A DNA stretch of 64,000 nt, taken from contig NC_089581.1 in NCBI RefSeq assembly GCF_019320115.1, positions 11,347,707-11,411,706 of the forward strand, written 5' to 3'. Source of the stretch: Miscanthus floridulus. Its lineage: Eukaryota > Streptophyta > Magnoliopsida > Poales > Poaceae. The position numbers and the translations under genes were made by a program. Within the stretch, counting starts at the first letter, position 1, and each line of letters opens with the position of its first letter. The notes under the pieces are model-generated. The model was not told where the DNA came from, did not search any database, and worked only from the letters and a program-made list of their open reading frames with translations. Shown piece after piece: positions 1-64,000 of this stretch.

Positions 1-3000
1 CTTTGAAGTTCTCTGAATCAAATTATTTTCCATTGTCTACTGTCAGAATCCTCGGTACACCGAATCTACAAATGATGTTTTGCCAGAAGAATTTTCTGAC
101 AGTTTTTAGGTTATCTTCGCCAGCGGCTTTGCTTCTATCCATCTTGTAAAATATTCTACTACCACTACTGTGAATCTGTTTCCTCCTTGGGATGGTGGTA
201 ATGGGCCGACCAGGTCCATACCCCATCTTTGTAGCGGCCATGTCGGAGGTATAAGGTGTGTCTCCGATGATGGTTTTGACTGCCTGGGAGAGAATGTTTG
301 GCATGCTTTGCATGTTCTGACTGTCTGCTCTACATCTTGTATGTGTGTTGGCCAATAAAAGCCTTGCCTTATTGCCTTTGCTAATAATGCTCTAGAGCTA
401 ATGTGCGACCCACAAATTCCTGAGTGTATTTCTTGAAGCAACTCTATGCCTTCGCTCTGCGATATGCATTTGAGGAGAGGCTGGACTACTCCTTTCTTGT
501 ATAGTACACCATCTATGATTGTGTAATTTCTTGCCCTGGCCTGTATTCTTGCTGCTTTTGCTTCATCTTCTTCGGTGGTTTTGCCTTCTAAGAATTCTGT
601 TATCGCCTTTCTCTAATCTTCATTTTGCAGGTGTAGTATGGGCTTAGGCGCCTTAGTTGTCTCTGTAGTTGCCAGAGACTTTAGGATCTGGTAAAAAGTG
701 TTTGGTGGCAGTGATAGGTTGTTTGCCGCAGCTTTTGCTAGTTCATCTGCCTCTGCATTTTTTATCTTGGGATGTGCTGCAGGGTGAAGCCCTCGAATCT
801 CCGCTCCAAATTTCTGACAATGGATAGGTATTTGATGAGTTTTGGCTCTCTTGCTGTGTATTCTTTCTCTACTTGGCCAGTAACCACTTGAGAATATGTT
901 TTGACTGTCAATGTTTTTGCCCCTAGGGCCTTTGCTTTACTGAGCGCTAGGATCAGGCCTTCATATTCTGCTATGTTGTTTGTTGATTTGAACTCTAGCC
1001 TTGCTGCATGTTTTAGTCTGACGCCAGAGGGTGCCGTTAGGACAGCGGAGGCTCCTGTTCTGGCTTGGCCCTAGGCTCCATCCGTGAATGCTATCCAGCC
1101 TTGAGTGGTTGGTTGTACCTTGTGCTCTGTCGGAGGTGTCCAATCTGCTACAAAATTGGCTAGTGCTTGTGATTTGATTGCTGTTCTGGGGACATATGAG
1201 ATACCAAACTGTGATAGCTCTCTAGCCCATTTACCTATTCTGCCGGAGGCTTCTTTGTTTCTGAGCAAGTCTTGTAGTGGTAGCGATGTTGGGACTGAGA
1301 TTTCGTGGGCTTAGAAATAATGCCTTAGTTTTCTTGATGCCATCAGCACTGCGTAGGCAACTTTTTCTACCTCAGTGTAGTTTAGCTTGGCTCCAGACAG
1401 TGCTTCTGAGATAAAATAAACTAGCTTTTGAGTTTTGCCCGATTCTTTTTCCAGCTCGTGAACTAAGACTGCGCTGACTGCATGGTCGGAGGCCACCACA
1501 TATAGCAATAGGTGGCTGTCCGATTCTGGGACGGAGACCATCAGTGAGTTTGCCAGATACTCTTTCAAGTTATGAAATGCCTCCGACTGATTGGACCCCC
1601 ACTCGAAGTTGTCTCCACCCCTCAGGGCTTGGAAGAAGGGTAGGCTACGTTCTGCTGATTTTGAGATGAATCTGTTGAGCGCTGCTATTCTTCCCATCAA
1701 CTTTTGCACTTCTTTCTTGTTTTTGGGTTCTGCCATTGTCATTATGGCTCTGGTTTTGTCTGGGTTCGCTTTGATGCCTTCGCTGCTTATGATGTATTCG
1801 AGCATCTTCCCTTTTGTGACTCCAAATATACATTTTTCTGGGTTTAGGCGGAGGCCAGCTGTCCTGAGGTTGGCGAAGGTCTCCTGTAAGTCAGAGACAT
1901 GATCATCCTTGTTCTTGCTCATGACCACTATGTCATCGACGTAGGCTATGATGTTTCTATCTAGTTGTGAGCCCAAAACTTCCTTTGTCATTCTGGCAAA
2001 GGTTGCTTCGGCATTTTTGAGGCCCTTCGGCATTCTGGTGTAGCAATATGTCCCGAATGGAGTGGTGAAACTTGTCTTGTCTTCATCTTCTTTTTTCATC
2101 CAGATTTGGTGATACCCAGAGAAACAGTCGAGGAGAGAAAACCTCTGGCATCTAGCTGCCTTGTCGATGGAGGCATCTATTCTTGGAAATGGGAAAGGGT
2201 CTTTTTTGCAAGCTTTGTTCAGATCTGTGAAATCTATGCACATTCTCATTTTGTCATTCTTCTTTGGTACCAGTACTACGTTTTCAAGCCATTCTGAATA
2301 CTTGACTTCCCTGATGACTTTTGCATCTAGCAATCTTTGCACCTCCGCCTTTGCTGCCAGGATTCTGTCCTCCGACATTTTTCTCTATTTCTACTTTCTT
2401 GGCCTCATGTTTTCATTGATATCCAGTTCATGCTGTATGATGTCCCTACTGACTCCCTGGAGGTCGGAGGCTGACCAGGCAAAGATGTCTTTGTTTTTTA
2501 CTAGAGTTTCCATGAGCTCTTCCTCCTCTGCCTTGCTCGATTCTGAGCTGATTGTTACTTTTCTATCTAGTAACTCCTTTTCTACAGGGATCAGCTTTAT
2601 CTCTTCTTGACTTGCCATATCTGTTTTTCCTCTAGGCATATCCGGAGGCTCTAGTTCTTTGTCTACCGACTTGACTGCATTGATGTTTCTTTAGGCTATG
2701 TAGATTGCTTTTTCTATGTTTCTTGCTTCTTTCTGGCTGCCTCGAACTGTGATAATACAATGGAGTGCTGGTATTTTCATGCACAGGTAGGCCATATGTA
2801 GGGCTACGTTGAATTTGGCTATGAATCCTCTACCCAAGATGGCATTGTATGGGTAATACAGATCGACGACGTCGAAGGTTATGTATTCGGTTCTAGCATT
2901 TGCTTGGGTTTCAAACGACACTGGGAGTGATATCTTTCCTAGTGCTTGTATCTGCTTGCCTCTGAATCCTATCAAAGGGGATTCAAAGGGCTGCAGTTGA

Positions 3001-5089
3001 TTCCTACTGAGCTTCATTTGGTCAAAGGTATTTCAAAGATGATGTCTACTGAGCTGCCAGTGTCAATCAACACTCTGCTTATCTCCTATGCTGCTATGTT
3101 TGTCTTGATTACCATTGCGTCTGTGTGAGGGTAGCTTTCTAACTAGAGATCTTCTATGAAGGTGATTGGGACTCTAGACCAATCTGTGTATTTTGCTGGG
3201 CCTTGGACTGCTACGTTGTTTACCAGGCGGAGGTGATCCTTTTTCTGCTTTTTCATTTGAAACTCCATTGATGATCCTCCGGCAATTGGTAGTATCATGC
3301 CTATTGTTGGTAGTGCTCCATGAGGGTTGACTTGGTTTTCTGGGTTTGGCTCATTTTTTGGTGTTGGGGGTTGGTTGTGAGGTGGCGGCGGAGGTAGTTG
3401 CTGCTGTTGCGGTGGATGCTCGAACCTGCTTTGGTTTTGTGGCGGTTGGTTTGTTTTGAGGTAGGTTATGTGGGGAGGTTTGGGGTTTATGTAGGTCAGG
3501 CTTGCCTTCGACCTGTAGTTACCCGCTGGAGGCTACTGTAAAGGCACTGACCGCCATATTGGTAGGAAGTTTGGGTAATAGGCAGAGGCTAGTGTGGAGG
3601 GATGTATTTGGTTTGCGTTTAGCGCTGGGTACATTGGGCAGTACTGCTGGTGGCTAGTTGTGTAGGTGGTGTTGACCTCTCTTGCGTTCTGCTGTGTCGG
3701 AGGTTGGACAGTCTGCTTGTTCTTCATCCTTTCCTGTGTCTCTTTTGTCTCCGGACAATCTTTGGTGCTGTGCCCTGCGCTTTCACCGTGAAAAACGTAA
3801 TATGGCCTGCGTTGTTTCTGCTTTTGGTTTTTGTTCCAGTTTTTGCCTTGGTAACCTTACAGACCTTGGTTCCTGGTCTGGGTCTCTGGCCCTACTAGCG
3901 CTGCCAGTTGCCCTTGTTCAGGGTAAGGTTGACCCTCGATGCTGAGCACTTGCCCCTGGCCTGGTTTATGATTTGATGCATTCTGGTTCGTATAGCTCTT
4001 CTGGGAGTTTTTGCTGCTATTTTGCTGTCTATTTTGACCCTGCTCCTCCAGCCTTTTCCGTAGGTCATTGTCTGATCTGTAGTATTTCTCGAACTCATCA
4101 TACAACTGCTGTATATAAGTTGGTTTCTTTCTTGCTAGGTGTGCTGCGAACAGCCCGATTCAGAGGCCTTTGATCGCTGCTTCAATGGTGATCTCGTCTA
4201 GGACGTCTGGTGCCTTCGCCTTTAGTTGCACGAATTTCTAGAAGTAGTCGTGTAGTGTCTCTCCCTGTATTTGCTTGCACTGGAATAGATCTATGGATGT
4301 CAGCGACTGTGCTATTAGCCCCTTGAAATTTTCCAATATCTTGTCCCGGAGGTTTTCCCAAGAATAGACCGTGCTTGGTTTGAGCATGAAATACCAAGCC
4401 AACGCGTCACCTTCGGTAGCAATAACAAATGACTTTGCCAGGATGGCGTTGTCTCCACCGGCGGAGGCTACTGCTGCCTCATAACTCATAATGAACTGAT
4501 GGGGGTCTGTCTTTCCGTTGAACTTTGGTAGTGTGATTGGCTTGTACGCCGTTGGCCATGGCGATTGTTGTATGCCTTCAGAGAGTGGGGACTTGGGATC
4601 GATAGGCCTCCGCATCACCTGAGATGGCATCGTGGTCGGGCTGATCACTGGCGGAGGTATTGTTGCAGTTGGTGTTGCTGCAGAGGCTAGGATTGCGGAG
4701 GTTGACGCTGGTACTGCATGCTGCATACTTAGCATCTCAACATGTAGGACTGCCAACTGTTGCCTTATTTCTGCTGCTTGTGCTGATGCTTGAGTAGCTT
4801 GTTGATTAGCTACGAATGCTGCTACCATTCTGTCCCTTTCTTGTTGCACTCTTTGCAACTGTGCTTGCAACTGTTGCAGTTCTTGGTCGAGTGTTGTGCC
4901 TAAATTTGGTTGGGCCTCCGGATCTTGAATCTCTAGATCTTGGGGTTCCGGTGGTTGACCCTAGGCATCTGCTCTGGTGTCATCCTCCGCTGGCGAGGTT
5001 GCGTAGGTGCTATGAGTGGTGCGCCTAGGACTTCCTCTCTGACCCGTGGTCATTGCTGCTCTGGTGGTGGTTTTTCTTTTCCCTGCCAT
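1..5089 (-). pseudogene. Broken gag-pol polyprotein of Gypsy element 1
   Basis: The likely start is the ATG at 5089, just inside the LTR, matching element 2. Gag (capsid-like, Gln/Ala-rich coiled start near 4870-4700) runs to about 3900. The protease active-site motif DTGSS lies near 3050-3070. Reverse transcriptase occupies about 2378-1700, with SGYHQI and YVDD motifs. Two RNase H regions follow to about 700. Integrase lies left of about 600, with the His/Cys zinc region near 435-290 and the TVDNGK core motif near position 50. The reading frame changes between about 3530 and 3020 and again between 1070 and 440, and there are several in-frame stops, so no functional polyprotein can be made. 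The C-terminal end of integrase is outside the window. Confidence 0.9.
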
Positions 5090-5126
5090 CGTTGGTTTGC
5101 CTTGGCCAAACCACGGTGGGCGCCAA

Positions 5127-5971
5127 TGTTGAGACTTGCGGTCTCAGACAGAGTGGAGGAGGTAGAGGCCTCCGCCTGCCAAGCATTGCCCTCAGGTGGA
5201 GGCTCGGGAAACAGACACGACAAGCAGGCATGTAGGGAAATGGCACGGAAAACTAAGGTTTCATTAATTCATTCTCCAACCTCCCGTACTGTTACAAGTG
5301 TTCCCTAATTATAGGGCTCAACTACCACTTTTATAGAGTTTACAATAGTACCCTTCAACTGCTACAGTACATTCTCAGAATATTCCACTACTCACCTTTT
5401 GTCTCGGGGGTAATCTTGTCTTGCCACCCTCAGGTACTGGGCCTACGCGATCAACCAGCCCATCAGGCCTTAGGATTCGGTGATGGGCCTTTGGACCTCC
5501 ACCGTCGGTCTCTGCCCTATCGGGCCTCATGATTTGGTGAAGGGCCTTTAAGCCTCTGCCATAGGTCTCTGCCTCTGGGACACCAAGGCTGCTGACCCCC
5601 GATGCCCAGTATTGCCGTCCTCCAGCTTGGGTCTCTGCCCCTACGAGCGGAGGCCGAACCGGCGCGCCCACGCCGTCCACGAGCGCCTTCCTCTAGTTAC
5701 CTGCACACACACATAGGTAACGTTGGCACTTGATTAGCCTTGCAGTGGGGCGGCCTCTGCCCCCTCCGCCTAGAGACGCCTATGAGCTAACTGGGCGGAG
5801 GCTGTGCCAGGGTTACCGGCAGCGTCCTACAAGCACAGTCTGAAAAACCATCATCTTTCCTAGGTCTGGAGGCGTGGTAGCTGGGCCTTTGCTTAGGTAG
5901 TTGGTCAGAGACGTCTTTGCGAACTGCTGGCCACGTAGGTCTCTGCCACTCTCGGAGGCCATGTTACAACA
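5127..5971 (-). repeat. 5' LTR of Gypsy element 1
   Basis: About 845 bp. Read on the minus strand it starts TGTTGTAACATGG and ends in TCTCAACA, giving TG...CA ends. The start and many internal blocks match the LTRs of element 2 at 36786 and 49543. The other LTR lies outside the window, so age cannot be estimated from this copy. Confidence 0.88.
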
Positions 5972-5976
5972 CACTA

Positions 5977-7274
5977 TAAGGCTCATGATTGCATGTGATG
6001 CTGACAGTGTTTCTACCTATTGCAATTAGGGCTATAAAGCCAGAGTTCTTGAAAATGACCATCACCCGCATGTGCTACTTCTTTTCAAAGATCTCACAGA
6101 AGACGATTGGCAAGCAAGAGCTGAGTGACCTACATAAATTTGTGGTGGAGACACAAAACCAACTGGAGATGTGTTTACCTCCTACTTTTTTATATATATA
6201 ATGCCACATCTCATGATTCACATGGTTCATCAGATATAGGCACTGGGCCGTTGCTACTTGCATGAAATGTGATCCTACGAGCGGTTCATATCGATTATAA
6301 GTCAATACATGCATAATCGAGCATACCCAAAGGGCTCCATGATAGAGGGTTACAGTACTGAAGATGTCGTTGAGTGCTGTCAAGAGTACCTAAAAGTACA
6401 GAAAGGGATTGGTAAACCCGATTCTCGTCACAAGGGTAGGCTGGCTGGGAAGGGCACCAGTGGTAGAAAAGTGTTCATCGACCATGATTACAAAGAGGTG
6501 AGTCGAGCGCATTAGAGTACACAACTGATGCAACTGTAGATTGATGAACACTTGGCTATCATTATGGCAGAGAGAAATGGTCGTTTGGATGATTAGGTCA
6601 TGAAACAACACAAGTAATGACTAACTACATGGTTGAAGGACCAAAACATACCGCCTAGAGAAACCATAGACTCTATTACCATCAGTAGGTTGGCGGAGGG
6701 GCCATCGAGACAAGTGACATCTTGGAATGCTTATGGCATCAATGGGTATACGTACTATACCCACGCAAAGGATAGTAAATATGTGAACCAAAACAGCGAT
6801 GTTCGAATAGAGGCTCTCGATGGATTGGGACGAAAGATCCAATACATTGGCATCATTGAAGAAATATGGGAACTTTATTATGGAAGGGATATAACGGTGG
6901 CCCTATTTCAATGTCGCTGGATCAAACAACACCAACTGAACGAGATCGAATTGAGAGTCCTAGACCTCGAGAATCTAGGCTACCAAGATGACCCTTGGGT
7001 GCTCGCTTCACGTGTCACACAAGTTTTCTATATGTCTGACCCACAAAGTTACCTCCCCCCAAAGAAGAAGACAAAGCACGTGGTTGCCTCCAGGAAACAA
7101 CACATTATTGGAGTTGATGGCATGGACGATGTTGAAGCTTACAATAACTACGATGAGATGCCGCTATTCATAGACTTTCCTAAGAAGATCAGTGTTGTGA
7201 AAAAGAACCTACCTAAAGACATATTGCCATGGGAACAAAAAGGTGTCAAGGGGAAAGTCGTTACAGCGGGCTAG
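5977..7274 (+). pseudogene. TNP2-type CACTA transposase, C-terminal part, degenerate
   Basis: In shifting frames this stretch codes for the C-terminal half of a plant CACTA transposase. First comes a DUF4218-like segment (about 5985-6470), recognisable by runs such as FLPIAIRAIK, PHLMIHMVHQI and RAYPKGSMIEGY. A DUF4216-like segment follows (6633-7274), with IEEIWELYYG and VALFQCRW, ending GKVVTAG before a stop. Frameshifts near 5995 and 6200 and stops near 6199, 6237 and 6272 break it. The catalytic N-terminal part is left of the inserted Gypsy element and outside the window. The product would have cut and joined the element ends in the nucleus. Domain names come from family knowledge and the frames were read by eye. 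Confidence 0.85.
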
Positions 7275-8860
7275 CTAGTTGTTGAACGTGGAGTGTTTGT
7301 GTAAGTGTGTGTTTATAAGACTTTATTTATGCATGCGTGTGAGACTATATATTTATGTATGTGTGTAAGACTACATATTTTTGTATATGTGTGAGACTAC
7401 ATTTATGCATGTGTGTGAGACTACCCTTTGCAACATCCAGATGAATCTATTTGAACATCCAATCTATTACTACTAAAACTTTATGAATTCACTTAACACT
7501 TTATGAAATGAAGAAATGACCAAAATAAAAGTAGAAGGTCTTGATGAGTTATACAACTTTTATATTCATCACATTTACAGCTGAAATCATTTAGTGTTTG
7601 AAAATCAGGTTTAAAGCTGTTATTTTCTGAAATTCAAAATTTGAATTGTTTAAAATTAGTGACAAAGATAGATGACTAGACTAAAATGATGGAGCATGAT
7701 TTTAGAAAAGTTTAGGAAAAAACAATCACATTTCGAGTTAGTACGAGAGAGAAAAACTAGTTACAAGTTTCAGCCACAGATTAAAGAGAGAAATCACACT
7801 TGTTCATCATTGATCATCATGAATAATTGTGATTTTTCTTTTTAATCTATGGGTAAAATTTGTAACTAGTCTTTCTCCCTCATACTAACTCCAAATGTGA
7901 TGGTTTTTCCCTAAAATTTTCTAAAATCATGCTCTCTCAAGTTAGTGTGTTGATTTGGTCATCCTTTTCATTTGACAAAGTTTGAGCACTTCAAATTTTC
8001 AAATTTAAAAAAATGACAACTTCGAATGAGATTTTCAACCATTAGATGATTTCAGCTGAAAAAGTGATGAATACCAAAGTTGTATAACTCATCAAGATCT
8101 ACAACTTTTATTTTGATCTTTTCTTCATCTGACAAAGTGATAGTAAACATTGTTCACAAATCAACATGTTTCTCGTATAGTTCATAAAACTATGAGTCAT
8201 ATGTGAATTTGTGAACATTGTTTACTAATACTTTATGACATAAAGAAGTGACCAAAATAAAAGTTGTAGAAAGTGATGAGTTCAACAACTTTTATGTTCA
8301 TGACTTTTATTATTGAAATCATATAAGGTTTCAAAATCTTGTTTGAAGTTGATATTTATTGAAATTCAAAATTTTAACAGTTCAAATTTGGTCAAATAAA
8401 AATATGATCAACATAAAAGTTGTACATATTGATGAGTTCTACAACTTTGGTATTCATGAGTTTTTCATCTGAAATCATTTATTCTTTCAAAATATTATTT
8501 CAAGTTGAAATTGTTTGAATTTCAAATTTTGAATCGTTTAAACAAAGTCACATGATAAGATGACCAAAATAAAAGTTGTACATGTTGATGAGTTATACAA
8601 CTTTTATGTTTACTATATTTTCATTTTATTTCATTTAATGTCATAAAATTGTAGTCGAAGTTTTAAAATTCAAAATTTTAATTTTTGTTTTTTTTGTTTT
8701 CTATATTGTTTTGACTACAATTGTTTTTATATATATTTATGCATATATAGAAAAATACAAAACATTATATTTATGCATATATACAATTGTTTTTATATTA
8801 CTTTATGTTTTTGTGATATAAAAAATAGAGAATTAATAATTTAAAAAAAATAGAAAATAT
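7275..8860. repeat. AT-rich inter-gene region with inverted and direct 'ACAACTTTTAT' modules
   Basis: Between the two CACTA genes a module of roughly 80-100 bp recurs about five times: near 7515-7600, 8040-8130 (inverted), 8250-8330, 8400-8480 and 8565-8640. Each pairs 'CAAAATAAAAGTTGTA' with 'GATGAGTT..ACAACTTTTAT', so each module can itself fold back. A short degenerate 'GTGTGAGACTACAT' tandem repeat lies at 7330-7430. I see no coding potential. Similar modules are, to my knowledge, common inside grass CACTA elements. Confidence 0.6.
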
Positions 8861-8940
8861 TTGTAGGGGCGGTTGGATGAGGAACCGCCCCTACAAATGC
8901 ATTTGTAGGGGCGGCTGGATCAGGAACCGCCCCTAGAAAT
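8861..8940. repeat. Internal copy of CACTA subterminal-type palindromic repeats
   Basis: Two head-to-head pairs of TGTAGGGGCGG and CCGCCCCTACA lie here, in the same style as the repeats at the element's right end (16062-16290). In En/Spm-type elements such motifs bind the element's regulatory protein. This block sits only 10 bp before a TATA box (8950), so it may form the promoter region of the second gene. Alternatively it is the end of an older, nested CACTA copy, but no CACTA terminal sequence is present at its left side. Confidence 0.7.
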
Positions 8941-8949
8941 CTGCTTGAG

Positions 8950-8957
8950 TATAAATA
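8950..8957 (+). promoter_or_regulatory. TATA box of the second CACTA gene
   Basis: TATAAATA, followed about 30 bp later by a GC-rich, CT-rich leader. It lies immediately downstream of the internal subterminal-type repeats and upstream of the only long plus-strand transcription unit in this part of the CACTA element. Confidence 0.55.
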
Positions 8958-9421
8958 CAAGGACGCACGGGTGAAAACCTGTAGGGCGCTCTCTTCTTCC
9001 TCCGACGCCGTCAAGCTGCCCACTCCTTCCCCGGCGTCCCGCCGCCGCCGCCTCCCGGACCTCTCCCGACGCCCACGCCCCCTCTCCACACCCCCGGACC
9101 TCTCCCGACGCCTGCGTCCCCTTCCCGCTCCCGCGCGCCCCCTCCCCACACCCGGTCGGTGGCGCTAGGGTTTCCGACCATGAGGTGCCGTGGGCCTACT
9201 CCCCGCCCTCCCATGGCCTAGGTGCGTCGGCCGTCCGTGCTCCCTCCCGCGGCGAGCGGCCACGGTGCCCGAGCTCTTCAGCGTCCGCACTCCTTCCCTA
9301 CCGTCCACACCTCAAATGGCGAGCGGCCTCCGTGCACCTCCATCGGCGTCCACACTCCTTCCCGTGCTCTCCGGCATCCGCGCACCTCCACCAGCGTCCG
9401 CACTCATTCCTGAGCTCTCCG

Positions 9422-11902
9422 GTGAGTGTGCTGATGCTTTCTTCCAGCTCTTTGCACCATTTTTTTTGTTTTTCCTTCAATGGCTCAATCAACAGTAGTG
9501 ACGTCTCATCATCATGGCCAGTTCGTTGGGCATGTTCTCCTTGGTGGCATCGAATGGATGTGTTGAATTTAAATCTATTTGTTTTTCTTTGTATATGAGT
9601 GCTGCGGCAAGTTGCATTGGCTAATGTTTTGGATCAGTGCTAAATTATGCCACAACAAAATGCCTTCCTTTTTTTTGGTTATGGATAGTTTCCCCTAGTA
9701 GATAGATGGTTGATTTTGAAATTAATAAAGCCTGAATTTTATCCTCTTTTTTTGGTTGTCCATCCTTTGTACTGTTATGTAGTATTAGGAGCATGAAATT
9801 CTCTCAAAGGGGGATAGTGCTATGAAATCATGTGGAATAGTAATGAACAGTGCTGTATGGATGCAAAAGTTGCATTGGCGTTCTTCACTTCTTCTAGGTT
9901 CCTTGAGATAACAATGTTAATGAATATTCAGTTTCGCTGATTGCTCTTTACATCCTAGTTTTTTTCCCATCCATATGACCCAAACCTTTTGTCTGTGATT
10001 TTGTAAAATATCTTAGTTGTCTTTGGAAACTTAGGAAACTCAATCTCTCACAGTCACTAATCAACAACTTTGACGTTAATGTTTTTATGCATGCGGCATG
10101 ACCTAAGCACCAGTTCTGTGTTTTGTTTGAGCTTATCTATTGAAGCAAGCTAGTAATTGTCACAAAAAATAATTCAGTTTATATTAAATCAAGCAACATC
10201 TAACAGTGTGCACATTCTAATGATATTGTGTAAAACATTGAAATGTTGAGGTGCCTCAGGTGGTGTTCCATTTTTAAGCTCTTACTTGAACATATAAGTT
10301 AAACCTAATGTTTTGCAGTGGGGGATTACACGACATGCACCAAATTTTTATATTTATTGCGAGTGCAGTCTTTCTTAACATTGAGGCATTTGGGCACCGG
10401 CATTGAGGCGACCAAAAAACGGCATGCACCTAGGCATTGAGGCGACCCACTGGCAGAATTTGGCCACCAAAGCTGTTCTACACCTTACTTTTATCATTGC
10501 AGCATGTAAATTGTCTAGGTGGGTAGTATTTGGGGAGTTCTCTGAAGAATGTGTAGAGGAGAGGGGAAGATTTGGGTAAATGATTTTTTGTGTATCATGC
10601 CTATTCTGTGTCCTGTAGGCAGAGTTTGGCCAAAGAATAAATGATATTACGAAAAACAGAGCTATGTTTGAAGCATGATAAGGGTGCTTTTGGTAACTGT
10701 CTTCGACATTGCCATCTCATGTGACCCAGCTGTAGAACTATTTACCGTAGGGACAGGTTCTCATGTGTGTAGAGGGCACAAGGCATCTCTCATGTAGTTG
10801 GCATGACATCCTGGTGTTAATGTTTGCCTTTGTAGCACTCTTTGCACTGCACCTAGCCTCGCATTTTTTACTGTTAGCCTTGCTATTTTTCATTGCTGTG
10901 ATATGTTTTGAACTATTGTCTGGAATAATTGATTTGCCCATGTACCAGTGACATATGTGCTTGCTCTTGAATTTAACATGTATTCAATTAATCAGTCTTT
11001 ACTTCAATTTCCTCTCTTTGTTAGATGCAGTACATTATACCATGAACTAGTTGCCAACTGGCACATTCGCAGGAATTGTTCTAGCGTGCTTTAACAATGT
11101 ATTATACATTGTATCACTAGCATCATCATTATGAACTGCTACCCTTTCCATAGTGTTGTGTGGCTAGAGCAGTCTGTGGCTTGTCATTTTTATAAGCCAC
11201 TACAGCTTGGTGTTCTTGTGAGAAAAAAACCTCAACTTGTTTAATTTCCAAATTTGGCATCTGGTTCAACCTTCTGTATAACTAGGCCTGTAAATAACTA
11301 CAAATTCAACTTTCCTACTTAATTTAATGGACTATAAGTTCACACATTTTTTGGTAGTTCTACATGTACATGAAAGTTCTACGTAGCTACCTGTCACATT
11401 GCTGGTTTCTCTTCCAGTTTGTTAAAATGAAAACTTCAAAGTACACCTTTTTTCTTGGGAACATAGATAGTTGTCTTTCTATAATAACTATTAGTCTCTT
11501 ATGTTTTGAAACCTTTTTCTTAGGAACTTAGATAGTTGATTTTTATTTTCATTGCTTGCTGGCTATCCTCCTCCTCTCTCTACTTACTACTACTGCTACT
11601 TATTATCTTCTCCTAACTGCTACTGCTTTCCTAACTATGGCTGCTGGCCGCTGGTTGGTCTCCTACAACTCTTATTACTACTACTTGTTGTCCTACTACT
11701 GCTCTACTACTCCATAGTCTCTACTCTCTACTACTATTCTCTCTTACTATGTGGCTGGTGGCTACTAATCTTCTCTGTACTTGCTGTCTGCTCCTAGTAC
11801 TTGGTGGCTGCTGGCCAGCTGCTCCTACTACTACTTGCTACTTCTACTACTCCTCTCTCTACTTACTACTATTGCTACTTATTATCTTCTGTCTTCTATC
11901 TA
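9422..11902 (+). other. Probable first intron of the second CACTA gene
   Basis: A GC-rich putative first exon (about 8980-9421, codons unclear) ends at GTGAGT (9422). About 2.5 kb of AT-rich sequence without sustained reading frames follows, ending in a long pyrimidine-rich stretch (11550-11895, dominated by CTACTACTA-type runs) and CTACCAG at 11896-11902. The pyrimidine tract contains a repeated block near 11576 and 11853. The intron is inferred from these signals only. Confidence 0.45.
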
Positions 11903-14900
11903 CCAGACAGTGCAGCCCAATGCCCCGAGCATACCTAAAGCACACTTTCTTGCATCTATTAGAACAAAGCTTGAAATAATATCATGGACACCAGACAGTG
12001 CAGCCCGATGCCTCGAGCATGATGAGCAGCCAACCTATGAGGAGCAAGTACTAGAGGACCAGCTAACTCAGGAGCAGTTCGATAATGAGTTAGAAAAGGA
12101 TATAGAAGTGATGCTTACTCAGGAGCAGTGTGACGAGGAGGAAGGGGAGCAGAAGGAAGAACATGAGAGGCTGCTAAAGGCGAAGAAGAAGAGGATGACG
12201 ATGATGATGATGATGACTCAGAAGAGGGATATGAAAGTCTCGATGATTCTTTCCCATGTGAAGCCATAAGGAGGCCAACAGAGGAAGATTTGGATAAGGA
12301 TTTTGACCCAAACGAGGAGGTAGGGAAAAAGCCTTAGCTTATAAATTTTGCTAAAGCTTTGGTTGTGTTACCTCTGCTAACACTTTGACCTGTCATATAT
12401 ACAGGTCCCTCCTAAAACTTAGAAAAGACGACGTCGATGTCCATGACATCTCGTTGGACAAGATGGAGTAGAGGAAAGAAGAGTAGAGGCAACAACCACA
12501 TAGACGGATCACGATGCCTCTGCTCCACAACCTCAAAACACAACCATGACTACCAAGCCTAAGAGGAAATGAGGGGATAGAAAAGGAAATCTATATCCAG
12601 ATAAGGCATGCTATGTGATAACAGAGGTCGGGCCAGCAAGGGAGATCCTTGAGCCGAAGGAATTAAGAGAACGATTCCGTAATGCGATCGGGGCCCTAGT
12701 AAGAGATAAATTAAACCCAACAATCCCTAACTGGAAAGAGGTACCAGAGAATAAAAAGAATGAACTATGGGATAGGCAGCTGAAGCTTAATTTTAGATTT
12801 CCGGAGGGTAAGCATGAACTGGTAAAAAATGCTTTTAGGATGATGGGAGAGTCATTCCGACATTGGAGGTCGAAGCTCAACACAAAGTATATCCAAAAAG
12901 GGTTAACTTCCTTCAACGAGTTCGGCAAAATAACTCCTAGTCAATGGGAGGAGCTCGTGGCTCAAAAGACTTCACCGGAGGCATTGGAGCTCAGTGCCCA
13001 TAACACCGAGCTAGCGAAGAGGAACAAACACCACCATCATCTAGGCCCCGGTGGCTACTATGCCAAGGAAGAGCTATTTAGGAAGATGGACGAAGAGGCC
13101 GCAACTGCTGGGAATATCGATGTAACAAATTTGAAGGTACGCTCAAGGAATTGGATATATACGAGGAGTACAGAATCATCCGGCAGTAATCTTTAGTTTG
13201 ATAAGCCGAAGACCCAAGAGGCAGTATCAAGGATACTGAAATATGCTGAAGACAAGGAGAATGACTCATTCAATCCTTCCAGAGAGAGGGATGAGCTTAG
13301 CCTTGGCTTGGGAAACAAGGAGCACATAGGCCGCACCAGGGGACTAGGGAAAAGGACGACCTGGAAGCAAGGATTCGAAGAGGACAGGCACATGTACAAG
13401 AAATATGGCAGAGACTAGGAGAATAATCTTGAGCTCCAAGTAAAGGCTCTAGTTGCGAAGGCGCTGGAGGAGCAAGGACTGTCTATGGAGCCACGTATAT
13501 TAGTGACACCGCCGGGAGAACTAGCATTAGTTGGCAGCCCTTTGAAAGTTCCTAGCGGCCAAGGTTCCACTACAGCCACAACCCCCGTCGATCGCATACG
13601 GGAACCAACTAGTTGCACCTTGGTGTTTCTCAGCGGCCGGCAGAACACTGTGATGGAGGTGGCAATGGGTGTGGTACATCCTCCTGGTGGCTTACACCAC
13701 AATAATAAGATATCGCCAGACTATACTAGGGTCGAGGTGCATACCGTGAAGCCCGAGTTCATGCAGTGGAGGATAGACTACGCAACTCCCGAGGGGCTGG
13801 TGTTACTTGGAGACGTTATGGGGCAGTTTATCCTCTGGCACAAACAGGACATTATATTGACTGCTTCTTCGCCGCCTCCCCCTCTCCCAAATTTGGAGAA
13901 AGTTGTTGAGGTCGGGGAGATATTTTCACTGTCTCATGACCATCACATTCCTAAGATGCCACATTCTATCCTACCTCCTAGAGAGCATGTGCCTGATGAG
14001 ATATCACAACCTTCTCCAGCTCATATCGAGCAAGTGCATGATGAGATGCCACAGTCTTCTCAACAAGCACAACCGATACATGAACAACGAGTGCCTCCTA
14101 AAGAAGGTGATGCACAAGAAGATGAGGATGTGCCTGAATGGGAACTTCGAAAGAAGCATCCAATCACCATAAGGCCAGTTTATGTTCCGATGAAAGACGT
14201 CTCGTCGGTGTCCAAGTGATATTCCCATGACCAGTTCAAGCCTGAGAACCAAGTTAAAAAAGTCCCATCACGGGGTTCTGAGGAGGCCGTCACTAGCAAA
14301 CTCCACCAAATTACAAAGAAGTATCCAAATGTTGATGCCATCAAATGGTCACAGGATTGTTCGAAAACATATGAAAGAGGTAAGCCCTTCCTACCAAACT
14401 AGGACATCCAGCGCCTACCACTTGGAATGAGAAGGTTCCATGATTTGTACTTGCGTGTTCTCCCAACGAGCATAGACCTCATACAAGCATGCTTCCCCAC
14501 TGGCACAATTGGAAGCCCAGTCGAGAAAATTGTCTTTGACTTCAATGACATGCACACATGCTTTCACCTGGAAGAAATGGAGATGAATCTAATTCGCATG
14601 TGGTGCCTATAAGTCCTTGTCCTCCCGATATGACATGAATGTAATCTTTGAATTTTGTTGTAACTAACCCACGCCGTAATTTGTAGAATGTAAGTGCACA
14701 TTGTCAAACAAATGCCAAGTGTGAAAGCCGGGTATCTAGACCCTCAAGCTATAGCCCAAACAAATTTTAATTACCCTAAATAGTGGAAACTGGATGCTAA
14801 AGAGCTAGCTGCTGCAAAGACTTTTCGGGAGAAAGAGCACATCCGTACGGTGAAACTAAAGGAAGAGTCCCTTAAGGTTGCGGCATACATTGCCCTAGCT

Positions 14901-15793
14901 TTCAAAACTCTCCAACAACACTCTACTATATAGCTACCATACAACTTCGAGTAAGTTCAACTCTATACTTAAAGCTTTGTTCGATATATTTTATTCGATG
15001 CAAAAGAGCTTATCTAGTTCTATGATTAAATCCATGCAGCAACCACTGGATTTGTATAGCCGTCCATGTCGGGAGGAGCATGGCATGGGTCTTTGATTCA
15101 ATAGATAGAGACCCGGTGACATACAAAGACTTCATATCGATTCTCAAGACGTATACATATCGACAATCCTCATTAGCTTATATGTTTGTATACATACTTG
15201 TAATGTTCACTTTTAGATACTAACAAGTTGTATTTGCTAAAATAATTCGAACATGGCATTTAGATTCTATGTCACTAATCATCATGGAAGACATGATCCA
15301 GCAAGGAAGGAAAAGCTGGCTATAAAAACACTATGTGCGGTAAGTGTAACTTACTTCTTTAGTACTCCATTATATGGCTGTCAAAAGCATTACTTAACAT
15401 TTTCATATGCAAAACACATAGTGCCCCAAACAGAAGCTTGGGAGTGTACATTGTGGATACTATATATGTTCTATGATGAGTAACACCGGTGCCTACAGCA
15501 GACACCCCTTAAGGGTAAGTTTGAACCTCTTCATCCGTAGTATAAAAACTTCGTACATGGTATGAAATACTAAACCAAAACTTGTTCTCTTGTAGTGGAA
15601 AGAAGCGAAAGGAATGAAAAGAGACCCATACAAGAATGACCAACTCTTAGAGCTCGTCGGCGACCTTTGTAACTTTATATTGGACCAAATTGTACACGTC
15701 AAATGCGCCTACCATGACCGAGAGTCTGACTTAGGTAGAAATCCTCAGTACCAACACCTTCGTGAGATTGAAAGGCTAGCTCTAGGACGTTGA
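11903..15793 (+). pseudogene. Second CACTA gene: Ptta/En-Spm transposase domain, DUF8039-like region and Ulp1-type cysteine protease
   Basis: Several exons with clean GT..AG introns can be followed: introns about 12320-12414, 14951-15039, 15153-15263, 15340-15421 and 15515-15595. An acidic Glu/Asp-rich segment (12030-12319) comes first. A plant-transposase (Ptta/En/Spm, PF03004-like) domain follows (about 12600-13190), with KHELVKNAFRMMG and HHHHLGPGGYYAKEE. A DUF8039-like region lies at about 13590-13850. The C-terminal protease of the Ulp1/C48 type (14430-15793) keeps its triad: His in NHWICIAVHV (codon 15044), Asp in WVFDS (15095) and Cys in SVHCGYYIC (15452). In-frame stops occur, for example near 13420, 14401, 14790 and 14932, and a frame change lies near 12180, so the copy is broken. 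The transposase-associated part probably binds element ends. The protease's substrate is unknown, possibly SUMO conjugates by family analogy. Confidence 0.8.
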
Positions 15794-15900
15794 TAACAAT
15801 GTGTATATAATTTGTATATTTAATGATTGATTGTATATATTCTTGTGAATTGGACTTGTAATTGTAGTTTATATAATACTCTTGTGCTTGTAGTCTAAGG

Positions 15901-15984
15901 GGTTCGGAACGCTGGTCGCGGGGCGTTCGGCAACGCGAACACGGTTCGGAACATTGGTCGCGGGGCGTTCGGCAACGCGAACGC
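15901..15984. repeat. 42-bp tandem duplication
   Basis: Two adjacent 42-bp copies beginning GGTTCGGAAC and containing GGCGTTCGGCAACGCGAAC, differing at two or three positions. They lie between the stop codon of the second CACTA gene and the terminal repeats and have no coding role. Confidence 0.85.
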
Positions 15985-16061
15985 TGGATGGAATACGTGG
16001 AAACAAATAGTGTTCTGGTCGAATTTGAATTGTAAATTTGAATTTTTTTGCGGGAAAACGT

Positions 16062-16315
16062 ACTGTAGGGGCGGTTCTAGATTGAACCGCCCCTACAAAC
16101 AGATATTATAGAGGCGGCTAGTACTACAGCCGCCCCTACAAATCTATTTGTAGGGGCGGCTGATAATACGAGCCGCCCCTACAAATCGATTTGTAGGGGC
16201 GGCCTGAGAACTGCCCCTACAAATACATGATTTGTAGAGACGGTTCGGTAGGGGCGGCTGTCTAAACCGCCCCTAAAAGGGTTACGAGTCGCCCCTAAAA
16301 ATGGTTTCTGTAGTG
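16062..16315. repeat. Right subterminal repeats and terminus of the CACTA element
   Basis: At least four palindromic units of the form TGTAGGGGCGG..CCGCCCCTACA are packed in 250 bp, ending in a terminus that reads TTTCTGTAGTG (16305-16315). The reverse complement begins CACTACAGAAA, a canonical CACTA terminal sequence. The flanking trinucleotide is CCA. Confidence 0.92.
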
Positions 16316-16990
16316 CCAAAGAGCTGCAGTCATCGCAGGCATGGGTGCTGCACCAGACCAGATCCAACACCTGCTCAGCTACCCGCCGGTGCTCCGCACT
16401 TGGGCCAACAACAGTTACAACACCGACTTCTGCTACAGCGGGGGCTACAAGACCGCCTCCGCCTTCGTCGAGTGCTACGACAACAGCGTGACGCAGCTCC
16501 ACATCATGGGGCCTGGCGCCAGCGTGCCTCCGCTGCCCAGGACGTCTAGCATTGATGCCTCCGGAACAACTCACTGCAGGGTGCGCTGCTGGAGTCCGTC
16601 AGGGACATGGGGTCGCTGTAGTCGCTGGTGCTCGCGCGCAACAACATCTCTGGACCTGAGCGCAGCTCGGACCGAAGGTGGCCAGTGTCGTAATGAGCGG
16701 CAACCGCCTTGTTCTGCCAGAACCAGGTGCTGACCGTGGGCATCGTGCCCGTCTAGGCGCGCGGCGGCAGCAAGGCCAAGGTCAGGCCTGTGGCCAGCGC
16801 CATCGCCGCCGCAACGCTCGCCGACGTGTCCGTCTTCCTCGCCACGCGGAAGGCGGCCGTGAGGCGCGCCAAGGCCAGGCCTCCCCCGCGGCTGGGGCCT
16901 AGTGGAGCATGCATCGTCCATCAGCGTGTACCCATCGCAGCTCTTCGCCGACGAGCACTACATCTTGCCAGCGGCTGGGAGTTGGATTTA
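16316..16990 (+). pseudogene. LRR receptor-like kinase relic (At3g03770-type), ectodomain part
   Basis: Frame-shifted plus-strand sequence resembles the start of leucine-rich-repeat receptor-like kinases of the At3g03770 group: LQSSQAW directly after the transposon end, then QIQHLLSYPPVLRTW, VECYDNSVTQLHI, an LRR piece LVLARNNISGP (16628-16660), a membrane-region-like Ala/Val stretch (about 16790-16870) and YPSQLFADEHYI before the expected kinase domain, which is absent. Internal deletions and stops (for example near 16620 and 16755) show it is dead. Coding begins immediately at the CACTA terminus, so the transposon probably inserted within the gene and the signal-peptide part should lie beyond the missing left end. 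Family assignment is from remembered motifs. Confidence 0.62.
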
Positions 16991-17640
16991 TTTTTGCCTT
17001 TAGATAGACGGGAATCGACAACGCTGATGTTTACCTTCAACGTGACTAGGAATGCTAGTTTCAGATAACAGTTGCATCTTTTAGTGGTATTTTATATAAC
17101 GGAGTTTTTTTTGTGGTATTTTCTGAATCCCGTGATCTTTCGATGCTATAATACCAATTTTCCCTATTAATAATGTTGCTAGTACACGTAGCTGAATTAT
17201 ATGTAGGCAGTAATTTGTAACGGAGTTGTTTTGTTTTTCGTTGCGAGTGAAGGCAGTAACTTTGAGATTGTATCCAACACCGAAATCAGCTTTGTCTAGT
17301 AATCTAACAGCTCGGTACTTCCCTCTAGTCGTGCACTTGAGCTAATTCTGTGCAAACTTGTGCACTAACCGGAACTTAGTATGCCTCTGCACTGATGGTA
17401 ATTTAACACTTGCGGCAACGCAATGCAAACTGTAATCATTCTCAAGAATTTTCAAGAAGGCGAATACACACGAGAGATAGAGGTACTGTTCAATTATACA
17501 AGGCTTCATCCAGTTTGTTTAAGTACAACAAATCACTTGCATTGCTCCTACCAGCTCCTACACCAAAAGCCATCGATCTTTCCCCACGTACGTACTGCCC
17601 AAGTGCCCAACTGCAAAACACAAGATCACAAGGCACATTA
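16991..17640. other. Intergenic, nothing recognised
   Basis: Mixed-composition sequence between the LRR-kinase relic and the 3' side of psaF. I see no gene, structured RNA or element ends. The short open frames here have no recognisable content. Confidence 0.5.
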
Positions 17641-17752
17641 ATCTTCCATTATTATTAGTAATCAACAATCAAGAAACAAAGCTGTTCAAGAGCTAGCCAT
17701 GGATCCAGCCTTGCCTCGCCAGCAGCGATGTGCAAGCAGGTGCAGCAAGCAG

Positions 17753-18454
17753 TTAGTAGTAGCCGACGTCCTTGTCGTCGACGACGAGGTCTCCGTTGAT
17801 GAGCTCGCGGTATGCCGCAACGGGCCAGATGAACCCCCTGGGGAGGAGGCGTGTGGCGAGCTCGACGTCGATGATGATCTCCCTCATGGCGGGCTTCTTC
17901 TCGCCGCTGATGGCGATGAGGTAGCTCCTGCCGACCCACCCGATCCACCCGGCGATGTAGAGGAAGAGCAGCCCGGGGGTGATGAACTCGCCCCAGTGCC
18001 GCTGATCGCCGCTCACGATGAGGTGCGGCAGGCCGTCGGCGCCGCAGAGCAGGCCGAACTTGCCGTAGTTCTCGAACCGCCGCTTCGTCTTCTCGATGGT
18101 GGCGTTGATGGCGAGCGCCGGCGCGCTGTCGGGCGCGTACTTCTTGAGCGACGCCGTCAGCTTCTTGATCGAGTTCTTCTCGCGCTTCGCGAACGCCTTG
18201 GACTCCTTGCACGGGGTCAGGCCCGCGATGTCGGCGGCCGCGGGCGGTGGGGAGGTGGCGGCCGAGGACAGCAGCACCGACGACAGCGCCAGCGCGGCCG
18301 AGAACGTCTTCACGGAGTACGCGAGCGACACGCTGCTGTTGGAGCTGCCGTTGCTGTCGCCGCCGGTGGCGGAGCAGGCCACGGAGAGGCGCGCCCGCGG
18401 GAGGCGCGGCTTCGCGGCGAAGGCGGCCGTGGAGGAGGCGGCGAGGGCGGCCAT
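17753..18454 (-). CDS. psaF: Photosystem I reaction centre subunit III (PsaF), chloroplast precursor
   Basis: An uninterrupted single-exon frame encodes 233 residues, the usual length for plant PsaF precursors. PsaF sits on the lumenal side of photosystem I and docks plastocyanin for electron donation. Residues 1-74 look like a two-part transit peptide: a Ser/Ala/Arg-rich stroma-targeting part, then a hydrophobic thylakoid-transfer segment (about 51-74) ending Pro-Ala-Ala-Ala before [11 protein letters not shown], the typical mature start (residue 75). The Lys-rich lumenal helix follows (about 83-106, with [10 protein letters not shown]), then [13 protein letters not shown] and a membrane helix around [19 protein letters not shown] (about 157-175). 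The end is DDKDVGYY. The ATG at 18454 is directly preceded by a CAG-repeat leader. The gene looks intact and is the only complete host protein gene in the window. An AATAAT-type polyadenylation signal may lie near 17650. Confidence 0.97.
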
Positions 18455-18640
18455 CTCTGCTGCTGCTGCTGCTGCTGCTGCGTCCGGCGTGGAGCTGGAG
18501 CTGGCGAGAAAGAGACGAGCTTATTGGCAGGGTGTTCGGGATGGCGCATTGGGATCAAGGAAGAAACGCGCTCGGGATAAGGAGGCGCGGCGCGTGTGGG
18601 TGAGGCGGGGATAAGGGGGAGTGAGCTGGGCGCCGTGGAT
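18455..18640 (-). promoter_or_regulatory. psaF 5' leader and proximal upstream region
   Basis: On the minus strand the ATG is preceded by (CAG)8 (18457-18480), probably in the 5' UTR. Further up are a CCAAT box (complement of ATTGG near 18523) and two GATAAG I-box sequences (near 18575 and 18609, on the plus strand), a motif common in light-regulated plant promoters. No clear TATA box is visible, as is frequent for plant photosystem genes. Functional assignment is inference. Confidence 0.45.
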
Positions 18641-18835
18641 TGGCGCCGGGGCATCCGGCGTGGCCGCGTCGGCGCGGGCGCTCGGATTTTGTGGGGTCGC
18701 CGCCTGCTTTTGGGTATGTGGCTGCGGCGAGGCTGCTGCTGCGGGGATTTGATTCCGGGGCTGGGTCGTGTGCTTTCCATCTGCGATATGGATGCTAAAG
18801 AGAGGGAGTATCTACTGGACATTCGAGTGTTTTAG

Positions 18836-19692
18836 GGAGAGGTGACGCCCGAGTGCCACAGCCCTTAAAATTACTCGATTCCAACAAACAAACACAATCA
18901 AATGTTCATATCTCAGCCATCACTCGATTCCTATAACCCCTCGATCTAAATCTAACGATACAAGTAAAATATATCAAATAAATACAAAAATTAAATAATA
19001 AAATAACAAAAAATACCAGATAATTACTATGAAGTGCAAATTGAAAGAAGTTTAAAGAAAAAGCAAATAAAACAAACAAACAACAAATAAAAAATGTAGA
19101 AAAATAACCAGATCATTTCTATAGAAGCCAAATTGAAAAATTTCAAAGACGAACCAAATTAAACATACACATTCAAAAAAAGAAAAAAAAAGATTATTTT
19201 ATGGAAGCCAAATTAGAAAATTTAAAGTGGAACAAAATAAAACATACAGAAATCAGAAAAAAACAAAAAAAAACATCAGATAGCAATTCGAGTAATTCTG
19301 ACCATGCATTCCTATTTATGAATAATCAATTTACACCAATTAAACATAGAAATTACACTCAAACAAAAGTAGTAAAATATAATACAATAACATGTAATCT
19401 GCTCCTACTAAAAAAATAAATATACATACAATACATACATGGTTAGGGGTTAGGTGATTTGACGGGGCAACCTGTCCCTTCACCTGCAAAGCAGTATGCA
19501 CTGTAGCTGCATGCACTCCACCGACGGCGCATAGTTGCAGGCTCGGATGCACGAGAGCAAATATAATAATGGGCTATAACCACGCCAAATACTAAGATGA
19601 AAGAAAGAGCAAGAAACTTAGTGAGAAAGATAAATAAGCTATATATTAATTATAAAAATGTAACATTATTTTTATTAATTATAAATAAGCTA
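18836..19692. other. AT-rich intergenic region upstream of psaF
   Basis: Strongly A-rich sequence with many AAATAAAA-type runs between 18900 and 19420. No gene or element boundary was recognised. The region may act as distal upstream sequence of psaF. Confidence 0.5.
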
Positions 19693-19695
19693 TAA

Positions 19696-20554
19696 GAGCA
19701 ACTTCAGCAGTAGCCCTCAAATTAGAGCCCCCATTTTATATTTGGGTGTCTATCCCTATTTTTGTTGGTCCAAATTTGTGCTTCTACTCCAGCAGTAGCC
19801 TCAAAACGAAGGCCCCCCAAATCCATATTAGTAGACAATGACATAAGGGGCCCACTTGTCATTGGGTCAAATCTATCTTCTTCTCCTGAAATCCACCCCA
19901 CATACCATGACGCGTGCAGAACGAGCGCTCGCCTGTGCCGGCAGGGCTACGAGGGCCGAGCTCGTGCGGCCAAGCAGAGGGTACCGAGCCCGCACGGCGG
20001 AGTAGAGGGAGGGCCGCATGGCGGAGCAGCGGGCCCGCGCGCACATGGCGGCGGCGGAGGAGAAGGGGCCGACGCCGGGGAGGAAAGGTCGCAGACGCCA
20101 TGGCAGGGGGCGCGCGCTCGAGCTTGCGCATGCCCGGGTGGAGGAGAAGGGGCGCAGCGCGAAGGGGAGGAGCCGGCGAGCCCTCCGTCCCTGCCTTCCG
20201 TGGATCTGGTTGCACGGAGCTCGTCGGAGGAAGCCACCGGAGGGAGAGGAGCCGCGCCGCCGGTGCTCGATCTCGCTTCCGCGCGAGGGAGGAGAGGGAG
20301 TCGCGCCGCCGGTGCTCACTGCCGCACCGGGACACCGCGACGCTCGTCGGAGGAAGCCACCGGAGGGAGAGTTGCAGCGCCCACACGGATGGGGGCCGGT
20401 TTGTTGGCCCAACCAAAATGGGGTCTGGTGAGAGGATTTGGGTGCCCACATAAATTTGGGGTCCGTAGTAGGAGCCCTGCTGGAGTTGGATTTTTGACTT
20501 GAGCCCCCATATTTAGCTATAGGGGCTCAAGTAGGGATCTTGCTGGAGTTGCTC
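19696..20554. mobile_element. Non-autonomous Harbinger-like element with GC-rich core
   Basis: The ends are inverted repeats: GAGCAACTTCAGCAG at the left and, reverse-complemented, GAGCAACTCCAGCA at the right. They are flanked by TAA on both sides (19693-19695 and 20555-20557), a 3-bp duplication typical of PIF/Harbinger. Subterminal sequence is also inverted (CCCCATTTTATAT.. against ..ATATTTAGCTATAGGGG). The 859-bp element has a very GC-rich centre (19910-20400) with an internal repeat: TCGTCGGAGGAAGCCACCGG occurs at about 20220 and 20343. Long frames on both strands are a composition effect, and no transposase is present. Confidence 0.7.
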
Positions 20555-20557
20555 TAA

Positions 20558-21300
20558 TCGATCTAAAAAGTAGGATGTAAGGCTTGCTCTGATGCGCCTG
20601 CAGTTGCGTATCCATCGGCTGCAGTTGCGTCTCGTGGTCTCCATCGGGCAGTTGTGTTTCGTAGCCGTGAGAGGAGAGCAGGCACCCTGGCCAAGCGACG
20701 ACATGCAGCCTTGAGAAGAGAGGCACCCTGGCGGAGTGACTGCGACACCTGGCCCCACGACCGCCCCACAGCCGAGCGCATCCAATCCGTTGGTTAGAGA
20801 TGTCTTTGATCTCCCTTCCAGAACACATAACTGTAATTGTTGCTGATGAACAGTCAGCTTCTGAGTAATGCAAAGCTCCCTTAGTACTATAGAAGATTGC
20901 AAATAAAGCCCTACTTGATTGTTGTGGCCATTTTCCTTCTCCTTCCAAGGTGTATGTTAACCTATTTAATTTGGCAATTTATAAAGTTTATCATGATCAA
21001 ATAAAATTTATAAATGTAACCTTGTGTACAATTTAAATTCGTCAAAAGTCAAATCTCAAATCTCACAGAGCACATGCTAATCTATCTGGTGTACAACTTA
21101 CAAATTATCTGAATGAGTGCACCCTCCCGTTCTCCATTGGATTGAGGCGCCATCTACCACGTGCAGAGGAGGAGGTCAGGGAGGACATGGAACTGGGAGC
21201 TCGGACCAAGTTATCTGCACTGAGCAGCTCTTGCACAAGCTGTGGACCAAGTTGCAGCCACGCATGAACCATCTGACACCCCTACAGATGGCGCCATGGA
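20558..21300. other. Intergenic, nothing recognised
   Basis: Sequence between the Harbinger-like element and the first miR2118-type site. Minus-strand open frames at 20513-20948 overlap each other and resemble nothing I know. The part from 20950 to 21100 is AT-rich. Confidence 0.45.
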
Positions 21301-21323
21301 AATGAAGTGATGTGCTTTTCGTT

Positions 21324-21493
21324 GTCCTGATGCCCCTCGCTCCCAAAGAGATGCGCACACCATGGCTAGCACAGCATACCCAGGAATTATAGGACATGGA
21401 AACGAGGATGCATGTGTGTTCTTGTGGTAACCTAACTGCTCATGAGCGTTTGCTAGCTAGTAATCTTGACTTGTTTGTTTATATCATATATAT
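21324..21493 (-). ncRNA. Putative PHAS precursor 1: miR2118-type site 21324-21345 and TATA box
   Basis: The plus strand at 21324-21345 reads TCCTGATGCCCCTCGCTCCC, so a minus-strand transcript would pair with miR2118 (consensus TTCCTGATGCCTCTCATTCC) over most of its length with about five differences. A minus-strand TATA-like CATATATATG lies at 21484-21493. The 3' extent of the RNA cannot be read from sequence. It is the first of a same-orientation series reaching to about 35 kb. Confidence 0.4.
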
Positions 21494-21636
21494 GGACTCT
21501 CTTTCCTGGGGATGTGCTACGGCAAGAGATTGCACAATGCAAGCTGGTCGTTGCCTCTCTACTGTCAAAATATCTAGCTATACGACGAGATCGAGTTGGT
21601 GGGAAGACAAAATATGTTGCACATTCTCGTGGCCAT

Positions 21637-21765
21637 CTATATACAAGGGGCACTCAGCAACTCACACTGGAGGCTAACATGATATGCTGATATATACTGT
21701 ATTTATATACAAGGGGCACTCAGCAACTCACAAGGGGCAAATCATGTTAGCCTCTCCTGCTCATG
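21637..21765. repeat. Direct duplication with a nested inverted repeat
   Basis: ATATACAAGGGGCACTCAGC occurs twice about 65 bp apart. Between and after the copies, GGCTAACATGAT (about 21672) and ATCATGTTAGCC (about 21742) form a perfect 12-bp inverted repeat, so the stretch can fold into a stem with a loop of about 60 nt. Confidence 0.8.
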
Positions 21766-21907
21766 TCTAGATATCTCCAATCCTTCGTGTTAGGATCTGA
21801 ATCTTGTTAGCCCGGGAACACTGTATATATCAGGCATGAAAGAACCGCGTGTTCTCATCTCCTTCAACGGCAGCTCGGACTTTGCTCCGCTGTCTCATAT
21901 TTTTTTT

Positions 21908-22029
21908 TTCCTGATACCGCTCATTCCAAATCTAAACATATATACATTCCTCTCATACATCTGATAGATGTGGCCTCATTGTCGAGACAGGCATACTGAC
22001 CCAATGAACTTCAATGTTGTATATATATA
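21908..22029 (-). ncRNA. Putative PHAS precursor 2: miR2118-type site 21908-21929 and TATA box
   Basis: The plus strand carries CCTGATACCGCTCATTCC, a match to the miR2118 core with three differences in 22 nt, one of them a G:U-type change. A minus-strand TATATATA lies at 22021-22029, 92 bp upstream of the site. The leader between TATA and site (GTGGCCTCATTGTCGAGACA..) is related to those of the copies at 22948 and 26293. The expected cut would be between 21917 and 21918, setting a 21-nt register toward lower coordinates. Confidence 0.55.
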
Positions 22030-22947
22030 GAAAGAAAACTACTGCAGGATGAATGGAGTGAATAATAAACTAAAATGGGAAGAAATGGTTGCGTCCTTTT
22101 TTAGGTAGAGCTAGCGTGAAAGACATTACTGACAATAGAGCGAGTAGTACCCCTCCATGCATGGTGGCTCCAATCATTTTTTAATAAACTTACTTTTTTC
22201 AGAAAAAAGTCTTCAAGAATATATTTACTTTCAAGAATATATTGAGTTAAAATTCTTATTTTGAACATAGATTTCAGTGCAATTTCAGTAAACTAAATTA
22301 AACATTCATATAATTTGGCTAATTGTTCATCCGAAGTTTTTAAATTTCACTTTTCAAATGAAAATAGGGCATGCATCAATGACAAGAGTGTTGATAGAGC
22401 GGGGAAAATTAGTATGCTAGTGATAGTTCTCTTTCAGGGCATGAGCTAAATTAAAATGAACTTGAAAATAACTTAATTATGAACAAACACCTTAAAATAA
22501 CTACAAACTTCTGTAATTCTATTCTATTTTTCATTTTCCCTTATGTTCCTAAAAATCATTATTAGATGTTACTCATGAATGTGAATGTTTCACAAAGTGC
22601 GTGATATGTTATATCAACGGAGAGAACGCCAATTTCCTCTGATTCATTGATCTTTGCACTCTAATAATAATCCACTAATTGTGTGAGTGCGCATATTTAG
22701 CCTCAAACGATGCTCATTGTCGGGGAGGCAGCGCTGCGCAGTATGTCACCATATGGACATGGAGCTTCACGATGCAGATTTGGTGTCAGTAGTGCAGTAC
22801 AAAACGGCCTCGACAGCAGTGGTGATCACTCCCACTGTCTGACGTATCGCACGTGCCTTGCAGCTGGTGTCCACTAGGTTTCCCAGACGCCATGCACCTG
22901 TCGAAGTTCACCTTCAGGTCTTGGAATGTCTTCTTGCCGTATTTGTA

Positions 22948-23054
22948 TTCCTGGTACCGCTCATTCCAATTCCAGAACACACACTATCTGATATACGTGG
23001 TCTCATTTTCAAAACGTGTACTGAGCCACTTGTCACTGCAAGGTAGTTTATATA
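22948..23054 (-). ncRNA. Putative PHAS precursor 3: miR2118-type site 22948-22969 and TATA box
   Basis: The site reads CCTGGTACCGCTCATTCC on the plus strand. The minus-strand TATA box TATATAAA is at 23047-23054, 78 bp upstream. Sequence upstream of the TATA (AAACTAGCTAGCAGGATGAATAG on the plus strand) is shared with the copies at 21908 and 26293, so the promoter and leader were duplicated with the site. The open frame overlapping the site (22786-22980) is short and looks incidental. Confidence 0.55.
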
Positions 23055-23548
23055 GAGACGAAACTAGCTAGCAGGATGAATAGAGTAAGTAATGAAATGA
23101 AAAGGGGAGAAATTAAATGGCCAGCATGTCCTTTTTAGTTAGAGCTAAGCTAGCATATAAAAGAAAATACTTTAGAACTTGAACGTCCTTCTGCAATTAT
23201 TTTTCTTTTTTCTCATTTATCTTGTGTTCATCCGTAAGTGTCCATTTGGACTCTCCCTAGCTAGAGGTGTTTTGCAAAGAGCAAGAAGTGCTCTATTGAT
23301 GGAGGGCAAATGCCAATTTCACTTGTGCATTATTTTGTCGAATATGTGAGCGAGCCACGACGAGGTGACCATGGGTCCAAAGAGCATAAACTTCTTTGCA
23401 TGTCTGAGCAATCCATGAGAGGACAGAGGAGAACCTTGGATGACTTCGATGCCATCTCACCCAGAGGAAGAGACCATCCGTGCGTGCAATTACACAACAA
23501 TGGCACACATTGCCCGCGGAGCTAGCTGGCCGGGCTTTACAGCTCGTT

Positions 23549-23570
23549 TTTCCAACACCGCCCGTACCCT
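23549..23570 (-). ncRNA. Degenerate miR2118-type site 4
   Basis: TTTCCAACACCGCCCGTACC resembles the site at 23701 about 150 bp away and seems to be a local duplicate of it. Pairing to miR2118 would be weaker, and I see no TATA box upstream. Confidence 0.25.
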
Positions 23571-23700
23571 ATGCAATACTCGATCGCTCGACCACCTAGA
23601 TCTGCGTTAGCTCAGGCCTGGACCCTTGGTGGCAATGGCAGCCTATGTACTGCAGTTACAAAACATTTCCGACAAAGATGGCTACGCTGCAGAACTCGTT

Positions 23701-23823
23701 TTCCCAACACCACCCATTCCCATGCATGCTACACCGTTTCAGCTCTCCATGTCTCAGTCGATGTAAGCAGTCCATGAGGAAGCTTAGGAAAGGAAACCTC
23801 TCGTCCAAATTGAGAATATATAT
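23701..23823 (-). ncRNA. Putative PHAS precursor 5: miR2118-type site 23701-23722 and TATA box
   Basis: The plus strand reads TTCCCAACACCACCCATTCC, close to miR2118 variants that begin TTCCCAA. A minus-strand ATATATAT lies at 23816-23823, 94 bp upstream, the same spacing as in the copies at 21908 and 34840. Confidence 0.5.
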
Positions 23824-24152
23824 GGAGGCAATGCAAGGTCGGTTGTCTGTTACTACTATACATGGGGATATATGATCGAACAAGTTGGATGCGTTGCATA
23901 TATATGTGTGGGGTACTGGTAGGCTTGTGCCCATCTGTGGATGAAGTACATTTGCAAATAATGCTCTGCTGTGATGTGGCCGGCAAATTGCATTCAATCT
24001 ACCGGCTGCTGCCATGTGCCATGTGGCCATGCATGAGCCATGATTCGTCTCAAAAAGCTAAAAACAAAGAAAGAAGGAGAGAAAGAAACAAACAAACCGT
24101 GCACTAATGACAGCCCGTGGCAAATTAGGGCGTGATTGGTTACATGTATCTC

Positions 24153-24619
24153 TTTTTTTTTTTTTGAAAGGAGGATAAACCTCTGCTTTTAAGAAAGCAA
24201 GATCCGATACAATACTGGGAACACTAGTTTAACCAAAAGAACAAACAGAAGCTACACGCCTATAACAAGTTTCAGATTTCGATAACGTCAGTAGGCATCA
24301 CAGCACTACGCTTGAACCCTTTCAGCCATCCCATGATATCATCCTTGATCTTCTCCACAAGCTCCCTGTCCTTTTCCTTCAGCAAAATACACCACTTCTG
24401 CATGAAGGATAATGCAAGATACACAACATCAGTGGGAGCTTTAGGAAACTTTTTCTCGATCGCCATCTTATTCCTGGTGATCCATAGAGAGCCCAGGCGA
24501 AACCTGCAAAGGTAAACATGATCAGCTTGTTTGGGAGGGGCCCCTTGCCCTGTAACCAGGATTCAGAAAGCTCTTTCAGAGCCTTAGGCATAGAACCCCA
24601 GTCATAAATCTCCCACTGG
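24153..24619 (-). mobile_element. 5'-truncated LINE (L1-type) insertion, 3' end only
   Basis: A minus-strand insertion with a poly(A) tail (T-run at 24153-24165 on the plus strand) carries the C-terminal end of an L1-type ORF2 product (GFAWALYG.. in one frame, then MAIEKKFPKAPTDVVYLALS in another). It is flanked by a near-perfect 12-bp target duplication: TACATGTATCTC (24141-24152) and TACATGTAGCTC (24620-24631). A frameshift separates the two coding pieces. It is a typical dead-on-arrival LINE copy inside the site cluster. Confidence 0.85.
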
Positions 24620-24639
24620 TACATGTAGCTCCATTGTGC

Positions 24640-25220
24640 CCAGGCTCAATATATGCAAGTTCGATTTATTTGGTTGCTTGGTCCACAGGTTCCGATCATG
24701 CAGCTGTATGTACAACTCGAGCTGGAAACGCAGGAGAGTCCCGTTTCTCGTGCGCCAAGCTCAGCAAATGCAACCATGAGCATGCACGCGCAGTTAATAC
24801 GCATATAAGTCTACCTGCTTTGCACAGGCTACCAAACAATATAATGTCTCAAATGAACCTGGCCTTATGTATGCAAAAATCCAAACACTAGCACCTACTG
24901 CCATGCATGGGCAATGTCGTGGCACATGTCCCCACAGCTAGTGGCTGAAGGTGATGTGCTACTAGGAGGTGTAGAGCAACATGCACACCCACGTCAAAAT
25001 ACCAGGCTATATATGTGGTGTTGGAAATTTGCAATCCATTTGTACATCTGGCGAGAGCTTGGAGTCCCCGCGTGCTATGAGAGGCATGACAGTGTGATCG
25101 ATGCCACCGGTACCATGGGAACCGGTTATTGGGTGCGTTTGTTCAGCCACCGATCCCTGATGGCCACGCCCACACATGTGACTGTTGTTAGCTCGGCTTA
25201 ACCCAGGGAACTAAACTTGC
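24640..25220. other. Non-coding sequence within the site cluster
   Basis: No protein gene recognised. If the neighbouring site at 25234 is active, this lies downstream on the minus strand and would be the body of its phasiRNA precursor. Confidence 0.35.
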
Positions 25221-25233
25221 TCCAGAATATGAT

Positions 25234-25330
25234 TTCCTAATTCCGCCCATTCCCAATTAAGCAACAACATTCTTTCCATCTCCATTCTCTCGAGTGGTTC
25301 ATCTCTTGGTTAGCTATGAAAATATAATAT
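25234..25330 (-). ncRNA. Putative PHAS precursor 6: miR2118-type site 25234-25255
   Basis: The plus strand reads TTCCTAATTCCGCCCATTCC, retaining the 3' CCCATTCC core of miR2118 variants. The only promoter-like signal is an AT-rich ATATTATATT (minus strand, 25321-25330), weaker than in the other copies. Confidence 0.4.
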
Positions 25331-26292
25331 GCGTGTCTAGCAAAGCTCTAGCATATATGCTGCATTTTCAGGCAAGATCCAAGAATCCAAGTAACAGTAC
25401 TACAACGACACATGCGAGTGTATAGTGGACAGCAAGGCGGAGAGATGGTGGATACCTTACATTATTATACTTGTATCACACAATAACATTGAAGGTCTCC
25501 TAGTTTTAATGGGTGCTCTCTCGCCCATCTTCATCTCGATATATATGCATGTCTTCATCTGATAGGACTGCCACAGTACACACGGTTGGATATGCTTCCA
25601 GCTGGAAACAGGTCAAGAGCTCAGTAGTACTAAAACTCAAATTAATAATTATCAGAGAACAGGCGTGTTTAGTTGGTTTCGAATCTGCGTCACTCCATTC
25701 GGAGACAATTATGGCAGCACATACGTACAGCATGTAGCCTCATCCAATGCAAAGGATGCAGTGCCCGTCATGCATCTCGGTGGAAGAATACTCGAGGTGG
25801 AGACTGTAGGGATCGGAGTCATGTTTGATAAACATAGGTGATGCTCTCATCTTTTAATCAGGTACAACAAGTGCATATTGCAGATTATTCCTCCTCTATC
25901 GTTAATTTCTTCACTTGTTCGTCAAAGTGCGTGTGATACAAATAAAAGAACCATTATATTAATTACTCCAGTCTCTACGGCAAAGTGCAATTTGTCCACG
26001 CACATGCTCCATGACAAAGTCCCTCAGACAGTAGTGCTGAACGCCAAATGCGTGTTTCATTGGAGGGCCTGAGGGTCCTGAGCTACCTGCAAGGTTGCTA
26101 AGGCCCGCCTAGGAAGAAGGGCGTCCAGTCCATTGGATGCAGAGGGTACCGTACAGCATGTGCAATATGAGGGCCTCTGCGTTCTTTCAGATCTGTGTGT
26201 CCGAGAGGTGGAGAAGCTCCCAAGTGACTTGCAGCGCGCCAGCTGTAAGGTTCCCTCCACGAGTCATGCACAAGGTTCTTGTCATGTTTGCT

Positions 26293-26435
26293 TTTCTGAT
26301 ACCGCTCATTCCAAACCACGACACAAATATGCAAAATCCTCACATATAGACAATGCAAGTACATGATGTGGGCGTTTCAAAATCTACAATGCCATGCACT
26401 TCGGTGAAATCAAAGTTAAATCGATCGTATATATA
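26293..26435 (-). ncRNA. Putative PHAS precursor 7: miR2118-type site 26293-26314 and TATA box
   Basis: The site core CTGATACCGCTCATTCC is identical to that at 21908. Minus-strand TATATATA is at 26428-26435, 114 bp upstream. The flank beyond the TATA (GAACTAGTAGGTTGAATA.. and AAAGGGGAGAAATGGCCAGG) matches the copies at 21908 and 22948, showing descent from a common promoter-leader-site unit. Confidence 0.55.
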
Positions 26436-26439
26436 GAAC

Positions 26440-27560
26440 TAGTAGGTTGAATATATTGAGTGAGTATTCAACCAAAAATAAAGGGGAGAAATGGCCAGGT
26501 CGTCCTTTTTAGATACAGCATTAAAGATTCGGTATGATGGAGGATGTACTATCCGTTGCTTGATCCATTAATGTAAGTGTCTAAAATTTCTTTTGAATAC
26601 AGATTTTGGCGCAATTCTTGTACACTAGGTTAAACATGTACATGTACAATTTGACCAATTGTTGATGAAATTAAACATCAAAAGTTATGGACTTTATTTG
26701 ACGTTTCAAATCAAAACAGTGAAACACGGTTTAATGCTACTGTTGTCACATCCGGCCCAGTTTGAAATTTGTCCCATAGTGACCCATGTGCATGTTAATG
26801 AGATGTTGTGAAGGGTTTAGTCTCACCTTAGTTGTTTATGATAGGTTAAACCAACATATAAGGCTTCTAGAGTCCATCCCACCATCCGCCAGTTAACCCT
26901 TTTACGCGAAGCAAGGACGAAAGAGTAAGTGGGATGGTGGTAGGTGTGGTTCACTCACCGTGTAGAGTGAATCTGAGCCATTTGGACTCTGGGGCGTAAC
27001 ATCTGTCATTTAGATTTAGAAGAGGCAACCACCGCAAAAAGAGAGAAAATACTTATGAACCTCTTTTTGCATTACGTACTTCTATCATTTTTCCTTTTTA
27101 TTTCTTTTTGTGTTGCTCATGATATGTACTAGATGGACTCTCCCTAGGTACAAGTGTTTTGCAAAGAGCATAAAGTGGTCTACCCGCTTATCGCCATGAT
27201 GAGGTGACGATGGACTAGCCACATGTATCTTATCCATCAAGGTTCTACTATGAAACACCAAGGGGCCATCTGATGGCTCTCTGAATTCAATGACTTGCAT
27301 TGGATGCCATCTCGCCCACCCATGAAGTGCCTTGGATGCCGTCTTGCCCACCCATGAAGTGCCTTGGATGCCGTCTCGCCCACCCAATGACTTGGATTCC
27401 GTCTCTGAATTCAATGAATTGGACCTCGAATTACTGAAATGATATCGGACATGGAAATAGAACTCCAGTTCCATGCATGTTCTCTCGTTTGGTTGTGTAA
27501 AGGGAAATCCTTGAAATGATATCAGATCAAAATCAATGTGCCACCGCACCTGCCATATTA
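26440..27560. other. Non-coding sequence with a 32-bp tandem repeat
   Basis: No gene recognised. At about 27303-27390 the unit GGATGCCATCTCGCCCACCC (start of a roughly 32-bp unit that also contains ATGAAGTGCCTT) is repeated three times. The block around 27131-27175 (ACTCTCCCTAGGTACAAGTG) has a diverged copy at 23250-23290, so this region and the one around 23.3 kb are segmental duplicates. The 154-residue minus-strand frame over it is partly made of this repeat and is unlikely to be a gene. Confidence 0.5.
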
Positions 27561-27574
27561 CTGAAGGGACGTTT

Positions 27575-29235
27575 GGATCCCCTCGCTTTCGACATGGTTA
27601 AATAAATTTGGTCAGAAGCACAAGGTGGACATACTCCTTTAGAAAAATGGCAGGCCAAGATTCACAGGGTTCGCCAATTTCTAAGGGGTTGGGCTAAAAA
27701 TATAAGCGCTACCAATAAAAAAGAAAAGAGACAGCTGCTTGACAAATTAAATATGCTAGATAAGAAAGTGGAAAATTCTCCACTCGATCAGGATGAATTG
27801 AACTTAAAGCATGTAATGAATGAAAGGTTGGCAGATTTATTGAGAGAAGAATAATTAAAATGGTACCAAAGAGCGGAAGTTAAAAACCTGTTAGAAGGCG
27901 ATGCCAATACTAAATACTTCCACTTGGTTGCCAATGGAAAACATAGGAAGTCTCGTGTCTTCCGGTTAGAGCAGGAGGAGGGTTTGATTCAAGGCGAAAA
28001 AGAGCTAAGAGAATATATAACAAAATATTACAAAAAGCTTTTTGGTCCATCGAAAAGTATTCCTATGTCCTTAGACGAATCTCGTTGTGATGATATCCCT
28101 GAAGTCTCTATATAGGAAAATGAAATGTTAGTAGCACAGTTCTCAGAGGAAGAGAATAAAGAAGCGATTTTCCAAATGAAACATAATACAACACCAGGGC
28201 CAGATGGTTTCCCGGCAGAGTTTTATCAAGTCTTTTGGAATGTTATAAAGGAGGACTTGATGGCTCTATTTAGGGAATTCCACAAGGGATCTTTGGCGCT
28301 CAACTCATTAAATTTTGGAACAATTATTCTCCTCCCAAAAAGTAAAGAAGCTAACCAGATACAGCAGTACAGACCTATATGTCTGCTTAATGTTAGCTTC
28401 AAAAAATTTTACCGAAGTGCTTACTAACAGGATCACCAAGGTAGCCAAAAAAATTATCAAACCATCGCAAACAACTTTTCTACCTGGTCGAAACATCATG
28501 GACGGGGCAATTATTTTACACGAGACTATCCATGAATTACACACTAAGAAAAAAGATGGTATTGTTTTTAAAATTGACTTTGAAAAGGCCTATGATAAAG
28601 TTAATTGGGATTTTTTACAAGTATGTTTAAGAATGAAGGGTTTTGACCCGATCTGGTGTAATTGGATTAGCAAAGTAGTCCATGGTGGAAATGTTTCTAT
28701 TAAAGTGAATGATGATTTGGGGCCCAATTTCCAGACCAAGAAAGGCCTTAGGCAGGGTGATCCTTTATCTCCTATTTATTTAATATTGTAGTGGATATGT
28801 TGGCTATCATTCTGAATAGGGCCAAACAGGACAATTTAATAAGGGGAGTAATTCCACACTTAATAGAAGAGGGTATGTCTATCTTACAATATGCAGATGA
28901 CACGGTTATATTTCTGGACCATGATTTAGAACTAGCAAAGAACATGAAATTGTTGCTTTGTGTGTGTTTTGAGCAATTGTCTGGTCTAAAAGTTAACTTC
29001 CACAAAAGTGAAATCTTCTGTTTTGGTCAAGCAAAGGATTGTGAGATACAGTATTCGCAGCACTTTGGTTGCAAAATTGGTGCTTTTCCCTTTAAATATC
29101 AGGGCATCCCAGTGCACTATAGAAAATTTTAGAATAGAGATTGGAAGCAAGTCGAGGAGAGATTTGAGAAAAACTAAGTAGCTGGAAAGGAAAATTACTC
29201 TCTTCAGGAGGGAGACTTGTGCTGATTAATTTCCA
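27575..29235 (+). mobile_element. LINE (L1-type) fragment with reverse transcriptase
   Basis: Broken plus-strand coding sequence shows the middle of an L1-type ORF2 product: EGDANTKYFHLVANGKHRK (about 27895-27950), the RT start NTTPGPDGFPAEFYQ (28187), motif A KIDFEKAYDKVNW (28571-28609), GLRQGDPLSPI (28748-28780) and the YADD box LQYADDTVIF (about 28886-28915). Stops at 27854 and 28113, a frame change near 28400 and another near 28790 kill it. Both the endonuclease end and the 3' end are missing, since sequence similarity stops near 29235 in mid-domain. No target duplication was found. Confidence 0.9.
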
Positions 29236-29880
29236 AAAAAAAGATCACTTGTATAAGAGAAAAAGTAAAAACTGCACAGTTCTAGGCGAGTTCCATCAAC
29301 AGTAGATCGGTAAAACAGGCATATCTCGAGTTCCAGACATCATTCAAAGACGTTCTTTACATGGTTGGAAAGCTTAAGAAATTCTCTACAACTTTCGTGT
29401 AGAACACTTTTCACACTCTGTCATCAAGTTAATAAAAAACGGAGCGCAACCCAAACTGTTCTGGACTCCAGACAGCGCCCAACCTCAGCTTGCAAAAGTT
29501 ATATCTCCCAAACCATAATTGATAAAAATGTAATTCCAGTGGGATTTGAAAGATAAATAAGTCTAGTCATCTCCATAAAATTTTCACGATTTTTGGTCGT
29601 ACGGATAATGAGTTATATGATAAAGAATATAGACTACTCCAGAAAACAGAAACAGTAGAGACAGATAAAGCAACCTCAACTATATTATTCATCAACTCAA
29701 ACTTATGGTTCTTAAATATGGGATTTGTGGACATGCCCACAATCTCCCAACAATCATGAAAACTCCAAATCAACCAATTTCACAAGCACAAGCAACTAAG
29801 CAAATAAATTCTCACAAGACACACAATGACTCGACTCAACTCGCAACTAACATCGTTTTTATTATAAAAGTGGCATCATA
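29236..29880. other. Unrecognised non-coding repeat-like sequence
   Basis: AT-rich text such as GGTTGGAAAGCTTAAGAAATTCTC and CAACTTTCGTGTAGAACACT looks like dispersed grass repeat sequence. I could not assign it to a class and see no ORF. Confidence 0.4.
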
Positions 29881-29883
29881 ACT

Positions 29884-30761
29884 CTAAGGGGCGGTGTCGA
29901 TGACGGTAAACTCCGGGGGCTTCTTCTCATAGAGCGGGGGCAATCCAAGCTAAGCTCTCAGGGCATCATTCTCCTTTTGGAAAAGCTTCGCGGTCCTCTG
30001 CGCCTCATGTACCTCTTCTTTGAGGTCTTCATTCTCCATTTGCATCACGTGAATGCGTCCAAGGTGGGGTCACTATTTTGGGGATTTTGAATCACCCAAG
30101 TCCCATCATTTGGATCATGGCGAGGAAGGAACCTGAAGCGATTCTCCTTCATGGCCTCATATTGTCGACCATGATAGTGGATGTAGGCCTCCTAAGCTGC
30201 GTCCTCCATACTATCCATCGCCTGAGCCCATCTTGATGTGTGGGTATGAACAGTTTCCACCTTCTAGCTATCACCGGCTTCATTCCAAACTATGATGGAC
30301 AGATTTGTCTTCCAGTACGTGGCCTCCAAGGGGTGCGTATGCTCAGCACAGTAATATGTGATGGTGGCATTGATGTCCGGGTAGTAGTCTTCTAGCACGT
30401 TGAGGAGCAGCGAATGGTAGTAGGCCGTGTCTAAAGCATACTTGAAGTGGTACGTGCGGGTCCAACCCGGACCATCCTCCACCTCTAGAGCAGTTGGTGC
30501 TGGCACCTATACCGCCTCTTCGGGAAGTGGCTCAGGCACTGGTGTCGGAACTAGTGTAGGAGCTAGTGAGGCGATCCACTCCTTTTCATCTTCCTCGGTG
30601 AAGTCCTCCACAAGCATGGGGTCCTCCTCAAGCACTGGGACCTCCTCGTCATCTGAGATGACCACGATCTACTCCTCCCGTGGCGCCGGGGGTGCAAACA
30701 GAGCACGCGTTGGGTAGTAGCCTCCAGTGCTGATGCGAGCCGTCTTCTTGGCATGAGGCAT
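29884..30761 (-). pseudogene. Broken transposon-associated ORF with histone-H3-tail-like N-terminus
   Basis: From the ATG at 30761 one minus-strand frame runs with four or more in-frame stops, plus a frame change near 30060, to a stop at 29884. The protein begins MPHAKKTARISTGG, strikingly like the histone H3 N-terminal tail (K-Q-T-A-R-K-S-T-G-G), with Ile at the Lys9 position. It is followed by an acidic Pro/Glu-rich stretch (ISDDEEVPVLEEDPM), a conserved-looking block (WTRTYHFKYALDTAYYHS) and a C-terminal coiled-coil-like part (ENEDLKEEVHEAQRTAKLFQ). I do not recognise the family with certainty. ORFs of this style in grasses are usually part of transposable elements. Confidence 0.55.
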
Positions 30762-31154
30762 CTATAGATTTAGATTAAGATGAATTAGAAATAATGAATT
30801 TTAATAATGGAATAAAGTTAAAGAAGCATAATAATTTTTTAGCAAATAACAAGACTACTTCAGGTTGCTATCAAATTGTATGTCCCACACTCCCACTGCA
30901 ACGCATGAGCATGTTTGCAAGTTTATTATAAAATGTAAACTGAAGTGTCCCAAAAGCTACGTCTAAATAACTAATAACCATAAATTGTACTATATATGTT
31001 GCTACATTACCCGAATCTGCCAGTATCGTTATTGCAAATCACAATAGTGACATGGATGTCCATATACATGCACCGATATATATTCGCTCCTGGCTCCTAT
31101 GGATGAACGCACACAACCTGCCTAAATTATGAACACCTCTAAAAGACTGAACCA

Positions 31155-32305
31155 CACTAGTACACAAAGTTTAACCGCGATGGGCGGATCTAGTTTTCAG
31201 CGGCGGGCAACTGCGTCCGCCACGCCCAGATCATCACGGTAAATCAAGATTTACCATGACGGACCCCAGTTGCCCGCCGCGGTAAACGTAAAAAAAACAA
31301 AAAAAACAGCGAGCCCAACGCAAGCCCATCTAGGCCCGGCGTCGAGCCCATCCGCCGCTGCATCGCCGTGCCTGCGCCGCCACGCCGCTGCACCTCCACC
31401 GCCATCGCCAGATCCGCGGCGACAACGGATCCGCGGGCCCCGAGGCCAGATCCGTCGGATGACGCGTCGTCGGACGCTTGGAGAAGGAGGGGCCGGGCCC
31501 AGCCGCCATGGAAGAAGGCCGTCGCACGTTGGGAGAAGGAGGATGCGCCGCCACCTTCGATCCGCCACTGGATCCGCGGGCCCTAAGGCCAAATCCGTCG
31601 GAGGACGCGCCGCCGGTCGCCGGTGACCACTTCGCCGGGAGGAGGGGGCCGGAGCCGCCGGAGACCCGGCCCGCGCGCGCCACGTGTACCGTGCTCCGCC
31701 TTGCGAGCCGCAGCGCTCCGCCTCACGCACCGCTCTGGCTCGCGCGCCGCGCCGCAGCGCTCCGCCCTTGCTCTCCGCGCCTCCCGCATCGCGCCGCCGG
31801 CTTCCATGGCTGTGCTCGGAGTTGGGGAGACAGAGAAAGATAGAGGGCGCCGTGGGGAGAGAGGTGGAGGGGCGGTGCTCGGAGTTGGGGGGAGACAGAG
31901 AGATAGAGGGCGCCGTCGCTCTCGGCTGCTGTGAGGGAGTTGGGTGAGATTGAGGGAACCTAAGTTTGCCCTTATATATAAACCCGGTAGGGGCTGTGCC
32001 TGGGCTCCGAACTGGGCCAAAAGTTTTAGGAGGCGGGCCCTTAAGGATGCCCGCCACGGTAAATCTATTTACCGTGGCGGACGTCTTAATATGCCCGCCG
32101 CGGAAAATAGGGCATTTTCCGTGGCGGACGTCTTAGGACGCCCGCCACGGTAAATTGATTTACCGTGGCAGACAGAAATGTCCGCTTCGGTAAATGAAAA
32201 ATGTCCGCCTTGGAAAATCCTGGGATTAACCGTGACGGGCAAAAAAATGTGCCCGCCTCGGAAGGGTCCAAAGGGGTGTCATGCAAAATCATTTATGTAG
32301 TAGTG
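31155..32305. mobile_element. Complete non-autonomous CACTA element
   Basis: The left end is CACTAGTACACAAAG. The right end, reverse-complemented, begins CACTACTACATAAA. CCA flanks both sides (31152-31154 and 32306-32308), the 3-bp duplication expected for CACTA. Subterminal palindromes of the form GCCCGCCACGGTAAAT..ATTTACCGTGGCGG occur at both ends (about 31190-31285 and 32040-32250). The core (31330-31950) is very GC-rich, with overlapping open frames on both strands and a minus-strand TATA-like TTTATATATAAG near 31970. No transposase is encoded. Its subterminal motif differs from that of the large CACTA element, so it belongs to another family. Confidence 0.85.
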
Positions 32306-32308
32306 CCA

Positions 32309-32967
32309 ATGCAAAACAGATCTCACAGGCGTCTCATTAGATTGTCAATGGGCACGTCGCATATCACTAAAAGAATAGTGTCCCGGAAAATCATAGAGCT
32401 GAATGTCTCAATCCTTCCGGAGCACAACTAATATGTTGAAGTTCTAATAAGATGACCCCACCCCTCGTGACGCTGCTGCACGCTAGCTGACTGTGTCCCA
32501 GAGCGTGTGGCCACCATATCTCCAAGGACATGCTCCTGTTTGCTATTCAGCTCCACCGTGATCAATGGTTTGTCTGCCAGCCGGCTCGGCACAACCACAC
32601 ATATTTGACGTTTGCATGCAGATTGGCAAAGTATAGGCGGCACCTCGTGCCCTAATAATAAGGCAAGAGTTGTATCTGTGTCATTGGAATTCCCTGTGAT
32701 GTTGGGGTACAGCTTGTTGATATGAACGTACTGGCATGGGACACATGGATGTGGAACGAGTACGAGCTGCAGAAAAATGGTCTTGGTTAGGTCTTTCGTC
32801 TCGTTGTTCAGGAGTCCGGACGGTGCACCAGGCACATGAAACACGCCACCATTTCTTACATGTTTATGCCCATCTCGAGCTATGTATAGTTCCACATCCC
32901 TATCCTGGTGCGTGGAGCAGTGGACCCTGCAGTGGCTGAGCTGGGAGCATCCACTGTGATGGGGATC
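32309..32967. other. Non-coding sequence, related to 33860-33990
   Basis: The block CATTTCTTACATGTTTATGCCC at about 32850 recurs near 33868 together with flanking sequence (..CATTCCTAT.. and ..GAGCATCCAC..GTGA), so this is a diverged duplicate of the body of the precursor unit at 34002. The 187-residue minus-strand frame here (32428-32991) overlaps a degenerate miR2118-type site and has no recognisable domain; I do not call it a gene. Confidence 0.45.
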
Positions 32968-32990
32968 TGCTGACACCTCACACATCAGCA
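32968..32990 (-). ncRNA. Degenerate miR2118-type site 8
   Basis: TGCTGACACCTCACACATCAGC occupies the position that, by alignment with the duplicated block at 33860-34030, corresponds to the site at 34002. The CCCATTCC end has decayed, so pairing to miR2118 would be poor. Confidence 0.25.
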
Positions 32991-33144
32991 ATTGTGACCT
33001 ACTCCTTCTGTCCCCATTTTAGAGTCGTCGTAGCTGTGCTTCTAGCTGTCCCCATTCAAAGCATTATGCATGCATCTAGGGGAGCTTCCATCCAAATTCA
33101 AGGAATCTTGCATGTACCTGAGCGAAGGCTAAAACGACTCTTTG

Positions 33145-33386
33145 GGCCTCGTTTAGATGCTGAAAAAATTTCAAACTGATGAATAGTACCACTTTCGTCT
33201 TATTTGATAAATATTGTCCAATCGTGGACCAACTAGGCTCAAAAGATTCATCTCGTGATTTCCAACTAAACTGTGTAATTAGTTATTTTTTTACCTACAT
33301 TTAATACTCCATGCAAGCGGCTAAAAATTGATGTAATGGAGAGAGAGTGAAAAAACTTGGAATTTTGGTGGCATCTAAACAAGGCC
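33145..33386. mobile_element. MITE with GGCCTCGTTTAGATGC inverted ends
   Basis: The left end GGCCTCGTTTAGATGC is the reverse complement of the right end GCATCTAAACAAGGCC apart from one base. The flanks are TTG on both sides (33142-33144 and 33387-33389). The 242-bp element contains the sequence CATTTAATACTCCATGCA, which I associate with an abundant panicoid-grass MITE family. It sits 15 bp from the miR2118-type site at 33401. Confidence 0.75.
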
Positions 33387-33400
33387 TTGGTATATATGTT

Positions 33401-33483
33401 CTCCTGATACATCTCATTCCGAAGCTAATGAGGATAAAATATGTAATACATGTGCCATCCTTGGGATTGCAGTAGTTATATAA
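33401..33483 (-). ncRNA. Putative PHAS precursor 9: miR2118-type site 33401-33422 and TATA box
   Basis: The plus strand reads CTCCTGATACATCTCATTCC, keeping both ends of the miR2118 core. Minus-strand TTATATAA is at 33476-33483, 54 bp upstream, the shortest spacing in the set. A MITE (33145-33386) is inserted 15 bp downstream of the site on the minus strand and would be included in the transcript. Confidence 0.5.
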
Positions 33484-34001
33484 TCTACTATACCAAAGAA
33501 GTGAACATGTCATCGTAGCACTTCTATTGTTTCATTATTTTGAGATAAAATAAAGTGGGACAGCAGAGATAAACAAATTATTGTTTCTGACGATTTCTCA
33601 CATACTGAAATTAATTATTGTTATCAGACAATGTGCGTGAGAAAGACTGAGAGTGAGAGATCGCAACATGATCCTATGGCCGGTCAAAGCAGACCAATGT
33701 AGTTGGTAAATGATAGTATAAACTTGCTACAGTACATGTATTGTACATATGCCATCCTTATTTGAGAAACATTCGAGGACGCGTGTGTTGTCATCATTTT
33801 GATGAGGGAGGGCAAAGAAAAAAGCAGTTTATGCAAGACAGCTTCATGGTCGGCTCATGCATAGCAGCTATTTCTTACATGTTTATGCCCTGTTCCGAGC
33901 TCTATGTTTGTACCACATTCCTATTTTTGCATGTTGAACATGACACTGAGCATCCACCATGACCGGGAGCTGCTGTGGCCTCAATAGTGGTGAAATACAT
34001 T

Positions 34002-34023
34002 CCCCTGATACCTCCCATTCCCA
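34002..34023 (-). ncRNA. Putative PHAS precursor 10: miR2118-type site 34002-34023
   Basis: CCCCTGATACCTCCCATTCC on the plus strand is one of the best matches to rice-type miR2118 (..CCTGATGCCTCCCATTCC): the differences are at the 5' end and one G:U-compatible change. No TATA box was seen within 150 bp upstream on the minus strand. Confidence 0.5.
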
Positions 34024-34839
34024 AGCTAATGACGTGCATATGCTCATGCGTGTAGTTTTGCAGGGGAAAATTACGCAATAGACAACTAGGGAGTGAAGGA
34101 CGACCACGCACGCAATTTCAAGAGATATGGAACGTCTCAAAGTAACTCAACTAAGCCCACGTTCATTCTAGTGGTAGTTACAGGAAAGCAAATATATAAG
34201 TGAGCTTGTCATTGTACTCCTCACTTTCTTTTAGATCAATGTGCAACAACCGACACAAATAAATTATTGTATCAGACAATAATTTGTCTGTGAAGGTGAG
34301 GTGTCGATCGGAACATGAAACACTTGCAGCTGCACTGAAAATTATAGAAAAGTGTATAAAAGTGTATCTCAGAAACGTCAAATTTATAATGGTATGAATC
34401 TAATTAACCCATAAATCAATAGCCCCTTTCTATTTTGATGTTCACCACCCCTGTGGAATACATTTTTTTTGTTGCTAATTAGCCTCTCCGGCTCATGCTT
34501 CATTAAGAGGAGATTAGAGTTTTGTTATATGACTCATACCATTCAGACTCCCCTAGGAATTATGATTGTTGCACCGCAGAGAAGTCGAATCGTATGCACG
34601 ACCATGAAACGGCATTTTACTTTGTACAATTACACGGTCGAGCTTTTGCAACCAAAACATAAATAAAGCTATCCTGGGGAGTGGCGACCAAGGAAGCGAC
34701 ACGCGAAGCAGGCGAGGTACAGTCGCACAAAGGCTGAGATCTGCTGCATGACAGTGCATGGGTCAACATCTTGGGGGGAGCTGCGCGGAGCAGCCTACAG
34801 CTGTCCAGCAGGGGGCCTGAGGCCAACCAAGTCAAATTG

Positions 34840-34965
34840 CTCCTGATGCATCTCATTCCAAAGCTAGTGGGTTTGCTGCTGCTGCTGCTGCATATAAAAG
34901 ATGCAAATATATAAAGAGCTTGAGTCTATCAAGTGAGCCCAGCAGGATACTAGTACTTATATATA
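34840..34965 (-). ncRNA. Putative PHAS precursor 11: miR2118-type site 34840-34861 and TATA box
   Basis: The plus strand reads CTCCTGATGCATCTCATTCC. Minus-strand TATATATA at 34958-34965 lies 97 bp upstream. The nearby AGCAGGAT sequence recalls the promoter flank of copies 2 and 3. A (CTG)5 tract lies in the leader (about 34875-34891). Confidence 0.55.
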
Positions 34966-35052
34966 GCAAAGAAATTATCTTAGTTGCAGCTGTTTATGAG
35001 CACTATATGTTACGTAAGTTTTCGCGCGGCACGTGCTACGAGTGAGAGGGTA

Positions 35053-35195
35053 TGTTCGGCTTATCTCATATTCGGCTCGTTCGGCTTGTTTTCTCAGCTG
35101 GAACAATATTTTTCTCTCACAACAATTTAATTAGAACAGTGTTTTTCAGTCAGTTTCAGTCAAGTTTCAGACCGACGAACGGGACCAAAGTGGTT
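35053..35195. mobile_element. Degenerate MITE-like sequence
   Basis: Text such as TTCGGCTTGTTTTCTCAGCTG, CAATATTTTTCTCTCACAAC and the right-hand ACGAACGGGAC resembles a dispersed grass MITE family with TGTTCGGCT-type ends. The ends are decayed and no target duplication is evident. Confidence 0.35.
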
Positions 35196-35432
35196 TTATG
35201 GTTTAGGTTGTTAGCTTCTTGGATTTTTTACTTGTTGTCACTTCATGTGGAGGGCCTCAATCTCGCCCACCACACTTGGAGCTTGGGCATGTTATCCCCA
35301 TAATTGGGGCGAACTTGAAGTCTGCAGCATGACATCAGTGGAGTAGGCGAATGTCAAATCATAGTACTATGTTGGAATTCCTTCCTCTACGCAAGATGAT
35401 GGGCCGTGCCCCATTGGACACCTTTCTGCGCT

Positions 35433-35454
35433 ATGACCAATACCGCCCATGAAT
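35433..35454 (-). ncRNA. Degenerate miR2118-type site 12
   Basis: ATGACCAATACCGCCCATGA has the CCGCCCAT core and spacing of the other sites but a poor 3' end. No TATA box was found. It is the last recognisable member of the series. Confidence 0.22.
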
Positions 35455-35839
35455 GCATTACTCCACACAAAAAAAAACATCATATATTATCGGAGTGTGC
35501 AACCGCCGCTCTCTCCCTCTTTCTCCCATGGCTCAGCTGCCATTGTGCTCTACATCCCACAATGATGACCTGGATAAGATTTCCAATGTTCATGCCCACC
35601 ACACCTTCAAGGTGCTCGTCTTCCTTGTCTCCATGGAAAGCTCGAAGGAGATAGGATAAGCAGAGGATGGGTGATGTGAACAAAGAAGAGTTGGCTGGCG
35701 GGTTGGTAGGAGGATGGGTGGTCAGCTGATCCAGCAGCGGTTGCTGATTCTTTTTTTTTTTTGACGTTAAGTGGTTGCTGATTTTGTTAGGAGTGGGGAG
35801 CAGGTAACGCTGACACTACTGGCCAAAACATATCTATAA

Positions 35840-36128
35840 GACTATCTCCAACAACAACACCTAAAATACAAGATTCATTTAATGTTTGGGTAGCGCTACA
35901 GTCGAATGGTTCAATACCTATTCGACATCATCTCCAACAACATGACCCAAAAGAGAATCCTTTCAGCAAATGAGTTTTCAAGAGATATGATACTCATATT
36001 TGGGTTGTGCCTCTCAGACAACCTAAAATGGGTCTCCCGTATAGGTACTCTCTTAGAGGCTGATTTTAGGTCTCCTGCTACCCATTTTAGGTTTAGATGC
36101 CCATATAGATCATCTGTTGGAGACAGTC
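35840..36128. mobile_element. Short Harbinger-like MITE
   Basis: The left end GACTATCTCCAACA and the right end TGTTGGAGACAGTC are near-complementary, flanked by TAA on both sides (35837-35839 and 36129-36131). It is 289 bp, without coding capacity. An internal second CATCTCCAACAACA sequence suggests a partial end duplication. Confidence 0.7.
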
Positions 36129-36296
36129 TAACAAGACTTTCATCAGGTACATGTATAGACAAAACACTAGTATTGATTGTCTTTCATTGCTATGGCAAAC
36201 ATGTTATGATCGATATATATTGTCTCTGTACATGCATGACTTTGTCTCCCTCTCTAGTAGTAGCTAGAAAATCTTTTAAGCATACATAATTATTAT

Positions 36297-36785
36297 TTAA
36301 AAAGGAAAGCGACGCCCCACCGGCCAGGCGGCCAGGCGTGGACGGGGCTCGCCGCGCTTGGTAAGGTGAGGCCCCCCCTCGGCGTCGGGCAAGCTCGTGA
36401 AATCCACATCCAGTAGGGTGAACGATGTCCCTCTGCGCATGCAGCGATCCACGATGACGCACCTCGCCATACAGAAGGTGCCGTTGCCAAGATATGTGAG
36501 GCTCATCATTTCACCGTCTGGGACGCCGTTCCCGTGCTCCGTAGGAGACTTCCACACATGCCGCACCACACTGGTGGGCGGTGCTCCTTCTGGGCCTCGA
36601 CGACATCAATGGCGCACACCTGGTGGCAGTGGCTAGAGTCATAGCTGGGGACTAGGCCAACAGCGCAGCCGAGCTCCTCAACGAAGAAGGCGCAGTGCGA
36701 GAGGAGCGGCAGCTGCCAGCTTCCCTCCACCCGCCACGCGCACGCGCTTGAGAACAAGTCCAAGGAGAAGGTGCCCCTTTCCCAC
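36297..36785 (-). pseudogene. DUF1618-type protein gene, 3' fragment (interrupted by Gypsy element 2)
   Basis: On the minus strand, starting at the retroelement's target duplication (36781-36785), the sequence codes for WERGTFSLDLFSSACAW.. and SHCAFFVEELGCAVGLV. After a one-base frameshift near 36570 it continues RHVWKSP.. and LTYLGNGTFCMAR. These runs match the layout of grass DUF1618 proteins (GTYSFDT-like block, then LGNGRFC-like block). The reading frame from the 5' fragment at 50339-50658 joins exactly onto this one when the element and one copy of the 5-bp duplication are removed. The frameshift shows that the gene has decayed independently of the insertion. The function of DUF1618 proteins is unknown. 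Confidence 0.75.
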
Positions 36786-37579
36786 TGTTGTAACATGGCC
36801 ACCGCGAGCGGCGAAGACCTGCGCTGTCAGCAGGTTACGAAGGCATCTCCGACCTGTTACCAAAATGGTTAGATCAGGCTTGCAGGCAGCGGGCGACGGC
36901 CCTGACGCGGTCTCCGCCTAACTAACCTTCTCGTAGGCGTCTCCGGCCGACGGGGCGGAGGCCGCTCCGCCAGGAGACTAATTAAATGCCAACATTGTTT
37001 GGGTATGTGCAGGTAACCAGACGAGGGAGCTCGTGGACTACGCGGGTGCTCCAGCGTGGTCTCCGCCCGTCGGGGCGGAGACCCAGGCAGGAGATCAGCG
37101 ATCCTGGGATGCCGGAGGTCTACGGCTTTGGCACTCCTAGAGGCGGAGGCCCGAAGGCTCATCATCGGATCCTGAGGCCGGACAGAGCGGAAACCCACGG
37201 CGGAGGCCTTAAAGCCCATCGCCGAGTCTTGAGGCCCGATGGGCCGGTTGATCATGCAGGCCCAGTACCAGATGGCGGCATGGCAAGATTACCCCCGAGA
37301 CGAAAGGCGAGTAGAGGAATATCCCAAGAATGTACTGTAGCAGTTGAGGGATACTACTGTAAACTCTGTGAATGTGGTAGTTGAGCCCTATAAATAGGGG
37401 GCCACTTGTAACAGTAAAGGGTTGGTTGGTGGATGAATTAATGAAACCATAGCTTTCCGTGCCATTCCCTTACCACTCTCCCCCCTGTCGCTCCTCTCCC
37501 AAGCCTCCGCCCAAGGGCGACGTCCAACGGGCGGAGGTCCCGGTCTCTCCCACGTTGATTGAAACCGCAAGTTTCAACA
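36786..37579 (+). repeat. 5' LTR of Gypsy element 2
   Basis: 794 bp, TGTTGTAACATGG to AGTTTCAACA, with a TATAAATA box at 37389-37396 that should drive the genomic RNA. Confidence 0.96.
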
Positions 37580-37616
37580 TTGGCGCCCACCGTGGTTTGG
37601 CCAAGGCAAACCAACG

Positions 37617-40600
37617 ATGGCAGGGAAAAGAAAGACCACCACCAGAGCAGCAGTGACCACGGGTCAGCGAGAAAGGCCTAGGCGCAACATTCGTAGCGCC
37701 TACGCAACCTCGCCAGCAGAGGACGACACCAGAGCAGATGCCCAGGGTCAACCACCGGAACCCCAAGATCCTGAGATTCAAGATTCGGAGGCCTAACCAA
37801 ACTCATCCATAACACCCGAGCAAGAACTGCAACAGCTGCAAGCACAGTTGCAAAGAGCGCAACAAGAGAGGGACAGAATGGCAGCAGCATTCGCAGCTAA
37901 TCAGCAAGCTGTTCAAGCGTCAGCACAAGCAGCAGAAATAAGGCAGCAGTTGGCAGTCCTACATGCTGAGATGCTAAGTATGCAGCATGCAGTACCGGCG
38001 ACAACCTCCGCAATCCCAGCCTCCGCAGCAACACCAACTGCAACCATGCTTCAAGGTCCTACGCCAGTGATCAGCCAGCCGACGATGCCATCTCAGGTGA
38101 TGCGGAGGCCTATCGATCCCAAGTCCCCACTATCTAAAGGCATACAACAGTCGCCATGGCCAACAGCGTACAAGCCAATCACACTACCAAAGTTCAACAG
38201 AAAAACTGACCCCCATCAGTTCATTATAAGTTACGAGGCAGCAGTAGCCTCCGCCGGCGGAGACAACGCCGTCTTGGCAAAGTCATTTGTCATTGCAGCC
38301 GAAGGCGACGCGCTGGCTTGGTATTCTATGCTCAAACCAAGTACAGTCTATTCTTGGGAGAACCTCCGAGACAAGATATTGGCAAACTTCAAGGGGCTAA
38401 CAGCACAGTCGCTGACTTCCACAGATCTGTTCCAGTGCAAGCAAATGCAGGGAGAGACACTACACGACTACTTCCGAAAATTCGTGCAACTAATGGCGAA
38501 GGCACCAGACGTCCCAGACGAGATCGCCATCGAAGCAGCGATCAAAGGTCTCTGAATTGGGTCGTTCGCAGCACACCTAGCAAGAAAGAAACCAACTTCC
38601 ATACAACAGTTGTATGACGAGTTCGAGAAGTACTGCAGATCAGACAATGACCTCCGCAAAAGGCTGGAGGAGCAATGATAAAACAGACAACAAAACAGCA
38701 GCAAAAATTCCCAGAAAACATATACCAACCAGAATGTATCAAATCAGAAGCCAGGCCAGGGGCAAGTGCTCAGCATCGAGGGTCAACCTCACCCCGAGCA
38801 AGGGCAACAGGCAGCGCCAACACGGCCGGAGACCTAGACAAGGAACCAAGGTCGGCAAGGTTACCAAGGCAAAAACTGGAACAGAAACCAAAGCCAGAAA
38901 CAACACAGGCCATATTGCGTTTTTCACGGCGAAAATACAGGGCACAGCACCAAAGATTGTCCGGAGACAAAAGAAACACAGGAAAGAATGAAGAACAAGC
39001 AGACTGCCCAACCTTCAACACAGCAGAGCGCAAGAGAGGTCAACACCACCTACACAACTGGCCACCAGCAGTACTGCCCAATGTACCCAGCGCTAAACGC
39101 AACCCAAATACATCCCTCCACACTGGCCTCTGCCTATTACCCAAACTTCCTACCAGCATGGCGGTCATCACCTTCGCAGCAGCCTCCGCCGAGAAACTAC
39201 AGGTCGGAGGCAAGCCTGACCTACATAAACCCAAAATCTCCCCATATAACCTACCTCGAAAGAAACCCATCGGAACAAAACCGAATAAGGTTCAAGCCTC
39301 CGCCACCACAGCACCACATGCAGCAATTACCTCCGCCACCACCTCACAACCCACCCCCAACGCCAAAAAACGAGCCAAACCCAGAAAACCAAGTCAACCC
39401 TCATGGAGCACTGCCAACAATAGGCATGATATTGCCAATCGCCGGAGGATCATCAATGGAGTTTCAAACTAAAAAGCAGAAAAAAGATCACCTCCGCCTG
39501 GTAAACAATGTAGCAGTCCAAGGCCCGGTGAAACACTCAGATTGGTCCAGAGTCCCAATCACCTTCACAGAAGAAGATCTCCAGCTAGAGAGCTACCCTC
39601 ACGCAGACGCAATGGTGATCAAGACCAACATAGCAGCATGGGAGATAAGCAGAATATTGATCGACACTGGCAGTTCAGCAGATATCATCTTCGCAAATAC
39701 CTTTGACCAAATGAAGCTCAGCAGAAATCAACTTCAGCCCTCCGAATCCCCTTTAATAGGATTCGGAGGCAAGCAGATACAAGCATTAGGAAAAATCTCA
39801 CTCCCAGTGTCGTTCGGAACCCAAGCGAATGCCAGAACCTAGTACATAACCTTCGACGTCGTCGATCTGTATTACCCATACAATGCCATCTTGGGCAGAG
39901 GATTGACAACCAAATTCAATGCAGCCCTGCATATGGCCTACCTATGCATGAAAATACCAGCACTCCATGGTATTATCACAGTCCGAGGTAGCCAGAAAGA
40001 AGCAAGAAACATAGAGAAAGCTATCTACAGAGCCCAAAGAAACATCAATGCAGTTGAGTCAGCGAACAAAGAACTAGAGCCTCCGAACATGCCCAAAGGA
40101 GAAACAGATATGGTAGGTCAAGAAGAGACAAAGCTGATCCCTCTAGAAAAAGAGTTACCAGATAGAAAAGTAACAATCAGCTCAAAATTGTGCAAGGCAG
40201 AAGAGAAAGAGCTCATGGTAACCCTAGTAAAAAACAAGGACATCTTCGCCTGGTCAGCCTCCGACCTCCAGGGAGTCAGCAGGGACATCATACAGCACGA
40301 ACTGGATATCAATGAAAACATGAGACCAAGAAAGCAGAAACAGAGAAAAATGTCGGAGGACAGAATCCTGGCAGCAAAGGCGGAGGTGCAAAGATTGCTA
40401 GATGCAAAAGTGATCAGGGAAGTCAAGTATTCAGAATGGCTTGCAAACGTAGTCTTGGTACCAAAGAAAAATGGCAAAATGAGAATGTGCATAGATTTCA
40501 CAGATCTGAATAAAGCTTGCAAGAAAGACCCTTTCCCATTGCCAAGAATAGATGCCTCCGTCGACAAGGCAGCTAGATGCCAGAGGTTCTCTCTCCTTGA

Positions 40601-43334
40601 CTGTTTCTCTGGGTATCACCAAATCTGGATGAAAAAAGAAGACGAAGACAAGACAAGTTTCACCACCCCATTCGGGACATACTGCTACACCAGAATGCCG
40701 AAGGGACTCAAGAATGCCGGAGCAACCTTTGCCAGAATGACAAAGGAGGTTTTGGGATCACAGATAGATAGAAACATCATAGCCTATGTCGACGACATAG
40801 TGGTCATGAGCAAGAACAAGGATGATCATGTCTTCGACTTACAGGAGACCTTTGCCAACCTCAGGACAGCTGGCCTCCGCCTCAACCCAGAGAAATGTAT
40901 ATTCGGAGTCACAAAAGGGAAGATGCTCGGTTATATCATAAGCAGCAAAGGCATCAAAGCGAACCTGGACAAAACCAGAGCAATAATGGCAATGGCAGAG
41001 CCCAAAAACAAGAAAGAAGTACAAAAGCTGACGGGAAGAATAGCAGCGCTCAATAGATTCATCTCAAAATCAGCAGAACGCAGCCTACCCTTCTTCCAAG
41101 CCCTGAGGGGCGGAGACAACTTCGAATGGGGGTCCAAGCAGTCGGAGGCATTTCATAACTTGAAAGAGTATCTAGCAAACTCACTGATGGTCTCCGTCCC
41201 AGAATCGGACAGCCACCTATTGCTATATGTGGCGGCCTCCAACTATGCAGTCAGCGCAGTCTTAGTCCACGAGCTGGAAAAAGAATCAGGAAAAACTTAA
41301 AAACCAGTTTATTTCATCTCAGAAGCAATGTCCGGAGCCAAGCTAAACTATACAGAGGTAGAGAAAGTTGCCTACGCAGTGCTGATGGCATCAAGAAAAC
41401 TAAAGCATTACTTCCAAGCCCACGAAATCTCAGTTCCAACATTGCTGCCACTACAAGACTTGCTCAGAAACAAAGAAGCCTCCGGCAGAATAGGCAAATG
41501 GGCTACAGAGCTATCATAGTTTGGTATCTCATATGTCCCCAGAACAATAATCAAATCACAGGCATTAGCTGATTTTGTAGTAGATTGGACACCTCTAACA
41601 GAGCCCAAGATACAACCAACAACTCAAGGCTGGATAGCATTCATGGATGGAGCCTAGGGCCAAGCCGGAGCAGGAGCCTCCACCGTCCTAACGGCACCCT
41701 CCGGCGTCAGACTGAAATACACAGCAAGGCTAGAGTTCAAATCAACAAACAACATAGCAGAATATGAAGGCCTAATCTTAGCGCTGAGCAAAGCAAAGGC
41801 CCTAGGGGCAAAAACATTGACAATCAAAACAGATTCTCAAGTGGTCACTGGCCAAGTAGAGAAAGAATACACAGCAAGAGAGCCAGAACTAATCAAATAC
41901 CTATCCATTGTTAGAAATTTGGAGCGGAGATTCGAGGGTTTCACCCTGAAGCACATCCCAAGATCAGAAAATGCAGAGGCAGATAAATTGGCAAAGGCTG
42001 TGGCAAACAACCTGCCACTGCCACCAAACACTTTTTACCAGATCTTGAAGTCTCTGGCAATTGCGGAGATATCTAAGGCACTCAAACCCATACTACACCT
42101 GCAAAATGAAGATTGGAGAAAGGTGATAACAGAATTCCTAGAAGGCAAAACCACCGAAGAAGATGAAGCAAAAGCAGCAAGAATACAGGCCAGGGCAAGA
42201 AATTACACAATCATAAATGGCGTACTATACAAGAAAGGAGTAGTCTAGCCTCTCCTCAAATGCATATCGCAGAGCGAAGGCATAGAGTTGCTTCAAGAAA
42301 TACACTCAGGAATTTGTGGGTCGCACATTGGCTCCAGAGCTCTATCAGCAAAGGCAATAAGGCAAGACTTTTATTGGCCAACACACATACAAGACGCAGA
42401 GCAGACAGTCAGAACATGCAAAGCATGCCAAACATTCTCTCTAGGACAGTCAAAACCATCGTCGAAGACCCAGCTTATACCTCCGACATGGCCGCTGCAA
42501 AGATGGGGGATGGACCTGGTCGGCCCATTACCGCCATCCTAAGGAGGAAACATATTCGCAGTAGTAGCAGTGGAATATTTCACAAGATGGATAGAGGCAA
42601 AGCCACTGGCGAAGATAACCTCAGAAACTATTAGAAAATTCTTCTGGCAGAACATCATTTGCAGATTCGGTGTACCGAGGATCCTGACAGTAGACAACGG
42701 CAAACAATTCGATTCAGAGAACTTCAAACAATTCTGCAAAAGCATAGGGACAAAACTAGCCTTCGCCTCGGTATACCACCCAGAGTCCAATGGCGTTGTG
42801 GAAAGAGCAAACAGAATAGTGTTTTCAGCAATATCAAAAACATTGCTGGGCCTTCGCAAAGGAAAATGGATAGATGAATTACCTAGAGTTATTTGGTCAC
42901 ACAATACATCCGTCTCAAGAACAACAAGATTCACACCATTCAAACTGCTTTATGGAGAAGAGGCCATGATGCCAGAAGAAATAAAGCATGAAAGCCTCCA
43001 CACAACGAGTCAGCTGATGTTGCAAGATGAAGAATATGCAAAAGAAACAATAGAAGCAATAAGACTGGAAGCAGTCGAAAACATTGCAAAATATCAGTCC
43101 CAAACCAAAAACTGGAGAGACTCCTAGGTGGTAAGGAAAGACATAAAACACGGAGACCTTGTGCTCAGAAGAAAACCCAACGCACAACTTGTCGGCAAGT
43201 TGCAACCGAAATGGGAAGGCCCATACACAGCAAAGGCAGCAGGCCGACCTGGTTCTTTCCACTTGACCGACAGCGAAGGCGTCACGACAACCCACACATG
43301 GAATATTGATAGCCTTCATAGATACTACATCTAG
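37617..43334 (+). pseudogene. gag-pol polyprotein of Gypsy element 2, one frame with about eleven stops
   Basis: From the ATG at 37617 a single frame can be followed for 5.7 kb without frameshift. Gag has a Gln/Ala-rich coiled region (37810-37990), a capsid domain to about 38640 and a Cys/His knuckle-like CVFHGENTGHSTKDC near 38915-38960. The protease motif DTGSS is at 39662. RT spans about 40340-41030, with SGYHQI (about 40609) and YVDD (40785-40796). RNase H runs to about 41510, and a second RNase H lies at about 41625-42010. Integrase (42250-43110) has its His/Cys zinc part at 42300-42440 and core residues in MDLVGP, TVDNG and VVERA. Stops include those at about 37794, 38553, 38678-38683, 38838, 39841, 41298, 41517, 41656, 42246, 42541 and 43125. 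Most differ from element 1 by C-to-T in a Gln codon. No functional protein is expected. Confidence 0.93.
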
Positions 43335-43677
43335 GCAATGTACCAAAGGGCAACCTCTGCAAAATATAAGCGGAGGCCCCTCCATGCATTTACCTTAGTT
43401 TTTTTACTTCAACCAAAACCAAATGTAAAAGAGCCTGCACTCTTTTCCTCACAGGGGAACTCCAAGCGGAGGTGAGGTTTTTAATGAGGTAGGCTCAATG
43501 TAAAAATCCTCTACAAGTATAAAGAGGTAATTCCCCAAAAGAATGCCCTAAAAACCCAAAACCGAAAGCGGCCAGCTCTGGCGCCGTAATATTCGGTAAA
43601 CAAAAACTAAACGTCCTTTCAAAGCGCCAGCCATAGGCAAGGGCAATTTGAAACAACCTTTATGGCCAAACAGGCCT

Positions 43678-44080
43678 TCGACCTTGACAAAGACCTGACC
43701 AAAGTCAGGCATCAAGGCAAAATTTTCTTTTGGCCAAAGAGGCCTCCGACCCTTGACAAAGACCTGACCAAAGTCAGGCATCAAGGCAATATTTTCTTTT
43801 GGCCAAAGAGGCCTCCAACCCTTGACAAAGACCTGACCAAAGTCAGGCATCAAGGCAAGATTTTCTTTTGGCCAAAGAGGCCTCCGACCCTTGACAAAGA
43901 CCTGACCAAAGTCAGGCATCAAGGCAAGATTTTCTTTTGGCCAAAGAGGCCTCCGACCCTTGATAAAGACCTGACCAAAGCCAGGCATCAAGGCCAAAAC
44001 TTTTGGCCAAACAGGCCTCCGACCCTCGAATAAGACCTCAACAATTTCAGGCGCCAAGGAAAAAACAACCTCGGCTAAAC
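43678..44080 (+). repeat. 69-bp tandem repeat in the 3' region of Gypsy element 2
   Basis: Five good copies and one decayed copy of a 69-bp unit containing GACAAAGACCTGACCAAAGT and TTTTCTTTTGGCCAAAGAGG. Since 69 is a multiple of three, both strands stay open: the plus strand reads repeated DLTKVRHQGKIFFWPKRPP. I see no reason to think it is translated. Tandem repeats at this position are known in Tat elements. Confidence 0.9.
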
Positions 44081-45419
44081 AGGCCTCCAACCTCAAAAAA
44101 AACCCTAGCATCAGGGGCAACAAATTTGTGGCGTCAGAACCAGGAAAAAGGTCTCCACCATCCAAAACAGGAAAAACAATAAGTGCCTAACAAAACACTG
44201 CCACCAATGCGGCCCCAGACCTCTTTACTTCAAAAAGATCCCAAGGGGAACAAATAATTCAGGCAAGATACAGGCCATTAAAGCCAAGATACATTCCAAC
44301 TAACAACGTACAAAAATGTTAACACTCGAAAGCCACCACCCCACTATAAAAACGGATTCCCCCCATGCCCTTAAGAAACTCAGTCGGCATAAGGCGCAAG
44401 GGCGCAAGGGGGGAGCAAGGCATAGCACATGCAAAAGCCATAGCGATAGCCATGGAGGCTGGGGTCTCCTTAGATATCCAAGTCGGCCATAGATATTGTA
44501 CAAAAACTCGTAAAATCGGAGGCAACAGTAGACAGTCGGAGACAGTGGGAAAAGAGAGAGGGCCTACGGCACGGTGATGAACAGCAAAGGCCTACGGAAG
44601 GAGGGGGATATCGCACGAAAACTCATAACATCCCCCTGACGCCGGAGACCTAACCTGCCGTCTCCAAAGATCAACCATGTCCCACGGGTGTGCGGCGTCG
44701 GAGACCCATGCCTCCAGACAGCTAAAACACCCAGCTAAAGAAATATCAAAAGTCTCCGCCATCTGCACAAGCTGTGCCAAACCTCCAGTCGGATCGAACA
44801 CCGATTCGGCAAGCCTCGCCAGGTGGACTTCAAGTACGCCTCTGCCGGTTGAAAAACTGCGGAGACTTCTACCCCGGCCATCAAGCAAGCACAGAGAATG
44901 AGAAAAAATGGGGCGAAGGTCCTGGCCACCACCTCTGTATCGTGCTCGATCGCCCAAGCAAAGGACAATGGTGTGCGAGCTCGGGACTAGACGATATATG
45001 TAAACTACCACGACGGGCTCAAGCCACCACACAAACAATCAGGAAAGTGGACCTGTCTTGTATTCCATAAAGCGTCGAGAAACATTCTTACAGGACACCA
45101 ACTTGAAATAAAATCCTAACTATTGTGGCGGAGGTCTGCGCCAAGCAAGCACGCAAGTAAACCCAGCGCGCTCGTCGTCTATGTCAAACCTAATTGACTC
45201 AAATACATCGCGCGCAACGCTACGGGGAAAGGCCGAACGCCAATACTCCCAAAGCTCTCCGCTCACGTAAATACCATCGTTGTAGAGAGTCAAAGGAGCA
45301 ACATCGTGCGCAGGCTCCTGATTCGAAACCTGCGCAAGGTTAAAATTTTCCACAAAACCATTCAGAACAAAATAAACTTTATTCACAAAAGTCCAGCTGG
45401 ACTGCAAGATACACGCTAG

Positions 45420-48400
45420 AGCAACTAAATGCTACAAAGATCCTAGACCTCCGCCGCATCAGCCGCAGCGGAAGTCTCTGGGGCGGAGCTCGCATCAGCT
45501 GTGGGCGGGCATGGCGCATGCGGCCTCCGACCACCGCCACCGCCGATCGTAGATCCCATCGGAGCGCCACCAGTGGCGGAGGCACCAACCGCAGTCGCCG
45601 AGCGCGGGAACCGACGGAGGCCTGCCCGCAAGACCCTTCTACGCATCCTACAACATAGTCTAGAATGTTAGGGGCAAAAGCAACGAAAGCCTCCGCAGCA
45701 TCAATAAAAAAAACAGCAACAAAGACTATAAATACCTTCGCCCTCTTGTCCTCCGCCAGTTTCTGGGCAGCAGATCTCCCAAATGGAGCCCAAAAGTGCC
45801 CGATGAAATTTCTCAAGGTTTTTCGCAAACCAAGAGAGGTCTCACCGAGCTCCTCTGGACCGGGCAGCGCCCCCTCCGGAATGCTTTCGGTATGCGTACA
45901 CCCGCTATGTGCCAAAAGTTTGGCATAGTTCGCCACTCCCGCTAGCGCCCCGTAGTCCGTGCAACCGTTGATCAGATCATGGAGCTTCGCAAGGTGACGT
46001 TTTAGCCAGGAGGCGAGGGCATACACGCTGTCTTCCTCCGGAGGAGCGGAGGTTTTGCCTCCAAGCTCAGCAACAGTGGCCCGGTAGTGACCAACGGTTG
46101 CAGCAAGGACTCCTTTGACTGAGTCCAAATGCCTCATCGTTAGAGAAAGCTGCTCCCTCACCGCTGCTGCGGATTCCTTCTCAGAGGCAAGCTCTCGCCG
46201 GAGACCCTCGGTCAGCTCATTCGCTCTACGGACCTGCTCGACAGACAAAACCTCCGCCTCCTGGCCCTTGGCGAGATCGGCCCTCAAGCCATCCTTTTCT
46301 CGCTCCTTCTCTGTTAGAGACAGGCGGAGAGCCGTAAGAGAGTCCGACAGACCCCCTTTTTCACCTTCCAGGCGCTCGATTTCCGCCTTGAGCACTTCGA
46401 TCGTGGCATCACGGTCGGAGACCTCGCGGGTATAGTGCTCTTCCATAACAACACCCGTGTGATACCCCTGCGACCAGAAACAAAAACCCAAAGCGATCAG
46501 CGACGGAATCAAGAACAAGTCTAGAAGCGAGCATACACAAAAGATAATAAAAGAAGGAAAGGGGCAAAACCACCGGAGACACACCAGGCTCTGGTGTTCC
46601 AGGTGAACGCAGAGAAGCTAGAAGAAATCCATATCCCTCAGACGCTGTTTGAAGTGATCTGTTCAAAGAAGAACAAACAAACACGAAACGATGAGGTGAG
46701 AAAAGCAAATCTCACGTTAAACGCACCAACAGCCAAAGACCACCTCTGATGTCTCCAAGAACGGCAAGATAACACTCCTCCCAACCTGAGATAGAAGTGT
46801 CAGAGGAGCCTACGTAAAAAAAACAACAACAGCTTAGGTCAGAGGGCAGATCACAAACAGGCCAGATGATGATCAAAATAAAAACATTTTATACTTACTC
46901 GGACCCGGCGCCATCAGCCTCGGTTGCCCCGGACCAAACCTAGCGCCCATAGTGGCTGCTCGCTCCTCCGAGGTGAGAAGTCCAGCCATGACATCACCTG
47001 CAATGCAGCAGATGCATAGTATTGGCACTTAACTCAACACGGAAAGGAATGAACTGGGCGAAGACAATAAACACAGGGACATGCACCAAACAGACTTACT
47101 CATAAAAAGCCCAGGCAGGGCAGCTTGCCGCGCCCTCTGAGCAGAAGTCTCCGCCGTATCGTGTGGCGAAGGCCCAAAGGGCCGAACTTCCTCAGCCAGC
47201 GGCCCGGCGGGCGGAGGACTCAAAGAAGGCCGAGCCGCCGGAGCCTCCTCAGCAAGAGTGGCCTCCAGCAGCCCGACGTCGGCCGCAGGCATGGGCGAAG
47301 GCGTGACAGTGGCAGGGGATGAAGGAACACGCTGCGGGATGGCCTCCGTGTCCTCTTCAGAGCTTGAGCACAGCCAACCAAGAACGTCGGGCATAGGCTC
47401 GATGGCGCTATCTTCCGGCTGTTCGCCGATGCTTGTAGCACCATGCGAGGAGCGCACCGGGGCATCGCCGGTCTCTGGACGCCCGACACTGCTCACAGCT
47501 CCGCTCATCGGGCACACTAGAGCTACGGGAGAGCCACAATCCCCTTCGCTCGCAACTTGAGCGTCCACTAACGGGACGAAGGAGCTCTCAACATCTTCGC
47601 TGCCGGCGGAGGCAGCGCCCGCACTGCCAGCAGAAGACAAGGCTGGCGCGATCAACGGAGCTCCGCTCTTCTTCTTCTTTTTCGCAGGCGCCCGAGAGCC
47701 GACGACGCCCTTCCTCTTCTTAGACTCAGCCTCCACCGTAACATTCTTTGCATAGGCCTTCTTCTTCTTCTTCTCAATCGAGTCCAGGACCTCAGCAGGA
47801 ACCTCGTGCTCCCGGTAGACGATCCCGACCTCCTCAAAAACTCGATTGAGCCGCGGCATGGTGCCTGCCACGGCCATCCGAGATGTGTACTCATGCTCGG
47901 AAATCTTGCCAACCAACCCTATGGTTGCCTCCTCAACTTCGGAGACAAAACCGTCCTCCATCACCCCCTCCCCCAAGGACCGATAGAAGCGGGGGAACGG
48001 AATCCCGGCCTCCGGCCCAAAAACGGGAACCTTGACCTGTTCCAGCTGAAAGGCTGGGTTGTTTTTTGCCCAAGGGCCAGTAGTTGGAGGCCATGATCTC
48101 CTCCACCAGATCGCGGCCACCAGAGTAGCGGCACGCTGCCGCAAAAGCCTGATCACAAGCCTCCCTCATCGGAGATACCTCCTCCGGTGGATCCATGCAC
48201 GTGTGTGGCGCCATCTCCTCCATCCGAGAAGTCAATGGATACTCCGAGAGCTCCTCGCCATCCTCAGTTGTGCTGCGGACCCCATAGGTCTTCACGTAGA
48301 ACCATTGCTCGAGCCAGCCATGGTCCCAGTTGCCCTTCTGGCAAAAAGAGATCTCTAGGCGGTCCACGCCTTGGTTCCTCTTAGACCTGAAAGTGCAACT

Positions 48401-48925
48401 ACCGTACTGGTAGGTCACCTCCACCTCCTTGCCATCTCGCACCTCCTTCTTCTTCTTCGGCTGCTTCTGCAGTTCATAGTATGTGCAAAAGGTGTCCACA
48501 TCTGGCTCGGCACCGTAAGAGACGCACGCCTAGCAAAATTTGCTAAGCGTCAGGAAAGCAGTGGGAGTCAGATGATGGAGCTAGACATTGAAGGTCTCCA
48601 GCACCCGGCGAAGGAAGGAAATGTAAGGAAGGCGGAGGCCGCACGTGAAGAAGTCCCAAAAGACCACCGCATACCCTTCCTCCGGTTCTGGAGCAGTCTG
48701 ACCCCAGCAGAGGGATTTTTACCCTGGAAGAAGGAAAACATGACTCCTTCAACATCTCCGCGATTGCCTCCTCAGTAATAGAGGAGGGGCCGAAAGTCCC
48801 AAGACTTTATCGCCATGTCTCCAGAGTCCATGGCGATCAGGTCTCCGATGGACGCGGAGACACTCCCCAAATCCTCCTCCACTAGTTTTTCAAACTCCAA
48901 CGCAGAGGCAGAGGCAAGCATGCAC
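45420..48925 (-). pseudogene. Spliced antisense gene of the Tat element (gypsy-type transposon domain protein)
   Basis: Minus-strand coding sequence starts about 48923 (MLASASALEFEKL..). A domain like PF04195 ('putative gypsy type transposon') follows (FTCGLRLPYISFLRRVLE, 48650-48595; LHHLTPTAFLTLSKFC, about 48575-48525), then YVKTYGVRSTTEDGE, a Lys-rich segment and an acidic Ala/Pro/Ser-rich region to 47100. Splice signals are clear: the exon ends at GTAAGT (47099-47094), a 99-bp exon lies at 46997-46899 (AG before it, GTAAGT after), and a long coiled-coil exon (about 46470-45450) has regular Leu/Glu/Arg heptads. In-frame stops near 48569 and 48530 and frameshifts near 48775 and 48688 break it. 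Comparable antisense genes are known in Grande-type elements. Their role is not established. Confidence 0.7.
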
Positions 48926-49185
48926 TCCTCAAAGCGCGCACCCTAGCCAATGGCCCTAACGCTGAGAAGGTGGCGGTAAGGTCTGTAGAAGGGGGCCAGC
49001 GAGTTGGGCGGAGGCGGAAAGGAAAGCCACCACGACAGCAACCTAAGCGCGAGACGCAAGCAGAGAGACGGAACGCGCGAGGGCAGCGAAAGGCGAAAGA
49101 GAAGAGAACAGAGAGTGATTTCTCGAATGCAGTGAAAGCAAATGAGCGATGCGGGGGCAGGGGGGACCCCGCCACCAATAGCACC

Positions 49186-49193
49186 CTTATATA
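49186..49193 (-). promoter_or_regulatory. TATA box for the antisense gene of element 2
   Basis: Minus-strand TATATAAG lies about 265 bp upstream of the first codon of the antisense gene and inside the element, just before the 3' LTR. It suggests the antisense gene has its own promoter rather than using an LTR. Confidence 0.55.
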
Positions 49194-49542
49194 GGCAGCG
49201 GGCAAGCGGTCTGGCTCCCGCCACAAAACGGTCACCTCCAGAAGAATCGCTCGCCGCACAACGGTCGCCTCCGAAAAAGTCGCAAGATGCACAACGGCTA
49301 TATTTGCAGCCAAACGGCTACTTTGACAAGACCAACGGCCGCGCCAGAGCGGGCCAGGGGGAACCGGTAGAGATCGGTCGGAGACATGACCAACGGCCGT
49401 GCCAGAGCGGGTCAGGGGGGAACCGGCGAAGATCGGTCGGAGACATGACTATGCACAGTCTCTGCCCCCACGGACATCCTTGCTTAGGGCGTTTTGAGCT
49501 CACGGCGTGCTCAGGTGGACCGCGGTCTCAAAAGGGGGGAAC

Positions 49543-50333
49543 TGTTGTAACATGGCCACCGCGAGCGGCGAAGACCTGCGCTGTTAGCAGGTTACGAAGG
49601 CATCTCCGACCTGTTACCAAAATGGTTAGATCGGGCTTGCAGGTAGCGGGCGAAGGCCCTGACGCGGTCTCCGCCCAGCCTTCTTGTAGGCGTCTCCGGC
49701 CGACGGGGCGGAGGCCGCTCCGCCAGGAGACTAATAAAATGCCAACATTGTTTCGGGTATGTGCAGGTAACCAGACGAGGGCGCTCGTGGACTGCGCGGG
49801 TGCTCCATCATGGTCTCCGCCCGTCAAGGCGGAGACCCAGGTAGGAGATCGGTGATCCTGGGATGCCGGAGGTCTATGGCTTTGGCACTCCTAGAGGCGG
49901 AGGCCCAAAGGCTCATTGTCGGATCCTGAGGCCGGACAGAGCGGAAACCCACGACGGAGGCCTTAAAGCCCATCGCCGAGTCTTGAGGCCCAATGGGCCA
50001 GTTGATCATGCAGGCCCAGTACCAGATGGAGGCATGGCAAGATTACCCCCGAGACAGAAGGCGAGTAGAGGAATATTCCAAGAATGTATTGTAGCAGTTG
50101 AGGGATACTACTGTAAACTCTGTGAATGTGGTAGTTGAGCCCTATAAATAGGGGCCACTTGTAACAGTAAAGGGTTGGTTGGTGGATGAATTAATGAAAC
50201 CATAGCTTTCCATGCCATTCCCTTACCAGTCTCCCCCCTGTCGCCTCCTCTACCAAACCTCCACCCAAGGGCGACGTCCGACGGGCGGAGGTCCCGGTCT
50301 CTCCCACGTTGATTGAAACCGCAAGTTTCAACA
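49543..50333 (+). repeat. 3' LTR of Gypsy element 2
   Basis: 791 bp, matching the 5' LTR over its whole length, with TATAAATA at 50143-50150. It ends TTTCAACA followed by the CCCAC duplication. Confidence 0.96.
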
Positions 50334-50338
50334 CCCAC

Positions 50339-50658
50339 ACGGAGATCCACAAGTGCGTCCCCATCACAAAGTAGGGCAAGACATAGATGGGGTTATAGTA
50401 GTCCTTCCCGAGCTTGTCTTCCAGCTCCTCGTCGTCTAGGTCCTCGACCGGCGCGTCCGGAAGTGGGTCGGCGTGCCAGCCACCGTAGGGGAGGCATCGG
50501 AGGGCCTCGAAGTAACAGGCTGATGAGCTGTCGCGTCGACGTCGTAGGAGCCTTGTCAGCAACACATTGCCATTGCCTTCAGGCGGAGAAGAAGAAGACG
50601 CCGTCCACGACAGCACCGCTCTTGGGCCAAGACGAGGTGCACGTGAATGGCTGAGCAC
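50339..50658 (-). pseudogene. DUF1618-type protein gene, 5' fragment
   Basis: The minus strand codes for CYFEALRCLPYGGWHADPLP, an acidic stretch and YVLPYFVMGTHLWISVW, ending at the Gypsy target duplication. These match the middle of grass DUF1618 proteins (FEAL..W..DPLPPPP.. then ..G..IWIS). The frame continues into the fragment at 36785 once the element is removed. The upstream start of the gene is unclear. Confidence 0.7.
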
Positions 50659-50659
50659 C

Positions 50660-50947
50660 GATGGCCAGGAGAGGCGTGTCCGAGTAGTATTTGTGTCGTC
50701 CAGAGGGGATAGGAGATCGAGGAATTAACATAATTGTAAACTCGCTTCTAAGCACTTCCTGTTTTAAGTGAGATTCATCCGAACTATCCTATCTCCCTTG
50801 CTTGTTGCCCGATCCCTGCTCTACCCTAGATCCTGCTTACAAGCCTGTCCATCATGACCACCGTGTCGTTTCCCACGGCGAGCATGACGGGCATGCGCTT
50901 GACGCTGCATAGCCACGGGCCTGGCGCAGCGGCAAGCGTGACGTATG
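50660..50947. other. Sequence between the DUF1618 fragment and the Copia element
   Basis: No coding content recognised. It probably contains the upstream part of the DUF1618 gene, cut off by the Copia insertion at 50948. Confidence 0.4.
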
Positions 50948-51439
50948 TGTTAGATAGATCTCTAACCTAACTGGACCCAATGGCCCATTTGGGCCTTTGA
51001 TTCGTGCCCTGATCGGGGACGTCTAGCCCACCATGGCTGGAGGGCCCTCTATCACCCTGCGCTATAAAAAGAGGTGGGGCCGGTGGCTCTTATCACGAGG
51101 TTGACCTAAGCTGAGCTCCCCACCAACATCTAAACCCTAATCCGATTAGAGAGGGGCACAGCCAGTGACGGGAAGCCACCAGTCGCGCCGCCTGCTCCAT
51201 CGACGACAACGTCTTCATCGCCCTCTTCACCGACTGTCGCTGCCCGTGCGTAGACATCACCAACGAACCTGATGGCGTCCGCTGAAACCCTCCTCCTCTG
51301 TGGTGTTAGGTTCAACACCCTCTCCCTTTCCATCTCTGTCTCTAGTTCTACATGCATTAGGGAAGTACTACGTCTTTTATCCCGAATAGAGTCAATCTAT
51401 GGCTAGATCTATGATCCCTTTGATCCTACAGTTATAACA
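50948..51439 (+). repeat. 5' LTR of the Copia element
   Basis: 492 bp, beginning TGTTAGATAG and ending TTATAACA, with inverted TGTTA/TAACA ends. It contains CTATAAAAAG (about 51062), the likely promoter. Confidence 0.88.
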
Positions 51440-51440
51440 A

Positions 51441-51452
51441 TGGTATCAGAGC
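51441..51452 (+). other. Primer-binding site of the Copia element
   Basis: TGGTATCAGAGC is complementary to the 3' end of plant initiator tRNA-Met, the standard primer of plant Copia elements. It starts 2 bp after the LTR. Confidence 0.93.
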
Positions 51453-52671
51453 CTTGTTTAGGTATAGATCTAGCTTATCAGTTTAGATCCGTTCGGATCT
51501 GAGAAAAGAACAGAGGGTTTGGTTGAACCCTAACCCTAACTGGGTTAAGGAAAAGAGGGTTCGGATAAACCCTAATCCTAACTGGGTTAAAGAAAGAAGG
51601 AGGAGGGCTCGGTTTCATCTAAACCGAACCCTAAAATCCAAAATCAATTCGGGAAAAAGAAACAGTAAAACCCTAACCCTAACTTCGATCCCCATCCCAA
51701 ATCGGTTCAATCCGAGAACCAAAAGAGAACCAAATCTGAAGGAAGAAGGGGAAAGGGAGGCCTACCTCGCCGCTACGCAGCGCTGCTGTCACCCCGTGTG
51801 TGGGAAAAGACGCCGAGCTGGGTCGCTACTTGCCGGCTCTGGCCAAAGGGGCGCCACAGCCAGGCCGCTCGACGGTGGCACGCTCACCCGCTGGGGAGCG
51901 CGCATGCCGGCGAGGGGGCCGGCGACGGCGCCATAGCTCCACCATTTCGCCTTGCTCGGACTCGCTCGGTTGCCGCTATGGTGCGCTGAGGAGAGAAGAG
52001 AGAGCGGGGATGAGAGAGAGAGAGCACAGAGATGAATGGCCGCTAGGTTCGAGGACGCGGCCGGGGGGGCAGTTCGATGCAAGACGGACGGCTCAGATCG
52101 AACGGACCGCATCACGGCCCAGACGGGTGAGCACGCCGTGGAGCTTTGCTAGCCCAGGCCCACATTGCGGCCTAGTGTGGCATCTCGCGCGCACGGAGGC
52201 GATGGGCCGAGCCGGCTTTTGCCGGTTTTGGCCAAAATAGTAAAGAATGAGCCCGTTTCGCATTTTTCTTTTTCCAGAAAATTGAAAAATGGAAATTGGC
52301 TCAAAAGAAAATAGAAAAGTATTTTTCCCTGTGGGTAAAATTCAAGAAAATGAGTTCATTATTCCGCTACGTATTTAAAGATGTTATTTTGTTATTAAAT
52401 TTCGAACCAACGAAAGAATTTAATTTTGAAAATGGTATGTTTTAATTGATCATAATATTGTTATTATTCTGACCAACGTTGATTAATGCCAATATTATGA
52501 TGTTTTGTCATGCATGAATTCTATTTCTGCCCAACGGCGATGTAGAATTAGTGTAGAGAATAATTGTATGTTTTAATTTTGACTAACGTTGAAACAAAGG
52601 CATGCAATTGTTATTGTTATAATTTATGTTCTCACTCTATTTGAATTGTGTTTTCAGGCGGATACAACTTG
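51453..52671 (+). other. Long leader of the Copia element
   Basis: About 1.2 kb before gag, GC-rich from 51750 to 52230 and AT-rich after. The end TTGTGTTTTCAGGCGGATAC (about 52645) resembles a 3' splice site just before the gag ATG, so part of it may be an intron. I see no protein gene in it. Confidence 0.45.
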
Positions 52672-55537
52672 ATGAGTTGTATCAAAGAGATCCCCACTCT
52701 CGAAGGTGATAACTACATTGAGTGAAAGAAAAAGATCGACCTGGCCTTCATCTTGACTGAGGTGGACTGGGTAGTCACCACACCGTGTCCCACAGAGCCT
52801 GTGGCACCAGTGAGGGAGACAAACAAGGCTGATGCCGCTTGGGCAACTAGAGGGAGGGATTTTGCGTCCCAAAGAATGTCCTATGACATTGAGCATAGGA
52901 AGTGGGTCACTACCAACAAGAAGTGTTTGGCTATGATAAAGAACACGATTGAGCCTGCAATTATGGGCTCAGTCCCAGAGTGTGACACCGTCACTGAGTA
53001 CCTCGAAAGAATAAAGAGTCAGTTCACTGGCTCTTCAAAGACATATGCTTCCCAGCTGATAAAGCAGCTGGTGACAGAGAGGTACTCAGGTAATGGTGGC
53101 ATAAGAGAGCACATACTAAGGATGAGCAATTTGGCATCCAAGCTAAAACCAATGGATCTGGCTCTCAAGGATGAGTTCCTTATCCATCTGATTTTTGCTT
53201 CCTTGCCAAAAGAGTTTGATACTTTTGTTGTCAACTACAACATTCAGCCTGAGAAATGGGACATGGAGAGGCTCATGGCTATGTGTGTGCAAGAAGAGGA
53301 GAGAATGAAAGCTACCAATGGTGGCTCTATCAATTATTTGAAAGACAACAAGAAAAAGAATGCTAATGCTAACTTCTCCTCAATGTCAAAGGAAAAAGGT
53401 CCCATGCTGCAACAGCCTCAGCAGAATAAGTTCACTGTAGAGAAAGATCAATGTCTCTACTGCAAGAAGACGAGACATTATAAGAAAGATTGTCCCGATT
53501 ATTTAAAAATGATCATGGCAAAGAAAGGTGAGAACATTATTACGTTCATAAATGAATCCCTGTATGTACAGTATTCGAAATCTACTTGGTGGATTGACTC
53601 AGGTGCAACTGTTCATGCTGCTAATTCTTTACAGGGATTCTGTTCGACGAGGACTACGCAAAGAAGCGAAAGACACGTTAAAGTCGCAAATGGAGTCCGA
53701 GCAGAAGTTGAAGCCGTTGGTGATCTTTCTCTAGAGCTTGCTGATTATTTTAAGCTTATACTTAGATATGTTCTTTATGTTCCCTCATTACAGATAAACT
53801 TAATTAGTGTTTCATGCTTGGACAATGATGGATATGATTGCCATTTTAGAAATGGCAAATGTAAGATAACATTTAATAATGCATATGTTGGTCTTGCTAT
53901 CTTACAAAATGACCTTTATTTGTTATCACTACGTGATAATGTGAATATTGTATGCGATGATGGGAACGTTGCGTGCGACAATGTGAATGTATCCTCGTCT
54001 GCGGATGTAAACAAAAAACGTAAGAGAGCTCATGATGCGTTGTTGAAATTATGGTACTGTCGTTTAGGCCATATTTCGAGGGGGAGAATAGAAAGACTAG
54101 TTAAGAATGATTTTCTTCCTCTATTAGAGCTCTTAGATTTAGAACAATGCAGAGAATGCATTAAAGGAAAGTATGTACAGAAAATTAAGAAAGATGTCAA
54201 ACGAAGCGCAGGAATTCTACAGATTATTCACACAGACATCTGTGGTTCATTTTTTGTAAAGAGTGTGGATGGTTATGATTCATTCATAACATTCATAGAT
54301 GATTACTCCTGTTATGGCTACATTTATCCAATCAAAGAAAGAACTGAAGCATTGGATAAATTTAAGATATTTAAGGCAGAAGTTGAAAACCAACACGATT
54401 TAAAGATCAAGATAGTCAGGTCCGACCATGGGGGGAGTACTACGGTCGGCATACCTCATATGGCCAAGTTCCTGGACCTTTTGCAAGGTTCTTACAGGAG
54501 AATGGCATAGTAGCCTAGTATTCTACACCGGGCGAACCTCGACAAAATGGAGTAGCTGAAAGACGCAATCGTACACTGATGGATATGATGCGTAGTATGA
54601 TAAGTTACTCCATCTTACCGTTGAGCCTATGGATGGAGGCATTAAAAACAACCATTCATATTCTCAATAGAGTAATAAGTAAGTCAGTGCCCAAAACACC
54701 GTATGAGTTGTGGACAGGAAGAGTACCCTCACTAAATCACTTGTGTGTGGGGGGGAGTCCTGCTGAGGCTAAAGTATTTAACCCAAACATTGGGAAGCTA
54801 GATCCCAAAATAGTGAGTTGCCATTTCATTGGCTACCCAGAAAAGTCAAAAGGTTTTTGTTTCTACTGTCCAGATAGACATACAAAGTTTGTGAAAACGA
54901 GACACGCTGTCTTCCTAGAGGATGAAATGATGAGGGAGAGCATGGTAGCTCGAGAAATTGACCTTGAAGAGAAGCGGGTGTATACGCCCACTCCGATGAT
55001 TCATGAGCCATTTTTCTCACTACCTGCTGTCGCTACACCGACAGTACAAGATACTGTGGTGCCAATACCTGTTGTTATTCCGCCTGTGGCAACAATAAAT
55101 GATGATGAGGAACCTATTCTTCAGGATCCTATAGATCCAATTGCCACACATGAGGGGGAGCAACAACAGCCTCAAACAGAAGATGTGCCAAATATGGAGG
55201 CCCCTAGAAGGTTTGAAAGAGTTAGAAAATCAGCTATTCATGCTGATTATGAAGTGTACAGCACCAAGGAATTTCAAATGGAGGATGATCCCACCTCATT
55301 TGAAGAAGCCATGAGAAGTGATCATTCATCAAAGTGGCTTAAGGCCATGGAAGATGAAATGAAATCTATAAATGCCAATAAAGTTTGGGATTTGGAGATA
55401 ATTCCTAAAGGAGCCAAAACAGTAGGTTGTAAATGGGTCTATAAAACAAAGCTTGACACTCAAGAGAATATAGAGAGATATAAAGCACGACTTATAGCAA
55501 AAAGCTTTACGCAAAGAGAAGGAATTGATTACAATGT
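52672..55537 (+). pseudogene. gag-pol of the Copia element, truncated and frameshifted
   Basis: The start is the ATG at 52672; an in-frame TGA follows at 52723. Gag of the UBN2/retrotran type runs to about 53450 (with FTGSSKTYASQLIKQL), then a CCHC knuckle CLYCKKTRHYKKDC (about 53452). The protease motif WWIDSGATVHAA is at about 53587. The gag-pre-integrase part LWYCRLGHIS is at about 54049, and the integrase core shows IIHTDICG and IDDYSCYGY. A one-base change in the G-run at about 54430 shifts the frame, and a stop follows near 54512. Coding resumes with NGVAERRNRTL (54548). RT begins WLKAMEDEMKSI (about 55333) and is cut off in its first third by Gypsy element 3. It cannot give a working polyprotein. 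Confidence 0.92.
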
Positions 55538-56962
55538 GTCGGGTACCTTAGAACGGGGTACCCCAAGCAAACATCAAATGGGTCGCTAAAATCCCATCTA
55601 AAAAATAAAGCTAGAAGGTAAGCCGTGGGCCCCTCACCTGCCATGACCGAGCCCACTGGGTCCTCCTCCACCTCACCTCGAGCCTCGAGCAGGAGGTCTC
55701 GGCATCCTGGAACAAACTCCGCCTCGCGCGAGGCTCCCTAGGGAAGGCCTCGGCAGGGAGCGCCGTCTCCGTCTCGCCCGAGGCTCTCCAGGGAAGGCCT
55801 CGGCAGGGGGTACATTCTCTGTATCGTGCGAGGTGTCTCGCGCGAGGCCTCGGCAAGGAGCCCGATCTCCATCTCGCGCGAGGCCTCAGTCTCCGTGTCG
55901 CTCGAGGCCAGGTCGCCCACAGCCCGTCACCCCTGCCTCGACCGACCCTCCAGACAACGCGTCATGTCCCATTAATGCTTCAACCACTCCCGCAACCTCA
56001 GCCGGACGACGGCTCAATGCCACAGAATGGCTGACGCGACTTGAGGTCGCATCAGCGCCATACCGGCCGGGACAAGGCACGGCGGGGATTACCGGCCACT
56101 GTGTCCTAACGCTGTGTCCACGATCTGCGCCATACCGGCTAGGACAGGGTACGGCGGGGATTACCGACCACTGTGTCCTAACGCTGTGTCCACGATCAGC
56201 GCCATACCGGCTAGGACAGGGTACGGCGGGGATTACCGGCCACTGTGTCCTAACGCTATAGCCATGATCAGCCACCCAATCGAGGCCTCGGCACTGTACA
56301 CCAAGGTCTCGGCTATCTTGGGGTTCATGCCTACCGAGACCCCTCCACCACGGTGCAGCCTCGACACAGACCAAGTCTCGGCCTCGCGCACAGTCCGTCC
56401 ACAGTGGCTTGCACATTCACCGCCGCACCCACTCCGAGGCAGTCCTGGGGCTCCCACGACGCACAGGATCTAATGGGACGGCCACGCCGCCCCAGTGCTC
56501 CAAGGACGGACCACTCCGATGACTATGCCGCCACAGGAACAGGCTACAGGGCCCGGACACGCCGCCTCTGTTCACACGACGCTGTATAGTTAGCTCATGT
56601 ACCGTCCTAGTCCTCCCTTCATGCTATAAAAGGAGAGGACTTGGGCTGTTTTACGGGGGGAGAAGAACACCCGGTAACACACACACACGCACATCCCTGC
56701 CGCCTGAGAGCAACGTCTCAAGCGGCCCGCACGACACCTTGCTGAGACCTGGGACCAGCTCCCTCTCTCCTTTAGCTTGTAACCCCCTACTACGAGCACC
56801 CTAGTGCAAGGAATACAAGATCGATCTCTCAGACTGGACGTAGGGCCTCGATTGCTTGAACCAGTATAAACCTTGTGTCTCTTTGCATCACCATCCAGAA
56901 TCGGGAGCACGTAGAACAAATTCACTAGTTGGTTGAGGACCCCCCGGTCCAAAACACCGACA
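55538..56962 (+). repeat. 5' LTR of Gypsy element 3
   Basis: 1,425 bp with perfect 6-bp inverted ends TGTCGG/CCGACA. The promoter is CTATAAAAGG at 56624-56633. The LTR holds many CTCGCGCGAGGC-type repeats (55715-55915) and a 72-bp triplication (56051-56266). Confidence 0.92.
56051..56266. repeat. Three tandem 72-bp units inside the element 3 LTR
   Basis: Units at 56051-56122, 56123-56194 and 56195-56266 each begin ATC(A/T)GCGCCATACCGGC and contain GGCGGGGATTACCG and CACTGTGTCCTAACGC. Units 2 and 3 are more similar to each other than to unit 1. They lie upstream of the LTR TATA box, where enhancer repeats often occur. Confidence 0.9.
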
Positions 56963-57020
56963 GTTGGTGCGCCAGGTAGGGGGCGCTGTGTGTCGGTTTT
57001 GTCATCCCAGCAGGTTCCGG

Positions 57021-60000
57021 ATGGTAGACCCCGTACGACCATTGCGTCTCGGCACCGTGGTTTGGTTCGAGAGCCTAGAGTTCATGTCTCTAGGGCATGA
57101 GTATGACATGGTACTCCTCACTCCTCGAGCCCCACCATCCGACGATGAAGTTATGCCCCGGCAGCCTAGGTGCAGGCGGCGTCCGGGCTGCCGCTCTCGC
57201 CGCGCTCGCCAAGCATGGCACGAACAAGGCCACCCCGACGCTACACGAATCCGGGGTGACACGCCACCCCCCGCCGATATCCTATGACCAGCTGTTGGCA
57301 CAGGGTCCCTGGCTGGGGACCTGTCTAGCCTGAGCTTGGACAAAGGAAAGTTGCCTGTGGCACACGGCGATGCCCAGTCGTCAAGCTCCGCTCCACCACC
57401 CCCTGAAGAGCCGACCCCGGCGGGGCAGAATCTGGCGATGACACCATCCCCATACCCCTTTGGGTTGAGAAATGCCGCCGCCTCTTACGCCTACGCTTAC
57501 ATTGCCGCTCACGAGCATCCCTCAGAACGCAGCCAGCGCTTCGCTCTCGACCTGAGCACCCATGCCGACTCCTCGGATGAGAACGAGGCATGGCCCGGAG
57601 TGGATTTCTCCGGACTCAACAACCCTGGGGCTCTGTGCCAGTTCCTGGCCGCAAGCGACTACTGCTTCGACTACTCCGACTCCGACGACGAAGGCACCTA
57701 TGACCCCACTCGCGAGTGTTTTCATGTCAGGCTCGGGATGCCGAGGGTGGGCGAGGAGGACGAGGGGGCAGGTAGCCGTTCCCCACTTTGCCCAGGCGCG
57801 GGCACCGTCACACCTCCACGCGCCATCCTGCCGGCCACACGAAACGAGAACGTCGCTCTTGCGCGACCTCAGCGCCCAGACCTAGAACAGCTCCGCGAGC
57901 TCCAGGCCAAGGTTGAACAAGACCAACTCCTTCTGCAGCAGCTTTGAGAGACTCTCGAACAGGAACAGCGAGGTCGCGGCGAAGGCGGGGGAGCCCGATG
58001 GAGGGCCCGCGATGTGCATCACCGCATCCATGACGACGAAGGGAGTGAGCAACCCCTAGTCTTCAATCGCGCTGGCCAGAACGTCATGGCTGCGGCAATG
58101 CTGGTCCACGCAATGCCCGAGCCTTCTACCACGGAGGGGCGGCGGGTCCGCGGCGAGCTCTGGGATCTCCTAGAGACCGCCGCGGTTCAGCAGGCTGAGA
58201 GTTCTGCCTCCCGATGACACGGGGGCGCCTCGAACCTGCCCACGGCACCACCTCGGCAGGACAGGGAAGCCCCAGCTCGTCCCGAGCCCGACCGGGCACT
58301 GATAGCCCACAGGGCCCCCGTGCTTCTGGACCGCCTCGGCAATCGACGCGAGGTGCAGGGAGACCATGAGGTGGTCAGCAGGCGACGACGCCACGACAAT
58401 GAGGGGCCCGCTTAGGGCTACCACCCACACCGAGGTAGTCGCTACGATAGCGGAGAGGACCGCAATCCTTCCCCTGAACCGCCAGGCCCTCGGGTCTTCA
58501 GCAGGGCCATCCGCGCTGCTCTTTTCCCCGCCCGGTTTCGGCAACCAGCCAATCTCACGAAGTACAGCGGCGAGACCAACCCTGAACTCTGGCTTGTCGA
58601 TTACCGCCTGGCCTGCCAGCTAGGTGGCGCGGACGATGACCTGCTCATCATCCGCAATCTCCCTTTGCTCTTGTCGGACTCAGCGCGAGCCTGGCTCGAG
58701 CATCTTCCTCCCTCACAAATCCACGACTGGCGCGACTTGGTGAGGATATTCGTCGGGAACTTCCAGGGCACATACGTGCGTCCTGGGAACTCCTGGGATC
58801 TTAAGAGCTGTCGCCAAAAGCCGGACGAGTCTCTCCGAGACTTCATCCGGCGCTTCTCCAAACAGTGCACCGAGTTGCCCAGCGTCGGCGACTCAGAGAT
58901 TGTCCAGGCTTTCCTCTCCGGCACCACTTGTCAGGACTTGGTTCGAGAGTTAGGTCGGAACATGCCGCGCTCTGCTGCCGCGCTCCTCGACATCGCCACC
59001 AGCTTCGCCTCAGGTGAAGAGGCTATTGGAGCCATCTTCCCCGACACCGACACCAAGGGTAAGCGGAGGGACGAGGCACTCGAGGCCTCAGCCCCCACCT
59101 CCCCAAGAGAAAGAAAAAGGGGCGCCTAGGGAAGCAGGAGGTCCTGGAGGCTGATCTGATCGTGGCCGCAGAACGCAAGAATCCCCGAGGCATCAAAGGC
59201 CCTAGGCCCTTCGACGACATGCTCAAGAAGCCCTGCCCTTACCACCAGGGTCCTATCAAGCACGCTCTCGAGGATTGCACCATGCTGCGGCGTTACTACG
59301 CCAGGCTCAGGCTCCCCGACGACGACGCCAAACAAAAGGGCGCCGGTGACCGGGACGAGGACAAGGATGACGGGTTCCCCGAGGTACGCAACGCCTTCAT
59401 GATCTTCGGTGGGCCCTCGGCATGCCTCACGGCGCGGCAGCGCAAGAGGGAACGCCGAGAGGTCTTCTCGGTCAAGGTGGCCACCCCCCAGTACCTCGAC
59501 TGGTCCCAAGAGGCGATCACCTTCGATCGAGATGACCACCCTGACCATGTTCCGAATCTCGGGCAGTACCCACTAGTTGTCGACCCGATCATCGGCAACA
59601 CCCGACTCTCCAAGGTGTTGATGGACGGAGGCAGTGGCCTCAACATCCTCTACGCCAACACCCTGGAGCTCTTGGAGATCGACCGGTCAAGGCTCTGAGG
59701 CGACGTCGCACCCTTCCACGGCATCGTGCCAGGGAAGCGCATGTGACCCCTCGGGCGCATCGACCTTCCTGTCTGCTTCGGCACCCCCTCCAACTACCGC
59801 AAGGAAGTCCTCACCTTCGAGGTAGTCGGGTTTAGAGGAGCCTACCACGTCATCCTAGGTCGGCCGTGCTACACCAAGTTCATGGTAGTGCCCAACTATA
59901 CCTACCTCAAGCTCAAGATGCCAGGCCCTAGCGGTGTCATCACGATTGAGTCCACGTACGAACATGCATACGACTGCGACGTCGAATGCATCGAGTACGC

Positions 60001-63000
60001 CGAGGCCCTTGCGGAGGCCGAGACCCTCATCGCCCACCTCGACCAACTCAGTGGCGAGGTGTCTGACTCCAAGCGTCGCGCAGGGGCATTCGAGCCCGCG
60101 GAAACCATCAAACTCATCCCGGTCGACCCCGCCTGCCTTGACGACCGAGCGCTGAGGATCAGCGCCACCCTCGACATCAAATAGGAAGCCGTGCTCGTCG
60201 ACTTTCTCCGTGCGAACGCCGACATATTCGCATGGAGTCCCTCGGACATGCCGGGCATACCAAGGGAGGTTGCCGAGCACGCCCTGGACATCCGGGCCAG
60301 ATCTAGACCTGTGAGACAACGCCTATGCCGCTTCGACGAGGAAAAGCGTAGGGCCATCGGTGAGGAGATATAGAAACTCTTGGCGACCGGGTTCATCAAG
60401 GAAGTGTCCCACCCAGAGTGGTTGGCTAACCCCGTGTTAGTCAAGAAGAAAAATGGGAAATGGAGGATGTGTATAGACTACACCAGTTTAAACAAAGCCT
60501 GTCCAAAGGTCCCCTTCCCGTTACCTCGAATCGATCAAATCGTTGATTCCGCTGCAGGGTGCGAGACCCTGTATTTCCTTAATGCGTACTCTGGTTACCA
60601 TCAAATCAAGATGAAGGAGTCCGACCAGCTCGCGACTTCTTTCATCACACCATTCGGCATGTACTGCTACGTGACGATGCCCTTCGGCCTCAGGAACGCA
60701 GGTGCCACGTACCAGCGGTGCATGACCCAGGTCTTTGGCGACAACATCGGGCAGACCGTCAAGGCCTACGTAGATGACATCGTGGTCAAAACCAGAAAGG
60801 CTGAGGATCTCATTGATGACTTGAGGATAACCTTCAAATGCCTTAGAGAGAAGGGCATCGGCTCAATCCCGAGAAGTGTGTGTTTGGGGTCCCCCGAGGC
60901 ATGCTCTTGGGATTCATAGTCTCGGAACGCGGCATTGAAGCCAACCCAGAGAAGGTCTCGGCCATAACTGGCATGGGGCCAATCAGGGACCTCAAGGGAG
61001 TACAGAGGGTCATGGGATGCCTTGCGGCCCTGAGCCGCTTCATCTCGCGCCTCGGCGAAAAAGGTTTGCCTCTGTACCGACTCTTGAGAAAATCCGAGCA
61101 TTTTTCTTGGACTCCCGAGGCCGAAGAAGCCCTCGACAGACTCAAAGCACTGCTCATGAATCCTCCCGTCCTGATACCCCCGGCCATGGATGAGACCCTC
61201 TTACTCTACGTCGCCGCAACGACCCAAGTGGTCAGCGCTGCCATAGTGGTAGAGAGGCAGGAAGAGGGGCATACTCTGCCCACCCAACGACCTATTTATT
61301 TCATCAGCGAGGTGCTCTCCGAGACCAAAGCACGCTATCCCCACATCCAGAAGCTAGTCTACGCCGTGGTCCTGGCCCGGCGCAAACTGCGCCACTACTT
61401 CGAGTCGCACCCAGTGACTGTGGTATCATCTTTCCCCCTGGGTGAAATAGTTCATAACCGGGAGGCCTCGGGCAGGATAGCCAAGTGGGCTATCGAGCTT
61501 ATGGGGGAAACCTTGACCTTTGCGCCTTGAAAAGCGATCAAGTCTCAGGTCTTGGCCGATTTCGTGGTTGAATGGATAGATACCCAACTGCCACCCGCTC
61601 AAATTCAGACGGAGTGCTGGACCCTGTACTTCGACGGATCCCTAATGAAGACCAGGGCAGGCGCGGGTCTGCCCTTCATTTTGCCCCTCGGAGTACACAT
61701 GCGCTACATGGTGCGGCTCCACTTTGCCGCCTCCAACAACATGGCCGAATACGAGGCCCTCATCAATGGCTTACAAGTCGCCATCGAACTTGGGGCACGG
61801 CGCCTTGACGTCCGAGGCGACTCGCGGCTCATCATAGATCAAGTGATGAAGGAGTCAAACTGCCTCGACCCCAAAATGGAGGCTTACTGCAAGTTGGTAC
61901 GATGCCTAGAAGACAAGTTCGACGGTCTCGAACTAAATCACGTCGCACGGAAGTACAACGAGGCCGCCGATGAGCTGGCAAAGATGGCCTCGGCACGTAC
62001 TCCGGTCCCCCCAAATGTCTTCGCCAGAGACCTCCACAAACCTTCCATTGGATACACCTCGGCAACAAAGGAGGGCCCACCTACGGAACCCATGGCGAAG
62101 CTCGACGCCCCCTCTGCTGCCGAGACCCCCTCGACCAAGCCCGAGGTCATGGAAGTCAACGCCGAGACTCCGCAGACTGTTCAGGACGTGGATTGGCGAG
62201 TCCCGTTCCTCGATTGACTTGATCAGGGGGAGCTTCCTGACGACAGAACCGAAGCGCGACGGCTTGCGCGGCGAGCCAAGACCTACGCCCTCTACAATGA
62301 CGAATTGTACAGGCGAAGTCCCTCAGGTGTCCTCCAATGGTGTATCAGTTCCGAAGCGGGCCAAGCCCTGCTTTGGGACTTACACGCAGGCGCCTGCGGG
62401 CACCATGCGGTGCCTCGAACGCTCGTAGGGAACGCTTTCCGCCAGGGGTTCTACTGGCCGACGGCAGTCGCCGACGCTACCAAGCTGGTACGCTCCTGCG
62501 AAGGATGCCAGTACTATGCTCGGCAGACCCATCTCCCGGCCCTGGCCCTGCAAACCATCCCCATCACGTGGCCATTCGCCGTGTGGGGGCTCGACATGGT
62601 CGGGCCTCTGCAAAAGGCCCCCGGGGGCTTCACCCATCTATTGGTATCAATCGACAAGTTCTCCAAATGGATCGAGGCTCGTCCGATCAATCGAATCAAA
62701 TCCGAGCAGGCGGTGCTGTTCTTCACTAACATCATCCACAGGTTTGGGGTCCCCAACACCATCATCACCGACAATGGGATGCAGTTCACCGGCAAAAGGT
62801 TCCTGACGTTTTGCGATGACCACCACATCCGTGTGGCCTGATTGGCCATAGGACACCCAAGGACCAACGGCCAAGTAGAGCGTGCCAACGGCATGATCCT
62901 ACAAGGCCTCAAGCCAAGGATTCACAACCGGTTGAAAAAGTTTGGCAAGAAATGGCTCGCTGAGCTCCCGTCGGTCATCTGGAGCCTAAGGAACACTCCA

Positions 63001-63429
63001 AGCCGAGCCACGGGATTCACGCCTTTCTTCCTAGTCTATGGGGCCGAGGCCGTCCTCCCCACCGACTTGGAATATGGTTCTCCGAGGCTGCAAGCCTACA
63101 ACAAACAAAGTAACCGCACCACCCGAGAGGATGCCCTTGATCAACTAGAGGAAGCCCGAGACATCGCGCTACTGCACTCGGCCAAATACCAGCAGAGCCT
63201 GCGGCGTTATCAGGCCCGATGCGTCTGAGGCCGAGACTTGAAGGTAGGCAACCTGGTGTTGAGATTAGCGCAAAGCAACAAGGGTCGCCACAAGCTGACC
63301 CCGCCATGGGAGGGACCGTACATCATTGCCCAAGTGCTGAAGCCCGGGACCTACAAGCTGGCCAACGAGAAGGGCGAAGTCTTCACCAATGCTTGGAACA
63401 TAGAACAGCTACGTCGCTTTTATCCCTAA
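57021..63429 (+). pseudogene. gag-pol polyprotein of Gypsy element 3, broken
   Basis: Gag pieces run from the ATG at 57021 (MVDPVRPLRLG) through 57336-57947 to a capsid-like domain at 58665-59129 (WRDLVRIFVGNFQGTYV). The Cys/His segment CPYHQGPIKHALEDC follows (about 59235), and the protease region LMDGGSGLNILYA is near 59620. RT lies at 60390-61000 with LVKKKNGKWRMCIDY and YVDD (60767-60778), but motif A reads FLNAYSGYHQI: Asn (codon 60581-60583) replaces the catalytic Asp. RNase H (61000-61500), a second RNase H (61600-62000) and integrase (62230-63200, TDNGMQF and NGQVERAN) follow. Frame changes lie near 59130 and 60858. Stops include those near 60371, 61528, 62215, 62839 and 63226. It is not functional. 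Confidence 0.92.
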
Positions 63430-64000
63430 ATTTCCAAGCATTGTATATATCGTTTCTCGAAATACAATTAAAAAGCATTCTTTAGTTGGTCTAACTTTTC
63501 GAGAAACCCCCCGAGCCCATCGTAGGCCTCGGCAATACAGTAACACGGCAAGGGGGACTTGGCTCTACCTCGGCAGAACCAAGCCCCCCTCGGGGGCTAG
63601 ATAGGGGACCCCCCTGGGCGTCCCCTAGGTCCCATGCGCCATTCTTCAGTTGTTTTTCAAAAATTCCTACGCTAAGTCCCTAGCAGGCTCTGACGAATCA
63701 GTTGTAAAAACCCCTCGGACCAAGGTCTGTTTCCTAAGCAAGAGGCCGGTAGAGTCGCGAGACGGCCTACGCCTCCGGGCTACGGCACTCCCTCACTACC
63801 TCTCGCTCAAGGGACGGCTTAGGCCCCAAGGGGGTGTTTTGCAAACGAAATCCGATCAGGAGCGACAGAGGGCAGAAGCTCGGAAACATAAGAAAAAACA
63901 ACTAAGAAACACAAGTACTTCAAAAGTAAAGGCCTCGATGGCCACAAGCGTTACGATACAAAAAATAACCCCTATTCTATTTTTTACATAGCCCCTGGGG
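63430..64000. other. 3' non-coding region of Gypsy element 3
   Basis: Downstream of integrase, GC-rich with CTCGGCAG-type repeats and CCCCTCGGGGG palindromes (about 63584-63595). The 3' LTR is not reached. In related elements an antisense gene may lie further right. Confidence 0.55.

Follow-up and report, generated by a model that had tools for sequence, protein, structure and literature searches.

The closest described systems are the miR2118-triggered reproductive 21-PHAS loci of rice, maize and wheat, which are clustered non-coding loci with a 22-nt motif near one end and bodies that are little conserved (PMC4788661, PMC7305157, PMC11127045, PMC7057497). Grass loci are grouped into clusters or superclusters, with 529 of 892 loci having the miR2118 motif near one end (PMC4788661); the 21-PHAS loci of Zea are enriched for a miR2118-matching motif (PMC11127045). 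In rice, fertility requires miR2118 together with its 21-nt phasiRNAs (PMC7305157). The rice 24-PHAS loci are likewise described as clustered and non-coding, and their 5' region carries the 22-mer site of the trigger (PMC5825165), but this trigger, miR2275, is a different one. In the window, which is the whole stretch of 64,000 nt of Miscanthus floridulus DNA that was analyzed, the place that comes closest to miR2275 is position 29156, with four differences.

Within 13.5 kb of this window we found an array of nine miR2118-complementary 22-nt sites. Based on its sequence features, we consider it probable (about 0.85) that the array represents about nine clustered but separate 21-PHAS units of a grass, non-coding and read from the minus strand. 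None of the features compared here, all of them sequence features, contradicts the systems of rice, maize and wheat.

The sites were detected with a plant target score that covers 20 nt, doubles mismatches at nt 2-13 and counts G:U pairs as half. Using three printed miR2118 sequences, nine places in the window had a score of 5 or less, and these are the nine main sites of the preliminary description, all present at the coordinates that it gave. On the basis of 40 Markov shuffles, chance would give 0.125 such places per window with both strands counted, a value that rises to 0.175 with six miR2118 sequences. In all nine cases it is the plus strand that resembles the miRNA (probability 0.004 under a 50:50 model), as is expected if minus-strand RNA is the miR2118 target, which the preliminary description had proposed.

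All sites are assigned to the minus strand, and the scores of the individual sites range from 2.5 to 5.0. The two best scores (2.5) belong to 34002..34023 (predicted cut 34011/34012), which has no mismatches and four G:U pairs, and to 34840..34861 (predicted cut 34849/34850), which has a mismatch at nt 11. Site 21908..21929 (predicted cut 21917/21918; score 3.0) has a mismatch at nt 12, and two sites score 3.5: 33401..33422 (predicted cut 33410/33411), with a mismatch at nt 11, and 21324..21345 (predicted cut 21333/21334), with 17 Watson-Crick pairs, three G:U pairs and two mismatches. A score of 5.0 was obtained for 22948..22969 (predicted cut 22957/22958; mismatches at nt 7 and 12), 26293..26314 (predicted cut 26302/26303; mismatches at nt 3 and 12), 25234..25255 (predicted cut 25243/25244) and the NLR-type site 23701..23722 (predicted cut 23710/23711). 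A matrix derived from the sites gave leave-one-out scores of 26.4-34.2 for seven sites, 17.1 for site 23701 and 14.9 for site 21324, while the top scores of ten shuffled windows, for which the full matrix was used, were 8.7-14.9. Site 21324 is marginal by this measure, its target score of 3.5 notwithstanding.

Three weaker copies had also been proposed, at 23549, 32968 and 35433, and these turned out to be at chance level by both the target score and the matrix. The copy at 23549 has a target score of 9.0 and a matrix score of 11.7, the one at 32967/32968 has a target score of 7.5, and the one at 35433 is absent from the lists produced by both methods. The copy at 32968 overlaps the edge of a stretch that is related to the body of the unit at 34002. 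Immediately after a stop, the copy at 23549 encodes GTGGVGKTS.

Next to the sites we observed TATA-like boxes. On the minus side, a TATA-like box is present 50-200 nt upstream of all nine sites, versus one of nine on the plus side, and random positions pass the same test at a rate of 0.23-0.25. In circular shifts (n=2283), nine boxes were reached in a fraction of 0.0009, a value to be read with the fact that the TATA matrix was drawn up after, and not before, the site alignment had been inspected. At narrower distances the counts are eight of nine (60-160 nt) and six of nine (80-160 nt). The boxes, all on the minus strand, are located at 21485..21493 (148 nt upstream of site 21324), 22022..22030 (101 nt, site 21908), 23047..23055 (86 nt, site 22948), 23815..23823 (101 nt, site 23701), 25319..25327 (72 nt, site 25234; a weak box), 26428..26436 (122 nt, site 26293), 33475..33483 (61 nt, site 33401), 34191..34199 (176 nt, site 34002) and 34958..34966 (105 nt, site 34840). 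Each predicted unit is, accordingly described, a 22-nt miR2118-complementary site with a putative promoter box 50-200 nt upstream of it on the minus strand.

The preliminary description had further stated that the 22-mer is kept while its flanks diverge. The first part is borne out by the alignment, in which 18 of the 22 columns inside the 22-mer exceed the 99% null, versus 9 of 120 columns in the flanks; the second part holds for the set as a whole and fails within two families that have upstream DNA in common (see below). A T opposite A22 of the miRNA, a position beyond the 20 nt that are scored, is present in all nine sites. The pairing is imperfect near the predicted cut: against known miR2118, sites 33401 and 34840 have a mismatch at nt 11, which adjoins the cut, and a mismatch at nt 12 is present in five of the nine sites. 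Such mismatches would fit units that were active in an ancestor and have since decayed or become silent, several sites now being poorly cut or their promoters silenced. The gap between 26314 and 33401, which contains a fragment of a reverse transcriptase and a long inverted repeat, points in the same direction, as does a body relative without a site at 32831-32980. However, decay would erase the contrast between the 22-mers and their flanks, and the TATA-like boxes are retained at all nine sites, so that we regard decay of the cluster as unlikely. The rice trigger OSsRNA-4, given as novel in Table 1 of PMC7847607, matches site 22948 at 19 of 22 positions, and our guess is that it is a member of the miR2118 family.

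Because the plus strand itself is miR2118-like, the array might instead consist of tandem MIR2118 miRNA genes on that strand. The spacing of the sites resembles that in rice, where 14 MIR2118 loci fall inside a 16-kb deletion (PMC7305157). Like the MIR2118 gene cluster on rice chromosome 4, the array has miR2118-like 22-mers in one orientation at a spacing of about 1 kb, but here no hairpins were found and the TATA-like boxes favour the opposite strand. When pairing arms were searched for within 300 nt, no flank outdid its shuffles, of which 6 or more in 100 paired with the site just as well. This test flagged mock arms with three or four substitutions in nine of nine trials and missed arms with five substitutions in three of nine trials and arms with six in six of nine. 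A search of Rfam gave no match at any of the nine sites. At site 23701, nothing was seen in the duplex test, and in the fold test of its minus strand 20 of the 22 bases paired to one arm, a value also reached in the null, for which 40 random places were folded on the plus strand alone. Based on the duplex, fold and Rfam tests, a cluster of MIR2118 hairpins was rejected; no stem-loop was detected, with the reservation that arms with five or six substitutions could escape, and we consider miRNA genes extremely improbable here.

We then turn to the coding capacity of the region. A Pfam search of 12 read-through frames gave no domain above the cut-off, NB-ARC included, and none of the 45 listed ORFs of at least 150 aa overlaps any site, as would be expected of non-coding transcripts. 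Site 23701 does encode the NLR P-loop GMGGVGKTS, in an 18-codon frame that lacks NB-ARC flanks, and 20 of its 22 positions agree with those of a rice NLR target given in print. The claim that the sites encode no NBS-LRR P-loop has to be corrected for this site. Site 25234 shares 18 of 22 positions with a printed NLR target, and together these two sites might suggest relics of NBS-LRR genes that retained just the P-loop target. Being of the NLR type and encoding the P-loop, site 23701 resembles NBS-LRR genes targeted by miR482/2118. In contrast to those genes, the cluster contains no NB-ARC coding sequence that we could find, with no match in any of the 12 frames, and the remaining seven sites share only 13-16 of 22 positions with the three printed NLR targets. 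With the exception of the P-loop of site 23701, NBS-LRR relics were rejected on the Pfam search, and we hold this origin of the array to be very improbable. Elsewhere in the window there is a PsaF gene, whose best PDB sequence match is chain 5zji_F of maize; the match points to a plant related to maize whose PsaF has another transit peptide, and it agrees with a cluster that comes from a grass.

The nine units were also compared with each other. Four of the 36 pairs exceeded the 99% control for upstream DNA and none of the 36 did so for the site-anchored bodies. Upstream DNA is, as judged from the alignments, common to the members of two putative families, A (sites 21908, 22948 and 26293) and B (sites 33401 and 34002). 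In family A, the minus-strand block at 21930..22189 has local scores of 132 and 79 against the upstream DNA of 22948 (block 22970..23221) and 26293 (block 26315..26579), respectively, and 99% of random segments stay within 34. In family B, the block at 33423..33682 has a local score of 62 against that of 34002 (34024..34287, both on the minus strand). Identities from global alignment did not discriminate and were replaced by shuffle z-scores, by which the apparent kinship in family B is weak (z 2.6). Profiles of both families detected no extra copy of a block in the window, the other matches being weak and mostly on sites. A literature search that covered mainly open-access papers found no report of upstream blocks common to 21-PHAS sub-families. 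Among the bodies, a segment of the unit at 34002 (33852..33983) has a local score of 86 against 32831..32980, also on the minus strand, which is the siteless relative mentioned above.

These comparisons suggest that the units arose at least partly through local duplication, and that most siRNA-producing bodies no longer resemble those of the sister units. One could imagine that copying affects a promoter-plus-trigger cassette, about 250-400 nt long, which was inserted beside unrelated DNA and recruited new siRNA bodies, as opposed to slow drift; the NLR-type site 23701 would then be a fossil recording that such cassettes came from NLRs. This idea is unlikely, and we lowered its odds because the relative at 32831-32980 indicates that bodies are sometimes copied too.

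If the nine units are 21-PHAS loci, as we favour, the known pathway predicts how they would work. RNA polymerase II would start slightly upstream of each site, and a 22-nt miRNA of the miR2118 family would guide cleavage between nt 10 and 11, e.g., at 21917/21918. The 3' fragment, toward lower coordinates, would become double-stranded, and DCL4 would dice the duplex into 21-nt phasiRNAs in pre-meiotic anthers. A composition proxy for a 21-nt register counted from the predicted cuts gave a null result, register 0 ranking 3rd to 16th of 21 in twelve tests whose power we judge to be low, so that we give the result little weight in either direction. The proposal of clustered non-coding loci triggered by miR2118 is supported by the excess of sites over chance, the lack of hairpins and of coding domains above the cut-off, and the minus-side TATA-like boxes.

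The cluster provides a small test case for the multiplication of 21-PHAS loci and for the variability of their bodies: two families each have upstream DNA and trigger in common but differ in most of their bodies, a siteless copy exists of one body, and one site encodes an NLR P-loop. In other respects, to judge from its sequence, the cluster is very probably a typical representative of a class of grass loci that is well known.

We screened both strands of the whole window for miR2118 targets by scoring every 20-mer, counting mismatches at nt 2–13 double and G:U pairs as half; the main query comprised three printed miR2118 sequences, and a wider one six, adding three more to these. With the three-sequence query, nine places scored 5 or less, and these are identical to the nine 22-mers at 21324, 21908, 22948, 23701, 25234, 26293, 33401, 34002 and 34840 claimed in the preliminary description, whose coordinates are confirmed in the sequence. 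All nine share a single orientation, the plus strand being miR2118-like. Shuffles gave an expectation at this score of 0.125 per window for six sequences fewer three, i.e. the main query, rising to 0.4 at ≤6 and 1.55 at ≤7; for six sequences it was 0.175 at ≤5. The runners-up, at 9102 and 50482, scored 6.5 each, where about one is expected. The three weaker copies also proposed, at 23549, 32968 and 35433, are at chance level only and were discarded as real sites.

In a minus-strand alignment of the nine sites and their flanks, registered on the 22-mer, 18 of its 22 columns exceeded the 99% null, versus 9 of 120 in the flanks (60 nt each side), where no column over the null exceeded 1.24 bits. 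The flanking number is above the approximately one expected, an excess that kinship within upstream families (see below) would give. Site position 1, which lies beyond the 20 nt used for scoring, is T in all nine and would be complementary to the 3'-terminal A of miR2118. Against whichever of the six miR2118 sequences fits best, each site has 17–19 Watson–Crick pairs, one to four G:U pairs and zero to three mismatches. Mismatches recur at miRNA nt 12 (21908, 22948, 23701, 25234 and 26293) and at nt 11 (33401 and 34840). An nt 11 mismatch should weaken slicing by the known miR2118 forms; either this species carries matching miR2118 variants, or the units of 33401 and 34840 are both weak targets. 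The stretch 22948–22969 is identical at 19 of 22 positions to OSsRNA-4, which PMC7847607 lists as a novel 22-nt trigger of rice phasiRNAs and which looks like an unrecognised miR2118 relative.

An array of MIR2118 genes would appear similar at first sight, since in rice 14 MIR2118 loci are reported inside a 16-kb deletion (PMC7305157). Tandem miRNA genes of this kind were rejected because duplex pairing, folds and Rfam all lacked a signal. None of the nine sites clearly out-paired shuffled flanks as a hairpin arm (300 nt each side, both strands; lowest 6/100 in 36 tests). In this assay, mock arms were flagged in 9/9 cases at three or four substitutions, 6/9 at five and 3/9 at six, so poorly paired arms could be missed. 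In minimum-energy folds of the plus strand, one-arm pairing involved 11–18 bases at the sites, inside the range of 6–20 for 40 random positions. Rfam gave zero matches at the gathering score, and the six at E ≤ 10 all lie away from the sites.

A TATA-like box is present 50–200 nt upstream (higher coordinates) of all nine sites on the minus strand, compared with one of nine on the plus-strand side and a frequency of 0.23–0.25 at random positions, an enrichment that may in part reflect hindsight because the matrix was drawn up after the site alignment had been inspected. At narrower distances, minus-strand boxes were found for eight sites (60–160 nt) and six sites (80–160 nt), with one on the plus side in both. 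When the whole set was shifted circularly inside 20500–36500, nine was reached in 0.0009 of 2283 shifts. These boxes predict transcripts that run towards lower coordinates and carry the site near the 5' end, similar to published loci, for which PMC4788661 reports the miR2118 motif near one end in 529 of 892.

No Pfam match above cut-off was found in twelve read-through frames across 20900–26601 and 32900–35601; two sub-threshold matches (E 0.045 and 0.11) fell far under their cut-offs. The earlier statement that no site encodes an NBS-LRR P-loop is incorrect for 23701, whose minus strand translates as GMGGVGKTS and whose 22-mer is 20/22 identical to a rice NLR target given in Table 2 of PMC10675396. 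The open frame around it spans 18 codons, and comparison of the read-through frames with Pfam identified no NLR gene there. A second P-loop-like stretch, at 23540–23570, about 150 nt below this site, reads GTGGVGKTS immediately after a stop, followed by the same AAAACGAG as at 23701.

Two families emerge from the 300-nt upstream segments: one comprises those of 21908, 22948 and 26293 (local scores 132, 79 and 72), the other those of 33401 and 34002 (62); 99% of random and shuffled segments scored ≤34 and ≤37, respectively. Borderline scores of 35–36, between these control lines, were obtained upstream for 21324/23701 and 25234/34002, and downstream for 23701/25234. Using 400-nt segments, 4 of 36 upstream pairs exceeded the 99% control of 38, against 0 of 36 pairs of bodies, the putative siRNA-producing DNA downstream of each site. 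Global alignment z-scores for the first family were 13.2, 9.1 and 7.1 upstream and 0.2, −1.5 and 3.3 downstream; for 33401/34002 upstream, z was only 2.6. Further upstream, 23183–23295 and 27074–27182 are related at 74.6%. Tandem repeats of 32 nt occur at 27290–27386, with a relative at 23445–23463. In a search of all of 20500–36500 with each 400-nt body, that of 34002 matched 32831–32980 (score 86); the other eight scored 35–48, and 25 random pieces of the region 32–125. This copy, whose edge the discarded weak site at 32968 overlaps, ends 18 nt before the expected site position, and the target scan revealed no good miR2118 site beside it. Bodies too can thus be copied. The units (site, predicted minus-strand promoter and body) are most simply explained by local duplication, after which they lost their resemblance, and this weighs against a bolder cassette reading.

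The gap between the sixth and seventh sites contains a reverse transcriptase fragment and a long inverted repeat, which suggests that insertions have divided a single original cluster. The repeat (32024–32174), possibly a transposon end, has weak Rfam matches to MIR1883 (59.3 bits, 128 needed) and MIR1319 (39.8, 116.6 needed). Elsewhere, the minus-strand frame 1311–2378 and the plus-strand frame 39891–41300, which has a reverse transcriptase domain, encode largely the same protein and are probably two copies of one retrotransposon, presumably of the gypsy type. Another reverse transcriptase frame lies at 60380–60919, frames that we take to be copia-like at 52753–55589, and a minus-strand frame of approximately 23-residue repeated units (e.g., MPDFGQVFVKGRRPLWPKENLAL) at 43548–44165. 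The PsaF gene is located at 17753–18454 on the minus strand; its nearest PDB sequence is chain 5zji_F, which we assume to be from maize, and the transit peptide differs. The genome is probably that of another grass close to maize.

In the pathway described in PMC7305157, PMC11127045 and PMC5825165, miR2118 cuts transcripts, which are then copied and diced into 21-nt phasiRNAs. For this cluster, we infer every step beyond the presence of the sites: its minus-strand transcripts would undergo the same cleavage, copying and dicing. A proxy for phasing based on sequence composition gave a null result. The cluster is probably a further, sequence-predicted example of an already known kind of locus. 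Specialists might be interested in the upstream blocks that units have in common, in the presence of an NLR-type site among the nine, and in the mismatches recurring at nt 11 and 12, from which this species would be expected to have variant miR2118 members.
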